Source of the DNA: an uncultured Pirellula sp.
GTDB lineage: Bacteria > Planctomycetota > Planctomycetia > Pirellulales > Pirellulaceae
Assembly: GCA_903892355.1 (NCBI GenBank)
Contig: CAITIE010000098.1
Location: 1-64,000, forward strand
DNA: 64,000 bases
Direction: 5' to 3'
Below are positions 1-64,000 of the stretch, in pieces (position 1 is the first letter of the stretch; each line of letters starts with the position of its first letter). A program made the translations under genes and the position numbers. The notes under the pieces were generated by a model. The model did no database searches, was not told the DNA's origin, and saw only the letters and a program-made list of their open reading frames with translations.

Positions 1-1
1 A

Positions 2-634
2 CCACTCTCGTCGGATGCGTTTGGAGCGATCACGGCCGCGACGTCCGGTGGCACGAGTGCACCGTTCACCCGGACCTTGTCATCGATCGCATCGACGGCG
101 CTGTCGGGTACAGCAGCAGATCCGGCCAAGGCATCGGCCAACGCGGGGCAAGCCGTGACGCTCGTTGGATCTGGGCTCGCAAATACCCGTATCCTTCTTG
201 GGTACACCGACTACTTTGGAAGAGAGCGTTTCGAATGGGTTGCCACTACAAATCCATCTTCAGACGGCATGTCAGCAGGGATTAGCATTCCCAATTTGGC
301 CAATGGCTTACTCAAAGTCTGGCTCTTAGGTTCATCGAGTCGATTGGAGTTGCAAATCGTCCCAACGATTACGAGTGTTACCGTTAATGCCTATGGCATG
401 GTTGAGATACAGGGTAGTGGGTTTGTGGAGGGGGCGTCGACATACGAGCTGCCGAATACCATCGTTGTGGATGATTTACTTGATGACTCAGCTTGGAATG
501 CCGGAGGGATTGACGTGGATTGGTATGGTAATGACCGCGTACTGATTAGTTCGTCTCTCATTCCGTCGGGCCTTGGAACGGGGGTCGTGCGGGTAAGGAC
601 ATTAGGAGGCACATCTGCTTCAAGACCGGTATAG
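2..634 (+). CDS. C-terminal part of a large IPT/TIG-like repetitive surface protein (5' truncated by window)
   Basis: The reading frame is open from base 2, so this is the end of a longer gene; the ATG at 77 is internal. The sequence is rich in Gly, Ser, Thr, Ala and Val with alternating hydrophobic residues, as expected for beta-sandwich repeats. Two phrases recur: 'TSGGTSAPFTRTL' near the window start and 'LGGTSASRPV' at the stop, each following a beta-rich stretch that ends in 'VVRVRT' or similar. Segments such as 'VTLVGSGL' and 'VEIQGSGF' match the IPT/TIG signature of a Gly-Ser-Gly turn after a strand. By family knowledge such modules occur in very large secreted or cell-surface proteins of planctomycetes. 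Function is unknown. The stop falls just after a module junction, suggesting premature termination (see the next entry). Confidence 0.6.
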   Translation, partial: PLSSDAFGAITAATSGGTSAPFTRTLSSIASTALSGTAADPAKASANAGQAVTLVGSGLANTRILLGYTDYFGRERFEWVATTNPSSDGMSAGISIPNLANGLLKVWLLGSSSRLELQIVPTITSVTVNAYGMVEIQGSGFVEGASTYELPNTIVVDDLLDDSAWNAGGIDVDWYGNDRVLISSSLIPSGLGTGVVRVRTLGGTSASRPV

Positions 635-954
635 TGCTTGAATGTATGGCATTTCAGCCTGTGTTTGTCCGTATGATACCGATAAGCGAGACCGGCAATG
701 CCACAACTATCGGCTACTCGACTTCCGGGGAGGCGACTCGGCTTCCGAAATCGGGTAGTGACGTTAGTGTGTTGATGCTAGTGTCTGGCATGGTTTCAGG
801 AAGCAGACTATGCAGCAATCGATACAGTTGGCAAACACCGAAGTTAACCGTAGGGCTCTCGGGTGACGAGTACTCACGCTCAGGTTTCGAATGTGTTGAT
901 GAACAACCTTGCGGTTTTCTCGCACGAAAAACCGCGGAATGTGGTCGCAATTAG
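635..954 (+). pseudogene. Possible frameshifted continuation of the surface protein
   Basis: Just after the stop at 634, a different frame reads 'FQPVFVRMIPISETGNATT', resembling the module linker 'APFTRTLSSIASTALSGT' seen at the window start. It then continues with 'VLMLVSG', reminiscent of 'VTLVGSG'. This could be one more decayed module separated by a frameshift. The similarity is weak and read by eye. Composition becomes ordinary after about base 850. It could equally be non-coding sequence. Confidence 0.25.
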
Positions 955-1587
955 CTGCGAAAACAGGTGAAATCATGTTGGGGTAACTCGCTAAGAATGC
1001 AGTACAAATTCGACGGAATCTGCGATCGCTTGTCTCGGTTTGAGTGGCTCAGTTACTCCAAGTGAGATGAGGATTTTTTTGCTGTTTAAACCCGCGGTTC
1101 CAATGCTTAACAAGGTAGATAACTAGTTTGCCGAGTTCGGTATTGGGCCAAAACGCTGAAAAAGCGCAAGACTAAAACAGGGCTACGAGTTTGATAATTT
1201 GACTGATGCCACAAGTCGTTGGTTTTTGGTTCAATTTCCTATTCCGTTTTTGATGAGCCTTGTATTTTTCGTGAGGTGTGGGGGCTTTTTCAACGGAGCA
1301 CGCAGTAAGGTAGTGGTTGACGAGTCGAAGGGGTGATGTAACGACGGCGGAGCGTCGTTCTGCTTTGTGGTGATGTACCTTTTGCAGGTTTTGGGCGTGT
1401 TTTGTCGAGTTGACGAGGCTGAGTTCGAAGGCGAGAATCGATAAGGATTGGATCTTAAGGTGGGAAGGTCGAGAGCCGAGCCAAGTCGCTCGGTCCCCAA
1501 TTTCAGACCGCAAGATTCGAGGTTCAAACAAACTCTGGGTTTCTACCCTATGCCCAGGACTTACACGGATTCTTTCTTCCTCAAAAC
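955..1587. other. Intergenic region, no supported gene
   Basis: No ORF here has credible protein character. Minus-strand ORFs are rich in Arg, His and Ser, as expected of non-coding frames. The only recognisable structure is the palindromic repeat at 1341-1358. Confidence 0.5.
1341..1358. repeat. Dispersed palindromic repeat, acgacggcggagcgtcgt
   Basis: An 18-bp imperfect palindrome with 6-bp arms (acgacg/cgtcgt) around gcggag, followed by 'tctgcttt'. The same core occurs at 7370-7387 and, inverted with one change, at 7265-7282, so it is a dispersed intergenic element. It could form a small hairpin. No function can be assigned. Confidence 0.6.
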
Positions 1588-2271
1588 ATGCTACTCGATC
1601 AACGAAAACTTGACCTTGCGGTAGAAATGCAGGCGAAGAGTTACGCCCTCTTGAGGTGGGTTGGCCAGGCTGTTGCGTCGGGGCTTCTCTCGTTCCGAAC
1701 AGCCCATACGTATTCATCTTTGCCGCTGGCCGCCGCGGAATGGATTGAAAAACACTTTCAGAACATTCCTGAAGCCGCGCGGGTCGATCAAACAGACATT
1801 CCTGTCTTCGCAAACTTTTTTTCGACGTATCTCGAAAACTCTTTCGACCTTATCGAAAACCCAGGCAAGATCAAATTCTCGCCCGATACACATTGCTTTT
1901 GCCCGATGTGCAGTTGGATGATTGATGCACCGAATCTCAAAACCAAGTCGCTAAGCGCGGGGGATAAGAAACGTGCACTGAAGATGCAAATACACTCAGT
2001 TTTGCAACTCGGCATCGACACCAGCGCACCGCTTGACGAATCGCTCGCACAAGCAATTGTTTCCCAAAATGGCGAGGCGACGGCTCTTCTTGCTTATGGA
2101 CACGATCTGATTCAAAGACTCGACGCAACAGCGAACGGACCTGCGGTGCTCGCGCTGTGGCGGCGATTTGCATGGAATGCATCGGGTTCCCCCAAACCCA
2201 AGTTTCGATTATCGACGAAGATGATACTCAATGCGGAATCGGAATTGCGAGCCTTGGTTGCTCCGCGATGA
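1588..2271 (+). CDS. Hypothetical protein with a CxCPxC motif
   Basis: A 227-residue protein that I do not recognise. It is mostly alpha-helical in character, with an amphipathic first half (many Ala, Leu and Arg) and a short cysteine-rich loop 'HCFCPMCSW' near residue 100. That loop could bind a metal such as zinc. There is no signal peptide or membrane segment. A second in-frame ATG at 1627 is an alternative start, and neither start has a strong ribosome binding site. Codon use and amino-acid composition look coding, unlike the antisense frame. It stands alone, so neighbours give no clue. Confidence 0.6.
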   Translation: MLLDQRKLDLAVEMQAKSYALLRWVGQAVASGLLSFRTAHTYSSLPLAAAEWIEKHFQNIPEAARVDQTDIPVFANFFSTYLENSFDLIENPGKIKFSPDTHCFCPMCSWMIDAPNLKTKSLSAGDKKRALKMQIHSVLQLGIDTSAPLDESLAQAIVSQNGEATALLAYGHDLIQRLDATANGPAVLALWRRFAWNASGSPKPKFRLSTKMILNAESELRALVAPR

Positions 2272-2580
2272 GGACGAAAAAAAGATGGCTTAGACGTTGC
2301 GTCGTTGCGATAGGTATGTTCGTTAGGTGGGGATAGCCTCCCGACCAACCTCACGCGAAGATACAAAGACGCAAAGGCAAGTCGCGGAGCTTTCTAAACA
2401 GGCCTACCGCGATCAGGTTCAAGAGCAGCGTCCATTTTAATGTAGAACGATTGTCTCAATCGTGTTTGCTAGGGTATGAGCAGTTGAGGACAACGGCTCT
2501 ACGTTGAAGAGCCTGGGGATCGGACTAGCGAGCGAGTACCTCCTGATCGATTTCACGCGAAGGCGGGAGGATTATGGAGT
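2272..2580. other. Intergenic region with a dispersed repeat fragment
   Basis: No supported gene. Bases 2353-2377 (cacgcgaagatacaaagac then gcaaag) resemble 3711-3737 (cgcgcagagacgccaagacg then caaag). Both are versions of a CGC-AGA-C-AAGACGCAAAGG type intergenic repeat. Confidence 0.45.
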
Positions 2581-2598
2581 GGATCTTGCTAAGGATCC
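2581..2598 (-). terminator. Hairpin ggatcttgctaaggatcc at the 3' end of the PanB-like gene
   Basis: Seven-bp stem (one G-T pair) with loop gcta, overlapping the last codons and stop of the PanB-like gene. An almost identical 18-mer (one base different, making the stem perfect) lies at 56043-56060. It could act as a transcript-end hairpin or simply be a dispersed repeat. There is no clear U-tract. Confidence 0.4.
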
Positions 2599-3539
2599 TG
2601 GCTATTCACTGATGGTGAGCCAACGGCGTCGAGAAACTGATCGATCAATCCGTCGGGTGCTTTGACGATATGTTCGGTGCCTGGAAACCTACCGCTTTTG
2701 ACGTCAGCGATGTAGTCCCGAAATCCGCCCACTCGTTCTTCCTGGATGGCTTGTTCCATTTTAAAGAGGTTCCGATATTGTTTGGTATGGCGTGGGTAGG
2801 GAGGAGCGTGGTTGCCCAAAATGTCTTCTGCAAACATGAATTGAATGTCACCGCCACTTCCGGCGCCAATGGACGATGTTACTAGACGCGTGCGACGTGA
2901 AATTTGTGCAAGCAACTCTGCAGGGACGACTTCGACTTCAACTGCCCATGCTCCTGCAACTTCAAACGTCTGAATCTGTTTGTAGATCCATAGTGCTTCC
3001 TCGACGGTTTTTCCGACCGCCTTGAGGCCACCTGTCCACGTGCTCAAGCGGGGCACGAGGCCCGCGTGAGCTTGGACAGGTATTCCTGCATTAGAAACAG
3101 CCCGGATAAACTCTGGTCCCCATTGGCACATGATCCCATCGGCACCTATATCCATGGCATCGTAACCAGCACGGACCGCTTCGGCCGGAGTGGCAATCTT
3201 TGTCAGTCCGATACAGAACGTCATGAAGGTATGAGGTGCTGCTTTTCGGATCGCAATTGCACTGGCCGGATTGGCAGGATCAAACTTGACTTTAAGTGTA
3301 TCGATCCCAGCTTCTTCGGCTGCCGCCGCCTCACTCATGGTGAATGGCATGGTCTCGGTGAGAACTGTTTTGCCCTTCAATTCCTGTAGGTGTTTGATCG
3401 TATAATTCCGTGTTGCGTACGTGCCTCCTAAAGTCATCGTCCGATGCAAACCGCGTTTGTGCGCATCTTTTGGTGGCAACGGGTTCGAAGGTGTACCGTC
3501 AGGATTCATGATCTCGGTTTTCTGTTGGATTTGCTTCAT
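2589..3539 (-). CDS. Divergent PanB-like (ketopantoate hydroxymethyltransferase family) protein
   Basis: The protein has the TIM-barrel layout of 3-methyl-2-oxobutanoate hydroxymethyltransferase, the first step of pantothenate synthesis. The C-terminal half carries recognisable family blocks: 'QAHAGLVPR' (family GHLGLTPQ), 'VEVVPAELL' with the catalytic-type Glu, and 'SSIGAGSGGDIQFMFAEDIL' (family GIGAG...DGQ...D.LG). In the N-terminal half the usual metal-ligand blocks are changed. The VGDS block reads 'LKVKFD', the DMPF block reads 'FMTFCIG', and the Glu-Gly-Gly block reads 'MDIGADG'. I therefore infer a related barrel enzyme with altered chemistry rather than true PanB. The start at 3539 (ATG) is uncertain; a GTG at 3596 and an ATG at 3509 are in frame. 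No pantothenate genes are adjacent. Confidence 0.65.
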   Translation of the reverse strand: MKQIQQKTEIMNPDGTPSNPLPPKDAHKRGLHRTMTLGGTYATRNYTIKHLQELKGKTVLTETMPFTMSEAAAAEEAGIDTLKVKFDPANPASAIAIRKAAPHTFMTFCIGLTKIATPAEAVRAGYDAMDIGADGIMCQWGPEFIRAVSNAGIPVQAHAGLVPRLSTWTGGLKAVGKTVEEALWIYKQIQTFEVAGAWAVEVEVVPAELLAQISRRTRLVTSSIGAGSGGDIQFMFAEDILGNHAPPYPRHTKQYRNLFKMEQAIQEERVGGFRDYIADVKSGRFPGTEHIVKAPDGLIDQFLDAVGSPSVNSQDP

Positions 3540-3596
3540 CAACGCGGTTGCGTTCGATCTGATTCTGGCATGATTGAGTCGAAGCGAATGGATCAC

Positions 3597-3903
3597 TGAT
3601 TATGGCATAAGAACCGTTCGCGTGGAGGTCAAGGAGGGCCGTTTCCGAGGCACTGTGAGATATCGTATCACTTGCAATGCAGCGGATCCTTTGACGCGCC
3701 GAAAGGGGATCGCGCAGAGACGCCAAGACGCAAAGGGGGTGAAACGTGGGCCTCTACTGCTCGACAGCCAATTCTAGACATCCGCTATTTTTCGAAACAT
3801 ACACGCATGGGTTGAAATGGAGTGCAATTCGAACGAAGTAACCTTTGACAAACCTTTGCTGCTGGCTCGATCTCATCAGCCTGAGGACGCGATTCCGGTG
3901 CAA
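3597..3903. other. Intergenic region with a dispersed repeat at 3711-3737
   Basis: No supported gene between the PanB-like gene and the convergent end of the methyltransferase. The repeat at 3711-3737 (cgcgcagagacgccaagacg then caaaggg) matches the family seen at 2353-2377. Two short plus-strand ORFs here lack protein character. Confidence 0.45.
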
Positions 3904-4640
3904 TCATCGTTTGGTGCATTCGAAAAAGGTTATCGGAGGATTTGCCTGGAACTCATACCAGTGGGATTCTCCGCATTGCCGAAGCCCCTCCGGCGATACC
4001 TGTGGCTTGTGCCAGTGAATGTCCGTCAGTCCTGAGTCACGCATTGCGATTTCCATAGTCGCAGTGGATAAATAGTAATTGGTTACTTCGACAGTTCCCT
4101 CAGGTAGATGAAAATTCCAATGGATCGGTGCACCCTCCTCGAGGGATCCTTGAAGTCGTTTTGAATAACCGTATTTGCGGCCAGTCTCAAAGTTCGAAGG
4201 TGGATCGTCGGGATTGTTGTTGACCGTCAGGAAACGTCCCCCTGGTTTAAGATTTCGTGCAATGGCTTCGCACATCGAAAGGAGTTCCTGGTAATTGCTT
4301 GCGTAATTCAGCAAGTAAGCCGCGAACACCAAGTCCGACTTCTCGCCAAAGTCGATGGACCTTGCATCGCCAACACGATATCGAATGCCAAGCGGTTCCT
4401 TCGTTTCCTGGGAGATGGCCAAGTCGATCATTCCCTTCGAAAGATCGATGCCGCTGATCGGCGCCGCACCCAAGCGGCGGAGAATTCGAGTGTAGTAACC
4501 TTCCCCGCAAGCGAGGTCGAGTGTGTTGAGTCCTTGAACGGTACCGAGAAGACTCAGCAGCGTATAGCGTTCGATATGGGTTCGCCACGGTTGCAATTTG
4601 GACTCTTGATACTCTTTGGCGATTTTATCGTAGTCGGTCG

Positions 4641-4644
<4 letters not shown>
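3904..4644 (-). CDS. Class I SAM-dependent methyltransferase
   Basis: A 246-residue Rossmann-fold methyltransferase. Motif I 'LDLACGEGYYT' binds SAM, 'ISGIDLS' supplies the acidic residue after beta-2, 'VGDARSIDF' is motif II/III, and 'NLKPGGRFLTV' is the post-motif strand. The N-terminus 'YDKIAKEYQ' is typical of small-molecule methyltransferases. Start choice: ATG 4644-4642 overlaps the TGA of the upstream permease in an ATGA, which indicates translational coupling; an upstream GTG-type extension (to 4698) lies inside the permease gene. Co-transcription with a nucleobase/hydantoin-type permease suggests, by inference only, a substrate related to the transported compound. Confidence 0.8.
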
Positions 4645-6200
<1,556 letters not shown>

Positions 6201-6310
6201 GTCGGTACACGTGCCTATAATTCTGCGGGGATGAGTAATCGGTTTGGCTCAGTTTACCAGATTAGGTACGGCCAACCATGAGAAAGAGCAAGCGGCAGAG
6301 GCACCCGTTA

Positions 6311-7078
6311 CTACAAAACGTTTTTGATCCAAAAGTTTCGAAACTGGACTTGGTTGTGATGACCTTGGAGTTTGATCGGCATTGATGCTGGACCTTCATT
6401 CTTGCCTGCACCTGTATGACGCGGCAAAACGAAATCATCGTGAATCAGTTTTTGATTCTGGTAGACGGTGATGCGAGCATTTTCGGTTTTCTTTCCATCC
6501 TTAAACCGGGCAGCGCGAAAGGCGACATCGAAGGATTGCCATTGGCCTGCCGGTAGACAAGTCATTTGGTCTGGTTTCTTGATGCCATAGATACAACCGC
6601 AATCGGTTTTTGTGTACGTCTCAAATGGGACTTTGTAGGAGTTCAGGATTTGCAATTCGTAGCGCAGTTGCAGATAGAGTCCCGAATTGCCATTGCGTTC
6701 ATGCTCGACCTCGCCCGCATCGTTGACGTTGAACTCGATGTGCATGATGAAGTCTTGATAGCTACCGGGAGTTACAACGCTATCCCATTTCGGTGAAGCG
6801 GTGAGGATACCGTCCGCAAAGTTCCACTGCGATTTGAGTTTTGGGTTTTCCGGGATCAGTTGAGATCCCTCCGGCCCGATCAACTGCTCTGCATCGGCTG
6901 GTTTTTGAAAATCGATCCAATGGCGAGTGGAATTGTCGGATGGTTTGGATGGGTCTTGGAGAGACTCTTCCTCCTCGATCCTTATCTCCGCAATCTCGAT
7001 CGCCGAGGATGAAAAAGTCATGCATCCGAGGGCTAGGACCCAGACGAGGGCAACTGGTGAAAAGAGCTGGCAGGGCAT
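6311..7078 (-). CDS. Secreted DUF1080 (3-keto-disaccharide hydrolase-like) protein
   Basis: After a signal peptide ('LVWVLALGCMTFSSSA', roughly residues 10-25) the protein is a single DUF1080 domain, a concanavalin-like beta-sandwich. Diagnostic blocks are 'DFIMHIEFNVN' and 'GNSGLYLQLRYELQILNSY', followed by 'CGCIYGIKKPDQMTCLPAGQ' and the C-terminal 'GPIxLQxHxxxVxFRNxWI' pattern, here 'PIKLQGHHNQVQFRNFWI'. Family members bind or hydrolyse carbohydrate derivatives and are expanded in planctomycetes. Start: ATG 7078 with GGAG about 11 bases upstream is preferred over an in-frame GTG at 7102. Confidence 0.85.
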   Translation of the reverse strand: MPCQLFSPVALVWVLALGCMTFSSSAIEIAEIRIEEEESLQDPSKPSDNSTRHWIDFQKPADAEQLIGPEGSQLIPENPKLKSQWNFADGILTASPKWDSVVTPGSYQDFIMHIEFNVNDAGEVEHERNGNSGLYLQLRYELQILNSYKVPFETYTKTDCGCIYGIKKPDQMTCLPAGQWQSFDVAFRAARFKDGKKTENARITVYQNQKLIHDDFVLPRHTGAGKNEGPASMPIKLQGHHNQVQFRNFWIKNVL

Positions 7079-7264
7079 GCTTGGTGAAACTCCGATAGGC
7101 ACGTGGAATCATCGTGCCATTCTAGTCGAGGTATTCTAGTCGTGTCATTTGGCTTCTGCATTTCACCGTACGGATTATCGGTCTTGCTGAGGGCAATTGC
7201 ACTCGTTTCGAATCGTCGAGAATTCGCTGTGGAAGTTCGTCGGACAGCGGTGAAAAATGTGGCA

Positions 7265-7389
7265 TGACGCTCCGCCGTCGTGAAATGCTGTTCCATCATG
7301 TTCTCTGTGTTGGCGTGCATCCTTGGGTTTGCGGGTTAACGGAAATGTCTGATAAGACATTATCTAAAACGACGGCGGAGCGTCGTTCC
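7265..7389. repeat. Pair of inverted palindromic repeats around a hairpin
   Basis: Bases 7265-7282 (tgacgctccgccgtcgtg) are the inverse complement, with one end change, of 7370-7387 (cgacggcggagcgtcgtt). The latter is the same element as at 1341-1358. Between them lies a perfect hairpin at 7344-7361: aatgtct, loop gata, agacatt. The arrangement looks like a small non-autonomous inverted-repeat element. It sits in the roughly 500-base region between the divergent DUF1080 and DUF1592-type genes, which otherwise holds no gene, so it may overlap promoters. Confidence 0.55.
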
Positions 7390-7590
7390 ACTTTGGCCTA
7401 AGACGCCCTTTGGAGCGTGTAGCGCTAGGAATCGTCCTACAGTGCGCCTGCCAACTTCATTTTTAGGATCTCCAAGGGCGCAAAATCATTTCTGTGAGTA
7501 CATTCCACCCATCCATCGATTTAGAATGATGGTGTTGGGATTCTAGGATTGAGGCGAATTTCACCGGGGCGTTCTTTGCACGCAATAGCC

Positions 7591-10050
7591 ATGAAACGCA
7601 ACCTTTTACCATTGTTGGCAAATTTGCTTTTTTCGGCAGGCTTCCTAGCCGGTTCGGCTACCACAGGCACGATTCAAGGTTCGGAGCCGTTGGAGGATTT
7701 CCTTCAACAGCATTGCATTCGATGCCACGGGCCTCAAAAGGAGCATAGTGACGTTCGGATCGATCAACTCTCACGCGACTTCCGCATGGGGGCTGATTCG
7801 CATCGTTGGGGCGAGATCCTAGAGAAGGTCAACAGTGGCGAAATGCCACCTCAAGAGGAACCCAAGCCGACGCAGCAAGAGATCGGTGCGTTCCTAACCA
7901 GTCTCGACGCCAAGCTCAAAGAGGGACGGGCGGCACGGATGGCGGCGCGGCCCGCAGTGGCTCACTATCGCTTGAGCCGGAAAGAATACCAAAACACTGT
8001 CTATGATCTTTTAGGCGTTCGCTATGATCCGTCCAAGCCAGGGGAGTTGAACGAAGACACTCTTTGGCATGGCTTTGAACGGATCGGGTCGGAGCTTACT
8101 CTCTCCCCGTCCCACGTGGATCGGTACTACCGCGCCGCGGGCTTGGTGCTCGACCGCGCCTTCGCGGATGTATCAGGAGAGGCCCGCAAGGTTCGAAAGA
8201 CGGCAGCCGACTTGCGTTACAACGGCGGGAAAGAGCAGCAAGCAATCCTGGATCGATTTGGTATCAAGCGACCGCTGCGATACTTGCTCTTTCCTGGCCG
8301 CGTGCAATCGGCACTCGCCCCTCATTGGTTCGGAAAGACCGGGCCAGAGCACAGCGGCCTCTACAAGGTTCGCATCCAAGCCAGTGGGATCCGTCCACCT
8401 GGTGGGCAACCAGCGCACTTGAGCATTGGCAAGCCTACCGGCGAAGAGACGGTCGACAGCATCCTGGATTTTGACCTTACGGCTCCCGAGGATACCCCGC
8501 AGGTCTATGAATTTGATGTTTTCCTCGAGATGCCAACCTCGCTCGACTTTTGCATTGTTTCGACCAACCCCGTGGACCGTAGGCAAGGGGCTGCGTTCCG
8601 CAACGCGCTGACGAGTTCAAATGGTTATATCTTCACGCACAGCAGCGATACACTGCTTCTGAGCGCGAATGCGCCGCAGATGTTTGACGACCGAGGGAAC
8701 GGATTATTCTCGACGGTGATTCTCGATTGGATCGAATGGGAAGGCCCATTGCTTACCGAGGAGGAGAAGTCCCGAAGGGCTGGAATACTTCCACCGGATG
8801 GTGCGACGGCCGAGGTGGTTGCAGAGCATCTGAAGCGATTCGCGGAGCGAGCTTGGCGCCGAGAGGTGAGGATGGAAGAACTAGCTGTTTATCGGAATGC
8901 ATATCAATCGGAACGCGACGCTGGCGAATCGTTGGTGGATGCGTACCGCGTAGCGTTGCAAGGGATTTTGACGTCGAGGCATTTTATCTATCTCGTCGAA
9001 GGTGATCCGCAGGCACGCGAACAACTTCATGACTGGGAGCTCGCTTCGAGATTATCCTATTTTTTATGGAGTTCGATGCCCGACGACCCATTGTTCGCGG
9101 CTGCGAAAGCGGGTTCACTCAAGGGTGATGGATTGGCAAACGAGGTGGACCGCATGTTGGCCTCGAGCAAGCCCGATCGCTTCATCGATGATTTCGCACG
9201 TCAGTGGCTGCAACTTCATCGGTTGGGGATGTTTCCACCGGACAACAAACTTTATCCCACCTACGATGCGTGGTTGGAGGTGAGTTTGCGTCGCGAGCCG
9301 ATTGAATACTTCCGCGAGATATTTCAAAAGAATTTGCCGATCGACAACTTTATCGATTCCGATTGGACCATTGCCAATACGAGACTTTGCGATTTTTACG
9401 GTTTGCCCGAACCGAGCCGGGAGGGATTTCAGCGAGTCGCTCTTAAGCCCGAGGATCACCGAGGTGGACTGCTGACCATGGGAGCGGTGTTAGGATTGAC
9501 TTCGGATGGGACCCGGCATCGACCGGTCCATCGTGGGGTGTGGGTTAGCGAAGCGATCTTTGGCAAAACGCCGCCATCGCCACCTGCAAACGTGGATCCG
9601 ATCGAACCCAACACCGCAGAGGGTCCCAAGACCACCATTCGCCAAAAGATCGAGTCGCATCGAAACAATGCAAACTGTGCAGCTTGTCATTCGAAAATTG
9701 ATCACTTCGGGATCGCATGGGACAACTACAACGCGATAGGGCAATGGCGCACTCGCGAGCGCGTTGAGAAAGGAATCGGCGAGGATCCGTTGATTGATGC
9801 CTCAGGCGAGATGCCCGATGGCCGGCGGTTTCAGGAACCGGTCCAATTTAAGAAATTGCTGCTCGAGGATCGCGAACTGATCGCGAGGGCTTTTATTGAG
9901 CACCTTTGCACCTATGCGCTGCGTCGGGTGTTAACGGTGGACGATAAGGATGATCTCAATCGGATTGAAGCCGAAGCTAAGAAGAATGAGTATCGAGTCA
10001 AGGATATCGTGCGAGCGGTGGCTTTGTCCGAACTGATGAGGAAACGCTAG
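7591..10050 (+). CDS. DUF1592-type planctomycete cytochrome protein (DUF1587/1592/1588/1585)
   Basis: An 819-residue exported protein. After a signal peptide (residues 1-22) comes a heme-binding CIRCH at 42-46 with downstream 'MPP' (likely Met ligand). Next are '[18 protein letters not shown]' (DUF1587), a beta-rich middle, '[17 protein letters not shown]' (DUF1592), '[20 protein letters not shown]' (DUF1588), a second heme motif CAACH, and a C-terminal DUF1585 ('[12 protein letters not shown]...YALRRVL'). This architecture is confined largely to planctomycetes and verrucomicrobia and is always near DUF1552 proteins; biochemical function is unknown, though a periplasmic redox role is likely. 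Start: ATG 7591 begins the signal peptide; an upstream ATG-less extension from 7549 does not. Its usual partner (10639) is separated by an apparent insertion. Confidence 0.88.
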
Positions 10051-10052
10051 TG

Positions 10053-10553
10053 AGATGTGAAATGGGTAATGGGTAATGGAAAATGCAAAAGGGTACTGGA
10101 TGAGAATGAGTAATGGGTAATGGAGAGTGGAAAATGCAAAATGAGATGAGGAAAGGAGCGGACATCGAAGATCGATTGTTGGACTTTGCTGTTCGAGTTG
10201 GCAAAGCAATCGATATTTTACCAGATACACGACTTGCAAGACACGTGGCTGGACAACTGGTCCGTTCCGGAACATCGCCGGCCCCCAACTATGCCGAAGC
10301 ATGCGCGGCAGAGAGCAAACGAGACTTCATTCACAAACTTTCAATCGCTCTCAAGGAGCTTCGAGAGAGTTCTGTTTGGATTCGATTAATCGTCAAGTCA
10401 GAACTGACACCGGAACAACGCCTCGAACAGCTTCAGGATGAGTGCGATCAACTTTGTAAAATCATCGCCAAGTCGCTCGTGACCGCCAAATCAAACTCAT
10501 CACATCCAGACATAACCTAGCAACCATTTTCCATTACTCATTACTCATTACTC
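10053..10553. mobile_element. Four-helix-bundle gene cassette flanked by AATGGGTAATGG-type inverted repeats
   Basis: Upstream of the small ORF, 10057-10137 contains two copies of a taatgggtaatgg...aaaatgcaaaa motif; the second, at 10108-10137, begins gagtaatgggtaatgg. Downstream, 10524-10553 reads cattttccattactcattactc and is the inverse complement of that motif with a few changes. The gene is thus bracketed by inverted repeats. It lies between a DUF1592-type and a DUF1552 gene that are normally neighbours, which argues for insertion. No transposase is present, and no target-site duplication was established by eye. Confidence 0.5.
10146..10520 (+). CDS. Four helix bundle protein (S23/23S rRNA-intervening-sequence family)
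   Basis: A 124-residue all-helical protein. Diagnostic phrases are 'LLDFAVRVGKAID', 'LPDTRLARHVAGQLVRSGTS', 'PNYAEACAAESKRDFIHKL' and 'ALKELRESSVWIRL'. These match the family first found in ORFs within 23S rRNA intervening sequences and now known as free-standing genes across bacteria. Its biochemical role is unknown. ATG 10146 is chosen because earlier in-frame ATGs (10113, 10134) lie inside the flanking repeat. It sits alone within an inverted-repeat-bounded segment. Confidence 0.8.
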   Translation: MRKGADIEDRLLDFAVRVGKAIDILPDTRLARHVAGQLVRSGTSPAPNYAEACAAESKRDFIHKLSIALKELRESSVWIRLIVKSELTPEQRLEQLQDECDQLCKIIAKSLVTAKSNSSHPDIT

Positions 10554-10638
10554 AAGCTTTTTCACTCATTTATTCCTCCGGCAGTTTCTCCAAGCGGCTA
10601 AACCCTAGGACGCGTCTTCCCACAAGGAACCAAGAACC

Positions 10639-11991
10639 ATGAACTTTTTATCCCAATCTTGGCTGATCGATCGTCGCCACGCATTGCGTGCGTTGGGGAG
10701 TTGCATCTCGCTCCCGTTCCTGGAGTGCATGGTTCCGCTTCGAGGAGCGGAGCCACCGCCGACGCCGCGTCGCAGCGCTTTTATTTATCTAGCCAACGGT
10801 GTGCATTCGCTCAACTACCAGATCACGGATACAGGAAAGGATTATCAGTTTTCGCGTTCGCTCAAGCCACTGGAGAAACATCGCGAGGTAATCACACCGA
10901 TTAGTGGCTTGCACCATCCAGGAGCGCTCGGTCACCATCACAACTGCATTTCGGTTTGGTTGACGGGTGGCAAGCTGGGGCCTTCGGATCGAAATACGAT
11001 CTCGGTCGATCAGAAGATGGCTGAGGTTACAGCCAAGCATACGCGTTACCCTTCGATGGAGATCGCTTTGACTCAGGATTCGCTCGCGTGGACGGCTGAC
11101 GGCGTTCGGCTACCTGCCATGCGCCGGTGCAGCGAGATTTTTGCATCCTTGTTTGAAGAGCCCAAGGGAGGGACTGCGGCACAGCGCAAGGCACTTCGGA
11201 GAAAGGGGAGTGTCCTTGATGCCAACCTTGAGGAAGTCCGGAAGCTCGAGGAAGCGATGGGTGCGGCGGACAAAGGCAGGCTCGATCAGTATCTGACCTC
11301 GGTTCGCGAGGCGGAAATCCGCACGCGGCGGGCCGATGCGTGGCTCGATACACCATTGCCGAGTATCTCAGAGAGCGATCGTAAGAGAACCAATCGGGAT
11401 GTTGCTGCGACGATGGCAGGGGAGTACTTCCGCACGGTTTATGATCTTATTGTTCTGGCGTTTCAAACCGATGTGACGCGGGTGGCGACGTTCAGTCTTG
11501 GGGGTGAAGGTGATGCGTTTTCGATTCCAGAAATCGGTATCACGGAGTCTCGGCATCAGCTAAGCCATCACGGTGGCGACCCTGGGTATATGGAGAAACT
11601 GACGAAGTACGACACCTTTGCGATTGAGCAATACAGTTACTTTTTAACGCGACTCTCAGAGACCAAGGACCTCAGTGGCCAGCCTTTAATCGGCTCCACG
11701 ATGGCCCTTTTCGGGAGCGGTATGTGTTATGGTCATAGCCATGGTAATGCAAACCTACCGTTGGTACTCGCAGGTGGGTCCGATTTGGGCCTCAAGCACG
11801 GTAGCCATCTTGATTTTAATCAAGGTCACTTTCAAGGTTACCAGCTCGATAAACCGGGTGAGCACTACGGACTGTGCAGTCGCCCAGCGAACTCGAACGC
11901 TCACATGAGCAACCTGTTGCTCTTGATGGCACAGCGCATGGGGGTAGAAACTGACAAATTTGGCGATAGCAACACAGTGATCGAAATATGA
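10639..11991 (+). CDS. DUF1552 secreted protein
   Basis: A 450-residue protein with an N-terminal twin-arginine-like signal ('[11 protein letters not shown]' followed by a hydrophobic stretch). The body matches DUF1552, a family related to DUF1501 and the alkaline-phosphatase/sulfatase-like fold. Blocks include '[12 protein letters not shown]', '[15 protein letters not shown]', 'RYPSMEIAL', '[15 protein letters not shown]', 'LSHHGGD' and '[20 protein letters not shown]'. The clustered His and Asp residues suggest a metal site. Family members are encoded next to DUF1592-type cytochromes and probably act with them outside the cytoplasmic membrane; the reaction is unknown. The stop overlaps the next gene's start (ATGA), so the two are translationally coupled. 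Confidence 0.88.
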
Positions 11992-13274
11992 ACCACTCTC
12001 AGACTTTAGGTTCGACAATCGCGATTTGCATATGCTTAGGAATGGTGACTCAATCCGCCATTGTTGCGGATGAACCATTTCGACCCGAGGCTGGGAAATT
12101 CCCGCCTTCGGAAAAGGCTCACGCGTACAAGGGTGAGTTGGTGTTCGTGGATCATGCGAACCGTCGTGGGAGTATTCGAGTCGCAGGAGGGGGGATGTTT
12201 TTCCGAAACGACCCGCATCCTTTTGCTATGCTTCCCTACGGCATCATTCGATACCATGGTGCGCCCGCAGACCTGAGAAATATTCCACTTGGCACCGTGC
12301 TGCATGTTCGAGCATTTCTACCTCCCGACCCCAGGATATCCTCGGTTCCCGTATTGCCGGTCGACAATAAGGATCGTGACGCGAATCACAATCGAGGTGC
12401 CGGAGTCGCCCCTGCCGAAAATCATCTCCTGTTGCTTGAGGACGAACCGAGTCACTGTTTGAGCGAGGGTAAAGTTTGGAAACTGCAGGAGCTTGAAATT
12501 CAAAACAGGGAAGGGAAGATCGTCGCCGTTTGCGAATCGAAGCAGCCTTCTGAGTCCAATTCCTCGGTTAAAGTGGAGTCGCAAACCATGACTTTTGATG
12601 CTGCCACTCGAATTTGGCGTGGTCGCGAAAGCCTCGGCATCGAGGACTTGGTTGCCGAAGGGGTATGGCCAGCGAGTGGAAAGAAATCCCTGGATGGCCA
12701 GAACGTTTTGCTCGGGATCACGTGGAAGCCAACACCAGATGGCATCTTTACCCGGTTTCATATTTCGGACATTTGGTTGGACGAGGCTGCGAGCCAACGG
12801 GCTGCGCGGAGTCAAGCCGAGGTGCATAAAGCATTCATTCGAAGTCGGTGGTTGCCTGCGTGGGTCGATTCGGTGGAGTACGGAAAATTCGGGCGTGCCA
12901 CGGTAACCGCGACCTTGTTCGGTGGGATGGACGAGTCGCTTTACTCCGATTTCAAGTCAGGTGTACCAGCGATGATGAATGCCGTTGAGAATACGTTGAA
13001 GCACATTCACGGTGCCTATGGTCCAGCCCACATGGCCTCGCGCGGTTCTATCTTGGAAGTAACCAAAGCCCCCGGCGTTCCACCGCTTGGCAGTAGCGGC
13101 ATACAAATCCGATTCGAAACGGACCTCGTGATTGAAGGTATTCGACCTGGCAAAGTGGTACGGGTTCGCCCTAACAATTGGCCGCTCGTCGATGTGCCTC
13201 GTGAGGAGTATCTCAATGATGCCAACAGTATCGAAGAGCGATTTCCTACTCCGGCAATCTTTCCAAAGTATTGA
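11988..13274 (+). CDS. Secreted hypothetical protein coupled to DUF1552
   Basis: A 428-residue protein with a signal peptide ('[18 protein letters not shown]', residues 10-27). The N-terminal half reads like a beta-rich OB-type segment: '[23 protein letters not shown]', then '[20 protein letters not shown]' and '[11 protein letters not shown]'. The C-terminal half contains '[20 protein letters not shown]' and '[20 protein letters not shown]'. I do not recognise a named domain. It starts with a 4-base overlap with the DUF1552 stop, so it is very likely produced with the DUF1592/DUF1552 pair and is exported like them. Confidence 0.75.
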
Positions 13275-13455
13275 GTTGGTTGGATACGAAGCCGAACTCA
13301 CTGTTAGCATGGGAGTGCCCCAATGGGAAGTCGATCCATGAAACATGGGTGAGCAACGATCGCGTATACTTTTGTGGGCGTTACCTTATTAAGAGTGACC
13401 AAAACTAAGACGTGTCGACGCACTTTGCATTTCTCTATGCAGGCCTGGATTCTTC

Positions 13456-13810
13456 ATGCAACCAAAGAAAGTGGGCTCCCTTTGCGTTGGTTGGAGTCTG
13501 CCTCTGGGATGCTGTAGTCTTTTTGCGCAATCGTCGCAATCCGATGTCGTACGGGTTTTTATTCTTGCCGGCCAGTCAACTATGGAGTGCAAGGCGGCGA
13601 ATAAGCTTTTGGAGCATCAGGCGACAGATCCGAGAACCAGACATGTTTTTGCACATCTGCGAAAGGACGACCTATGGATTTTGCGAAATGATGTGTTTAC
13701 AGGTCGGTTCGGATAGGCCATACCACTACTTAGGGGTTGCGATTTCGTTTGGTCGAATCGGCCATGCTCTCGGAGACGCGATGTTGGAGGTGCTTCAAAC
13801 GCCCCGTTGA
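13456..13810 (+). pseudogene. Internally deleted sialate O-acetylesterase-like (SASA) gene
   Basis: The frame from 13456 begins with a signal-peptide-like stretch and then reads 'VRVFILAGQSTMECKAANKL'. This is the nucleophile block of the SASA/DUF303 esterase family (normally GQSNMxG), with an N-to-T change after the Ser. It continues with 'TRHVFAHLRKDDLWILRNDV' and stops at 13716. A second frame then gives 'YHYLGVAISFGRIGHALGDAML', which matches the family's C-terminal block. The central roughly 150-200 residues, including the Asp-His part, are missing. I infer one ancestral gene with a large deletion plus a frameshift. Bases 13811-13906 add an orphan peptide ('NPVYSEFNRHFNDEFPGLQL...') that I cannot place. 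Confidence 0.7.
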
Positions 13811-14127
13811 ATCCGGTTTATTCCGAATTTAATCGTCACTTCAACGACGAGTTTCCGGGGTTGCAACTGACGGCGGTTACTTATTTCCGAGATGCCGGAT
13901 TCTGAAAATCCTCGTGCGGATTCCTGGTATATTCACTTGCGATGACAAACCACGATGCGATGCAATCACCATTTTCGTGGCGTTACCTAGCCAGCTCTGC
14001 TCAACGGAACTGAGCTCAACGCAGACGAAGATCAAGTGCGAGCGGACCTTCTTTTATCACACCGATTTCGAGCGATTGAGTCCGCCGAGACGTCCAGCAA
14101 TCTTAAAACGAAGTGAATAGGGCTACC
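13811..14127. other. Intergenic/decayed region before the FAD oxidase
   Basis: No intact gene. An in-frame peptide of about 31 residues at 13810-13906 looks like a coding relic but is unidentified. The ORF at 13914-14120 is Cys/Arg/Ser-rich without domain character. Confidence 0.4.
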
Positions 14128-15645
14128 ATGGATCCGCTAAATCCAATCATCGATGAGCGAGGGGGGCAATCTCGTTCGACCAGACGGAACGCGTTGAAAC
14201 TAGGTCTTATCTCCAGCGTTGCATCGCTCCCCCTCGGAAATGCAGTTGCTGCCCCACTCGGTCTATCGAGTATTCAGACCGAACCCGATTCCCCAAATGA
14301 ATCTCCAGCCCCATTTCCATTCCATGGGCTTCTTGAAAACGAGGGAAGAAGTTATTCCAATTGGGGGCAATCCCATGCAACTAAACCAGCCGTCTATGTT
14401 GAGCCAGTCAGTTACGAGGATGTTCAGGAAGTCGCGCGTAATGCGAGTCGATTTCCGTCGCCGGTGAGTCCTGTCGGATCCATGCTCTCCGTATCCAAGA
14501 CCATGATTAACGATGGAGGCACATTGCTGTGCACGAAGCGGTTGGACGAAATCATCGGTTTGGAGATCGACTCGAGCGGACGGCAGATTGTTCGGGTCCA
14601 AGCGGGATGCCGACTTAAAAAGCTTCACCTATGGCTTCAAGCCCGTGGACTCGAAATTCCTTTTCAGGCCGAGATCGGCGAAGCTACCGTTGGATCTGTT
14701 GCGGTGGGTGATACCAAAGATTCATCCATTGATGCTGCTGGATTCTTCTCCGTGAATGTAACGAGCCTAGTTTTTGTAGATCAAAACGGCGAGCGTTTTT
14801 CGCTATCCGAAGCAAATGATCCAATAAAATTCTACGAATTCAAATGCTCCTATGGCCTTAAGGGAATAGTCGTTGAATGTGGCATTGCGGTTCGTCAAGC
14901 CACCCTGACGGAATCCAGATTCCATGTGGTGACCTCGAGGACACCTCAGGAGTTCGCGGAAACCATTTTGAAGCTACGAAGTGGTGCCGATGCATTTTTC
15001 GCAAACGTCCTTTTGGACAAGCTATACGCCATCGGTGATCAACGTTTTAAGCTTGGTCCTGGCGCGAGCACTCCGTCCAGTTCCCAACCACTCTTCGACC
15101 GGGTGCGTTTGGATAAAAGGGTAAAGATCCAACATGGAGGGATACCTAGATCCAATACCGAAGAACTTCGATTGCCCTTTGAAAAACTCATCTATTCCAG
15201 AGCGGATTTTGTCAACGAATACTGGAGGCCTACGGATACTGAAAACCGGTTGGACTTTCAGTTCTACGAGCACGATCTCACAAACTTTGGGATGGTGCTC
15301 GAGCAATCCTACGAATTCACGAAGTCGTTTGAAGACAAGCATGGTTTCGTTCCTAACCTATGGGCCTTGTACTTTGTCAAACGTCCGGAGTCGAAAGTGA
15401 AACCGTATGGTCTTTATTCTAGCGGGCCAGGTATCTCGTTTTCGTTCGATCCGATTTACTCGAACCCGAACGATCCCAAATGGCAATTATTCGCCCAAAG
15501 CTACAACAGACTGGCGATTAAAAAACTCAATGCGAGGCCGTCGCCGATACAGACTCAATGGTTGGTGCCAGGAGACCTAGTAATTCCCAAACAGCTCTCC
15601 CATCCTCGGTTCACCACACCGTACTATGCCCAGTTTCTTGGGTAA
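14128..15645 (+). CDS. Secreted FAD-linked oxidase (aldonolactone oxidase-like)
   Basis: A 505-residue protein with a twin-arginine signal ('SRSTRRNALKLGLISSVASL'). It has a PCMH-type FAD-binding domain: 'SHATKPAVYVEPVSYEDVQE', then 'SPVGSMLSVSKTM', 'LDEIIGLEIDSSGRQIVRVQ', 'AGCRLKKLHLWLQARGLEIP' and 'IGEATVGSVAVGDTKDSS', followed by 'FKCSYGLKGIVVECGIAVRQ'. These correspond to the family blocks of L-gulono/D-arabinono-lactone oxidases and related sugar-alcohol oxidases. The usual C-terminal His-Trp-Gly/Lys motif is not evident, so substrate is open. ATG 14128 with AGGG upstream is preferred over GTG 14113. It is isolated in a region of gene remnants. Confidence 0.75.
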   Translation: MDPLNPIIDERGGQSRSTRRNALKLGLISSVASLPLGNAVAAPLGLSSIQTEPDSPNESPAPFPFHGLLENEGRSYSNWGQSHATKPAVYVEPVSYEDVQEVARNASRFPSPVSPVGSMLSVSKTMINDGGTLLCTKRLDEIIGLEIDSSGRQIVRVQAGCRLKKLHLWLQARGLEIPFQAEIGEATVGSVAVGDTKDSSIDAAGFFSVNVTSLVFVDQNGERFSLSEANDPIKFYEFKCSYGLKGIVVECGIAVRQATLTESRFHVVTSRTPQEFAETILKLRSGADAFFANVLLDKLYAIGDQRFKLGPGASTPSSSQPLFDRVRLDKRVKIQHGGIPRSNTEELRLPFEKLIYSRADFVNEYWRPTDTENRLDFQFYEHDLTNFGMVLEQSYEFTKSFEDKHGFVPNLWALYFVKRPESKVKPYGLYSSGPGISFSFDPIYSNPNDPKWQLFAQSYNRLAIKKLNARPSPIQTQWLVPGDLVIPKQLSHPRFTTPYYAQFLG

Positions 15646-15802
15646 CTGATACCCAATGATGCGCGTTTGCTCGTTGGGTTACATTCATTTGAATGTATTC
15701 GTTCGGCACCCGAGTTGAGGCGAAATCATCGTTGATACTGGGCCGATTGTGTCGGGGGCATGGATCAACGCTATCTACCTAAGCGTTGCGCAAATTTGCC
15801 CA

Positions 15803-16411
15803 CTACTTCTTGGTTTTCAATCGGATGAGAACTTCGTTGCGACGCAGGGGCCCTGGGGTGAATGGTGGATCGTAGCCAGCGGTTTCAACGCCGCTTCCTT
15901 GGGTCGATTCATCGGCGACGAGGCCTTTCGATCCCATCCATGCTCTTAGCTTGGCCTCGGATTCTTTGGCAGACTTTGAATTCAATTGACCGGAGAATCG
16001 CACCACGGCAAACCGCCCCCCTGCCCGTTTGCGAACATCGACTTGCTCACCCGTCGGTTTTGGGACGCCTTGTGCGGCGACATCTTTGGGCATTACAAAC
16101 CCCATCTGAACGCTGGAGCCTGCATCTTTCCCATCCATAAACACGGGGGTGGTCATGGAGATCTTCTGTTGGTTCTCATTGGCACCGCTGATGTAGCGGA
16201 ACAGCTTCATGAAACTGCCATCGCGGCCTTGGGAATCCAGATTAGTGGTTGTTGCGGCCAGCATTAAGTCAGGATACTCGCGGACTTCGAACTTACCCTC
16301 GGATTCGACAACCTTGTATTCTGCAGATTCGTAGCCCCCGCGGGCGATCAGATTCCAACCAAATACGCCAACCAGGGCTAGGCCTATCACGGTTCCTGAG
16401 TAAATCATCAT
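15803..16411 (-). CDS. SOUL-family heme-binding protein
   Basis: About 200 residues. An N-terminal hydrophobic helix ('MIYSGTVIGLALVGVFGW') anchors or exports the protein. The SOUL/HBP fold follows: 'YKVVESEGKFEVREYPDLML' opens the domain, 'LFRYISGANENQQKISMTTP' with 'VFM' is the hallmark central block, and 'GRFAVVRFSG' and 'NEVLIRLK' close it. Family members bind heme or related tetrapyrroles; bacterial roles are mostly undefined. ATG 16411 is chosen, with a GTG at 16450 also possible. It runs convergently to the FAD oxidase. Confidence 0.85.
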   Translation of the reverse strand: MMIYSGTVIGLALVGVFGWNLIARGGYESAEYKVVESEGKFEVREYPDLMLAATTTNLDSQGRDGSFMKLFRYISGANENQQKISMTTPVFMDGKDAGSSVQMGFVMPKDVAAQGVPKPTGEQVDVRKRAGGRFAVVRFSGQLNSKSAKESEAKLRAWMGSKGLVADESTQGSGVETAGYDPPFTPGPLRRNEVLIRLKTKK

Positions 16412-16818
16412 TGAGAGTTTCTTCGGTTTTTGGAGAGTCACGGAAGGCACCTATCGGGGGTTAAATTCACCTCGCTAACATTATATCCGCCTGCCAACTG
16501 CGAAAAATAGCAATGGAAACGTCGAAACGAACCACGCGGCGTATTGGCAAAGCCGAATCGGCGTGCAAAACCATTCGCAGGGCATCACCAGCAGGGCATC
16601 CGATGATTGCGCCCGGACGACCACAAAAACTCCTCCATTGGGATACAATGGGGAATTGACTAGGTTCGCGTGTTGCTAGCCATTGCGTAGGTGGCTTTCG
16701 TGCTGTCTATGGGAGGGCGGAACGTTGACTTTGTTGAAGGGAGCAGGTACTCTGCGCGTGATGATTTCAGCTTCTACTAAAGACGATCTGACCACCTGAA
16801 TTGCCGCCGGAAGGGGAG
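16412..16818. other. Intergenic region upstream of the PSCyt gene
   Basis: About 400 bases between two divergent genes with no supported ORF. It presumably carries both promoters, but I cannot point to convincing -35/-10 elements. A purine-rich GGAAGGGGAG immediately precedes the ATGs at 16819/16822 and is the likely ribosome binding site. Confidence 0.4.
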
Positions 16819-19800
16819 ATGATGTCTGGTGCTGAATGCCGATCTAGAAATGGTTTCTCTGAGAATCAATGCGGTGCTTGGCTCCGTAGCCCTTGGCTGT
16901 TTATCGTCGCCGGTTGTTGGTTCAGTTCTTTGTCTCTTTCATCGCGAGTATCGGGGGAAGATCCGGTCGATTACCTCCAGCAGATCAAACCGATCCTGCG
17001 CGAGCGTTGTTTTGCGTGTCATGGCGCGCTCAAGCAGGAATCTGGGTTAAGGCTCGATACAGCGGCATTTGCAATCAAGGGAGGCGATTCCGGCGCGGCC
17101 ATCGAGCCTTATGATGCCAACGTTAGTCGTATGCTCGAGCGAGTCACCGCGACCGAAGAGGGGGAACGCATGCCGCCGGAAGGCGAGCCGCTGACTGTTG
17201 CACAGGTCGCGTTGCTTCGAAGCTGGATCGCGGCGGGGGCGAAGGGACCGGACGATGAGCAGCCGGAAGCGGATCCGGCTAAGCATTGGGCATTTCAACC
17301 TATCGTCAGGCCCTCTCTACCCGAAACACAATCCGATCGGGGGCGAAGTCCGATCGATGCATTCCTGCAGCAGCGACGTCAGCAGTATGGGATCGAGTCG
17401 CAGCCGGAAGCACCACGTATTGTTCTGCTGCGACGATTGTATCTCGATTTGATCGGTATTCCACCGACGCTTGAAGAGATCGCGGCATGCGAATCAGATA
17501 CGTCGCCAGATTGGTATGAACAAACAGGGAAGCGACTGCTGGACGATCCGCGACATGGCGAGCGTTGGGCGCGGCATTGGATGGACATTTGGCGTTACAG
17601 CGATTGGTGGGGGTTGGGCGATCAGCTGCGAAATAGCCAAAAACATATCTGGCACTGGCGAGATTGGATTGTCGAATCACTCAATGATGACACCCCATAC
17701 GATGAGATGGTACGGTTGATGCTCGCGGCGGATGAGTCCCATCCGAACGATCTCGGCAAGCTGCGAGCGAGCGGTTACCTCGCGCGGAACTACTGGCTCT
17801 TTAATCGTCCCCAATGGATGGAAGAAACGGTCGAGCATGTCAGCAAGGGGTTCCTGGGTCTGACGATGAATTGTTCGCGATGTCACGATCACAAGTACGA
17901 TCCGCTCAATCAAACCGATTACTATCGACTTCGAGCGTTTTTCGAGCCGTATCACGTGCGGTTGGACATGGTGCCGGGCGAAGCTGATTTGACGCGAGAT
18001 GGCATCCCGCGCGCGTTCGACGGGCTGATGGAGGAACCGACCTATTTGTATATTCGGGGCGATGAACGGAACCCCGACAAGTCAAAAATGATCACGCCTG
18101 GGGTGCCTTCAGTCCTGGCTTTTGAGGAACTCACGATCGAGCCGGTTTCTCTGCCAGCCGAAGCGTGGCAACCGGAGCGAAGGGCCGGGGTCTTGGACGC
18201 CCATGTGGCAGCATCCAGGAAACGAGTAGACGCCGCCGAATCGGACTTGAAAAAAGCACAGGACAGGTTGTTTGCGGCTACCAATGTTTTGGAGAAACTT
18301 CAGAAAGAAAAAGAAGAGGCTATTCATCCAGCTGAGAAGACAGCCGTTTCTAGTCCGGGCAAGAGTCCGATTATCTCCGATTCGTTTCAAACTCTGGATT
18401 CGACGCGATGGAGGTTGTTTGGTGGCGAGTGGGTTCATGAACCGAAGCGGCTAACGCAGAAAAAAGACGGTCCCACCCGATCCGCCTTGAGGCTGATCGA
18501 GAACGTGCCCAGAGACTTCGATGCGACCCTGCGTTTCACTATCCTAGGTGGCAGCCAATGGAGAAGTGTGGGGTTGTCGTTTGATGTCAGTCAGGAGGAT
18601 CCAACACAACCGTTTGCTGCATCAGATAGCGAACAGATGGTTTATGCCAGCGCGTACTCGGCTGGTTCCAAGATTCAGGCGTCGTTCCAGCGTGGTGGCG
18701 AGTGGCAGTACCCAGGCGGCAGCGCGGTGCGGGGCATACCTATCCATCTCAATCAGGAATACACGCTGCACGTGCAGGTTCGAGATTCGCTGATCAATGC
18801 CTCTTTGAACGGTGAGTTGCAAGTCGCTTGGGAGTCGACATTTCCCCGGCGTGATGGAGCGCTGCAAGTGATCACGTTTGACGCGATGGCTGTCCTCCAT
18901 GAAGTTTCGATCGAGACACTCGACCCGGCAGTCACACTTCGGCAGCCGGACGCATCGAACGGGAGTGTACCCCTAACGATTGATGCGGCTGAAAAGGCTG
19001 TCCGTCAGGCTCGGGCGGAGCAAGTAGTCGCCGAAGCAGCGTTTGCCGTGGTTCAATCGGAACTGCAAGCGGTTGAACGCCGCGCAGATGCACAGCGTGC
19101 AGAATGGGATCCGCAGGATCCGACGCGACTTGAAAAGGTTGCGGCTGCGGTCCGTTCGGAGCGGCTCGTTGCAGTAGCTAAGTCGCGCCACGGTGTCGCA
19201 AAGGCCGAGCTGTCATTGCTAAATTCCCCGGCTGACACCAAGGAAGCCACAGAAAAGACACTGAAAGAGGCCAACGAGGCAGTGGATAAGGCCGTGAAAG
19301 CAGTGGGATCCGAGGTTACATCGACGGATCCGTATGCCAAGTTCAGTGGTGCGATGTGGACGCCGACACGATTCTTTGACTCAGGCAAGGACGATCCGGA
19401 AGTCAAGTTCCAAGCGCAGAGCACTGGACGACGCACGGCACTTGCAAAATGGATCACCGACCGCCGAAATCCGCTCACAGCCCGAGTGGCCGTTAACCAT
19501 ATCTGGACCCGTCACATGGGGCAGCCACTCGTTCCGACCGTGTTCGATTTCGGTCGCAAAGGTATCCCGCCGGCACAGCCTGAATTGCTGGATTGGTTGG
19601 CGAGCGAATTGATGGACAGCGGTTGGAGCATGAAGCGTTTGCATTCCCTCATCGTGAACTCGGCTGCGTACCGGATGAGTTCGTCGGTGGCAGGAGCTGA
19701 TGCCGAGTCGTCGAAAGATCCCGAAAACCGTCTCTGGTGGAGACGTATGCCGATTCGCATGGAGTCCCAGCTCGTTCGCGATTCGCTTTTGTCTCTGGCG

Positions 19801-20247
19801 GGGACTCTCGATCCCACACGGGGTGGCCCAGCTGTACCAGCTGCGGAGCAAGCGACATCGCAACGGCGCAGCCTCTATTTTTTCCATTCGAACAACGAAC
19901 GCAATTTGTTCCTGACGACTTTTGATGAAGCCCTCGTGAAAGACTGCTACCGTCGTGAGCAGAGCGTTGTCCCGCAGCAAGCGTTAGCGCTTTCGAACAG
20001 CAAACTCGCACTGGATGCTGCCGAAAAGATTGCTGGGCAACTGACCGAAAATCACGCTGATGAAGCAGGGTTTGTTCTCGCTGCATTCCGATTGGTCATC
20101 GGGGTGAATCCGAATCAAGACGAGATGGCCGCGAGTGCAGATGCGCTGGAGGCATGGAGGGCGATTCCCGGCGAAAACGACACGTCCGCCCGTGCGAATT
20201 TTGTGTGGGCTTTGATCAATCACAACGACTTCGTGACACTGCGTTGA
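16819..20247 (+). CDS. PSCyt1-PSCyt2-PSD1 planctomycete cytochrome protein with coiled coils
   Basis: A 1142-residue exported protein. A hydrophobic segment near residues 25-45 is followed by PSCyt1, with heme motif CFACH in '[16 protein letters not shown]' and 'RMPPEGEPL'. PSCyt2 (DUF1549) spans about residues 175-390, with '[19 protein letters not shown]', '[19 protein letters not shown]' and a second heme motif CSRCH in '[13 protein letters not shown]'. A long heptad-like region follows ('[14 protein letters not shown]'), then a beta-sandwich insert resembling LamG/DUF1080 near 510-690 and a second Ala/Glu-rich coiled coil. PSD1 (DUF1553) ends the protein: '[20 protein letters not shown]'. 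Function is unknown; the domains are planctomycete hallmarks. The DUF1501 gene follows 14 bases downstream. ATG 16819 or 16822 is the start; an in-frame TTG at 16801 is less likely. Confidence 0.9.
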
Positions 20248-20261
20248 CCTTAGAGAAAGTC

Positions 20262-21695
20262 ATGAACATGAATAACCGCCGCACTTTCCTCGCCGACTTT
20301 GGCATGGGTTTTACGGGCCTAGCCCTTTCGGCCATGCTGCAGCGAGATGGCTATAGCAGTGATGGAAACTGGATACCGCCCAACGGCCAGCCGCATTTCC
20401 CTCCCAAAGCGAAGAGTGTGATTTGGCTGTTTATGAATGGTGGTGTCAGTCACATGGAGAGCTTCGACCCGAAGCCGATGCTGACCAAATACGGTGGGAA
20501 GACCATCGCTGAAACTCCCTTTGCCGACGCTCAGGATCCGAAGAAACTGGCGCTTGAGCGACTGGTGGTTCCTGATGGAAATGGCAATCAGCGGAACCTG
20601 CTTTATCCATTGCAGATAGAATTTCAAAAACATGGCCAAAGTGGCATCGAGGTCAGCGACTGGTTCCCGCATGTGGCGAAGCAGGTCGACAAGCTGGCCA
20701 TTGTCCGATCGATGTGGACCACCGACAGCAATCATGGAGCCCAAGCTCAATTCCACTCGGGGCGTCATCAGAACGACGGTGATTTCCCGAATTTGGGTGC
20801 ATGGGTGCATTACGGGCTTGGGTCACTGAACGACAATCTTCCGCAGTACATTTCGATCGGCAACCGAGAGTATTGGAACAAACGGGACGGGCACTACCTC
20901 GGACCGTCTCACGATGCAGTACCGATGCGAGTCGATCCCAACAACCCGCTCGACTTCAGCCGCCCGGAGCGAACGTTCTCCGCCCAATCGCAGGTGATCG
21001 GCAAGGATCTGATTGGTCGTCTCAATGCTCTGCGAGGGGTGGAGTATCCAAATGACCCAGAGATGGCGGCTCGCATCGCCTCCTATGAACTCGCGTTTCG
21101 CATGCAGCAGTCCATTCCCGAAGCGGTGGACTTTTCTAAAGAAACCGTTGAAACGCAGGCGCTGTATGGAATCGACAAGCCGCACTGCCGCGACTTTGGC
21201 ATGCAAATGCTTGCTGCTCGGCGGCTGGTCGAACGCGGAGTCCGTTTCGTCCAGATTCAACACGGCGCGGGTGGCGCGGGAGCGTGGGATGCGCATGGAG
21301 GACTCAAGGCCAATCATTCGAGCAATGCGCTCGCGGTGGACCAACCCATTGGCGGCCTACTGGAAGACCTTGAACGCCGTGGTTTGCTCGATGAGACGTT
21401 GGTAGTGTTCGCCAGCGAATTTGGTCGCACACCGGGTTCGCAGGGTTCGGATGGTCGCGACCATCACATCTACGGCTTTACGGTCTGGATGGCAGGCGGG
21501 GGCTTAAAGCGAGGCGTGGTGCACGGGGCAACGGACGAAATCGGATTCCATGCGGTCGAAAACCGTCATTACGTCACCGACATTCACGCAACAATCCTGC
21601 ATCAGCTCGGCCTCGATTCACGCCGTTTGGAGATACCAGGTCGCAAACGGCTCGACATCGATCATGGTAAGCCCATCTACGAGATCATCGCGTAG
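20262..21695 (+). CDS. DUF1501 secreted protein (sulfatase-like fold)
   Basis: A 477-residue protein with N-terminal '[20 protein letters not shown]', a twin-arginine-like signal. DUF1501 blocks are clear: '[20 protein letters not shown]', '[13 protein letters not shown]', '[20 protein letters not shown]', '[16 protein letters not shown]', '[20 protein letters not shown]' with 'DHH', and '[12 protein letters not shown]'. The His/Asp distribution resembles the alkaline phosphatase superfamily metal site. ATG 20262 is chosen; the longer frame from 20154 overlaps the preceding gene. It forms an operon with the PSCyt gene, the standard planctomycete pairing; its reaction is unknown. Confidence 0.9.
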
Positions 21696-21793
21696 TTGAA
21701 TTGACGACTCTCGTCGCAAGAACTCCGAAGGAGCAGCAAAGCCTCCATAGAGCCAAGGGCTGTCGGAATCTGCTGGGTTCTCGTGGCTGTTCC

Positions 21794-22531
21794 TCACGGC
21801 GACGTCGGTATTGTCCAGGCCCACAACTGTTTCTGTGCGGTGCCGTTATCTCCCAGCTGAAATACCGCCGCACCAGCTACTGTGAACTTGGTTTTATTGA
21901 ATGGTGCAGCCTTCATCTTTTCCACGAAATCGAGAGGTCCAACGCCGACGGTAACATGTGGGTTGAAGTTCTTGCCGTTGCGTTCGGGGATGAATGAGTT
22001 GACGTACTTCAGGGTCGGTTCGTTGATGTCCGGGTGCTCGGGTGAGGTTGCGTAAGCAGCTGCGGTACCATTGGGCTCGGTATAGGGTTCCACAGCTTCG
22101 ATGACGGCTTGTTGAAGCTGCAATAACTGCGGAGTTGGACGGATGACGATTCCAGCCAACCCCATGTTGTCGAAATTGAGGTAGTAGTAACCGGTAGCTT
22201 CCAGTTCCCAGCCGGCTGGCCGTTCGCGATTAAAAACCTGTTTTACTGTGGTATAGACCAAGTCTAGATCCTTGGTGCGGACATAGCGTTGGAGAAGTGT
22301 GATGTGCGGACGATGAGTCGCGTCGAGCGCGAACCCCTCCGGATACACATCCCGAAGTTGATCGTTGGCTGCCTTAGCAAGATTGACCATCGTCGGGTCA
22401 GGCAGCAGCAGTACATCAATCGCCGTAAGCGCATTGGTCGGTGGATCTGTTGCGATAGACCGAGTGATTGATGTCGCAAACGCTACAACGAATAGCCATG
22501 CGACGAGCCCGGTTCGAAAAAGGGTATGCAT
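21794..22531 (-). CDS. Exported 2H phosphoesterase-like (LigT fold) protein
   Basis: A 245-residue protein with a signal peptide (hydrophobic residues 8-21, 'GLVAWLFVVAFATS'). It carries two His-x-Thr motifs, H76-I-T in 'RPHITLLQRYV' and H192-V-T in 'NPHVTVGVG'. The spacing and the surrounding strand pattern are those of the 2H phosphoesterase superfamily (2'-5' RNA ligase LigT, cyclic phosphodiesterases). Those enzymes act on 2',3'-cyclic or 2'-5' phosphate esters and are usually cytoplasmic, so export is unusual. A GAGG about 9 bases before ATG 22531 supports the start. No partner genes are evident. Confidence 0.75.
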   Translation of the reverse strand: MHTLFRTGLVAWLFVVAFATSITRSIATDPPTNALTAIDVLLLPDPTMVNLAKAANDQLRDVYPEGFALDATHRPHITLLQRYVRTKDLDLVYTTVKQVFNRERPAGWELEATGYYYLNFDNMGLAGIVIRPTPQLLQLQQAVIEAVEPYTEPNGTAAAYATSPEHPDINEPTLKYVNSFIPERNGKNFNPHVTVGVGPLDFVEKMKAAPFNKTKFTVAGAAVFQLGDNGTAQKQLWAWTIPTSP

Positions 22532-22650
22532 GGTAAGTACCTCGCAGTTGCTGCCTAGCGATTAATGACGGTTAGGAAATTCGATCTATGAAGATATTAA
22601 CGGACCAGTAGCCATGTTCCGGCCGTGCTAGTCGGTAATCGGGCGTGACT

Positions 22651-23199
22651 CTAATTGAGCCAAGCATCGAGTTTGCCAGCTAGGCGGTTGGTGAGTTCGG
22701 GCGTTGATGCCGCAAGGTTTTCCTTCTCACCAATATAACGGCTCAGGTCGTACAGTTCCAAAGAGACGCGGTCGTAGTTCTTGATGAGTTTGTAATCCTC
22801 TTCGCGTAGAGCGCTGCCAAGGCGGTTCCGTTTGTGAAAGGCGTAGTTGGGAGAGTGGAAATAGAGCGTGTCGCGCTCAAAGCTGGAGGATTGAGTGAAC
22901 AGTGGCAGCAAACTCTTGCCGTCGACAGGATGGTTCGGTGTCGGTGGAAGACCGGCGGTTTGCAAAATTGTTGGATAGTAATCCGTGCTAATCACAGGCG
23001 TGGAGTTGGTCGTTCCAGACGGAACCTCGTCCGGCCAGCGAACGTCCAAGGTACTCGGAGCCCCCTTCGTAGAGCGTTCCTTTAAAAGCTCGTAATGGAC
23101 TACTTTCGCCATGATAGCAGTAGGGCGTGGGAAACGATTAGGGAGTATTGCATCGTTGTTCGGTCCTGAGAAACGTTTTGCGTTTGCTCGATCAGACAA
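22651..23199 (-). pseudogene. C-terminal fragment of a sulfatase
   Basis: The last roughly 120 residues match the C-terminal subdomain of family S1 sulfatases: 'VRWPDEVPSGTTNSTPVIST', 'DYYPTILQTAGLPP', 'HPVDGKSLLPLF', 'REEDYKLIKNYD' and 'LYDLSRYIGEKENLA'. The catalytic N-terminal part (the CxPSR motif and metal-binding Asp residues) is absent. The upstream residues ('NNDAILPNRFPRPTAIMAKV') continue in frame to about 23256 but are not sulfatase-like, so the ORF seems a fusion of two relics. A 14-base tandem duplication (cgaaggtacgattt twice, near 23256-23283) lies just upstream. Not expected to be an active enzyme. Confidence 0.7.
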
Positions 23200-23295
23200 C
23201 CAATTGTGAACGTACCCTTTGGGATCGGGTTTGATCTCGAAATAGAAGTGTTTTCGAAGGTACGATTTCGAAGGTACGATTTCGTATCCGATGAT

Positions 23296-24408
23296 TTAGG
23301 GATTGTGGTTAAGCATTCTGATCATCGCATGCCCCATTGCTTCCCCGACGTCCATGTAAACTGCAGCTTTGCCACCGTAATGACCATTGCCGCTTCCACC
23401 TTGCGCCATCGGGTTGGTGTACACCGTGGCGACATTGCCCTTGAACTCGGGGTGTGTTCCCGTTTCGCCGTCGACGGCGAGTTGTGCGTTCAAGATCGCT
23501 CCTCCGTTGCCGCCGCTCCCTTTGACCGATTCTCCCATCGTTGCCAACACAAATTTCGCGTTAGGGGCATCGAACTCTTTCCGTAGTTCCTTGATAAAAC
23601 GTAGGAGGTTGGTCTCGTAGCGTGTGGCATGTCCGGCGTTACCTGCATCCTTCTCGCCTTGCCAAAAAAAGAAGCCAGCGACCTGATAGCCTTTCGCTCC
23701 CGGATAGTGCTTTTCAAGATCCGCCAGAGCTTTCTTCGCATCGCCGATATCCGAATCCCACTGCTTGCCTGCATACCAATCGATGGCTTTGCCATTCTTA
23801 TCCAACCAAGGTGCCGGTTCGGTCTTTAGCCCAAGGGTTGGCGCCATCGGCCAGGACTCAGGTTTGTCCTTATAGCCGGCGTACACCAAAGGCGTCTCAT
23901 TAGTACCAGGCTTCCCCTCTGCGATGAACTGGTAGCGTTCGCTCCCTGGGGGGAGCAAATCCCACCCAAGGCTACGATTGCCTATACAGCACTTGAGAAT
24001 CATCACAGGAGCATCGATTTCATTCCCTAAGGGGTGTCCGATCCCATACTCGGGGCCGAGATTCCCTCCCGAGACAGTCATCCATTCATTCCTGAGTGGA
24101 CCTTTTCCGGACATGTACTGCACCAACCGGACATCCTTTCGCTCGATCCAGGCCCCATCGTCATCCACCAGATATGGGTACATCTTTTTCTCCTTGACGA
24201 CATGTTCCAAGGATAACTCACCCCCTTTGACCTTGCCCAAGCCCACCATATTGGATTGCCCAAGGCAGATAAATACTTGGACCGGTTTGTTCATGTCGGC
24301 GGGATTACCATCGTGCTTCGCGATGGATTTGGAGTTGTCTTGGGCGAGAGCGGGCATCAACCAACATGAGATGACTAACGCGTAGATCTTTGCGAATTGA
24401 GGAGGCAT
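23296..24408 (-). CDS. Secreted sialate O-acetylesterase-like (SASA/DUF303) carbohydrate esterase
   Basis: About 370 residues with a signal peptide ('IYALVISCWLMPALAQ'). The nucleophile block is 'VQVFICLGQSNMVGLGKVKG', with Ser in GQSN. A second conserved Gln/Gly block is 'VAGFFFWQGEKDAGNA', and the C-terminal helix region is 'NGHYGGKAAVYMDVGEAMGH'. These are the SASA family features of carbohydrate O-acetylesterases. The expected Asp-x-x-His pair is not obvious; a His in 'GHYGG' may serve. ATG 24408 is used; an in-frame GTG lies at 24417. It is flanked by a sulfatase fragment and a formylglycine-generating-enzyme fragment, suggesting a former polysaccharide-degradation locus. Confidence 0.8.
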   Translation of the reverse strand: MPPQFAKIYALVISCWLMPALAQDNSKSIAKHDGNPADMNKPVQVFICLGQSNMVGLGKVKGGELSLEHVVKEKKMYPYLVDDDGAWIERKDVRLVQYMSGKGPLRNEWMTVSGGNLGPEYGIGHPLGNEIDAPVMILKCCIGNRSLGWDLLPPGSERYQFIAEGKPGTNETPLVYAGYKDKPESWPMAPTLGLKTEPAPWLDKNGKAIDWYAGKQWDSDIGDAKKALADLEKHYPGAKGYQVAGFFFWQGEKDAGNAGHATRYETNLLRFIKELRKEFDAPNAKFVLATMGESVKGSGGNGGAILNAQLAVDGETGTHPEFKGNVATVYTNPMAQGGSGNGHYGGKAAVYMDVGEAMGHAMIRMLNHNP

Positions 24409-24451
24409 TTTATTCACGGCTATTGGTTACTTTCGATTGCCTTCCGGAGAA

Positions 24452-24601
24452 TCAGGGATTGTTGCGCATGGCAACTCGGAAACCGAGGTTGCTGACGGGC
24501 ACATGTTGCTCGATCTGGTGCTGCACCTTTTGGGTTAGTCGCCATACAAATCCGAGCACTGTACAAGCACTTTTCCACGCAGATCATAGAGCCCAAAAAC
24601 T
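24452..24601 (-). pseudogene. C-terminal relic of a formylglycine-generating-enzyme (SUMF1) domain protein
   Basis: On the minus strand one frame reads 'FGLYDLRGKVLVQCSDLYGD' followed by a stop. This clearly matches the FGE-sulfatase block (typically [20 protein letters not shown]). About 40 bases later, another frame reads 'HVPVSNLGFRVAMRNNP' and a stop, matching the family C-terminus (GFRVA-R). The Gly-Gly-Ser-Trp block that normally lies between is missing. The gene is therefore truncated at the 5' side, internally deleted and frameshifted. Sulfatase-modifying function is known for the family; this copy is dead. Confidence 0.7.
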
Positions 24602-24618
24602 CATTGGTTATTTTCAAG

Positions 24619-25869
24619 CTATTTCTTCAATTGGATACACAGGACCTCACTATCGTCGCGTAGGTAGCCATAGCCATTGGCGATGGAGAGGGTCTGGCGG
24701 TTCTTTCCAACCAGTGATGCGCGAGCTAGTTCTTGGAACCCTTTCGAATCCGCTTGGGCGACAACCAGTTCGCCATCGATCGTCGTCAACCAAAACTTCT
24801 TATCGGCATACACCAGATTCCCTTTACCGAATCGTAACTTCTGCCAAACCGGTTTGCCCGTTTTGGCTTCGATGCACGAGAAGTGGCTCACGGGACCGGC
24901 TGCGCCGACATTGTCAAAGCCGTAAAGATAATCGCCGATAACGATCGAGGTTTGCCATTCGTTTCGCATGGCGCTTTTCGAATCCAGCGATTTCCATCGT
25001 TCGGAAACGATGTACGTCCCCTCCTTTTTTTCTATATCGAGGAGAACCGAACCGTGGTTTTCACCCGAGGAAATGAAAACACCGCCATCGATCCACACGG
25101 GGCTTGCGGTATTGCAACCGTAGTCGGTTTCAAACGGGTAGCTCCAAAGGTTTTTGCCATTCTTCGGATCGATTCCCATCACGGCAGTGCCAGTGAAGCT
25201 GACGACTTGTGCGGCACCAGCAATATCCATGGCTACGGGAGAAGAGTAGCCTGCATGACCCTCGCCACTTTTCCAAAGTAGTTTGCCATCGGAGGCAGAA
25301 AATGCAACAACGGCTGCATCGGCGGCTCCTGCATGGACGATCACTCGATCATCGATGACCAAGGGTGAGCAGGACATGCCGTACTCGGACGGTTGGGCGG
25401 GTAACTCTTCCATCACATCTTTGCGCCAACGAATTTTCCCCGTTCCAAAATCCACCGCAGCGAGGATTCCGTCGCCGGTATAAACATAGACACTTTTTGC
25501 AGCGATGGTCGGTGTAGCGCGCGGTCCATCCCCCATAGGGTTCTTGTAAGCCTGACCCAACTCGGTTTTCCATTCCTCTTTACCTGTGGCCGTATTGAGA
25601 GACACCAACCATTGCTTACCGCCGGCATTCCACGTCGTCACAGCATGGTCACCTTGAACCACAACCGCCGACATTCCTACTCCACCAGGGACGCGCCAAC
25701 GGATTGCAGGGCCTGAGGCTGGGAACGTATCAACGAGCGAAGTCTCACCAGAGATTCCGTTTCTATTCGTTCCGAGAAATTGGGGCCAATCCTCTGCTTG
25801 AGTTTGCTTGCAACAGACATCCAGGGTCAGTAAAGCAATCGAGAATTTGAAAGCACAAGAATAGCTCAT
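24619..25869 (-). CDS. Secreted PQQ-like beta-propeller repeat protein
   Basis: A 416-residue protein with a signal peptide ending near 'KQTQAEDW'. It opens with 'WPQFLGTNRNGISGE', the standard start of planctomycete PQQ-like propellers. At least six blade repeats follow, with patterns such as 'LVSLNTATGKEEWKTEL', 'LAAVDFGTGKIRWRKDV', 'VVAFSASDGKLLWKSGE', 'VMGIDPKNGKNLWSYPF' and 'FSCIEAKTGKPVWQKLR'. These are the Ala-x-Asp-x-x-Thr-Gly-x-x-x-Trp signature of the eight-bladed propeller shared by quinoprotein dehydrogenases and BamB. No catalytic or PQQ-ligand residues are evident, so a scaffolding or ligand-binding role is more likely. A purine-rich GGGGACGTAGG precedes ATG 25869. Confidence 0.88.
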   Translation of the reverse strand: MSYSCAFKFSIALLTLDVCCKQTQAEDWPQFLGTNRNGISGETSLVDTFPASGPAIRWRVPGGVGMSAVVVQGDHAVTTWNAGGKQWLVSLNTATGKEEWKTELGQAYKNPMGDGPRATPTIAAKSVYVYTGDGILAAVDFGTGKIRWRKDVMEELPAQPSEYGMSCSPLVIDDRVIVHAGAADAAVVAFSASDGKLLWKSGEGHAGYSSPVAMDIAGAAQVVSFTGTAVMGIDPKNGKNLWSYPFETDYGCNTASPVWIDGGVFISSGENHGSVLLDIEKKEGTYIVSERWKSLDSKSAMRNEWQTSIVIGDYLYGFDNVGAAGPVSHFSCIEAKTGKPVWQKLRFGKGNLVYADKKFWLTTIDGELVVAQADSKGFQELARASLVGKNRQTLSIANGYGYLRDDSEVLCIQLKK

Positions 25870-25923
25870 CCTACGTCCCCTTTTTTTGGGAGTCAGTCGT
25901 TACGAGAATCGGTATTCGGAAAA

Positions 25924-25995
25924 CAAGAACATGGTGGTGATCAAGAACATGGTGGTGATCAAGAACATGGTGGTGATCAAGAACATGGTGGTGAT
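25924..25995. repeat. Four perfect tandem copies of caagaacatggtggtgat
   Basis: An 18-bp unit repeated exactly four times with no mismatch, 55 bases upstream of the PQQ-propeller start codon. Perfect identity indicates recent slippage or active length variation. Its position suggests it lies in the promoter or 5' leader of that gene. Confidence 0.9.
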
Positions 25996-26092
25996 ACGGT
26001 AGCACGGTACGTTTCACCAAAAAAGGGGGCAAGTGGCTCTGATGGTAGCCTTTGGAAAATGCAGAACGAAATGGATTCGATTCGTCCTCAGG

Positions 26093-27397
26093 TTACTCGA
26101 TTTTTCCGCGCATCTGGTAGAGCCACTTGAGGGCGGTATTCATCATGGTTTCACCTGCTCCTACTTCTGCCGTGGCGACTTGCGCGTCTGCTCCGTATCC
26201 ACCTTCTGCGGCCCCTTCGATGGTCGGGAAGTATTGGTGGTATCCATTGCTATAGCCAAAGAAGAACAAGTTCTTGGTACGAGAACGTTCGCGCAAGCGG
26301 TTGGCGTGTTGGCAGAAAAATTCTCCGGAGCCCCCGACGATCGCTATTTCTTGATTGAGCAAAGCAACAGTTAGTCGCGGGCGGATACCTTCTTCGTACT
26401 CATCGGCAAAATTCCCCACAAGTTCCGGAAAGAATGCCAAGCCGTAGGCTCCTAGGATGAGTGGGTTTCTAAAATCGGTTCGCGATTGAAATACGAATCT
26501 CTCTTCTCGAACTTTGAGCGACGGCGATGGTATTGGTTCTGGGGTAAGCGAACTCGCCAGTTTCACCGCTTCGCGGCCTAACGCTTGGCCATAGGCGATG
26601 TGATCGCCGTGCGGGCCTCGATTGGTGGATATATCCCCCGAGGCTCCTTGCATGAATACCGCGATACCACCGCGGTCCTCTTCGACTGCTTGACGGATCC
26701 CCGCAACATAGTCCGAAGAGAACTTCAGAGTCTCAGCGGGGATACTGGTTGGGTGGGCCGTGAAATTGACAAGCAGTGCGATTGGGGTGTCGTCGGATGC
26801 TCGGTCGAACCGCATCACGCTCAACGTGGGATCGATGGGAGCGGGTTGCAATTTCGAATGGCGGTTGCGGTTAAAGTCAACGAGTTCCGTGGAACCGACA
26901 GCAAGTTTTGCCGGAGTCAGTTCCCGATTGGCTTGAAGGATGCTTTCCACGATGCCGTCTTCTAGTAATTGGTTGTATCGGATGGCAGCATCGAATCGGC
27001 CCTTGCCTCGCCCCCTTCGATCGGTCAATTCAAGGACTGGGCCGTGGTGCGTGTGCGAGCCAGCGATGAATGAATGTTCAATTCCCGCTTCGTCGCGGAT
27101 GCGATCGCGGATCCTTTGCAAGGATGCTTCGGCGGGGGAGCGGCCGAGATCCAATCCAACGATTGCCAGCTTTCCCGAGCCGGCTTGGATGACAACGGTC
27201 GATGCGAACAACGGATCGAGTGTTCCTTCGGAGAGGCTCGCATGGCGTGCACCGTATCCCCACATCGGAACTGGTTCTTTGGGAGTTACATCGGCGCGTC
27301 CTTTACCCACGAGTAAATCTGCGGCAACCAGAATCGATGGGGTTGAAAGAATGAACAAGGCAAAAAGGAGCTTGGTCGGTGCGACGATTGAACTCAT
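26093..27397 (-). CDS. Neutral/alkaline ceramidase-like secreted hydrolase
   Basis: A 434-residue protein from ATG 27397, which begins a signal peptide ('KLLFALFILSTPSILVAA') and has GAGG 8 bases upstream. Family blocks of neutral ceramidases are present: 'VGKGRADVTPKEPVPMWGYG', 'LFASTVVIQAGSGKLAIVGL', the zinc-ligand-type 'FIAGSHTHHGP', 'LVNFTAHPTS' with a His ligand, 'FMQGASGDISTNRG', and 'FFFGYSNGYHQYFPT' with 'EGGYGADAQVA'. Family enzymes cleave the amide bond of ceramides, but planctomycete members are often broadly annotated and the true substrate is unknown. No sphingolipid genes are adjacent. Confidence 0.8.
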   Translation of the reverse strand: MSSIVAPTKLLFALFILSTPSILVAADLLVGKGRADVTPKEPVPMWGYGARHASLSEGTLDPLFASTVVIQAGSGKLAIVGLDLGRSPAEASLQRIRDRIRDEAGIEHSFIAGSHTHHGPVLELTDRRGRGKGRFDAAIRYNQLLEDGIVESILQANRELTPAKLAVGSTELVDFNRNRHSKLQPAPIDPTLSVMRFDRASDDTPIALLVNFTAHPTSIPAETLKFSSDYVAGIRQAVEEDRGGIAVFMQGASGDISTNRGPHGDHIAYGQALGREAVKLASSLTPEPIPSPSLKVREERFVFQSRTDFRNPLILGAYGLAFFPELVGNFADEYEEGIRPRLTVALLNQEIAIVGGSGEFFCQHANRLRERSRTKNLFFFGYSNGYHQYFPTIEGAAEGGYGADAQVATAEVGAGETMMNTALKWLYQMRGKIE

Positions 27398-27516
27398 TGG
27401 CGGAACCTCATGCATTCCATTTTCGGTAGGAATTGGTTTGCGGTGGAGTCTTTTGAGGACAGAGTGACGGAATCCATGCAGCAATCCTTGCCGATGGTAT
27501 GTTACAATAACAACCT

Positions 27517-28044
27517 ATGGCCGGTTCGACGTGTGACCGAATTGTGTACTGCATTCTAATCCTGTCGATTGCTATTGGGTTATCGCTGCAGGTCATTTAT
27601 TGGCCTCATTTGCCCCTGCGTGTCGCCACCCATTTTGGAGGGAACGGTCAACCGGACGGTTGGATGGAGAAGAGCAACGCGACGATCATGCAGTGCATGT
27701 TGCAGGCATTCATGCCGATTTTTTTTATTGGGATCGGATGGGTTTTACCTCGATTTCCAAATTCGATGATTAATGTGCCTCACCGAGAGTACTGGTTGGC
27801 CCCCGAGCGCCGGGCAGAATCACTTGGCAAGATGAAATCGATGCTCAGCCAATTCGCATTGTGTTTGAGTCTGTTCGCGACGGTCATTGGGCATTTGACG
27901 TACCGAGCCAATCTGACCAATGGACCATTGGATTTGCGATTGTTTCTGACAGCCATGGGGCTGTTTTTCGTTTCGATTGCAATCGTGCTCGGGGTCAATC
28001 TTTGGAAGTGGCGATTGCCGCGAGCGGACGGAGTACGAAAATAG
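27517..28044 (+). CDS. DUF1648 membrane protein
   Basis: A 175-residue protein with four predicted membrane segments (about 8-27, 65-80, 108-124, 140-160). The first loop reads 'LPLRVATHFGGNGQPDGWME', the DUF1648 signature of a conserved His-Phe and a Gly-x-x-Asp-Gly turn between the first two helices. The domain occurs in SdpI-type immunity proteins and related membrane proteins, but this copy lacks an SdpI-like second half. Function unknown. It diverges from the ceramidase-like gene with about 120 bases between the starts. Confidence 0.7.
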   Translation: MAGSTCDRIVYCILILSIAIGLSLQVIYWPHLPLRVATHFGGNGQPDGWMEKSNATIMQCMLQAFMPIFFIGIGWVLPRFPNSMINVPHREYWLAPERRAESLGKMKSMLSQFALCLSLFATVIGHLTYRANLTNGPLDLRLFLTAMGLFFVSIAIVLGVNLWKWRLPRADGVRK

Positions 28045-28069
28045 AGCGAGCCGATCTGCGAGCGACCGG

Positions 28070-30043
28070 TTATTCTTTTCTTAAAACTTCGGCGGGAAGG
28101 CCGGGAGCTTTTTGGAAGGTCGGAATGAGTTCAGTGGCATCGAACGAGAGGATTCGCGATTGGCCTACGAAGTAGGTGTGGTCGCTATCGACGACGAGGT
28201 TGTAGGTTTCGATCGCATCGGCATCTTTGAGCTCATCGATTTTCGCGAAACCGGTTGAGGTTCGGAGCGCCATTCCTGGTTTCAGATCCTTTGTTTTTAC
28301 CCATCCGTTACCGATCACCCACCACGGATGCCCCAAGGTTGACCGGATCGTTTCGCCACCGGCTAGGATCATTTCTCGAGTGTTGGCTGGCGGACGAACC
28401 GTTGTGCGGAGAATCGGTTGCAAATGCAGTTCTCCCGTCTCAATGTTTTGTGCGACGACACTATCGCCGACCCGAATCGACTCGACAGATTTCAAGCCCA
28501 CCTCTGTTTGGATTTGTGTCCCCAGGACGAGGCATTCGCAACGACGCACTGGCGGTATATAAGACAAAGCGTGAGCTTCTTGTGCCTGATACACGATTGA
28601 AGAGCGGTCCTCCGTGTAGCTTGAATCAACATACTTTGGGCCTAGGTTGTATCCTTCTTCATATTTGTCCCACCACGCCCACCAAGAGGCCGGTTGGTCA
28701 TCTAATTGTTGGTTCGTCACAGCGCGAAGGACGGTCGCGATGTTTCGCTGAGCAGCACGGACTGAGTCATTGGAAGCGTTGGTGTCCGCTCTCGCTTTTG
28801 CGGCTATTCGGGTCGCCTCCTCTGAAGCAATAGAGGACGCAACATTGTTCACTACAGCCCCATCAGTCATTGATTGGACTTGGCCGAAAACGAGTGCTCT
28901 GTTTCGAGGACTATTCAAACTTTGGTTAATCAATCTTTCAGCCTGGTTTAGGCCTATTGCAGATCTTGGTAGGGACTGATTCACCGTCAAGACCTTATCG
29001 AGCTGCGTTGCTTCGTAATGGTCTCGCATTTCGCGAGACTGAACGAGTTGAAGCACCATTTCGCCGTTGTTCCGTGTTACCACCTGGTTCTTGAGTTCTA
29101 TTTCAGTGCACATCAGGTCGAGTAAGTCGGGTACATAGTACTCAAGGGGATATTCGCGCAAAGCCTCAAGTGCAGCAAGCCCAACCTCGGACGAAGGTTC
29201 ATTCAATGCGATACCTGCCAACGACACGCATGCTTCCCGAGTTTGGAATCGACGGATCGCTTGGATAAAATGGAGGGCGGAATCCGAGGTGACTTGCCAG
29301 ATTGCGATATCCAATGCGGGGATAACTCGTGGATCGTTTACTTCCCGTAGGTTCTGAATAGCCTTGAGTCGTTTCTTCGTGTCTTTTCCTTCGATGGAAC
29401 TCGTCCACTCGCGTACCTTGGGCATCCACTGCCTTAACGATTCGATCGTCGATTTCGATTTCGCAACCGCTGTCGAGACTTCTTGAGGGCTTATCCAACG
29501 ATTGCCGATGAGTGTAAAACCAAGTTCCTGTCGGGCTTCGATGTCGGAGTTGTCGAACTCGAGGACTCCAAACCAGTGCGATTTCGCTCGATTTGTTAGC
29601 CCTTTCGATTTGCTCCATCGGGCGAGTTTGCGGTGTCCCTCGATGTCGAGTGCGTTCTCTCCGCGGTTTTTCAGGTATTGTCTGTCGGCAGAGTCAAGTT
29701 TTTCCGGGTCGAGTGCTGCAATAGGGGCCCATTCACCTTCGCGAGCGATATCGCCAGAATGCCAATGTGTCGCCTTTGCCGTGATATCCTGATCATTGGT
29801 TGCACTGGAAGTGCTGCTCGTTTCCTTCAATGGTGCGAGCGCTGCTAATCGATCGACAGGAGCCCCCTGCGATTCCCCGGCCAGAACAACCTCGATGGGT
29901 TGTCGCACCCGCTCGTCTGCTTGGATGTAACCCGATGACCCGAGGATCACACAGGATGCGAGGATCGATTTCGCGAACTGACTTCGAGCGTTTCGAAGAA
30001 GCGATGGGCGCGTGAGCAGCATTTTGCAGGAGAGCGTTTGCAT
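28070..30043 (-). CDS. Exported HEAT-like protein with C-terminal Hint (intein-like) domain
   Basis: A 657-residue protein with a signal peptide ('FAKSILASCVILGSSGYIQA'). Residues 130-480 are helical with HEAT-like phrases ('DPRVIPALDIAIWQVTSDSA'; 'VGLAALEALREYPLEYY'). At residue 504 a Hint domain begins: 'CLVLGTQIQTEVGLKSVESI', 'RVGDSVVAQN', block B 'STLGHPWWV' with His572, and block F 'YNLVVDSDHTYFVGQ'. Hint domains catalyse an N-to-S acyl shift at their first Cys and can self-cleave. The usual terminal His-Asn is replaced ('ILSFDAT'), and only about 22 residues follow, so no toxin is attached. Related pretoxin-Hint proteins occur widely in planctomycetes; here cleavage would release the HEAT-like body. 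Confidence 0.75.
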   Translation of the reverse strand: MQTLSCKMLLTRPSLLRNARSQFAKSILASCVILGSSGYIQADERVRQPIEVVLAGESQGAPVDRLAALAPLKETSSTSSATNDQDITAKATHWHSGDIAREGEWAPIAALDPEKLDSADRQYLKNRGENALDIEGHRKLARWSKSKGLTNRAKSHWFGVLEFDNSDIEARQELGFTLIGNRWISPQEVSTAVAKSKSTIESLRQWMPKVREWTSSIEGKDTKKRLKAIQNLREVNDPRVIPALDIAIWQVTSDSALHFIQAIRRFQTREACVSLAGIALNEPSSEVGLAALEALREYPLEYYVPDLLDLMCTEIELKNQVVTRNNGEMVLQLVQSREMRDHYEATQLDKVLTVNQSLPRSAIGLNQAERLINQSLNSPRNRALVFGQVQSMTDGAVVNNVASSIASEEATRIAAKARADTNASNDSVRAAQRNIATVLRAVTNQQLDDQPASWWAWWDKYEEGYNLGPKYVDSSYTEDRSSIVYQAQEAHALSYIPPVRRCECLVLGTQIQTEVGLKSVESIRVGDSVVAQNIETGELHLQPILRTTVRPPANTREMILAGGETIRSTLGHPWWVIGNGWVKTKDLKPGMALRTSTGFAKIDELKDADAIETYNLVVDSDHTYFVGQSRILSFDATELIPTFQKAPGLPAEVLRKE

Positions 30044-30459
30044 CGTGGTAAGCCTTTACCGGATAGAATTGAAAGCCATTGAAATCCACTAGTCCTAGCC
30101 CTAACAAGCTTTGATTATGAAGGAATTAGGCGCAGCAATGTCAAGAAACTTTCAGGAAAATCATGAATTTTCTCGTGGAGAAATCGTGACCGTCGGCCGT
30201 ATTCCGTAATCGATCATGAGATATGCCCAATCCCGGGGTGGCGGCTTTTCTAATGGTTGGTTCGACTCACGCGATTGGATTTGTAGTTTCATGGGCGTCA
30301 ACAACCGCTCGGCCGGGAGCTTGTGACTTTCATTTTCCAGCCATATTCTAAGGTGTTCAGAACTATACCGCGGCTACCGGGGAGTACCGTCGCCATTAGA
30401 ATGGCTGAGAGGGAAATCTGGTCGAAGTCCACGGATAGACCGAGTTTCGAGGAGAGATC
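30044..30459. other. Intergenic region between divergent genes
   Basis: About 415 bases with no supported ORF, repeat or hairpin. It should contain promoters for the Hint-domain and TPR genes. Confidence 0.4.
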
Positions 30460-31815
30460 ATGTCCGAATTTCAATGGAAGCAAATCATATTGCCACAAAA
30501 TGGGCTGTTCTTTTTGCGATTGCTGTGCATGACCGTGGTGTTTTTATGCTTGTGGCATCCAACTGGTCTTAGTCAGGATTCGCCGGGAGTTCAAGATTCA
30601 TCGCAGGCAATCGAACGCTCTATTGATGCCTTAGAGAAAATCCAGAAGGACTATGGAGACTTTTTAGCGAAACGAAAAAGGATCCACGAGGACTATTCGA
30701 AAATGGAGGAGATCTTACGGAAGACTGAGGAGGATTTTCAGCGCATCAACAATGATGCCATGCGTCAACAGATTATGGCAATGCAGTCTTCTTTGCAGTC
30801 CACGCGAATTTTCGACACTTTGGTTGATCTTCCGGATTCGGTTCGAGAGATTAGGAACACGCCTCAAGGGAGATCCCGATCAACAAGGCAGAATATCAAT
30901 CGGTTCCAAAATGATCTTGTGCGTGCTAAGGCCATGGCGGATCTGGATGTTGCCATACGAGGTGTTCAATTGAATCAGTTGGACGCAGCAAGCCAGGCGA
31001 CCGTACGGCGTCGTCTTGAGACGTTCCAGTCGGGGATGAAGCTCCAAAACGAGTGGATTCAATGGCAATCGGATTGGCCAAAGTTTCTGGATCGATATTG
31101 GCCCCATTCGGATCCTGAACGTCGCTTCACGAAGGCTGAACTCGAAGCGCGCTTGGAGGTGTTGAAGGGTTCGGATCCCGAAGACTTCGCTGCCATGATC
31201 ACATCTGCATGGCTTTATGAGCGGCTAGGCAGATGGGATGAAGCCTTGGAGACGATCGAGAAAGTCATCGCGGCGGAAACGTATTTCGAATCGACCGCAT
31301 TGTGCACCAAAGCGTTCATCCTTTACGAACTCGGTAAAGAAAAGGATGCGAAGGCAACACTGCAATTGGCGATTAAGATGGACACGAAGTCGCCGTATGA
31401 TCGATGGATTCGGGCTCGCGTCGCCGCTTCCAGGAAACAGTTGCCCGAAGCCGAGAAGGAATGGAAGGCGCTCACCACGCTGAAGGACTTTGAACTCGAG
31501 TCAAGACGAGCATTGGCTTTAGTTGGGTATGCGCGTTCGGGTAAATCGGCAGCCGACGCGAAGAAGTCGCTCAAGGAAGCACAGTTGGCCTATGATTTGG
31601 AGCCGACGCATGACTGGTTTTCCCATTTGGTCCTTTGTCTCGCGTTTCATGTTTCCAAGAGTGAGAAAGAAGCGTTGATGCACCTCGATAAGGCCGAGGA
31701 GAAAGCGACCGATGAAAACCTGGAGCTATGCAAACGTATCCGCGAAGCGATCGCAGATGGCCGAACTATCGAGTGGGATTTTCAAGACGGCTACGGAGAT
31801 CGTAAGCCGAACTGA
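30460..31815 (+). CDS. Exported coiled-coil/TPR protein
   Basis: A 451-residue protein with an N-terminal hydrophobic segment (about residues 17-38). Heptad-like charged helices follow ('AIERSIDALEKIQKDYGDFL', 'MEEILRKTEEDFQR'). TPR-like helical pairs fill residues 240-440: 'WLYERLGRWDEALETIEKVI', 'ALCTKAFILYELGKEKDAKA', 'RRALALVGYARSGKSAADAK' and 'AFHVSKSEKEALMHLDKAEE'. TPRs mediate protein contacts. No catalytic motif is seen and I do not recognise a specific family. A GGAGAG lies about 5 bases before ATG 30460. Confidence 0.7.
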   Translation: MSEFQWKQIILPQNGLFFLRLLCMTVVFLCLWHPTGLSQDSPGVQDSSQAIERSIDALEKIQKDYGDFLAKRKRIHEDYSKMEEILRKTEEDFQRINNDAMRQQIMAMQSSLQSTRIFDTLVDLPDSVREIRNTPQGRSRSTRQNINRFQNDLVRAKAMADLDVAIRGVQLNQLDAASQATVRRRLETFQSGMKLQNEWIQWQSDWPKFLDRYWPHSDPERRFTKAELEARLEVLKGSDPEDFAAMITSAWLYERLGRWDEALETIEKVIAAETYFESTALCTKAFILYELGKEKDAKATLQLAIKMDTKSPYDRWIRARVAASRKQLPEAEKEWKALTTLKDFELESRRALALVGYARSGKSAADAKKSLKEAQLAYDLEPTHDWFSHLVLCLAFHVSKSEKEALMHLDKAEEKATDENLELCKRIREAIADGRTIEWDFQDGYGDRKPN

Positions 31816-31839
31816 TTGCTGGGCTGATTGTGCGAGTCA

Positions 31840-32355
31840 TCATCCTCGTTTGCCCATTTGGACGATTTTTGAAAACTCCTGCTTAGTTACGGGCTGCACG
31901 CTCAGTCGCATGCCCTTTTTCAGAAGTAGCATGTTTTCTAGAACGGTCTCCTCTCGTAACTCAGGAAGGCTCAATGGGCGATTGAAAACGGTTTCGAGTT
32001 GGACGTCGACCATCTGCCAACGCGGATTCTCCGGTGAGCTTTTGGGGTCGAAGTAAGGGCTTTTCGGATCCCATGACGAGTGGTCGGGATGGGACGCCTT
32101 CACGACAACTGCGGTACCCACCACGCAAGATGGCTTGGCATTGCTGTGGTAGATCAAAACCTTGTCACCTAAGCGCATGTCATCCCGCATGAAGTTTCGC
32201 GCTTGGTAGTTGCGTACCCCGATCCAACTGGTCGTATGTTTGGGGGATCGCGCAAGGTCGTCGATGGAGAATACGTCCGGTTCTGTTTTCATCAACCAGT
32301 GCTTGGCAGTCTGCATTCTGAGACCAGTTTTTTTTCTTTGGTTCGCTTGCGCCAT
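31840..32355 (-). CDS. EVE domain protein
   Basis: A 171-residue protein. The EVE domain begins 'AKHWLMKTEPDVFSIDDL' and contains 'SWIGVRNYQARNFMRDDMRL', 'GDKVLIYHSNAKPSCVVG', 'YFDPKSSPENPRWQMVDVQL' and 'PLSLPELREE'. EVE folds are PUA-like and recognise modified bases in DNA or RNA; the human relative is THYN1. ATG 32355 has GGAAAG upstream and gives a near-family-length protein; the longer ATG at 32490 adds an unrelated N-terminus. Possible functional link to the DNA methyltransferase at 37752, but the genes are 5 kb apart. Confidence 0.88.
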   Translation of the reverse strand: MAQANQRKKTGLRMQTAKHWLMKTEPDVFSIDDLARSPKHTTSWIGVRNYQARNFMRDDMRLGDKVLIYHSNAKPSCVVGTAVVVKASHPDHSSWDPKSPYFDPKSSPENPRWQMVDVQLETVFNRPLSLPELREETVLENMLLLKKGMRLSVQPVTKQEFSKIVQMGKRG

Positions 32356-32734
32356 GACGGGACTTTCCACGACTTCTCTCGTGCCATGGTAGGTGGCGGT
32401 CAAGTCATATCGTTTTGCAGAGTCGAGGATCTTCCCTTGGTGATGGGGCTGACGGAATGCAGTTATTGCCCATGGCAGCACCTTGGGCACAAGGCAGATC
32501 GAGAACGGGTATTACATCTATCCAAGGATAGACAATCCGATTCTTACTTTCGTGTTAATTCGGGTAAAGTGCGAAAGCTGTTCAAAATCACGAGTGAATG
32601 ATTTCTTCGGTGAGCAGGGGAGCAAGTAGAACTCCTCTTGACTCGCTTTTTGGGGCGTTCATATACCCCCTGTGGCATGCTCACGAGCGTTGTGGCGAGA
32701 AGATGTTGTACTGAGTTCAAGGAGAACTGCTGGG
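32356..32734. other. Intergenic region between divergent EVE and porin-like genes
   Basis: No ORF with protein character and no clear repeat. An AAGGAG at 32719-32724 is the likely ribosome binding site of the downstream gene. Confidence 0.35.
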
Positions 32735-34138
32735 ATGCGATCCTTAATTTGGTTTGGATTTCTCTTTGTGTTCGGTACAGCGGTTGTCTCTGCTTCTGCG
32801 CAAAACCCTTTCTCGGTGGAAGACGCAACGTCCGAGGTCAATTCCGTTAACGCTGGTTCCGAGGCCGAATTGGATGGGAATACTGCCCCCAGTCAACCCA
32901 GTGAGTCGTGGGGCGATCAGGACCTGGTTGCCAAAAGCGACCAACCATTCAACTTTATTGAGTCGATGGAGGTGCCTTCATCCGATGGAAAGATGGAGCT
33001 TCTATTGGGTGCTGGAACACTCAAGGCGAGTGGAACCGTATCCATTTTAACGGTCAATGGAACACAGCGAGCCTTTGTGCCATGGAGTCCTCTCTTTCTA
33101 CTTCCTCCGTCCCCATTTGGTCTGGATACTTCGACGTTTGAAATGCACGCTAGGCAATCGAGTTTTCAGCTACTCTATGATGGACCAAAGATCGATGGCT
33201 GGAAGACAGGGGCACTTGCGAAGTTATACATGTCCAATTCAAGCCTCACCTCGGACACTTACGGCATTTTGCCGATTGTTGCGTTTGGCGATATGAGGAA
33301 CGACGATTGGCGTTTCGCAATCGGTCTACAACCTGACTTGTTCGCTCCCCGCGATCCGGTGGTTATACCGATGACGTTGATGGGTGGAGCCGGCAATGCC
33401 GGTACTTTCCGAGGCCAGATTCGCCTGGAACGCTTTTGGACGCCCACTGAAAACTTCCAAGCGACCTTGCAGGCGGCCCTCAGCGACCCGATATCCACGG
33501 TGCTGCTCGACGCAACACGCCGTACGACCGAAGGAAACGGTTGGCCCAATTTAGAAATCCGAGGTGTGTTGGGGATGGGACCTAAAGAAGAATTGGCAGG
33601 TGGACGGACCGAACGCCCGGTTGAGTTCGGGGTGGCTGGACTAGGTGGGCAGATCCGCAATACTCAAAATGTGTTTGATCTGGACGACATCAATCCAAAC
33701 ATCCCGGTACGTTCGGTTATCAATGTCGATGGATTGTCGGTCGATACCAAGATCAATCTTACTGCCAATACCGGACTCATTGGGGAAGGGTATGTTGGGC
33801 AAGGGTTAGGAAACTACGCGGGTAATATCTTTCAAACCTATAATCCCGAGACCTATGCTGTGGTTCGTGGGCGAGGTGGGTTCCTGGAATTGTTTCACTA
33901 TTGGAACGATCAATTGCAAATGCACGTCGGGTATGGTTTCGAGGGACCCCTGCGCCAGGATTTGCCAGCGGTTGGGACAGGGATTCTGAAGAACTCCGCT
34001 TACTTTGCGAGCATGTTCTGGGACGTCACCAAGTTTCTCCAGTACAGCTTCCAGGTCGATTATCGACAGACCGACTATGTGACGCTCAATGACAATCGAG
34101 GCTTCGTCTTCTACAACCAATTCGTCATGCGTTACTAG
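32735..34138 (+). CDS. Outer-membrane beta-barrel (porin-like) protein
   Basis: A 467-residue protein starting at ATG 32735 (AAGGAG about 10 bases upstream) with signal peptide 'MRSLIWFGFLFVFGTAVVSA'. After an acidic linker the body shows alternating hydrophobic strands: 'GKMELLLGAGTLKASGTVSI', 'TFEMHARQSSFQLLYDGPKI', 'DWRFAIGLQPDLFAP', 'RGQIRLERFW', 'QMHVGYGFEG' and 'YSFQVDYRQTDYV'. It ends in 'FVFYNQFVMRY', with an aromatic final residue typical of outer-membrane barrels. The 'AIGLQPDLFAP' and 'RLERF' phrases resemble DcaP-like/planctomycete porins. The substrate is unknown. The longer frame from 32672 would destroy the signal peptide. Confidence 0.75.
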   Translation: MRSLIWFGFLFVFGTAVVSASAQNPFSVEDATSEVNSVNAGSEAELDGNTAPSQPSESWGDQDLVAKSDQPFNFIESMEVPSSDGKMELLLGAGTLKASGTVSILTVNGTQRAFVPWSPLFLLPPSPFGLDTSTFEMHARQSSFQLLYDGPKIDGWKTGALAKLYMSNSSLTSDTYGILPIVAFGDMRNDDWRFAIGLQPDLFAPRDPVVIPMTLMGGAGNAGTFRGQIRLERFWTPTENFQATLQAALSDPISTVLLDATRRTTEGNGWPNLEIRGVLGMGPKEELAGGRTERPVEFGVAGLGGQIRNTQNVFDLDDINPNIPVRSVINVDGLSVDTKINLTANTGLIGEGYVGQGLGNYAGNIFQTYNPETYAVVRGRGGFLELFHYWNDQLQMHVGYGFEGPLRQDLPAVGTGILKNSAYFASMFWDVTKFLQYSFQVDYRQTDYVTLNDNRGFVFYNQFVMRY

Positions 34139-34324
34139 AGTCATCGTCTGCGTGACGCGGATTGGTTTTCATAGATCTGGCAGTATGCGCATTTGCCTTT
34201 GGATTGCTATTGGGACATGCGATCCATCTGAGGTTATACTGGACGTCATCCGGCGAATAGACTTTCTTTTCTCTCGGGATTTGCTTGCTGTAAGTGAATC
34301 CGAAAGCGATTGTGAGAATCGGAC

Positions 34325-36538
34325 ATGATGAACATCCAGTACTCAAAAATGGACTTCAAAAAAACAGGCATGATTGCGGTTGTTGCGTTTGTGTGGATCG
34401 TTGTTATTTCATGCCTTGTCGCACGCGATGCGTACAGCGATGAACCTCTCCGAGACAAAACGCTTGTGGCCTGGGCGTCTCCAGCCAACCTGTCGCAGCG
34501 TGGCGGTTCCATATTGACCATCAATGACAACTCGGATCGTTTCGATGGAATCGTCCTTGGTGAGATCGCTGAAGCGCGATGGATGGCGGGGAGCGATCTG
34601 TTTCGCAGGACGGTGCGGGACCAAAATGAGTATCCTCTGGAGACGGTGAAGCAAGGCCCCTTGGTCCAAATCGCGATCGCGTACCGAGGCAACGAAATCT
34701 CGCTGTATCGCGACGGGAAGCTTTATGAGACGCATGCGGTTCCAGAAGCCCAGGAGTTTCATGCGGATAGTCTCGTGCTGATTGGACCTCGGCACCGCTC
34801 AGTGGTCGAGTACTTTGAGGGCGAAGTCGAGGACGCTCGCATTTACGATAGAGCGCTAACTCAAGAGCAGATCGCATCGTTGCGCCCCAACGATATCGGG
34901 CCTTGGAAGCCATGGGCTTGGTGGAGTTTCGAAGATTCCCAAGCTGGCGAGCAAACTGGCCGTATTCGCTTCACGCAATTGCAAGGGGGAGCGTTTGTCA
35001 AAAATGGTCGTTTGGTGCTGAACGGTTCGACTGCGGCCATGGTCGCATCTCGCAGCCAGTCCCAGATCGCATCCGAGCCGTCGGAGTTGGCGTTTCATTT
35101 GATGCATCCCGGTGGCCCCAGTCTTCCTGGTGACCCGAACGCAGCGTTTTATCTGGATGGGAAGTACCACTTGCACTATATCCTGCAGCATCCCTTTGGC
35201 GCCAATCGTCAGAACTCGTTTTCGTTTATCCATATGACCAGTTCGGATATGCTTCACTGGAACTGGGAGCCGACGAAGCTTCAGCCGTCGTTCACCGGCC
35301 ATGGCATGTTCAGTGGTACCGGCTTTCTGACCAAGGAGGGGATGCCGGCAGCGATCTATCACGGGCAAGCGTCCGGGCGCAATCAAATCGCGATAGCGAA
35401 GGATCGGCAGTTGCAGGAATGGAATAAGCCGTTCGCAATCGAAGTCAAAAATCGAGATGGTTCCGAGGCTCAGATCAATCACTGGGATCCCGATTGTTTT
35501 TTGATCGGCGATACCTACTACGCAATATCGGGTGGGGAGAATCCGCCGTTGATGAAGTCGCAGGACCTGAAGTCTTGGACCTTGGTAGGGGATTTTATGG
35601 CCCATCAATCCCCCGATGTAACGATTGGCGAAGATGTCTCCTGTCCTAATTTTTTTAAACTCGGAGACAAATGGATGTTGCTGTGCATCAGCCATCCACT
35701 GGGCTGCCGTTACTACCTCGGCGATTGGGATGCCGATCGGGAGCAATTTATTCCTACGCATCATGGTCGGATGAACTCGCGGCGCGAGGACCAACCCGTT
35801 TGGGGGTTGTTTCAACGCACCGATGTTTTTGCTCCGGAATCGGTTTTGACGCCGGATGGTCGACGAGTCATGTGGGCTTGGTTAACCTCGGTCGGGACCA
35901 ACAATAATGTGCTCAATAAAACGATCCAGTCTCTTCCTCGCGAGCTTCATTTGCCGAGCGATGGGGTACTCCGTATCCGTCCCTTGAAGGAACTTGAGTC
36001 GCTTCGATTTGATAAGACACAAAAAGAGAACTTCGTGTTGGATCAACCTGTTCGTGGGCATGGTGATCGAGTACCACCGGTGGCTACTCCCTCGCTGCAG
36101 TCGCTTATCGACATCCCTAGTGAGGCCTCTGAGATTCGTTTGGTGATCCCGCATGAGGAGGTGCATCGCAAACTTTTTGGGTTGGTGCTCTTTTCCGATG
36201 GCAAAGGTGGCGGACTACCTATCGTGTTTCGACCTGAAACGGGAACCGTACGAGTAGGAAATGCGGAGATCGATTTTTCGGTAAAGGATTTGGCGGAAGG
36301 AGAGGATCTGGAGATTCGTGTCTTTATCGACAAGTACCTGGTAGAGGTGTTTGTGGGTGATCGAGCGGCAACCGTTACATCATGGATTAACAACGATGCA
36401 TCCTCCCGGAAGCTTGATGGATTCACGGTCGGAGCGCCGACTAGAATCCGAAGTTTAGAGTCATGGAAGTTGCAATCGACTACCGAGGGGTTCCATCGCG
36501 CCCAGCAGCAATTGAATTGGAAACCTCAGACGGAATAG
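34325..36538 (+). CDS. GH32-like glycoside hydrolase with N-terminal LamG domain
   Basis: A 737-residue exported protein. A signal/anchor helix spans 15-33, a LamG/concanavalin-like domain about 45-190 ('VQIAIAYRGNEISLYRDGKL'), and a five-bladed GH32 propeller about 255-560. A C-terminal beta-sandwich closes it ('LEIRVFIDKYLVEVFV'). GH32 enzymes cleave fructosides. The nucleophile block is 'GDPNA' (D270, for NDPNG) and the stabiliser block is 'HWDPD' (D388, for RDP). The acid/base Glu-Cys block reads 'GEDVSCPNFF', so the Glu directly before Cys is Ser; E436 lies three residues earlier. Catalysis may be altered or the protein may act on another sugar. Confidence 0.8.
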   Translation: MMNIQYSKMDFKKTGMIAVVAFVWIVVISCLVARDAYSDEPLRDKTLVAWASPANLSQRGGSILTINDNSDRFDGIVLGEIAEARWMAGSDLFRRTVRDQNEYPLETVKQGPLVQIAIAYRGNEISLYRDGKLYETHAVPEAQEFHADSLVLIGPRHRSVVEYFEGEVEDARIYDRALTQEQIASLRPNDIGPWKPWAWWSFEDSQAGEQTGRIRFTQLQGGAFVKNGRLVLNGSTAAMVASRSQSQIASEPSELAFHLMHPGGPSLPGDPNAAFYLDGKYHLHYILQHPFGANRQNSFSFIHMTSSDMLHWNWEPTKLQPSFTGHGMFSGTGFLTKEGMPAAIYHGQASGRNQIAIAKDRQLQEWNKPFAIEVKNRDGSEAQINHWDPDCFLIGDTYYAISGGENPPLMKSQDLKSWTLVGDFMAHQSPDVTIGEDVSCPNFFKLGDKWMLLCISHPLGCRYYLGDWDADREQFIPTHHGRMNSRREDQPVWGLFQRTDVFAPESVLTPDGRRVMWAWLTSVGTNNNVLNKTIQSLPRELHLPSDGVLRIRPLKELESLRFDKTQKENFVLDQPVRGHGDRVPPVATPSLQSLIDIPSEASEIRLVIPHEEVHRKLFGLVLFSDGKGGGLPIVFRPETGTVRVGNAEIDFSVKDLAEGEDLEIRVFIDKYLVEVFVGDRAATVTSWINNDASSRKLDGFTVGAPTRIRSLESWKLQSTTEGFHRAQQQLNWKPQTE

Positions 36539-36639
36539 TTGCTGTTGAAGGCCGCGATGGAGTTTTGGCTTTTCCAGGAATCGTTAGATTCTTTCCATGA
36601 TGTGCTATTGTGACCACGTTGCTCAGCATCATCGGGGCG

Positions 36640-37140
36640 TTTTATGAGCAGCGAGTACGAGCGTAGCTTAAGGTTTTCATCGTACTCGTACTCAGCGGAG
36701 CGGTACTCGTACTCGATGGCTGTTTTGGATTTCTCGCGACTTTGAGATTCTAGGACGAACCAGCCATGGTGATCGAGATACCGAACATGATCGAGGTAAT
36801 CGAGCAGCAGCGAGTACGATGACGAGTACGAGTACCGTCCGCGTTGCGGACTGAGTACTAGCGTAGCTTAAGGTTTTCATCGTACTCGTACTCGTACTCA
36901 GCGGAGCGGTACTCGTACTCGATGGCTGTTTTGGATTTCTCGCGACTTTGAGATTCTAGGACGAACCATCCATGGTGATCGAGATACCGAACATGATCGA
37001 GGTAATCGAGCAGCAGCGAGTACGATGACGAGTACGAGTACCGTCCGCGTTGCGGACTGAGTACGAGCGTAGCTTAAGGTTTTCATCGTACTCGTACTCA
37101 GCGGAGCGGTACTCGTACTCAGCGGAGCGGTACTCGTGCG
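36640..37140. repeat. Tandem ~206-bp GTACTCGTACTC-rich repeat array
   Basis: The unit starts at 'gcgtagcttaaggttttcat' at 36661, repeats at 36861 and begins a partial third copy at 37067. Units 1 and 2 are nearly identical, differing mainly by one extra gtactc hexamer and a few bases. Each unit carries GTACTCGTACTC on one side and the complementary GAGTACGAGTAC on the other, so each could fold into a long hairpin. A related diverged tract is at 39008-39160. The two identical 62-residue minus-strand ORFs inside it are artefacts of duplication. Confidence 0.85.
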
Positions 37141-37188
37141 ACTCGTCGCGACGAAAGCTTGCGTCGTCCTTGATCGATTGATTTCGGG

Positions 37189-37578
37189 CTACATGCGTTT
37201 CAGGAGTACTAGGATACAGCTCCCATCGTCGATTACCTGGGCACCAGCTGCTCTTGCTGATTCGCTTGCGAGAGGATCGTTGGCACCGGGTTGCATCCAT
37301 AGGTTCTTGATTCCCAATGCGATTGCGTCCGCGACGATGCGTCGTGTGGCTTCTGGGGGCGTTACAATCGAAAGTGAATCGGGAACCTCGGGTAAATCCC
37401 CTAGGTTTCGAAACGACGGATGTCCTTCGATGAGTTCCCCCTTGGGATTGATGGGATAGACGCGCCGTCCCGACTCGAGGAGGGCTCGGAAAACGATGTT
37501 TCCGTATTTGGAGCGATCGGAGGATGCGCCGGCAACGGCAAAGCATTTTCCAGCAAAAAAAGAATTGATAGCATCCAT
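37189..37578 (-). CDS. CoA-binding domain protein (YccU-like)
   Basis: A 129-residue single-domain Rossmann protein. It shows 'FAVAGASSDRSKYGNIVFRA' (nucleotide-binding loop), 'RRVYPINPKGELIEGHPSF' , 'LGDLPEVPDSLSIVTPP', 'GIKNLWMQPGANDP' and C-terminal 'GAQVIDDGSCILV'. These are the conserved blocks of the succinyl-CoA synthetase-like CoA-binding family in its stand-alone form, about 130-140 residues. Biochemical role is unclear for the family. It diverges from the DNA methyltransferase; the tandem repeat array lies directly downstream. Confidence 0.88.
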   Translation of the reverse strand: MDAINSFFAGKCFAVAGASSDRSKYGNIVFRALLESGRRVYPINPKGELIEGHPSFRNLGDLPEVPDSLSIVTPPEATRRIVADAIALGIKNLWMQPGANDPLASESARAAGAQVIDDGSCILVLLKRM

Positions 37579-37649
37579 CGTTTTGTATCCTCGCCTGTGT
37601 CGGGCTTGTCGGAAATAGCACTAATCCATACAACGGATGATGTTAGTGA

Positions 37650-38991
<1,342 letters not shown>

Positions 38992-39007
38992 GTCGCGCAG
39001 CCAAAGG

Positions 39008-39160
39008 ATTTCATCGTACTCGCACTTGTACTCAGCGCAGCGGTACTCGTACTCGACTGCAGTTATCGAGTATCTCGGAATCACGAGGTTCTTAACGCGA
39101 TGTTTCATCGTGAGCATGGCGAAAAACAACATCGAGTTATTTTGAGAGTAGCGAGTACGA
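39008..39160. repeat. Diverged copy of the GTACTCGTACTC repeat
   Basis: 'ttcatcgtactcgcac' at 39009 followed by 'agcgcagcggtactcgtact' parallels the array at 36640-37140. An opposing 'agcgagtacgag' arm lies near 39148. Together with that array it brackets the CoA-binding, methyltransferase and small membrane genes. Confidence 0.65.
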
Positions 39161-39230
39161 GAAAGCAGCGAGGATGCTACTCATTGCTCGAGCCTTAAGT
39201 TATCCTAACGGGAATCCTTAGGAGGAACGA

Positions 39231-40940
39231 ATGGATAGAATGCCGCGTGCGAGATTGTTAATTGTTGTGTTTGCGATTGCTGCGTTTGGACTGGCTGACG
39301 TCTACGCATTTGCCATCGAGCCATGGCCTCGCAACGCGAATCCTCCGAATGTATTGATCGTACTCGCCGACGATTTGGGGTATTCGGATCTTGGCTGTTA
39401 CGGCGGGGAAATTCCAACGCCGAACATCGATCGATTGGCGGCCAATGGTGTTCGGTTTTCCCAGTTTTATAACTCGGCGCGGTGCTGCCCGAGCCGCGCA
39501 TCGCTGATGACGGGACTTTACCCAGCGCAAACGGGGATTGGCGATTTCACCACGAATGCTCCTGACGATGTGCGTGGTCCAGGATATTTGGGTCGGCTCA
39601 ACGATCGCTGCGTGACACTCGCTCAAGTCCTCAAGGAAAGGGGATATGGTTGCTACTATGTCGGCAAGTGGCACATGAATCCAAAGACAGGTCCGATCGC
39701 GCGAGGGTTTGACGAGTTTTATGGGTACACCGCGGATCATTCTCACGATCAATTCGACCGCGATTACTATGTCCGACTCCCCAAGGGTCGGCAGAAAGAA
39801 ATAGATCCCGACGTGGATTCGTTTTATGCGACTGATGTTTTCAACGAGTACGCGATCGAGTTTATCCGACAAGGCCAGCAGAAGAAGCAACCTTGGTTTT
39901 TGTTCCTGGGGCATTCATCACCGCACTTTCCCATTCAAGCACCCGCGGGACGCGCGGACAAGTATGTCGCAACTTATAGAAGAGGTTGGGACGTTCTGCG
40001 TCAGGAACGATTTGAGCGGATGAAAGCGTTGGGGTTAGCTTCCGGCAAGGAGTGGAAGCTGTCCCGACGATCGTCTGTTCCCGTCGATGGAGAGAAGATC
40101 GCTAACGGATACTCCGGCAAAGAAAATCCCGCTTGGGAATCGCTCGATCGTGATCGTCAGCTGGATTTGGCTCAAAGGATGGCGATTTTTGCAGCCATGG
40201 TGGAAGGTATCGATGACGGTGTTGGAAAGATTGTCTCTCATTTGGAGTCGTCGGGCGATCTAGAGAATACGTTGATCTTTTTTCTAAGCGACAACGGTGC
40301 ATGCTACGAATGGGGACCGTTCGGGTTCGATGGGCCATCGAGAAAGGGCGAAACCATCGTGCACGTGGGGGATCAACTGAGCCAAATCGGTGGACCAAAA
40401 ACACATCAGTCGTACGGCAGCGGTTGGGCGAATTTGGGGAATTCTCCCTTTCGCAGTTACAAGCACTTTACCTACGAAGGTGGAATATGCACGCCGTTGA
40501 TCGCTCATTGGCCGAAAGGGATCGGTGCCGCGAATGAATGGATTCATTCCCCTGGACACTTGATCGATGTGATGCCGACTGTTGTTGAAGCAACCGGGGC
40601 GACGTACCCGAAGGCTTTTGGGGAAAACTCGATTCGTCCTATGGAGGGGCAGTCATTGCTCTCGACGATCAGGAAGAGGGATGCTCAACCGCGTTCGCTC
40701 GGTTTCGATCACCAAGGAGCGCACGCGTGGCGACGCGGTGACTGGAAGATTGTATGGACCAAACGCTCGCCGGAACCCGTTGCTTGGGAACTCTATAATC
40801 TCGCAGAAGACCGGTGTGAAACGAATAACCTGGCCGATGAACATCCGGGTTTGGTCCGTGAGCTTGCGACCGATTGGGAACGCTGGGCACAACGGGTCGA
40901 TGTCGATTGGGCGGATCATCTAGGGACAGCTGAAAAATAG
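39231..40940 (+). CDS. Family S1 sulfatase (arylsulfatase-like), secreted
   Basis: A 569-residue protein with a signal peptide (residues 6-28). The catalytic core is intact: 'NVLIVLADDLGYSDLGCYGG' gives the metal-binding Asp pair (D47-D48). The formylglycine site is C85 in 'CCPSRASLMTG' (CxPSR type), 'YVGKWHM' supplies Lys/His, and 'LIFFLSDNGACYEWG' supplies the later Asp-Asn ligands. The C-terminal subdomain ends 'WELYNLAEDRCETNNLADEH'. Activity requires Cys-to-formylglycine maturation. An AGGAGG at 39220-39225 sits 5 bases before ATG 39231, one of the strongest ribosome binding sites in the window. Substrate (likely a sulfated polysaccharide) is not readable. Confidence 0.93.
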   Translation: MDRMPRARLLIVVFAIAAFGLADVYAFAIEPWPRNANPPNVLIVLADDLGYSDLGCYGGEIPTPNIDRLAANGVRFSQFYNSARCCPSRASLMTGLYPAQTGIGDFTTNAPDDVRGPGYLGRLNDRCVTLAQVLKERGYGCYYVGKWHMNPKTGPIARGFDEFYGYTADHSHDQFDRDYYVRLPKGRQKEIDPDVDSFYATDVFNEYAIEFIRQGQQKKQPWFLFLGHSSPHFPIQAPAGRADKYVATYRRGWDVLRQERFERMKALGLASGKEWKLSRRSSVPVDGEKIANGYSGKENPAWESLDRDRQLDLAQRMAIFAAMVEGIDDGVGKIVSHLESSGDLENTLIFFLSDNGACYEWGPFGFDGPSRKGETIVHVGDQLSQIGGPKTHQSYGSGWANLGNSPFRSYKHFTYEGGICTPLIAHWPKGIGAANEWIHSPGHLIDVMPTVVEATGATYPKAFGENSIRPMEGQSLLSTIRKRDAQPRSLGFDHQGAHAWRRGDWKIVWTKRSPEPVAWELYNLAEDRCETNNLADEHPGLVRELATDWERWAQRVDVDWADHLGTAEK

Positions 40941-41132
40941 TCGACAAAACTAAACCGTATGCTCCATGGATCTTGTAACCATTGCGATTTCTCACACGAC
41001 CTCCTGTCGAACGATAATTCCGGGGGAGCGTAAGGATCGGATTGGAGTAGAATGTACCTTGTTCGGATCAAATACTGGTCCGACGCCCCGCCCTATCAAA
41101 CCCTCCCTCCTCGCATGCTGCATCCCTAAGTC

Positions 41133-44100
41133 ATGAAATTCAATCAGCCGAGATTCGCAAGACTGTGGTTGGGACTCGCTATCCTGCTGTCGTTCGCTGT
41201 TATGCGGCCTGATGTGGTTTTGGCCGAAACTCAAGATGCCAAACCGATCGATTACGCTCGCGATATTCAGCCTATTCTCGCGACGCACTGCTGGAGTTGT
41301 CACGGCCCCGACGAGAAGTCCCGGCAAGCCGACTTGCGCTTTGACAGTCGTGAAATCGCGATCAGCACTGCTGCGATTGTTCCTAACAAGCCTCAGGAGA
41401 GCGGGTTGGTAGAGAGGATTCATGCCACCGAGCCCGATCGGATGATGCCGCCGCCTGAGACCAAGAAACCGTTGTCAGACCGACAGAAGGAATTGCTGCG
41501 ACAGTGGATTGAGCAAGGTGCACCGTATTCTGCCCATTGGGCATTCGCAACACCATCTTTGCCCAAGGTTCCCGAAGTGATCGGGTTCATCGGGCCTCAT
41601 TCTCCGATCGATGCGTTCGTTCGAGAGCGATTGCTGCGCGAAGGAGTAACGCCATCCCCTGTTGCTGACCGAGGAACCTTGCTCCGCCGCGTGACGTTGG
41701 ATTTGACTGGGTTGCCGCCGACACCAGAACAACTGCAAGCCTTCGAAAACGATCCGTCACCAACGGCGTACGAGACGGTGGTGGATCGATTGCTCGCATC
41801 GGAGAGTTATGCTGAGAAGATGGCTGCGCAGTGGTTGGATCTGGCTCGATACGCAGACACCAATGGCTACAACAATGACGAAGATCGGACGATGTGGCCG
41901 TGGCGCGATTGGGTCATCGCGGCGTTTCATTCCAACATGCCCTACGATCAATTTCTCACGGAGCAGCTAGCCGGTGACATGCTTCCGAGTCCATCTCGTT
42001 CGCAGTTGGTCGCAAGCGGGTTTCTTCGAAATCAAGGGCACAACACCGAGGGTGGAATTATTCAAGAGGAGTATCGCGTCGAGTACGTGGCGGATCGCGT
42101 GCATACCACGGCTACGGTATTTCTCGGGCTATCCATGCAGTGTGCGCGATGCCACGATCACAAATACGACCCGATCACTCAAGCCGAGTACTTTCAGTTC
42201 TTTGCGATACTTAACAATTTGGAGGAGAAACAAGCGAGCTACAGCAAGTTTGTTGCGGCAGAGCCTTTCATTCGTGTCCCATCGGAATCGCAAGAGATTG
42301 AACTAGCTCAGCTGGATCAAGACCTGGCGAACCTACAGGAACAAATCTCAGAACGAGAATCGGCATCGGCAAAGAAATTTCAGGAATGGCTCGCGAGCCA
42401 AAGCGATGCGCAGTTGATGGAAAAACTCGGTTGCCGTGAGTTGTACTACTCGCATTTGGACGGCGTCGAGGAGGGGGCGATCCCGTCGGGAAGTGTTCAA
42501 ACCGTCGAAGGAAAATTCGGTACTGCCCTCGGGTTCGATGGCGATTCGCATTTGGTTTTGGGGGATCAAGGTGGGTTTGAGGGGGATCATCCTTTCTCGA
42601 TCAGTGGATGGATTTATCCGACGAGCGATCAAGGCATGGCGGTCCTTTCACGAATGGATGAGTCGGCGGCGTACCGCGGATACGATCTCCTTGTGGTTAA
42701 CGGAAAACTCGAATCGCATTTGGTTCATCAGTGGCCAGGGAACGCCATCAAGGTGGTGAGTCAGAAGACGGTTTCGAGCAATGCCTGGCATCATGTGGTG
42801 TTGACGTACGATGGTTCGAAGCGAGGTGCTGGAGTCAAGCTGTACATCGATGGCCAGATGTCGCCGCTCGACATTCCGACCAACGCGCTGAGTGGTAGCA
42901 TTGCGACCGATTCAGGCAAACCGTTTCATCTGGGGCGTCGCGAGACAACATTGCCATTTCATGGTCGAATCGACGAATTGAAGATTGTTTCAGGTGAATT
43001 AACGGCACAGGATGTGGCACAGTTGCATGCAGGGAAACCAATTACCCAGGTCACGGAATGGATTCGAAAGCCAATGGCCGAGCAAACCTCTGAGCAGCAA
43101 GGAATGCTCAAGCAGTTTGGTCTTAAGCAGACCGATCCCGACTTTGGTCAACTCCTGAACGCGCGCGACCAGAAGCAAAAGCAGAGAAACGCGTTTGCGG
43201 ATGAGTTTCCGGCGGTGATGGTCATGCGCGAAATGCAGCCGCCGCGTGAGACGTTCCTGCTCAAACGTGGTCAGTACGATCAGCCCGGTGACAAGGTCAA
43301 CGCGGGTGTCCCTCAAGTGTTGTCTAGTTTTACCGATGTGAAACCGGCGAATCGATTGGAATTAGCCCGCTGGCTGGTCCACCCGTCCCATCCTCTGACC
43401 GCTCGTGTTGCCGTCAATCGATTGTGGGAAAATCTATTCGGCACGGGGTTAGTCCGAACCACCGAGGACTTTGGAGTGACAGGGGAGTTTCCGTCGCACC
43501 CGGAGTTGCTCGACTATTTGGCCGTGACCTTCGTCCAAAGCGGTTGGGACATCAAAGCCCTCCTCAAGCAAATCGTGATGTCCGATACCTACCGGCAGGA
43601 ATCGCGAATCGGAGCAGAGCAGCTATCTCGAGATCCCGAAAATCGATGGCTAGGACGGGGACCTCGGTATCGGTTATCGGCGGAGACGATTCGGGATAAC
43701 GCTTTAGCGATCAGTGGATTGTTGCAACCGCGAGTGGGTGGGCCTAGTGTCAAACCGTATCAGCCCGATGGATTGTGGGAGGACGTCACAGTTGAGAGGC
43801 GAGGGAAGTACGTACCGGATCGAGGAGAAGGGGCCTATCGACGTAGCATGTACACATTTTGGAAGAGAACGTGTCCGCCGCCGTCGATGGTCAGCTTTGA
43901 CGCTCCGAACCGTGAGGTGTGCGTTGCAAGGCGATCGCGAACCAACACGCCGCTCCAAGCTCTCGTGCTATTGAACGATCCTACGTACATCGAAGCCGCC
44001 AGATCGCTTGCAATGCGGGTCCTGCGAAGTGGACTTCCGGGTGATACGGAAAAGGTCCATGCGATGTATCGGGCGAGTTTGTCACGAAATGCGCGCGAAG

Positions 44101-44294
44101 AGGAAATGGCTGTCATCTCGGATCTGATTACCGAATCGCGAAATCGATTCACGCAATCGGCTGAATCGGTTGCGAAGTTCAATCAATCAGGTGCCGTCGT
44201 TGTGGATAGTAGCCTGGATGCGAATGAGGTCGCGGTATGGACGGTCATCGCCAGCGCGATCTTGAATTTGGATGAAACGATCACCAAGAGGTAA
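41133..44294 (+). CDS. PSCyt1-PSCyt2-LamG-PSD1 planctomycete cytochrome protein
   Basis: A 1053-residue exported protein. A signal peptide (about 10-33) is followed by PSCyt1 with heme motif CWSCH ('LATHCWSCHGPDEKSRQADL') and 'DRMMPPPE'. PSCyt2 spans about 150-370: 'LLRRVTLDLTGLPPTPEQLQ', 'AAQWLDLARYADTNGYNNDE' and a second heme motif CARCH in '[19 protein letters not shown]'. A LamG sandwich occupies about 435-630 ('HPFSISGWIYPTSDQGMAVL', 'WHHVVLTYDGS'). PSD1 ends the protein ('[20 protein letters not shown]', 'SRTNTPLQALVLLNDPTY'). The architecture parallels 16819-20247 but with a canonical LamG. The DUF1501 partner begins 3 bases after the stop. Confidence 0.92.
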   Translation: MKFNQPRFARLWLGLAILLSFAVMRPDVVLAETQDAKPIDYARDIQPILATHCWSCHGPDEKSRQADLRFDSREIAISTAAIVPNKPQESGLVERIHATEPDRMMPPPETKKPLSDRQKELLRQWIEQGAPYSAHWAFATPSLPKVPEVIGFIGPHSPIDAFVRERLLREGVTPSPVADRGTLLRRVTLDLTGLPPTPEQLQAFENDPSPTAYETVVDRLLASESYAEKMAAQWLDLARYADTNGYNNDEDRTMWPWRDWVIAAFHSNMPYDQFLTEQLAGDMLPSPSRSQLVASGFLRNQGHNTEGGIIQEEYRVEYVADRVHTTATVFLGLSMQCARCHDHKYDPITQAEYFQFFAILNNLEEKQASYSKFVAAEPFIRVPSESQEIELAQLDQDLANLQEQISERESASAKKFQEWLASQSDAQLMEKLGCRELYYSHLDGVEEGAIPSGSVQTVEGKFGTALGFDGDSHLVLGDQGGFEGDHPFSISGWIYPTSDQGMAVLSRMDESAAYRGYDLLVVNGKLESHLVHQWPGNAIKVVSQKTVSSNAWHHVVLTYDGSKRGAGVKLYIDGQMSPLDIPTNALSGSIATDSGKPFHLGRRETTLPFHGRIDELKIVSGELTAQDVAQLHAGKPITQVTEWIRKPMAEQTSEQQGMLKQFGLKQTDPDFGQLLNARDQKQKQRNAFADEFPAVMVMREMQPPRETFLLKRGQYDQPGDKVNAGVPQVLSSFTDVKPANRLELARWLVHPSHPLTARVAVNRLWENLFGTGLVRTTEDFGVTGEFPSHPELLDYLAVTFVQSGWDIKALLKQIVMSDTYRQESRIGAEQLSRDPENRWLGRGPRYRLSAETIRDNALAISGLLQPRVGGPSVKPYQPDGLWEDVTVERRGKYVPDRGEGAYRRSMYTFWKRTCPPPSMVSFDAPNREVCVARRSRTNTPLQALVLLNDPTYIEAARSLAMRVLRSGLPGDTEKVHAMYRASLSRNAREEEMAVISDLITESRNRFTQSAESVAKFNQSGAVVVDSSLDANEVAVWTVIASAILNLDETITKR

Positions 44295-44297
44295 CTG

Positions 44298-45725
44298 ATG
44301 ATGGATCCTTTAGATTCTCTCAAAAGCATTCAGCGAAGACGATTCCTAAAGCATTCGATTTTAGGATCGATGGCGCTGTCGCAGTTAGGTGTGGGGGAAG
44401 GTGTCGCTCATGCAGAGACAAAACCATCCCATTTCGCGCCCAAGGCGAAGCGAGTCATTTACTTGTTTCAATCGGGTGGTCCGTCGCAATTGGAGCTTTG
44501 GGATTACAAGCCCAAGCTCAAGGAGTTGCATGGCACCGAACTTCCGGACAGTATTCGGCAAGGGCAACGGTTGACCGGGATGACCTCGGGACAAAAGAGT
44601 TTTCCCGTGGTTGCGTCCAAGTTCCATTTTGCTCAAGCAGGTAGCAACGGGTATTGGATCAGTGAGTTGTTGCCACACACCTCCAAAATTATCGATCGAA
44701 TATCTATCGTGCGGTCGATGAATACCGAAGCGATCAATCATGATCCTGCCATTACGTTTATGCAGACCGGTTCTCAGCAGCCCGGGAGGCCGTCGCTTGG
44801 GGCTTGGTTGAGTTTTGGATTGGGTAGCGAAGCGGAAGAGTTACCTGCATTTGTGGTGATGATTTCCCATGGAACAGGTAACGACGCCAATCAAGGACTA
44901 CTGGATCGGTTGTGGGGAAGTGGTTTTTTGCCATCGAGCCACCAGGGGGTCAAGTTTCGGAGCGGTTCGGAACCAGTGTTGTATTTGAATGATCCGCAAG
45001 GAATAGATCGAGGTCTGCGCCGTGCCATGCTCGATCGTGTTTCACAGCTCAATGAATTGCAGCAACAGCAGGATGGGGATCCCGAGATCGCAACCCGGAT
45101 TGCCCAGTACGAGATGGCATTCCGAATGCAGGCATCGGTGCCGGAATTGACCGACTTTTCCGATGAGTCCGATGCGACGTTTGAAATGTATGGGGCCGAT
45201 TCCAAGAGGCCCGGATCGTTCGCATCCAATTGCTTGATGGCTCGTCGGATGATCGAGCGAGGGGTTCGATTCGTGCAGCTTTACCATCGTGGCTGGGACA
45301 ACCACGGGAATCTTCCATCGAACATTCCCAAGCAATGCAAGGACATTGACCAACCTCAATCCGCATTGATCAACGATTTGGAGCAACGAGGATTGCTTGA
45401 GGATACCTTGGTGATTTGGGGTGGCGAGTTTGGTCGAACCGTTTATAGCCAAGGTTCACTTCAGGACGATTACGGTCGGGATCATCATGGTCGATGTTTC
45501 ACTATGTGGATGGCGGGTGGGGGAATCAAGCCTGGTTCGGTGATTGGGGAGACGGACGAGTACGGTTACAACATCGTGCGCGACCCTGTCCATATCCATG
45601 ATCTTCATGCGACATTGCTGCATTGTTTGGGCTTTGATCACGAACGATTGACCTACCGGTACCAAGGACGCGATTTCCGTTTGACGGACGTGCATGGCAA
45701 GGTTGTCAATTCCCTCCTGGCGTGA
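44298..45725 (+). CDS. DUF1501 secreted protein
   Basis: A 475-residue protein with N-terminal '[20 protein letters not shown]', a twin-arginine-like export signal. DUF1501 blocks: '[20 protein letters not shown]', '[15 protein letters not shown]', '[20 protein letters not shown]', '[20 protein letters not shown]', '[16 protein letters not shown]' and '[18 protein letters not shown]', then '[15 protein letters not shown]'. It follows the PSCyt gene with a 3-base gap and is clearly in the same operon. It shares domain layout but limited phrase identity with the copy at 20262. Confidence 0.92.
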
Positions 45726-45743
45726 GCGATGTTCTGCAGAAGC

Positions 45744-46877
45744 TCATCGGCCTAGTTTGATCTGTGCTGCGAGCAGGTTGTGCTCGAGCTCTTTGTGATT
45801 GGTCAGGTGTGACCACGACAATCGAATGGCTCCGCTAAGTTCCGGTTCGCGAATACCCATAGCTGATAAAACGTGGCTTGGGGTGGTGCAGATTGTGGTG
45901 CACGCGGCACCGTCAGAAACGGCCAGCAATCCATGGAAGTGCTCGATCAGTTCGTCGGCGGTGAAGCCTGGGATAGAGAGGTTCACCACGTGAGGCATGG
46001 TGGCTTCTTGGCCACCGTGGATTCTTCCATCGACGGCTTGGGCCCATGCTAGAATGGTTTTTCGGATCATCAGGCAATGATCGCTACGTTGGTTTCGTTC
46101 CGTCGCGGCTAGTTGAGCGGCCAGTCCGAGACCTGCGATCAGTGGAACCGGCAAAGTTCCCGGTCGCAGTCCGAACTCTTGCCCGCCTCCGAAGGTGAGT
46201 GGAGCGAGAGGGGGTAGTTGGCCTTGTCGGCGTCGGGCGATCAACGCACCGATTCCCTGCGGTCCATGGATTTTGTGGCCGCTGACACTGATAAGATCGA
46301 TGCGAGGATTTCGCAGTGGTTCCGACTGCTTCGCGAACCCTTGGGCAGCGTCGACATGGAACAAGCAATCGCGCTGCATCAGTCCATTCGCGATTGAGTC
46401 GATAGGTTGGATGATCCCTGTTTCGTTGTTGACCTGCATGACGCTGACCAGAAGCGTATCGTCTCGTACTGCATGGAGCAGTTCGTTCGGATCGATTTGA
46501 CCGCTGCTTTGTGGACGAATCAGCGTGACTTCGAAACCTTGTTTGCGAAGAGCCTGGAGAGGTTCGAGGACCGCTTTATGCTCGATCATCGAACTTACCA
46601 AATGCATCTTTCCCGTTTCTTTACCATGCGCTGCGGCACCCAGGATCGCGAGATTATTGCTCTCCGTTGCGCCGCTAGTGAATACGATTTCGTGGCGGCG
46701 GGCCCCGACTATTTGTGTGAGTTGTTCCCGAGCCAAGCTGACCAGTTGTTTGGCCTGTTCGCCAAATTCATGGGGGCTGCCCGCGTTGCCGTATACTGCG
46801 TCAAAGACCCGAATGATTTCTTCACGAACTCTCGGTTCGATCGGGTTGGTTGCGTTGCAGTCAAGGTAGATCGCCAT
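45744..46877 (-). CDS. NifS/DndA-like cysteine desulfurase
   Basis: A 377-residue class-V aminotransferase-fold PLP enzyme that would move sulfur from cysteine to a protein persulfide. It shows 'IYLDCNATNPIEPRVREEII', 'FTSGATESNNLAILGAA', His100 in 'SSMIEHKAVLEPL', 'FHVDAAQGFAK' and the PLP Lys202 in 'SVSGHKIHGPQGIG'. The mobile Cys loop reads 'SDGAACTTICTTPSHVL' with C326 in the catalytic place and an extra C330. The opening resembles DndA more than housekeeping IscS/SufS, but no dnd genes are present. It is the last gene of the nine-gene operon, 6 bases after the cyclase. I infer it supplies sulfur for Fe-S clusters or for a sulfur-containing product. Confidence 0.88.
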   Translation of the reverse strand: MAIYLDCNATNPIEPRVREEIIRVFDAVYGNAGSPHEFGEQAKQLVSLAREQLTQIVGARRHEIVFTSGATESNNLAILGAAAHGKETGKMHLVSSMIEHKAVLEPLQALRKQGFEVTLIRPQSSGQIDPNELLHAVRDDTLLVSVMQVNNETGIIQPIDSIANGLMQRDCLFHVDAAQGFAKQSEPLRNPRIDLISVSGHKIHGPQGIGALIARRRQGQLPPLAPLTFGGGQEFGLRPGTLPVPLIAGLGLAAQLAATERNQRSDHCLMIRKTILAWAQAVDGRIHGGQEATMPHVVNLSIPGFTADELIEHFHGLLAVSDGAACTTICTTPSHVLSAMGIREPELSGAIRLSWSHLTNHKELEHNLLAAQIKLGR

Positions 46878-46883
46878 GAGGCA

Positions 46884-48809
46884 CTAGTTCTGATGGCTGT
46901 GTTCGGGAAACAGCATGGTTGAAATGGAGCGGGCTCGATTCAGGGCGGCTACAGTGTAAACCAGCGGGTAGAGTTTCTCAAAATACCAGAGCTTGGCAAA
47001 GTAAAACCCGATGGGGGACGCAGGAAAATCTGTCCCGGATCGCGTTGCGGATAAAAGCCAATGGAGCCCGGATTGGATTGCGGACAGGGTTGCTGCATGA
47101 TCGGAGTCCGATAATAGCTTGGAGTTTGGTAGCATCAATGCATGCTCGGAAATGCACGCAGTCAGCGATTCGATTGCCAACGCTGTTTCCTCGATGGAGG
47201 AAGGGACATCGGATTGGCCACCCCATCCACCGTCGGGATTTTGCGAGCGAAGAATCCATTTCAGTCCTGCGGTGAATTGGGGCCTCGGTAGTTCCGCGTG
47301 GTGGCCTATCGTGCAAAGAAGTGCGAGCAACACACGGCTGGTTCCGTAGGTACGATTGGATTCGTCTGGGGCGAATTGGTTGCCGAACCAAAGAGGGGTC
47401 CAAGCTCCATCGGGTTCTTGTCGCTTTGATAAAAACTGCAACGCTGCTCGAACGGATTTGTCGATTTTCGATTGTGTCGATGTGGGCAAGCGGGTTTTCC
47501 AAACGATCATCGCGCGAATTGCGTGCGCCGTGATGTCAGGGTTGCTGCGGTCGAATGGCAAGGTGCCCCAACCGCGGCAGAACGTCGGAATCCCTCCATC
47601 GCGATTTTGCAATCCGATCAGCCATTCGATGCCAGCTTCTGCACGCTTTGCAATACGAGCAGCATGTAAGGGAGATTGTTGAGTGATAGCATCGAGAGCC
47701 AGAATCGCTCCGGGAGTATCATCGGCATCGGGGACCCCTCCAGAAAGAGGCGTCCAAGCCCATCCGCCCGGCGCGGCATCGGTGTAGGGGTGGCGGGTCG
47801 TGTATTGCTGGTCGATCAACCATTGTTCCAAAGCATCGATGCCAGATTGCCCGAGATGTGTTTCGAACTCGTCAGAATGCGAGAGGGCGTTGATTGCCAG
47901 CGTGGATACCCATGTGGCGAGATGCGTATCGATGGGCCAACTCCCATCACTTCTAGCAGACTGGATCAGGAATTGGACGCCGTTCTCGACGACGGGATGA
48001 GTCTCTTCTCCAGCTCCGATCAGACTCATGGAGACAAAGCTAGTCAGCGGGGTTGCTTCTAAAAAGCCACCTGTCGTCGGTTGGATCGATTGAAGTACTT
48101 TTAAAGTTTGGCTGGTCACCAAGCTTCGCAGGGTTCGGCCGACTGGGTTCCACGAGGGTTGTTTGCGATGTTTTACGAGACCAATGGCGATCAGGGCAGG
48201 AAGAGCGTAGCTGACGACCGGCAGACGCATGGCCGCGAACCAACTTTTGGGGCATGCGGCGAGTTCGAATGGCAATTGGGGTACGAGATTCCAAGCCTTT
48301 GGCGATTCTCCGAGCCTGCCAGTCAGAGCTAGGGCAGTAAGGATGGGGACGGAGAATGTTTGATCTTTTCCGTAGCGACGTCGAATGGCGGGGGCGAGGA
48401 CTTCGGGGGTGGTACCACCTGCATGCTTTTCAATCCACGCGGTCGCAAGGCGATTGGTATGGTCGAATTCCTCTCGCGTTTGGTGCAATGCTCCCCAACA
48501 AAGAAGGGTGGTACTGATGTTGCTGAGGCTCTGAACTGTATCGCCCCATCCGCCGTCTTTGTTTTGAAACGTCTTAAGCCACTGGCGGCCTTGTTCAATG
48601 AGACGCGTGATCGTTTCACGGCGATGGTTGGTAAGGTCGCCTCGCGATTTTGCAAATGCTTCGAGGGCGATGACAGCGGTTGCTGTGGAAAGAGCGCTGC
48701 TGGAGAGTTCGCCTTCCCAGTATCCTTTTGGATTTTTAGCTGCGAGTAACGATGATTGCGCGTTCCGGCGCATCGTCTCGAAGGTGGAGGCTGCGATGGG
48801 CGTGTTCAC
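46884..48809 (-). CDS. Squalene-hopene-cyclase-family class II terpene cyclase
   Basis: A 641-residue protein, the length of bacterial squalene-hopene cyclases. The GTG start at 48809-48807 overlaps the TGA of the upstream gene (GTGA); the longer ATG-less frame to 49277 is antisense-like and Arg-rich. The protonating DxDD motif is intact as D-A-D-D at about 361-364 ('GGVPDADDTPGAILALDA'), close to its place in known SHCs. QW-type repeats recur: 'QNKDGGWGDTVQSLS', 'GSWPIDTHLATW', 'QEPDGAWTPLWFG' and 'QNPDGGWGGQSDVPSSIEET'. This fold makes an alpha/alpha double barrel that cyclises polyprenyl substrates at the membrane. Other hopanoid genes (hpnC/D/E, hpnH-type) are not seen here, so squalene is not assured as substrate. 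Confidence 0.85.
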   Translation of the reverse strand: MNTPIAASTFETMRRNAQSSLLAAKNPKGYWEGELSSSALSTATAVIALEAFAKSRGDLTNHRRETITRLIEQGRQWLKTFQNKDGGWGDTVQSLSNISTTLLCWGALHQTREEFDHTNRLATAWIEKHAGGTTPEVLAPAIRRRYGKDQTFSVPILTALALTGRLGESPKAWNLVPQLPFELAACPKSWFAAMRLPVVSYALPALIAIGLVKHRKQPSWNPVGRTLRSLVTSQTLKVLQSIQPTTGGFLEATPLTSFVSMSLIGAGEETHPVVENGVQFLIQSARSDGSWPIDTHLATWVSTLAINALSHSDEFETHLGQSGIDALEQWLIDQQYTTRHPYTDAAPGGWAWTPLSGGVPDADDTPGAILALDAITQQSPLHAARIAKRAEAGIEWLIGLQNRDGGIPTFCRGWGTLPFDRSNPDITAHAIRAMIVWKTRLPTSTQSKIDKSVRAALQFLSKRQEPDGAWTPLWFGNQFAPDESNRTYGTSRVLLALLCTIGHHAELPRPQFTAGLKWILRSQNPDGGWGGQSDVPSSIEETALAIESLTACISEHALMLPNSKLLSDSDHAATLSAIQSGLHWLLSATRSGTDFPASPIGFYFAKLWYFEKLYPLVYTVAALNRARSISTMLFPEHSHQN

Positions 48810-49675
48810 AAGCTCAGGTGTCCCAGTGAAAGCAGTCCATAGTAGGTGTATTCGATATCGAGTGCGTCGTCTTCCCAGGTTCCGAAGAAGCCACCCCGCG
48901 CGGTCCAAAGAGTATCGAGGAAATCGAGGCAATGCTCTTTGATCGGTTCGATGTCGAATTGCGCATCGCCCAGCGCATGGAGTGCAACGGCCGTAGATAG
49001 GAGATCCGGCATTGGGATTCCTGGACCTACCACAAAACCTCCATCGGGGTGAATGCAAGAGAGTAGCCATGGTTGGATATCGGGATCGCTCGGTTCGCCG
49101 AGGTGGCGCAACAAGGCCGATGCGGCCGCCGTCGGGGGGACCAGTCCAAAGGGCATATCTTTGCTGTTGGCGTATCCGCCGTCGTCCGCCTTGAGCGAAC
49201 GGATGCATTCCAGCATGGCTTCGGAGTTCGGAACGGACTGCTGGACGTCTTGCGCGGCGCTCAGCGCGACAAAGCATCCGTAAAGAGTACCGCTGGGGTC
49301 ACCGGCATCGGTACCGTACCCACCATCCGGGGTACGGAAGGCAGCGAGTCGATCCATGACGCGTTGGGAGAGATCGATCGGTCGAGCGTCGGCGGGCAAT
49401 CCGGCCCAGCACCTGGCGAGGCAGGATAGTTCGACGAGTGCAAGGCTATCGAGCTTAGTCATCCACCCGTTCAGGTATCTGGCAAGCGAATCGACCGGCA
49501 AGGGCAATTGGAGGGCCATGATGCCGGCGATACCGAAGGTCGTGTAATAGATGTCGCTTCGACCTGCGCGATCGCAGAAGCCGCCGTCTTGATGTTGCTG
49601 GCTAACGAGAAAATCAGCCACTAACTGCGTTGAGTCCCCCAACATGTCCGGTGACAGTCGGGCGACCTGCAGCAT
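48806..49675 (-). CDS. Prenyltransferase-beta-subunit-like alpha/alpha-barrel protein
   Basis: A 289-residue protein built of squalene-cyclase/prenyltransferase repeats: 'QQHQDGGFCDRAGRSDIYYT', 'FRTPDGGYGTDAGDPSGTLY', 'LKADDGGYANS', 'CIHPDGGFVVG' and C-terminal 'DIEYTYYGLLSLGHL'. The layout is that of geranylgeranyl transferase type II beta subunits, whose zinc is held by Asp, Cys and His. Here the usual 'YHT' is 'YYT', so the zinc site may be incomplete. It could be a small cyclase-like partner or prenyl-binding protein. ATG 49675 with GAGG 6 bases upstream is preferred over GTG 49693; both overlap the upstream gene. Its stop overlaps the cyclase's GTG. Confidence 0.75.
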   Translation of the reverse strand: MLQVARLSPDMLGDSTQLVADFLVSQQHQDGGFCDRAGRSDIYYTTFGIAGIMALQLPLPVDSLARYLNGWMTKLDSLALVELSCLARCWAGLPADARPIDLSQRVMDRLAAFRTPDGGYGTDAGDPSGTLYGCFVALSAAQDVQQSVPNSEAMLECIRSLKADDGGYANSKDMPFGLVPPTAAASALLRHLGEPSDPDIQPWLLSCIHPDGGFVVGPGIPMPDLLSTAVALHALGDAQFDIEPIKEHCLDFLDTLWTARGGFFGTWEDDALDIEYTYYGLLSLGHLSL

Positions 49676-51359
49676 TTCGAGCCTCAAACTCACTGCACCA
49701 GTCCTTTACTTCCATAGTAAAAATCTTGCTGATGACACGACGCAGGAGACCTTTGAGGCTGGTGTTATCCAGTTTGGCCAAGCAGCGGATGGCTTGTTCC
49801 TTGTAGGACTCTTGGAGTGTCCGGCATCGGTCGCCGATTCCGTATTCGTGAAAGAGCGTGTCGATCTTTGCCAGATCGTCGGAGGTGCACTGACGTCGCC
49901 AAGCTCGTTCGACGATCGCTAGTTCGGCGGGGTTTGCTTTGACGCGTTCATGGAGAATCGCTAGGGGGAGTGAAGGCCGGCCGGCGACGAGATCGTTGGT
50001 CACCGAGCCGTTGTTCATATCCTCGACGTCATCTCGGATTTGGTAGGCGATACCGAGAGCTTCGCTGAACTCCGAGATGGTTTGGCAGGTTTCGGGATCG
50101 TGTTGCACGAGGTTCGCACCGAAGAGCAAGGCGACTTCGAAGGCAGGGGAGGTCTTTTGCCGGAATATGTCGAGTACTTCGAGGGAGGACAACGGGCGGG
50201 GATTTCGGGCCCATTGAAATTCGGCACCTTGGCCGAGGCACAAGGTGCGGTGTCCGGAGGTGGCAACACGCAGGATCGAAGCGCGTTGACGGTCTGGGAC
50301 ATCGCAGTCACCGATGAGTGCGTAGCCATCGCCGAGCAGCAAATCGCCCAAGTTGAGGGCGACAGCGACTCCATGTTCCGAATGCAGAGTTGGTTCGCCG
50401 TACCGGAAGTCATCGCCGTCTTCGATATCGTCGTGTACCAAGGAGGCTTTATGGAAACATTCGGCCGCCACTGCCAATTTCTTCAGAGAGTCGGGCATGG
50501 CGTGGTCTGAGTCTGGGTTGAGTGCTTTCCAAACACACGCGGTTAAGAACGGTCGCCATCGTTTTCCATCTTTGGCAAGCCACGCGCGAGCGAGCCTTTC
50601 GGTCTCATTCTTGGTCGGGCCCATGATGGAATCGAGTTGGCTTGGCTCAAACCAAGATTTGACCTCAGTGCGGAGTTCGTCGAGGTTGAGACGATAGGTG
50701 CGGTCATCGCTGGTGAGGTGGATCACTTCCCAGATCCATTCCAGATCGACGGTGACGTCCTTGCAGTCGTCTTGGAGCAGCGGAATGGCTACGCCTGGAA
50801 TTGCTGCGGCTTCCATGTAAGGATGAGCTTTTTCGAGCACCGACAAGCAGCTCACGCCGACGATGGCATCGATCTTGCCTGTTTCAATGATGGCCATGAC
50901 CAGTGCAGAGCCTTCGGCGACGAGCACGGCGTATCCGAGATTCTCCGCTTCTTCTTGGAGTTCTTGGATGGTGCACAGACCACATTGCTTGCACAACAGA
51001 CCGAACTCATCGAAGGGGGCTGGGCATTTGTCTTCGATGCGAAGGCATTTTGGTAGGAGGAGCAATCGTCGTTCGAAAGGTACGGTCGCCAATTGATCGC
51101 GCCATACTTCGCCGTTGAGCAGGACGATGGTGTAATCGACGTACTTTGGATCGATGTTATGTTCTGAGACAAACAGTTCGGAGACGCGCCGAAGCTCTTG
51201 GGTGGAGAGGGGCGGTACCGGCTTATGTTTGGCGATGAAGGATCGCAAGTTGGATCGGAGGGACTCTCGTTCCGCGCGCGTCTGAGGAATATTTTCCTTG
51301 GGCTGACGTTCCTTTTGAACGGGAACTGCGCGTGGCAAGCTCAATACGGGCAACTGCAT
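49614..51359 (-). CDS. DUF116-polyprenyl synthetase fusion protein
   Basis: A 581-residue two-domain protein. Residues about 70-215 match DUF116: 'LLLLPKCLRIEDKCPAPFDE' followed by 'GLLCKQCGLCTIQEL', 'AENLGYAVLVAEGSALVMAI' and 'IDAIVGVSCLSVLE'. Cysteines C105, C112, C123, C126, C129 and C171 suggest a metal or Fe-S site. Residues about 250-530 are an isoprenyl diphosphate synthase: 'KRWRPFLTACVW', first Asp-rich motif DDIED at 310-314 in 'KASLVHDDIEDGDD', second motif DDVED at 443-447 in 'GIAYQIRDDVEDMNNG'. Small residues (A305, S306) before the first motif favour C20 or longer products. It would make the chain used by the cyclase genes. The fusion of a redox-type domain to a prenyl synthase is unusual. 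Confidence 0.85.
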   Translation of the reverse strand: MQLPVLSLPRAVPVQKERQPKENIPQTRAERESLRSNLRSFIAKHKPVPPLSTQELRRVSELFVSEHNIDPKYVDYTIVLLNGEVWRDQLATVPFERRLLLLPKCLRIEDKCPAPFDEFGLLCKQCGLCTIQELQEEAENLGYAVLVAEGSALVMAIIETGKIDAIVGVSCLSVLEKAHPYMEAAAIPGVAIPLLQDDCKDVTVDLEWIWEVIHLTSDDRTYRLNLDELRTEVKSWFEPSQLDSIMGPTKNETERLARAWLAKDGKRWRPFLTACVWKALNPDSDHAMPDSLKKLAVAAECFHKASLVHDDIEDGDDFRYGEPTLHSEHGVAVALNLGDLLLGDGYALIGDCDVPDRQRASILRVATSGHRTLCLGQGAEFQWARNPRPLSSLEVLDIFRQKTSPAFEVALLFGANLVQHDPETCQTISEFSEALGIAYQIRDDVEDMNNGSVTNDLVAGRPSLPLAILHERVKANPAELAIVERAWRRQCTSDDLAKIDTLFHEYGIGDRCRTLQESYKEQAIRCLAKLDNTSLKGLLRRVISKIFTMEVKDWCSEFEARNAAGRPTVTGHVGGLNAVSG

Positions 51360-51388
51360 AGTGATTTATTCCTACCCTGCGAAGGGGA

Positions 51389-52579
51389 TCATGTGTACGC
51401 GCCAAAACCAAAGTACCAGTGCTTCTTTGCGAAGCGATAAACCCAGTGCTCTTCTGGGATTTCGAAACCAGGCTGATGCTGACTGGTTCGCGGTTCCAGG
51501 GCCTCGAGTTCCGCGAGGGCTGTGCCTCGCTGGGTCGTATCGGACGCACCGTGTTTTTGGACCAATAGTTTTACCAGATCTGGCCGCTCAAGCACTACGC
51601 ATCCGCGTGTGGCTTGGGCGGAAACCTTCCGGAAATCATCCAGAAACTCCGACTTGGACATGATTTGGTAGACACTCGGGCCATCATGGATGGTTTCGCG
51701 TGCAAACTGGATGATCGGGCAGGGTTCGATGGAGCCAGATGGGCCGATATGGTGGCTAACCCCGGTGGCCATTGGGCAAAGGGCTTCGCCCCGATCGTCC
51801 CAATAGGGTTCGACGATCCCGATAGGGACTTTTTTCCGCATTTGCACAATGAACCGTCTCAGCCGAACGATTTCTTCCGGGGACAGCGCCAGTTCGGCGG
51901 ATGGTTTGGGACCGACGACGCGGTAGGTATGGAACCACGCGTAATGGACACCCATATCGATCAATCGGTGCAGCCACTGCTCGCTGACTAGGTCGATATT
52001 CGTTTTGCAGACGCTGGTAGCCACGCCGACGATGAGTTTGTTGTCGACACAGTTTTTCACCCCAGCAAGTGTTTTGTTGAGCACGTTTTTGGCACCGCGG
52101 CGTTCATCGCTGACGACGTCGGTACCTTCGATACTGATGAGGGGTGTGGCATTGCCGACTCGTCGCAATTCTTTTGCGACTTTATCGGTGATCAGTTGGC
52201 CATTGGTGAAGATTTGGAAGTAGCAGTCGGGGTGCGACGCGAGCACTTCGAGCAAATCGGGGTGCATGAACGGTTCACCACCGAGGATTCCAAAGTAGCT
52301 GTTGCCGTGTTTCTTCGCGTCGTTGATCAGTCGGTTCAGATCCTCTTTGCTGATCATCTTTCGAGGGGAAGCGACGTCCACCCAACAACCTTGGCAGCGA
52401 AGCTGGCAGCTGTTGATGATCGAGATGAACAGAAAGGGAGGAAAGTGGATCCCTTGCTTGAGGCGTTTTTTGTACTTCTGAACCGATCGCATGCCTTTGA
52501 AGCCGAAATTGTAAGCGAACTTCCAGAGAAGTCGCTTATCGATTTCGTTGAACATGCGGTAGGCGAGTCGAGCGACCAT
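51389..52579 (-). CDS. Radical SAM protein
   Basis: A 396-residue protein. The [4Fe-4S]-SAM motif is C58-x3-C62-x2-C65 in 'IINSCQLRCQGCWVDVA'. It is followed by the 'GGEPFMHPDLLEVL' block (SAM amino group contact), 'FTNGQLI' and 'LISIEGTD'. A C-terminal Cys cluster ('EALCPMATGVSHHIGPSGSI', then 'EPCPII' and 'RGCVVL') resembles a SPASM/twitch auxiliary cluster region. The N-terminal basic amphipathic stretch may touch membrane. It is not an obvious HpnH, whose motif and context differ. Within the operon it lies 29 bases before the DUF116-prenyl synthase, so I infer it modifies a prenyl or cyclised terpenoid. Confidence 0.85.
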   Translation of the reverse strand: MVARLAYRMFNEIDKRLLWKFAYNFGFKGMRSVQKYKKRLKQGIHFPPFLFISIINSCQLRCQGCWVDVASPRKMISKEDLNRLINDAKKHGNSYFGILGGEPFMHPDLLEVLASHPDCYFQIFTNGQLITDKVAKELRRVGNATPLISIEGTDVVSDERRGAKNVLNKTLAGVKNCVDNKLIVGVATSVCKTNIDLVSEQWLHRLIDMGVHYAWFHTYRVVGPKPSAELALSPEEIVRLRRFIVQMRKKVPIGIVEPYWDDRGEALCPMATGVSHHIGPSGSIEPCPIIQFARETIHDGPSVYQIMSKSEFLDDFRKVSAQATRGCVVLERPDLVKLLVQKHGASDTTQRGTALAELEALEPRTSQHQPGFEIPEEHWVYRFAKKHWYFGFGAYT

Positions 52580-52704
52580 AGGACTATGCTTCGTTGGGCG
52601 GTGCTTCGGGGAATCGAAATCAGGGTGCGGAAATTTCGAAGGGTGTTGGGGTTTGGAGGGTAGGTTTGCTGCGATGGTATTTTCAAAGCATGGAAGCGGA
52701 TGGT

Positions 52705-53619
52705 TTATACGTTCTTGTTTTGAGCGTTCATCTGCAATGCTTCTTGCGCCTTTTGCTTGGCCTTTTCAGCGCGTTCTCGGATGGAGTCAGCGCTAGGTAG
52801 GCTACTTAGGACTTCGGCGGGGATGTCGAGTCCTTCGATGTTCTGTTGCAATTTGGTCAAGCAACGTTGTCGTTCTTTGAGGGCTCTATCATCGTCACGT
52901 TCCTTGGAGAATCGGGACTTGGCTTTCGCGCTTCGATCTCGAAGCATCGAGTAGATGTCTCCGCCTAGGAGCGAAGAAATGTCGACTTTCATCGCTTCGC
53001 GACGGACGTCGTCCGAGCTGATCTCATCACCGTTGATGGGGCCGGCTTTGTATTTGGGGAACAGGATCGCCACTTCCGGGCAGACTCGAGAGCACGCCGG
53101 GCAGTCCGTTTTGCAGTTGGATTGGTTTTGAACGGTGATTTGGCCAGCTTTGGTCACGCCATAGACATCGAACAGGCAAAAGCTGAGGCACTGCATGCAA
53201 TTGGTGCATCGGTCGTAGTCGATGACAGGAAACCAAGGTTTCCATCGCGGGCTTTTGGGATCGGCCGGAGAGCTGTTGCCGCTTGAGTCTGCGTCCTCTC
53301 CATCGGCGAGTTTGGAGACATCATCGACCAGTTCGCAGATGGCTGAGAGGGCAAGCCCGTCAACGTTGCGTACGTGGACTTGGGTGTCGGATTGAGCGTC
53401 GGTTGCGAGTGGGCTTACTGCTTGTTCGAAGGCTCCCAGCACCAAAATGTGAGGTTGTTGAAACTTCGAAAGGGCTCCATTCGGTTTGACTGAGCTTACG
53501 AGGAACCCGCGGTCGAGCAGTGTTTGCGTCAGTTCCAAACGAAGTTCCGCAGGTAGAGGGCGGCTATCGCGACCTTCGTAGAGGACAACACGCAGAGTGG
53601 ATGATTTTCTGGCGATCAT
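52705..53619 (-). CDS. 2x[4Fe-4S] ferredoxin-type protein
   Basis: A 304-residue soluble protein. The N-terminal 100 residues are a small alpha/beta domain of unknown type ('HILVLGAFEQAV'). Two clusters follow: C138-x2-C141-x2-C144-x3-C148 ('CTNCMQCLSFC') and C169-x3-C173-x2-C176-x3-C180 ('CKTDCPACSRVCP'). A long charged C-terminal helix region (about 210-300) may form a coiled coil. It would carry low-potential electrons, perhaps to the radical SAM protein. An AGGAGG at 53626-53631 lies 6 bases before the ATG, and the start overlaps the upstream stop (ATGA), so expression is coupled and strong. Confidence 0.85.
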   Translation of the reverse strand: MIARKSSTLRVVLYEGRDSRPLPAELRLELTQTLLDRGFLVSSVKPNGALSKFQQPHILVLGAFEQAVSPLATDAQSDTQVHVRNVDGLALSAICELVDDVSKLADGEDADSSGNSSPADPKSPRWKPWFPVIDYDRCTNCMQCLSFCLFDVYGVTKAGQITVQNQSNCKTDCPACSRVCPEVAILFPKYKAGPINGDEISSDDVRREAMKVDISSLLGGDIYSMLRDRSAKAKSRFSKERDDDRALKERQRCLTKLQQNIEGLDIPAEVLSSLPSADSIRERAEKAKQKAQEALQMNAQNKNV

Positions 53620-54026
53620 GCGGATCCTCCTGAGAGCGAAGATTCCGCAGGTGCGGATTCGCCCGATGAACTCGATGCATCTGGGGTGGCGTTGCTAAAA
53701 CCGGGCGTCAATCGTTGGCAAATGGTCTGGGCGTCGTCGGTCCGCATGTTCAGGACTTCGACCCCTTCGGTCGGAAGGGGGGCCCCGGCCGCCGAGAATA
53801 GCCACTTTACGGCTCGTGGGTAGCACGCGACCACAGTGAGGTTTCCTTGCGCGGCCAAATCGACGAGTGTCGGATCTTTGCGGGCTGACATTTCACAGAG
53901 ATCTCCGACGGCATCGAAGGGCTCTGCGGAATGAACCAAGTGCTTTAGGACGTCGTTCTTGACATCGTCAGGAACCACACGTGCGAAAGCACAGCGACAA
54001 AACAGAACGGACCGTTGAGGTTTCAT
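53616..54026 (-). CDS. Small cysteine protein resembling the HdrA N-terminal domain
   Basis: A 136-residue protein. It opens 'VLFCRCAFARVVPDDVKNDV' (C10, C12), continues 'DAVGDLCEMSARKDPTLVDL' (C44) and 'LTVVACYPRAVKWLF' (C68), and ends in a Ser/Pro/Gly-rich tail. The Cys-x-Cys, then Asp-Leu-Cys, then Ala-Cys-x-Pro order recalls the N-terminal Fe-S-binding domain of heterodisulfide reductase subunit A. The match is by eye and moderate. Its 3' end overlaps the ferredoxin start by 4 bases, which suggests a two-protein redox unit. Confidence 0.6.
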   Translation of the reverse strand: MKPQRSVLFCRCAFARVVPDDVKNDVLKHLVHSAEPFDAVGDLCEMSARKDPTLVDLAAQGNLTVVACYPRAVKWLFSAAGAPLPTEGVEVLNMRTDDAQTICQRLTPGFSNATPDASSSSGESAPAESSLSGGSA

Positions 54027-54101
54027 CCGGGTTATTTGGCCTTGGTGTGCGGGCTGCTGTCTGGACGTTGGAACCGAGGAAGTTGCAATGCGGGCGTCTG
54101 T

Positions 54102-55247
54102 TTAAACTTCAGCCAATCGGTGGGTGGGATTCGGACGTGAGGGGCGGAATGCTTCGACCAGCACTTCCTGACCGGTCAGTCTAAGTTGGGCGAGGAGGGC
54201 ACGCAAGCTACTATCGGCTAGGTTTCGCATCAGTTCGGGGGACGCTTCGGCCCGGAAATTCAGAAGGAGTGTACCCTCGGAAAGTGGTTCTTGAAGTCGA
54301 TGGGATTGCTCGACGGAAAAATCGTCCCGGACGAGATTGGCGACGCCGACGTCGTTACCTTGCGATGGCGTTAATGTTGCCTTCAAGTGGGCGATCCGCA
54401 TGCCATCCGCCGAGGAGTCGGAAACGCGTTTCTGCAAATCCGACAATAGATTGATGAGAAACTCGTTTCCATCAAACTCGTTTCCACCCAGTTGGACGGT
54501 CATGTTGAGCCATCCCAGGAGGGCTTCCCCGTCGGCGTATAGGTCATAGTCCACATCCATCTGGCCAAGCCGCCTGAGGGCGTTCGGAGTCGATCCATAG
54601 TTCTGTATCGCATCGAGCCACGCTTCGACGCCGTCGCCTGATCTGGCAGACATCGTGAGGACTTGTGCTCGTGGGTACTTTGCCTGAAGCGTTTCGACGA
54701 GCGTCTTGAGTTCTTCAGGCTCGAGGAGCTCTCGTTTGTTCACAACCAGGATGTCGGCTTCTTCGAGTTGCTTCTCGTAGATGTACGTCACCTTTGGTGA
54801 AAAAGATTTTCCCGACTTTAGACCCAAGACGCGTTGGACTCGTACCGGGTCAACCAAGACGCTCAGGGGTGAGACTCCGAACTGATCGCCGTACATTTTT
54901 CGAAGTGGCAGAACCACTGTCGCGAACAAATCGGTGCAGCTGCCGACCGGCTCAGCGAGAAAAACATCTGGACGGGATGCGTTTTCGAGTCGCTGGCTGG
55001 CTTCGACAAGGCTAGGAAAGCGACAGCAGAAGCATCCACCGGTTATTTCCTCGGTGGGGAACCCGTGGGAAGCCAGCATGACAGTGTCAACAAGCCCTTG
55101 GCTTTGGTCATTGGTGATCAGGCCGACACGGAGTCCACGCTGGCTGATGATTTCAGCAGCTTTGAGGATCGCGGTGGTTTTGCCGGCTCCGAGAAAACCG
55201 CCCACCAGAATGTAGTTGGAATTTAGCACTTGCCCTTCTTCTCCCAT
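54102..55247 (-). CDS. CobW/COG0523-type metallochaperone GTPase
   Basis: A 381-residue G3E GTPase. The P-loop is 'GGFLGAGKTT' (about residues 16-25), then 'GLITNDQSQGLVDT' and the metal-binding Cys-x-Cys-Cys 'GGCFCCRF' (C72, C74, C75). It continues with 'DVFLAEPVGSCTD' and the guanine-specificity motif 'VVNKREL' (Arg-Glu in place of x-Asp). Family members deliver Zn, Co, Ni or Fe to target enzymes. ATG 55247 lies 25 bases inside the upstream gene's end; the longer frame to 55379 is Arg-rich and rejected. Within the operon it may load a metal onto one of the Cys-rich proteins. Confidence 0.85.
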   Translation of the reverse strand: MGEEGQVLNSNYILVGGFLGAGKTTAILKAAEIISQRGLRVGLITNDQSQGLVDTVMLASHGFPTEEITGGCFCCRFPSLVEASQRLENASRPDVFLAEPVGSCTDLFATVVLPLRKMYGDQFGVSPLSVLVDPVRVQRVLGLKSGKSFSPKVTYIYEKQLEEADILVVNKRELLEPEELKTLVETLQAKYPRAQVLTMSARSGDGVEAWLDAIQNYGSTPNALRRLGQMDVDYDLYADGEALLGWLNMTVQLGGNEFDGNEFLINLLSDLQKRVSDSSADGMRIAHLKATLTPSQGNDVGVANLVRDDFSVEQSHRLQEPLSEGTLLLNFRAEASPELMRNLADSSLRALLAQLRLTGQEVLVEAFRPSRPNPTHRLAEV

Positions 55248-55765
55248 GGTCCGCCATCCCCTTCGTTCGGTGGTTCTTCTTCGCCGCTTTGAGATTCGCC
55301 GTGCCCTTCGCCCGTTTGGCTCAAAATACGATCGACTGCTTGGTCCAAGAGCGCCACATAGCCAGCGCAATCGACGCATGTTTTATCTGGGGTTCCTCGG
55401 ACCATGAACAGCCACCCGCGATCGTATGCATCTTTATCCACCAGTTCCGGTTTCTTGTTCAACTCAGTATTGAACCCTGCAAAGTCCCCCTCGGCCACGC
55501 AAAAGATGTCCGCGACGGCCTTGAACCCCTCCACCCAGCCGATGGTCTGACCGATTTTGACCGAATCGCCTTCGGGGATCTGGAACTCACATTCCACGAA
55601 ATCGCCCAGCATGCGGGTCGCAAAATGGGTCAGACCCACTCGCCACAAACCTGGTTCGACCTGCAAAAGCCAAAAGTGGGAGCGTGCATAGAGGTAATGG
55701 GTCGGCAGTCGGGTTGTAAACCGTGCACGCCTGTAGTACTGCGTTCGAGCGGGATCGATTGGCAT
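55223..55765 (-). CDS. GcvH-like lipoyl-carrier protein with Cys-containing tail
   Basis: A 180-residue protein from ATG 55765. It matches glycine-cleavage H proteins: 'WLLQVEPGLWRVGLTHFATR', 'MLGDFVECEFQIPEGDSVKI', 'GQTIGWVEGFKAVADI' with the lipoyl-acceptor Lys at K82, and 'NKKPELVDKDAYDRGWLFMV'. A tail follows with C130-x2-C133, an acidic Gly-rich linker and a terminal Cys180. No GcvT or GcvP genes are near. Known relatives outside glycine cleavage include LbpA, which works with the sulfur-oxidising heterodisulfide-reductase-like system. As first gene of the operon it may carry a sulfur or aminomethyl group; this is inference. A TTG at 55858 gives a longer but less credible N-terminus. Confidence 0.75.
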   Translation of the reverse strand: MPIDPARTQYYRRARFTTRLPTHYLYARSHFWLLQVEPGLWRVGLTHFATRMLGDFVECEFQIPEGDSVKIGQTIGWVEGFKAVADIFCVAEGDFAGFNTELNKKPELVDKDAYDRGWLFMVRGTPDKTCVDCAGYVALLDQAVDRILSQTGEGHGESQSGEEEPPNEGDGGPWEKKGKC

Positions 55766-55974
55766 CAGCCCCGAGAACCTTTCTTCGTAGGATAACTCGC
55801 CGCGGATAGACAGCAAAATCACTTGGACGAAGTGTAACCGACACCCATGATCTCGCAATCCGAAGCCGGTCGAAGTGTTGCCTTAGTCCTAGAACTAAAT
55901 CGGATCGTACGACTCGCCCTGCGCGGTGGGTATCCGTTTCTGTGTGCTGAATCTTATTCTTTGTACCAGAACTT

Positions 55975-56060
55975 ACCCTAGCGGAACTTGCCGTGACGGA
56001 ACTTGCCGTAGTGGATCTAGCCGTAGTGGATCTAGCCGTAGTGGATCTTGCTAAAGATCC
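55975..56060. repeat. 15-bp tandem repeats ending in a perfect hairpin
   Basis: Units of gccgtagtggatcta repeat at 56005, 56020 and 56035, preceded by two diverged units at about 55975-56004. The array ends in ggatctt-gcta-aagatcc (56043-56060), a perfect 7-bp stem nearly identical to 2581-2598. The array lies in the 470 bases between the nine-gene operon (minus) and the gene at 56235 (plus), so it may overlap their promoters. The rest of 55859-56234 shows no gene. Confidence 0.8.
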
Positions 56061-56234
56061 GGTGAATCCCTGCTTCACGAAGAATTAGACTGCAAATCGG
56101 GAAAATTTTGGAAAGAATCGTTGACAAAACATCGCACCTTCCGAACTATACTGTGTTGTTAGGATTGCCCTTAGTGGGTTGTCCCTCGTTTCCGGCGACG
56201 CTTTTGTAAACCTACCGATCGGTGACACGCGATC

Positions 56235-56726
56235 ATGCTGGTTGTTCCCTACGACATGAACAGGCATTCGACGCGGCTTTCGCGTTGTTCGTTCGGTCGT
56301 TTGGGGGCCACGTCCGTTACCCTTTTGGCGTTTTTGGTCATGGGGTTCTTCGCTCTGTGCGAGGATGCATTTGCGAAGTGCGGTGCGTCGACCCGTCAAA
56401 TGATTTGGAAGACAGGGTCCTCCTCGGACTTGTTGACGTGGGATGGGACTACCGCCACACGCGATAATGCAGCATCCTCCGGTGCTTCCATGGATTCGAT
56501 GGAGCATGGAGAGCGTGAGTGCACGCGTTGCCGTTGTCGCAAGGAAAGCGAACGACCCTTGTTTCCAGATTTGGATTTGGTAAAGACATCGCAGCAACCG
56601 TTTGTGTCTTGCGATGATTTGAATGGTATTGAGGGGACTGCACCTCTCGCTGATTGTGTTTCTATAGTCGATGCGACATTCTTCGGTCGCGTGCTTGGCG
56701 AACTGGAACGCCCGCCTAGGTCTTAG
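56235..56726 (+). CDS. Small secreted hypothetical protein
   Basis: A 163-residue protein with a signal peptide ('SVTLLAFLVMGFFALCEDAFA', about residues 26-46, shown in two parts: hydrophobic core then AFA cleavage site). The mature part is Ser/Asp-rich with a Cys cluster 'ECTRCRCRKES' and later single cysteines, which may form disulfides. No family recognised. An ATG at 56256 is an alternative start. It precedes the DUF1559 gene by about 250 bases on the same strand, without a clear operon link. Confidence 0.5.
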   Translation: MLVVPYDMNRHSTRLSRCSFGRLGATSVTLLAFLVMGFFALCEDAFAKCGASTRQMIWKTGSSSDLLTWDGTTATRDNAASSGASMDSMEHGERECTRCRCRKESERPLFPDLDLVKTSQQPFVSCDDLNGIEGTAPLADCVSIVDATFFGRVLGELERPPRS

Positions 56727-56974
56727 TGCGTCATTTTGGGGGGCTGTCGTTGATCGGCTCAGTGTGCGACTCCGGCATTGGAGTCTCCCCAACTCAGGAC
56801 TTTGTTGTTAGCGAAGTTCTTTTTTGCGACCCTCGGCATCGTACTCCGGTGAGTTCCGCTGATGGTCACACGACGTACCGTGAAACCAAGTTGTTTCATG
56901 CTGGCCATGGTTGATGGCTGTTGACCTAGTCTGAATTTCTATTCACTGCAATTATCGAGAAAATCGTATTTATC

Positions 56975-57970
56975 ATGAAACATAATTCTCAAACGCGAAC
57001 TGCGTTTACACTCGTCGAGCTCCTCGTTGTGATCGCCATCATCGGAATCCTGGTCGGGTTGCTTTTGCCGGCTGTCCAAGCGGCTCGTGAGGCTGCACGT
57101 CGAATGAGCTGCACCAACAACATGCGGCAAGTCATGCTGGCGGCTCTCAACTACGAATCGGCCTACAAGCGACTTCCAGCGTCGCGCGTTTCCCGAACCC
57201 CGGATCCACTGGGCCCGGCCAGTTCGATCTCGGTCCATGCGAGACTTTTGACCTTCATGGAACAGAACCAAATTTACAACACCATCAACTTTGGAGTTGA
57301 GTGGAATGACCCAACGAACGACAACGCTCGATTGACGAATGTCGCGACGTTTCGATGTCCCTCCGATCCATCCACCAATGTTCCGGTGAGCGTCGGTGGC
57401 GCGAATAACTACTACGTTAACTCTGGCACCGTGCCTCTCTGGGGCCGTACGACCGCCAATCCGATGCCACAAGTTCCAGCCAATGATGGGGTTTTCTACC
57501 GGGACTCCTTCTTGAAGCTCGCCGCGATTACCGACGGGATGAGCAACACTGCTGGATTTTCTGAGCGATTGACGGGTGACTTCAGCCAAACCAAAGTCAC
57601 TCCGAAGACGGATACCTTCCAACCTGGTACGCAACCATTCACTGCGGATCAAGCATACGCAGATTGCTATGCGATCAATTTGCAGGATGTCAGCAAGCAA
57701 GGTTTTTCGGACATTGGTGCACCTTGGATTCGGGGTTATCACTCGACGACCGAGTATTACCACATCGCTCCACCGAATGGTCGTTCGTGCATGTACCCGC
57801 CAGGACGGATCATGACCACTGCCAACTCTCAGCACGGAAACAGCGTGAACATGGTTTTTGTGGATGGATCCACCCACACCGTGCCAGCATCGATCGATAT
57901 GCAAGTTTGGCGAGGCATCGGGACTCGCGCTGGTGCTGAGCAAGCTGGGGCAGCGAATATCACTGAGTAG
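56975..57970 (+). CDS. DUF1559 prepilin-like protein
   Basis: A 331-residue protein. The N-terminus '[20 protein letters not shown]' is a type IV prepilin cleavage/N-methylation motif with the following hydrophobic helix. It continues '[20 protein letters not shown]', the DUF1559 hallmark. The globular beta-rich C-terminal domain ends '[20 protein letters not shown]', then '[12 protein letters not shown]', again standard for the family. The family is hugely expanded in planctomycetes and is thought to form surface or pseudopilus-like structures. No pilus assembly genes are adjacent. Confidence 0.95.
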
Positions 57971-58104
57971 ATTGCAGTTCTGAAATTCGCGGTTCTGAAA
58001 TTCATTGAAGGCCTTTGCCGCTGAGTCGTACTGACATTATTCATGCGACTCCAAGTACCTATCCCAAATCGAACTAACCCAGGAAAATGTGAACGACAGG
58101 TTGC

Positions 58105-59682
58105 ATGGAAATGTCAAAACCAATAAGTGGAAAGCGTTGGATAAAGAGAATAGTCATCGCTGGAATTTTGAGTCCGTATGGTTTTGCGGAGCCTGTTGCC
58201 ATCAACGCGCAGGATAAAGCTCCCGGCCACGTGGCGGTGGATTCGAAGAAAAAGTTGGATGCGGTGGTCACGAATGCACCGGATGAACCACGTCCGACTC
58301 CGGTGACTCGGACAGCGATGAAGCAGTACTTGGAAGATCTGAAGTATCGCACTCCGCGTATTCCTCTTCCTGAGCTGACCGACGAAGAAAAGAAGCTCGC
58401 GATCGAGGATCCTCGAACGTATGGGTATGAGGGTCGGATACGGAAACTCTTCTTGAAAGAGTCGACGGTCAGCAATTACCTTCCGTTTGGGGGTGTATCG
58501 AAAACGGCGAATCCGCAGTCCGTAAGTCGTTCTGGACCAGTCGATCCAAAGATGACCCTCGATTACGCATTCAAGGTACGATTGTTCTGGATCGCAGCTC
58601 GAGGAAACAATTGCCAATATTGCTTAGGGCATCAAGAGTCCAAGCTCTTGGCGGCTGGCATGAATGAAGACGAGATTGCGGCCCTCGACAGCGATTGGGA
58701 ACTTTTTCCGGAGAGTGAGCAAGCCGCATTTTCGTTGGCGCGACGACTGACTCTTCAGCCGCATCTTGTTTCCGACGAAGATATCAATCTTTGCCGCAAG
58801 TTTTATACCGATGAGCAGATCATCGAAATGATCGGATCCATTGCGGGAAACAACGCGATCAATCGATGGAAGGAAGGGGCAGGGGTGCCTCAGTCGACCA
58901 ATGGAGGTAATTTCGGAGCGGCCCCTCAAGGTGCATCGGATCCGAAGAGCAATCCACCGAGCGCGTTGGCCGGCTCTGAGAACCATTCGTATCTGACTGC
59001 GACGTCGGACAAATACTCGAAACGCAAAACCCAGGTTGCTGCGGTGGAGGGAGGGGATCTTTCTTTGGTGCAAAGTTCTCCCACTCAGTTCCAGCGACCT
59101 CCTCTCGAATCAGGCGACGAGTTGAAGCTGCGACTTGATGCGGTCAAGCGGCGGACACCGCGGTTGCCTTTGGTCAATGAGGAAACGGCACGTGAGGTAC
59201 TCAGCGAATTCGTTGAAGAACAACCTGTGCTCCAGTGGCATCGACTTCTTGCGAATTTTCCAATCGCAGGAAAGAGGTTGGTATCGGGGATTGCGATGGC
59301 AAAGCAATCGGATGAACTGTCTCCTGTTTTGCAACTCAAAATCGACTGGGTGATCGCGCGTCAGGATCGAGCTTGGTACGCTGCAGCGCTAGCGAGAGAA
59401 CAGATGCTTGCCGCTGGGGTTAGCCAGGCGGAAATCGATGCCTTGGACAAGGAGATCAAGTTGGGGGATGTGAATATCGCTGATCCCAAGGCGATCGATC
59501 GGGAGCGTGCAATTCTGATACTGGCGAAAAACTTAGCGGCATCACCGATCGTCTTGACCGATCGCCAAACGGCAGTTGCCGTCAAGCTTGCAGGGGCTCG
59601 CGCGGTTACCCAAGCCATCAATTACGCGGCCTATCGAGCCGCCTTTGATCGAATCACCGAAGCTGCCGGTTTAGGATTGTAG
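58105..59682 (+). CDS. Tandem AhpD/carboxymuconolactone-decarboxylase-like protein, second domain degenerate
   Basis: A 525-residue protein with an N-terminal hydrophobic segment that may be a signal. The first AhpD-like domain has the redox motif C170-x2-C173-x2-H176 in 'NNCQYCLGHQESKLLAAGMN' and helices 'ALDSDWELFPESEQAAFSLA' and 'FYTDEQIIEMIGSIAGNNAI'. The second domain (about residues 330-525) repeats the pattern ('DWVIARQDRAWYAAALAREQ', 'MLAAGVSQAEIDALDKEI') but has no cysteines at the motif. Only the first domain can act as a peroxidase- or peroxiredoxin-reductase-type center. A Ser/Gly-rich linker joins them. The function is unknown. Confidence 0.75.
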   Translation: MEMSKPISGKRWIKRIVIAGILSPYGFAEPVAINAQDKAPGHVAVDSKKKLDAVVTNAPDEPRPTPVTRTAMKQYLEDLKYRTPRIPLPELTDEEKKLAIEDPRTYGYEGRIRKLFLKESTVSNYLPFGGVSKTANPQSVSRSGPVDPKMTLDYAFKVRLFWIAARGNNCQYCLGHQESKLLAAGMNEDEIAALDSDWELFPESEQAAFSLARRLTLQPHLVSDEDINLCRKFYTDEQIIEMIGSIAGNNAINRWKEGAGVPQSTNGGNFGAAPQGASDPKSNPPSALAGSENHSYLTATSDKYSKRKTQVAAVEGGDLSLVQSSPTQFQRPPLESGDELKLRLDAVKRRTPRLPLVNEETAREVLSEFVEEQPVLQWHRLLANFPIAGKRLVSGIAMAKQSDELSPVLQLKIDWVIARQDRAWYAAALAREQMLAAGVSQAEIDALDKEIKLGDVNIADPKAIDRERAILILAKNLAASPIVLTDRQTAVAVKLAGARAVTQAINYAAYRAAFDRITEAAGLGL

Positions 59683-59896
59683 AGCGATTTCTAGCCTGGT
59701 CGCCTTGGGAGAAGTATCTAACGGTAACCGTAACGTAGAGGCTAATCTGCAAGCGGCGAGCGGTGCTTGTGTGCGCGGTCCCGTTTTTAGGCATTGGTAC
59801 ACATCCGAACGGCTAGGGGCTATATTGGTTCGAAAATCTCTCCATCGAGTCTCTCGACCGAGCGGCTCGATTCGTTTCGGATCAGGAATTGTAGCT

Positions 59897-62038
59897 ATGC
59901 TTTCAAAGGTTCTGAGTCGTTGGTTTGCAAACACCGGTTTGTGTCTTGTCGGTGCCGTGGTATCGCCCTTCTTGTCCTCCTCAATAGTTAAAGCGGGGGA
60001 ACCGATTTTGAACCGTGATACGTGGGGTGTGCCTCATGTTGTCGCGAGGAGTGAGGAAGACGGCATGTTTGCGCTGGGGTATGCACAAGCCGAAGACCGT
60101 CTGGAGGATATTTATCTCGCGATTCGCACCGGGGTGGGTCGGATGGCAGAGATTCAGGGCAAAGATTTGCTTCAGCAAGATTACATGATGCGGCTCACGC
60201 ATAACGACACCCTTCACCAGGAGTATCTGAAGACGGCCCCTGAGCAACTACGGAAGAACTTGATAGCGTTCGCTGCAGGCATTCAAAAGTACATCGATGA
60301 ACATCCGGGCGAAGCCTCTGAAGTTGCAATTTCGGTGGAGCCTTGGCATCCGTTGGCGGTAGCGCGAGCGATGATTCTGCGTTGGCCGTTGGGAACCATC
60401 ATGGGGGATCTTGGCAATGCTCCTGAGCGAGTGAAGCCAGCGATGGGGTCGAATCAATGGGCGATTTCACCGAAGCGATCAGCAGATGGTTCCGCGATCC
60501 TATTGTCGGATCCGCACCTTACATGGGAAGGGCTTGCGGTTCTCTATGAAGCCAGATTCCACGGTGGCGATCTCCACATGAACGGATACTACTTGATCGG
60601 TTCACCGATGCTCGCCATCGGCCACAACAAATCGGTCGGTTGGGCATTGACCACCGGTGGACCTGATACATCGGACGTGTACAAAATCAAGTTCCGAGCG
60701 CAACCGGAGTTGCAGTACGAATATGACAGTGAGTGGAAACCGATCCGAGTGGAGACATACCAGATTCCGGTGAAGGGTGGCGAACCCGTTTCGAAGCAGG
60801 GCTATTTTACCCATCTAGGACCAGTCGTTAGCGAGCCGGATCTGAAGACAGGTGTTGCGTATGTCGGTGCCTCGCCGTATCTCGATCAGACAGGTTTGTA
60901 CGATCAATTTTATAAGATGGCCAAGACCGCGAATGTTCATGAGTTCAACAAGGTTTTAGGCGAGCATCAGTACAATGAGCAAAACGTGATGTCGGCGGAC
61001 ACGATGGGGAACATTTCCTATGTGCGCAATGGTGCGACACCGATCCGAGCGTCTGGGTACGATTGGAGTCGACCGGTGGATGGCACCACCAGCGCGACCG
61101 CGTGGAAGGGAATTCATCCTCAGTCCGATTTAGTGCATATCATTAATCCAGAATGCGGTTACATGCAGAATTGCAACATCAGTCCTGCCAATATGATGGT
61201 GAACTCTCCACTGACGCCGGACAAGTATCCTTCGTACATCTATAATGTGTCTTGGGATAAGAACAATCCGCGTGGTCGCCGCACGGTCGAACTGTTGGAT
61301 AAAGATGACTCAATCACGCTCGATGAAGCGATCGAGTACACGCTGGATATTCATGATCGTATCGCAGTCCGTTGGCAAAACGAACTGAGGGCGGCTGTAG
61401 CGGAGTCGGTAGAGAAATATAAGAGCGACGCGGATTTTCAGAAGGCGGTTCGTACCATCCTAGATTGGGACGGTCAGTACTCAACCGATGCGACCGCGAC
61501 AGTTCTGTTGAAGTTTTGGCGTCTGAAATGCGGCAAGGCGATCGATTTGTCTCCGCTTGGTAACTCGATGCCATTGCCTGCTGCGTCGCGAGTGCAGTTG
61601 TTGGAAATGCTTCAGCAAACGATGGCTGAGCTGAAGGAACGCTATGGGCGCTGGGATATTCCTTGGGGACAAGTCCACGTGGTAGGGCGGGGTGGCAAGT
61701 ACTATCCTGCTCCTGGTGCCGATTACGACTCCGGGGACAAAGAAGCGAATTTCTCGGAGACGTTGATGGATGTTCGGAGCATCGAATCGAAAGAGAAGCC
61801 GGGTCTGCAGATCGCTAACAGCGGATCGATGGCAATGATACTCATGTTTTTCGATAAAGATGGCGTTCGGTCGTTCACGTGCACGCCTTGGGGGCAATCC
61901 GCGCATCCGGAGTCCAAGCATTTCGTCGATCAAGCGGAGGGGCTTTATTCGAAACGCACCATGAAATCGACGTGGTGGAACCTATCGGAACTCGAAAAGC
62001 ACCTCGAGTCGAGCAAGCGGCTGACCTATTCGCCCTGA
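59897..62038 (+). CDS. Penicillin acylase-family (Ntn hydrolase) protein
   Basis: A 713-residue exported proenzyme. A signal peptide (about 13-34) is followed by the alpha-chain opening 'ILNRDTWGVPHVVARSEEDG' and 'GYAQAEDRLEDI'. The autocatalytic site is 'AMGSNQWAIS', giving Ser185 as the beta-chain N-terminal nucleophile. Further blocks: 'ILLSDPHLTWEGLAVLYEAR', 'IGHNKSVGWALTTGGPDTSD', 'GNISYVRNGATPIR' and 'NCNISPANMMV' with the oxyanion-type Asn. Family members hydrolyse amides such as beta-lactams or acyl-homoserine lactones. The substrate is unassigned; N-acyl-homoserine lactones are one possibility. ATG 59897 with AGGA upstream starts the signal peptide. Confidence 0.9.
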   Translation: MLSKVLSRWFANTGLCLVGAVVSPFLSSSIVKAGEPILNRDTWGVPHVVARSEEDGMFALGYAQAEDRLEDIYLAIRTGVGRMAEIQGKDLLQQDYMMRLTHNDTLHQEYLKTAPEQLRKNLIAFAAGIQKYIDEHPGEASEVAISVEPWHPLAVARAMILRWPLGTIMGDLGNAPERVKPAMGSNQWAISPKRSADGSAILLSDPHLTWEGLAVLYEARFHGGDLHMNGYYLIGSPMLAIGHNKSVGWALTTGGPDTSDVYKIKFRAQPELQYEYDSEWKPIRVETYQIPVKGGEPVSKQGYFTHLGPVVSEPDLKTGVAYVGASPYLDQTGLYDQFYKMAKTANVHEFNKVLGEHQYNEQNVMSADTMGNISYVRNGATPIRASGYDWSRPVDGTTSATAWKGIHPQSDLVHIINPECGYMQNCNISPANMMVNSPLTPDKYPSYIYNVSWDKNNPRGRRTVELLDKDDSITLDEAIEYTLDIHDRIAVRWQNELRAAVAESVEKYKSDADFQKAVRTILDWDGQYSTDATATVLLKFWRLKCGKAIDLSPLGNSMPLPAASRVQLLEMLQQTMAELKERYGRWDIPWGQVHVVGRGGKYYPAPGADYDSGDKEANFSETLMDVRSIESKEKPGLQIANSGSMAMILMFFDKDGVRSFTCTPWGQSAHPESKHFVDQAEGLYSKRTMKSTWWNLSELEKHLESSKRLTYSP

Positions 62039-62067
62039 TCTCGTTCGCGAAGCTGGCTTTGGAAATG

Positions 62068-63189
62068 TTAGGAAGTTAGCAGTTTGCGAAGTGCAGGTTC
62101 GAATGCGTTTGCGTGGCGCAGGAACCCGAGATCCGATGGGTGAGATCCATCGGTCGTATCATCGCGATCGTCGCCGAGTAGGGAATCACCTGAAAGTAGG
62201 TTGATTTTCTCGTCGCCCGCGTCGCGAAGACGCTGGAATTGTTCTTGAAACGCGATGCGGCTGGTGAGATTCCGCTCGCGTTGGCTTTCGATCAGCCACG
62301 CCCCGGAATAACTGCGATCTTCCACCAGCAGGATCGGTACATGGGGCCTGCTCGCCCGTAATTGATGAATAAATGGAATCGTTCGCGCGTTGACTTCGTC
62401 GGCGGTCATGTTGGGCAAGCAGTCCACCACGTAGACAGCCGCATCGATTTCACCCATCAGTGATGCTAGGCTCAAGTCCATACGACCACTTCCGCTAAAT
62501 CCGAGATTGATGGTAGGAATATCAAGCCGACGCCCTAAGATCGCGGGGTGAGGCATTCCCGGGCGCGAAGCGCAGGCGCCTTGAGTGATCGATGTGCCGT
62601 AGAAGACGATTGGCTTCTCATTGCGTGGTGCCACGGTCTGGAATGAGGAGCCCTTGGAAAATCCAACCTTAAGCCTCTCGGTTCCATTGTAGAGTGGGAG
62701 ATAAATGGCGTAGTCGCGGAGGCCCGCAGGCAAGCCCTGTATCAAGGCTCCGATGGTGGCTTGGGATTTCGGTGGGAATACGGCTACCCACTTCCATTGG
62801 CCCGATTCGTCGCGAGCGTAAAGATCCAAGCCGCTGACACCGGTCGCTGGCATATGAGGCATCGCGAGGTTCGCCGAGGTAAGTGCAAAATCAACAAGGA
62901 TTTCCGATGCATCCGTTCGAAAGCGGACCATCATCCCGGCGGAGTGTTTGCTCAATCCCCACACCGAGTCGGGAACATTTCCTTTCGCTTTGGAGGGTAG
63001 CCGATCAAAATATGCTTCGGTCTGTTCGAAAGCTTTTCCCTCGATACCCCAATCCTGAACGTCTGCCCATTCGAGCTCTGCCGAAGACGAAATGGATGCG
63101 GCAAGACTCGCATTGGTTGCGGATCCCAAGGCCCAGGAGGTGACCGATGCAGCTGAGGCGACACTAAGAAACGTGCGTCGATGGATCAT
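62068..63189 (-). CDS. Secreted SGNH hydrolase/lipase-like esterase
   Basis: A 373-residue protein starting at ATG 63189 with a twin-arginine-type signal ('IHRRTFLSVASAASVTSWAL'). An N-terminal beta-sandwich (about 35-180) precedes the SGNH domain. SGNH blocks: Ser in 'VFYGTSITQGACASRPGMPH', Gly in 'INLGFSGSGRMDL', Asn-containing 'VVDCLPNMTADEV', and Asp-x-x-His in 'TTDGSHPSDLG'. These define an esterase with Ser-Asp-His catalysis. Planctomycete members of this two-domain type act on unknown, probably carbohydrate, esters. The longer frame to 63363 lacks a signal and is rejected. Confidence 0.88.
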   Translation of the reverse strand: MIHRRTFLSVASAASVTSWALGSATNASLAASISSSAELEWADVQDWGIEGKAFEQTEAYFDRLPSKAKGNVPDSVWGLSKHSAGMMVRFRTDASEILVDFALTSANLAMPHMPATGVSGLDLYARDESGQWKWVAVFPPKSQATIGALIQGLPAGLRDYAIYLPLYNGTERLKVGFSKGSSFQTVAPRNEKPIVFYGTSITQGACASRPGMPHPAILGRRLDIPTINLGFSGSGRMDLSLASLMGEIDAAVYVVDCLPNMTADEVNARTIPFIHQLRASRPHVPILLVEDRSYSGAWLIESQRERNLTSRIAFQEQFQRLRDAGDEKINLLSGDSLLGDDRDDTTDGSHPSDLGFLRHANAFEPALRKLLTS

Positions 63190-63453
63190 GTTAACTTCGA
63201 GTGAGAGAAGGCTTTTTTCGTGAAGTAGACGATGGGGGTTACGGAAATCGTATCCGAAGATTTGCCTCGTTACGATCGATTCAATACGCAACAGGGTGCT
63301 GGATTTTCTGGAATCCGAACAACAGTGGTCGTTGTACGCAGGAGCGATAATAGACACATGCAATGGGTAGAGCTACCATGTGAATGAGTCTTTTTTCGTA
63401 ATCCCGCAGAAGTGATTCTGTAAGGATTACCAATTTTCGAAGCGAAGGATTCC

Positions 63454-64000
63454 ATGCGCAAGTACATGCTAATCGGTTTGGCCGCGTTGCTCGTCGCCTT
63501 CGCCGTGTATTGGATTATGGTTGCTCCTAACGGCGCTGCGATCCGAGCGGAACAGGAGAAGGCTGCGGCAGCCGCTCGTCGGGGCGAGCGAGAATCGCAA
63601 ATGGTTCAACCGCCGGTGATTGAGGATCCTCGGGTCGCCTATGCTGGGATTTTTCGCAATATCCACCCTGATGTGAAGTATCTGGGTGACGAGAACTGCA
63701 AGAAGTGCCACGAGGAGATATGCACCACGTTTCATGCTCATCCCATGGGGCGATCGGCATCGGTGGCGGGTTCCGATGATTTGGAAACGTACGGACCGGA
63801 GGCAAAGAATCCATCCCAAGTGGGCCCGTATCAATTATTAGCCAAACTTGAAGATGGCAAAATGGTCCATCAAGTCTCTGCGAAGATGGGGGATGGCGAG
63901 GAACTGCCCACGATGGAGTTGCCCGTTTCCATCGCCATCGGTTCTGGAACTCGCGGTCGTTCCTATCTCGTCATGGAAGGTCCTTTAGCATGGCAATCGC
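63454..64000 (+). CDS. Membrane-anchored c-type cytochrome, 3' end outside window
   Basis: The frame is open to the window end (182 codons visible). The ATG at 63454 has AAGGA 5 bases upstream. A membrane anchor or signal helix spans residues 5-23 ('MLIGLAALLVAFAVYWIMV'), followed by an Ala/Arg-rich linker. The first heme motif is CKKCH (residues 82-86) in 'YLGDENCKKCHEEICTTFHA', with 'HPMG' after it. This resembles multiheme c554-type or TPR-cytochrome proteins found in planctomycetes; further CxxCH motifs would be expected beyond the window. Confidence 0.8.
   Translation, partial: MRKYMLIGLAALLVAFAVYWIMVAPNGAAIRAEQEKAAAAARRGERESQMVQPPVIEDPRVAYAGIFRNIHPDVKYLGDENCKKCHEEICTTFHAHPMGRSASVAGSDDLETYGPEAKNPSQVGPYQLLAKLEDGKMVHQVSAKMGDGEELPTMELPVSIAIGSGTRGRSYLVMEGPLAWQS

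Follow-up and report, generated by a model that had tools for sequence, protein, structure and literature searches.

A nine-gene bacterial operon that probably directs an apparently undescribed polyprenoid pathway

What does a bacterium make with nine closely spaced genes that bring a polyprenyl diphosphate synthase and a terpenoid cyclase together with radical SAM, Fe-S, lipoyl and desulfurase proteins? The original prediction for this locus had claimed nine minus-strand genes, and analysis of the window (the whole 64,000-nucleotide stretch of DNA) confirmed all nine open reading frames on that strand, close together, at 45744-55765 (Table 1). We consider it probable that together they make up a single operon encoding an apparently undescribed polyprenoid pathway, in which a polyprenyl diphosphate would be cyclised and then modified by the radical SAM enzyme.

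In our own gene models, the intergenic distances from the GcvH-like gene to the desulfurase gene were -25, 75, -4, 125, 29, -62, 32 and 6 bases. The cyclase could start at an ATG (48773) or at a GTG (48809), the latter overlapping the stop of the barrel protein gene by 4 bases. Pfam assignments were obtained for eight of the nine proteins and agreed with the families proposed earlier, whereas for the small cysteine protein (HdrN) the label "HdrA-N-like" drew only Foldseek matches with E values of 0.04-0.08. Two open reading frames upstream of the GcvH-like gene were considered as a hidden additional gene and neither matched above a Pfam cut-off. No Rfam RNA reached the gathering threshold in 44000-58000, scans for promoters and terminators were no richer than those of shuffled sequences (5 versus 5.2 and 13 versus 13.4, respectively), and viral contigs scanned with the radical SAM protein gave no match.

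Table 1. Genes of the operon, their positions in the window and the matches or residues that identify them.
Feature	Position	Strand	Evidence
GcvH-like lipoyl carrier, 180 aa	55223..55765	-	PF01597 73.8 bits
CobW-family GTPase, GGCFCC motif	54102..55247	-	PF02492 83.7 bits (scored on longer frame to 55379)
HdrN, small 4-Cys protein (CxC, C44, C68), predicted Fe-S protein	53616..54026	-	conserved Cys
2x[4Fe-4S] ferredoxin with N-terminal extension	52705..53619	-	Fer4_10 29.7 bits, cut-off 25.5
Radical SAM enzyme, CxxxCxxC plus C268, C287, C327	51389..52579	-	PF04055 57.9 bits
DUF116 fused to trans-polyprenyl diphosphate synthase	49614..51359	-	PF01976 117.9 bits, PF00348 131.1 bits
Prenyltransferase-beta/SHC-like alpha-alpha barrel protein (PTb)	48806..49675	-	PF00432 58.5 bits
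Divergent class II (DxDD) terpenoid cyclase	46884..48809	-	PF13243 132.5 bits
Cysteine desulfurase, DndA-like	45744..46877	-	TIGR03235 431.2 bits, cut-off 480

The gene set recurred in Planctomycetota, Acidobacteriota and Verrucomicrobiota and in one Hydrogenedentota locus, and this recurrence in many genomes shows that the arrangement is not due to chance. Genes in the loci of relatives were called with a codon-usage caller, and neighbourhoods were counted where the sequence extended 6 kb or more to either side of the synthetase midpoint, considering same-strand genes within 9 kb. Among planctomycete group-A loci, 14 of 18 had all eight core genes together (desulfurase left out), as did 22 of 32 named-genome loci. 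Gene order varied between loci. Some scatter was evident, as the synthetase lay outside the fetched stretch in 27 of 80 named-genome loci (in some because the contig ends), and the group-B loci of the window's own family and class were looser, with several genes not adjacent. HdrN was not found in that group-B form among the 11 candidates at most that were scored per genome. The failure to find HdrN and the separation of genes in group B imply that not all nine genes are indispensable.

Genes of the set were also retained together. HdrN was present in 42 of 392 genomes of the planctomycete phylum, namely in all 39 that had a strong match to the DUF116-synthetase (E at most 9e-116, a clean gap, with group-B matches reaching 1.7e-105) and in three with a weaker or partial match; as no more than 11 first-look candidates were scored in each genome, absence of HdrN from the results is not proof of its absence. 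In 17 verrucomicrobial genomes the radical SAM gene was separated from the whole set or from most of it, and the synthetase was kept elsewhere in every one of them and HdrN in 16, in a sample restricted to radical-SAM-bearing genomes and thus without a negative control. These counts argue strongly against a lipoyl-CobW-HdrN-ferredoxin module and an unrelated terpenoid module sharing a promoter by accident, which we regard as extremely unlikely even though the variable gene order, and the group-B loci having cyclase and synthetase without HdrN, would suit it. The neighbourhood comparison that the original prediction had proposed for its single-pathway idea thus found a conserved gene set and co-retention of dispersed genes, tempered by the scatter described above. 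The nine genes are an evolutionarily linked set, and there are strong indications that they serve one pathway. The parts of the open-access literature searched, including PMC10632474, contained no description of the nine-gene set, in line with the earlier remark that the combination could not be matched to a described pathway.

The predicted catalytic motifs of the synthase and the cyclase, the lipoyl lysine of the carrier and the cysteines that are likely Fe-S ligands were all retained. The synthetase has the two Asp-rich motifs (DDIED and DDVED) and the polyprenyl_synt match that characterize trans-polyprenyl diphosphate synthases, with D310, D311, D314, D444 and D447 invariant in 39 rows. 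Ala305 and Ser306 precede DDxxD, and the small Ala305, five positions ahead of the motif, would suggest a long chain by the chain-length rule for such synthases. In the DUF116 domain, seven cysteines (C105, 112, 123, 126, 129, 171 and 199) were invariant in the same number of rows; in a fold search with the domain, no PDB entry reached E 0.001 and no clear structural relative emerged.

The DxDD motif reported for the SHC-like cyclase is real. It reads VPDADDT, with D348, D350 and D351 (alignment A4 numbering) invariant in 30 rows, and a profile alignment placed it on the PDVDDT acid motif of squalene-hopene cyclase (chain 1gsz). However, the protein reached only 111.7 bits with the NCBIfam model TIGR01507, versus a cut-off of 431.1. 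The cluster cyclase matched at more than 500 bits in 17 of 19 genomes, and ten of these 19 held a second cyclase; all five of those tested were true squalene-hopene cyclases. Squalene supply bears on whether the operon instead represents a divergent hopanoid-type pathway, in which the cyclase would act on squalene supplied by synthase genes at another place in the genome, with the remaining operon genes tailoring the triterpene. The earlier claim that squalene synthase and hopanoid genes are lacking held for squalene synthase in the operon, but the same genome has two SQS_PSY (squalene/phytoene synthase) genes on another contig, with an amine-oxidase-family domain beside ispH (LytB family), a group that we read as HpnC/D/E-like. 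Moreover, the window cyclase is the sole SHC-family place above 40 bits in its genome, and SQS_PSY was present in 42 of 57 genomes tested, where squalene may be available. Against this, the other 15 genomes lacked SQS_PSY, including five among the 19 of high quality (at least 90% complete, at most 5% contaminated), the tested second cyclases were canonical, and the operon carries its own prenyl synthase gene. In addition, squalene in P. limnophila goes to C30 carotenoids, according to PMC12078418. Simple hopanoid synthesis is therefore unlikely, and we consider the hopanoid-type alternative as a whole to be very unlikely.

In a PDB profile search, the barrel protein matched RabGGTase beta as well as chains of class II cyclases. 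Compared by eye with the zinc-ligand motifs of protein prenyltransferase beta subunits, its Asp is kept (D224), whereas the Cys seems to read Leu and the His Tyr; with two ligands apparently lost by this comparison, protein prenylation appears to be an unlikely function.

All six cysteines of the radical SAM enzyme were invariant in 31 rows. Among 25 of the 49 NCBIfam families listed for it, no cut-off was reached, the top scores came from NirJ/AhbC-type models and lipoyl synthase did not appear. The enzyme fell short of TIGR03470, the HpnH adenosyl-hopene transferase model (36.1 versus 225.05 bits), and its nearest solved relatives by profile search were SkfB (75.6 bits) and cytosylglucuronate decarboxylase (65.9 bits). 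In three loci (L044, L051 and L061) a different radical SAM protein was encoded upstream of the synthetase, and the usual one was absent from those genomes or represented by just a 75-bit match, which argues that a radical step belongs to the pathway. No radical SAM match was obtained in two partial assemblies (G036 and G041).

HdrN had no match in Pfam or NCBIfam scans. Its C44 and C68 were invariant, and C10 and C12 were present in at least 90%, of 24 aligned rows. Foldseek with its AF2 model (mean pLDDT 87.6) returned 7bkd_A, 8rvu_A and 8rvy_A from heterodisulfide reductase complexes (probability 0.82-0.84, TM-score below 0.45), which we read as HdrA chains from their length, together with many unrelated Rossmann-like matches. 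HdrN is possibly a relative of the HdrA N-terminal domain. In a PDB profile search its matches to 8cwy and 8cws were rejected as repeat artefacts (single segments of at most 7.5 bits), and beyond these repetitive entries nothing was better than E 0.16. Across 36 rows, the eight cluster cysteines of the ferredoxin were conserved at 90% or more, and HdrN-ferredoxin fusions occur, which backs the pairing of these two proteins in the original prediction. The GcvH-like carrier scored below both GcvH model cut-offs (82 versus 117 and 71.7 versus 115.85 bits), and its genome has a separate GCV_H place (136.9 bits); the lysine of its EGFKA motif (K82) was invariant in 22 aligned rows, one of which was the canonical GcvH of the same genome. 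A lipoate-protein ligase gene adjoined the cluster, beside the desulfurase, in five acidobacterial loci (Pfam checks covered three of these), supporting lipoylation of the carrier. GGFLGAGK and GGCFCC were conserved in the CobW GTPase.

The desulfurase has the conserved AC of the active-site loop (16 rows) and misses the DndA model (Table 1). It was the least constant member, found in 10 of 18 planctomycete group-A and 15 of 32 named-genome loci with enough flank, compared with 16 of 18 and 30 of 32 for the lipoyl carrier. Desulfurase-profile matches in 49 of 120 loci (counting weak and other-strand ones), the near-constant carrier and the neighbouring lipoate ligases would all accord with a sulfur-bearing cyclic prenyl lipid, the fuller version of the original prediction, into which the radical SAM enzyme would insert sulfur from desulfurase and carrier somewhat in the manner of lipoyl synthase. 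We think this unlikely, as the inconstant desulfurase may just build Fe-S clusters and the radical SAM enzyme resembles NirJ/AhbC-type models, SkfB and cytosylglucuronate decarboxylase.

The order of steps in the original prediction (chain synthesis, cyclisation, radical SAM step, with Fe-S electron supply) is plausible. In the polyprenoid pathway that we favor, the DUF116-fused synthase would make a linear polyprenyl diphosphate exceeding C20 in length, and the DxDD cyclase would close one chain end by protonation, bypassing squalene, with the barrel protein as its partner or as a holder of the chain. The radical SAM enzyme would then alter the polyprenoid, with electrons delivered by HdrN-ferredoxin and probably also the DUF116 domain. 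One step may draw a dithiol, reductant or metal from the lipoyl carrier and CobW GTPase, and sulfur, for Fe-S clusters at least, would come from the desulfurase. A cyclic lipid or a lipid-tailed cofactor is the probable end product. Specifically a lipid-tailed redox cofactor, such as a quinone-like carrier, in place of a membrane lipid seems quite unlikely. The many redox proteins, the spread of the set over widely different bacteria, and a gene judged chorismate-lyase-like by eye after the synthetase in three same-family group-B loci (L070-L072) are in its favor, but that gene had no Pfam or NCBIfam match in L072, the sole one tested, and was grouped in no group-A locus.

That the set is widely kept, often on one strand, and jointly retained when split suggests a molecule of some importance, one not named in the parts of the open-access literature searched. 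We tentatively propose, at somewhat short of even confidence, a new terpenoid branch across several phyla, in which an Fe-S-type DUF116-fused synthase feeds a class II cyclase without a squalene stage, followed by a radical SAM step with an HdrN-ferredoxin/lipoyl relay, to give a lipid or cofactor possibly widely needed in soil and water bacteria. DUF116, in Pfam merely an uncharacterised family, becomes testable through this gene set, which is also a source of a lipid biomarker candidate. The cyclase of this family is distinct from, and coexists with, true SHC, and SHC-type clusters of soil bacteria risk being taken for hopanoid clusters.

Several known systems share parts of this arrangement. 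With the sHdr-LbpA sulfur oxidation and HdrABC systems the operon has in common a GcvH-like lipoyl protein, a ferredoxin and possibly an HdrA-like element, but this element is at most a piece resembling the N-terminal domain, and none of the nine proteins matched the HdrB or HdrC families. The radical SAM lipid enzyme GDGT-MAS (PDB 7tol) has the radical SAM core in common (37.1 bits in the profile search), whereas the operon enzyme is closer to SkfB and cytosylglucuronate decarboxylase. The hopanoid pathway also pairs an SHC-superfamily class II cyclase bearing DxDD with a radical SAM enzyme acting on a polycyclic terpenoid, HpnH, but both operon counterparts scored far below the respective models, and cluster genomes may lack squalene synthase or hold a canonical SHC alongside. 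In the Bacillus sesquarterpene route, which consists of heptaprenyl-PP synthase, YtpB and tetraprenyl-beta-curcumene cyclase, a long-chain prenyl synthase feeds an SHC-family cyclase, as proposed here; by contrast, the Pfam scan found no further terpene synthase family among the nine proteins, and the operon adds Fe-S, lipoyl and radical SAM genes.

All nine minus-strand genes of the original prediction were confirmed at their positions, with gene models that overlap by at most 62 bases or are separated by gaps of at most 125 bases. The Pfam families among the operon proteins were Aminotran_5, SQHop_cyclase_N/C, Prenyltrans, DUF116 plus polyprenyl_synt, Radical_SAM, 4Fe-4S ferredoxin, cobW and GCV_H; the small cysteine protein (HdrN) had no family match in the Pfam scan. 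Scores fell below the NCBIfam cut-offs for hopene cyclase in the cyclase (111.7 vs 431.1 bits), DndA in the desulfurase (431.2 vs 480), GcvH in the lipoyl carrier (82 vs 117) and HpnH in the radical SAM enzyme (36.1 vs 225.05). By eye, two neighboring genes resemble the DUF1549 and DUF1501 proteins of planctomycetes; the latter gene converges on the operon and ends 18 bases from its last stop codon. A further ORF resembles, also by eye, the penicillin-amidase family.

Coordinates of the operon and of the other features discussed
Feature	Location	Strand
Nine-gene operon	window 45744-55765	minus
HdrN, small four-Cys protein	window 53616-54026	minus
Two genes, DUF1549- and DUF1501-like by eye	window 41133-45725	plus
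ORF, penicillin-amidase-like by eye	window 59705-62038	plus
Two SQS_PSY genes (L167)	G000:C104:10736-12537	
Different radical SAM protein, directly upstream of synthetase	L044:3033-4592	
Different radical SAM protein, directly upstream of synthetase	L051:7548-9080	
Different radical SAM protein, directly upstream of synthetase	L061:7718-9241	
Flavoprotein, copy tested	L106:4331-5590	
Gene downstream of group B synthetase	L072:10984-11529	

The DUF116-polyprenyl synthetase fusion (DUF116PPS) was searched in 392 genomes drawn from Planctomycetota, and the neighborhoods of 40 matches were fetched, 29 of a close form, group A (synthetases 48–61% identical), and 11 of group B or intermediate forms (32–42%) with a looser gene arrangement. 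GcvH, CobW, HdrN, ferredoxin (Fdx), synthetase and the prenyltransferase-beta-like protein (PTb) all lay within the fetched stretch in 23 of 29 group A loci, several of the other six being short contigs, and the usual order, with the radical SAM (rSAM) and cyclase (SHC) genes, was GcvH-CobW-HdrN-Fdx-(rSAM)-DUF116PPS-PTb-SHC-(desulfurase). When loci with at least 6 kb either side of the synthetase midpoint were counted, excluding the desulfurase and not scoring HdrN fused to ferredoxin as HdrN, the eight core genes were on one strand within 9 kb in 14/18 group A loci versus 0/11 group B or intermediate loci. Neighborhood conservation, which had been proposed as a check, supports a single pathway, with some scatter and a looser arrangement in group B.

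With up to 11 first-look candidates scored per genome, HdrN was present in 42 of the 392 genomes, comprising all 39 with a synthetase at E ≤9e-116 and three others; in G075, G243 and G355 it stood alongside weaker or partial synthetase matches. The same search of the other eight genomes of the window's family (synthetase 37–43% identical) gave no HdrN. HdrN was fused to ferredoxin in L044 and L062–L065, and the group B ferredoxins of L066, L069 and L070 have, by eye, an HdrN-like region that lacks the HdrN Cys before the clusters.

When named genomes were scanned with the radical SAM alignment, at least 562 relatives were identified at E 1e-3 or better. Besides two with odd labels, the best 80 of these (62–85% identical) came from Planctomycetota, Acidobacteriota and Verrucomicrobiota, and from a single Hydrogenedentota contig (L112) that held six genes of the set before its end. 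Among these best 80, the synthetase was also present in 53 loci and absent from 27, in 15 of which the radical SAM gene stood alone; three of the loci lacking it (L113, L126 and L145) were near contig ends. All eight core genes were found in 22 of the 32 named-genome loci with enough flank. Seventeen genomes were searched whole, namely those 15 and the genomes of L132 and L138, two of six loci with only ferredoxin and HdrN beside the radical SAM gene. The synthetase was identified in 17/17 (E <1e-200) and HdrN in 16/17, in L132 and L138 as the locus copy. This retention without close linkage, in a comparison whose Verrucomicrobiota genomes all carried the radical SAM gene, is the strongest evidence for joint function of the gene set, and it strongly supports the proposal of a single pathway.

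The radical SAM tree had 87 rows, one for the window and the others for 86 of 120 loci, once untitled loci, loci with no radical SAM match and sequences that were short or broken had been dropped; the program warned of long branches, located elsewhere than the window clade. Verrucomicrobiota formed one clade (100/99). The window enzyme was placed in a five-row planctomycete clade (100/100) that includes two rows titled Pirellula and is nested in a mixed Planctomycetota-Acidobacteriota set of 26 rows (97/89). It was separate from the group B copies of its own family, so that family holds two forms of the gene set. Both oddly labelled loci look like mislabelled bins: L086, titled Bacteroidales, grouped with two Gemmataceae rows, and L144, titled Proteobacteria and not in the tree, is suspected only from its place among verrucomicrobial matches of similar identity.

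Several loci had additional or alternative members. In L044, L051 and L061 a different radical SAM protein, whose nearest model for L051 was TIGR04013 (B12-binding/radical SAM; 74 vs 251 bits), is apparently a non-orthologous replacement of the usual one, which in these genomes was absent or had a 75-bit match at most; two of the three (G107 and G145) kept the cyclase elsewhere. The usual enzyme also had no match in G036 and G041, both incomplete genomes. A lipoate-protein-ligase-type gene was divergent from the desulfurase in five acidobacterial loci (L078, L084, L085, L087 and L107), with an LplA-B_cat match in the three checked. L047, L053, L054, L056 and L106 also had a flavoprotein, from the superfamily of halogenases and geranylgeranyl reductases, near the cluster; for the L106 copy, the one tested, the nearest models were halogenase CmlS and geranylgeranyl reductase. 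The gene just downstream of the group B synthetase in L070, L071 and L072 resembles, by eye, Rv2949c-type chorismate lyase, and its L072 copy had no Pfam or NCBIfam match.

Family alignments showed seven invariant Cys in the DUF116 part and both Asp-rich motifs in the polyprenyl synthase part (39 rows), the first Asp-rich region being HKASLVHDDIED. Because an Ala lies five residues before the motif, which we take to permit products above C20, the chain could exceed that length. The radical SAM enzyme retained CxxxCxxC and three C-terminal Cys (31 rows), and the lipoyl carrier Lys was invariant in 22 rows, including the canonical GcvH of the window's genome. The cyclase aligned with squalene-hopene cyclase, and the DxDD noted originally was present, as PDxDDT kept in 30 rows. 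The structure model of the DUF116 part, although confident (mean pLDDT 86.1), had no clear structural relative. HdrN had been called HdrA-N-like; its four Cys (CxC, C, C) were conserved, but the fold likeness of its confident model (mean pLDDT 87.6) to HdrA was weak.

The gene set is not simply a hopanoid pathway. No SQS_PSY match was found in 15 of 57 genomes with a group A, intermediate or group B synthetase, including 5 of the 19 that were ≥90% complete and ≤5% contaminated. A cluster-type cyclase exceeded 500 bits in 17/19 synthetase-bearing genomes, 10/19 had a second, weaker cyclase place, and all five second cyclases fetched and tested were canonical squalene-hopene cyclases (647–702 bits vs the 431 cut-off). 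For the window's genome alone, squalene is a possible substrate of the window cyclase, because two SQS_PSY genes lie beside ispH on another contig, with an amine-oxidase domain in the same frame as the second of them, and the operon cyclase is the only SHC-family place above 40 bits. One verrucomicrobial SHC cluster, possibly of this family, is interpreted as hopanoid in PMC8692599.

From the linkage and motifs observed, we infer all of the pathway chemistry, most likely as follows. A polyprenyl chain would be synthesized, its end cyclised by protonation-initiated cyclisation, and the product modified by the radical SAM enzyme, with electrons passing through HdrN-ferredoxin and DUF116. The lipoyl carrier with CobW would provide a dithiol/reductant or metal service, and the desulfurase would supply sulfur for Fe-S clusters or for the product. 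No description of the gene set was found in the open-access literature searched; subscription papers, or preprints outside the search, may hold one. To our knowledge its features match no described pathway, and in kind the gene set is a class II terpenoid pathway.
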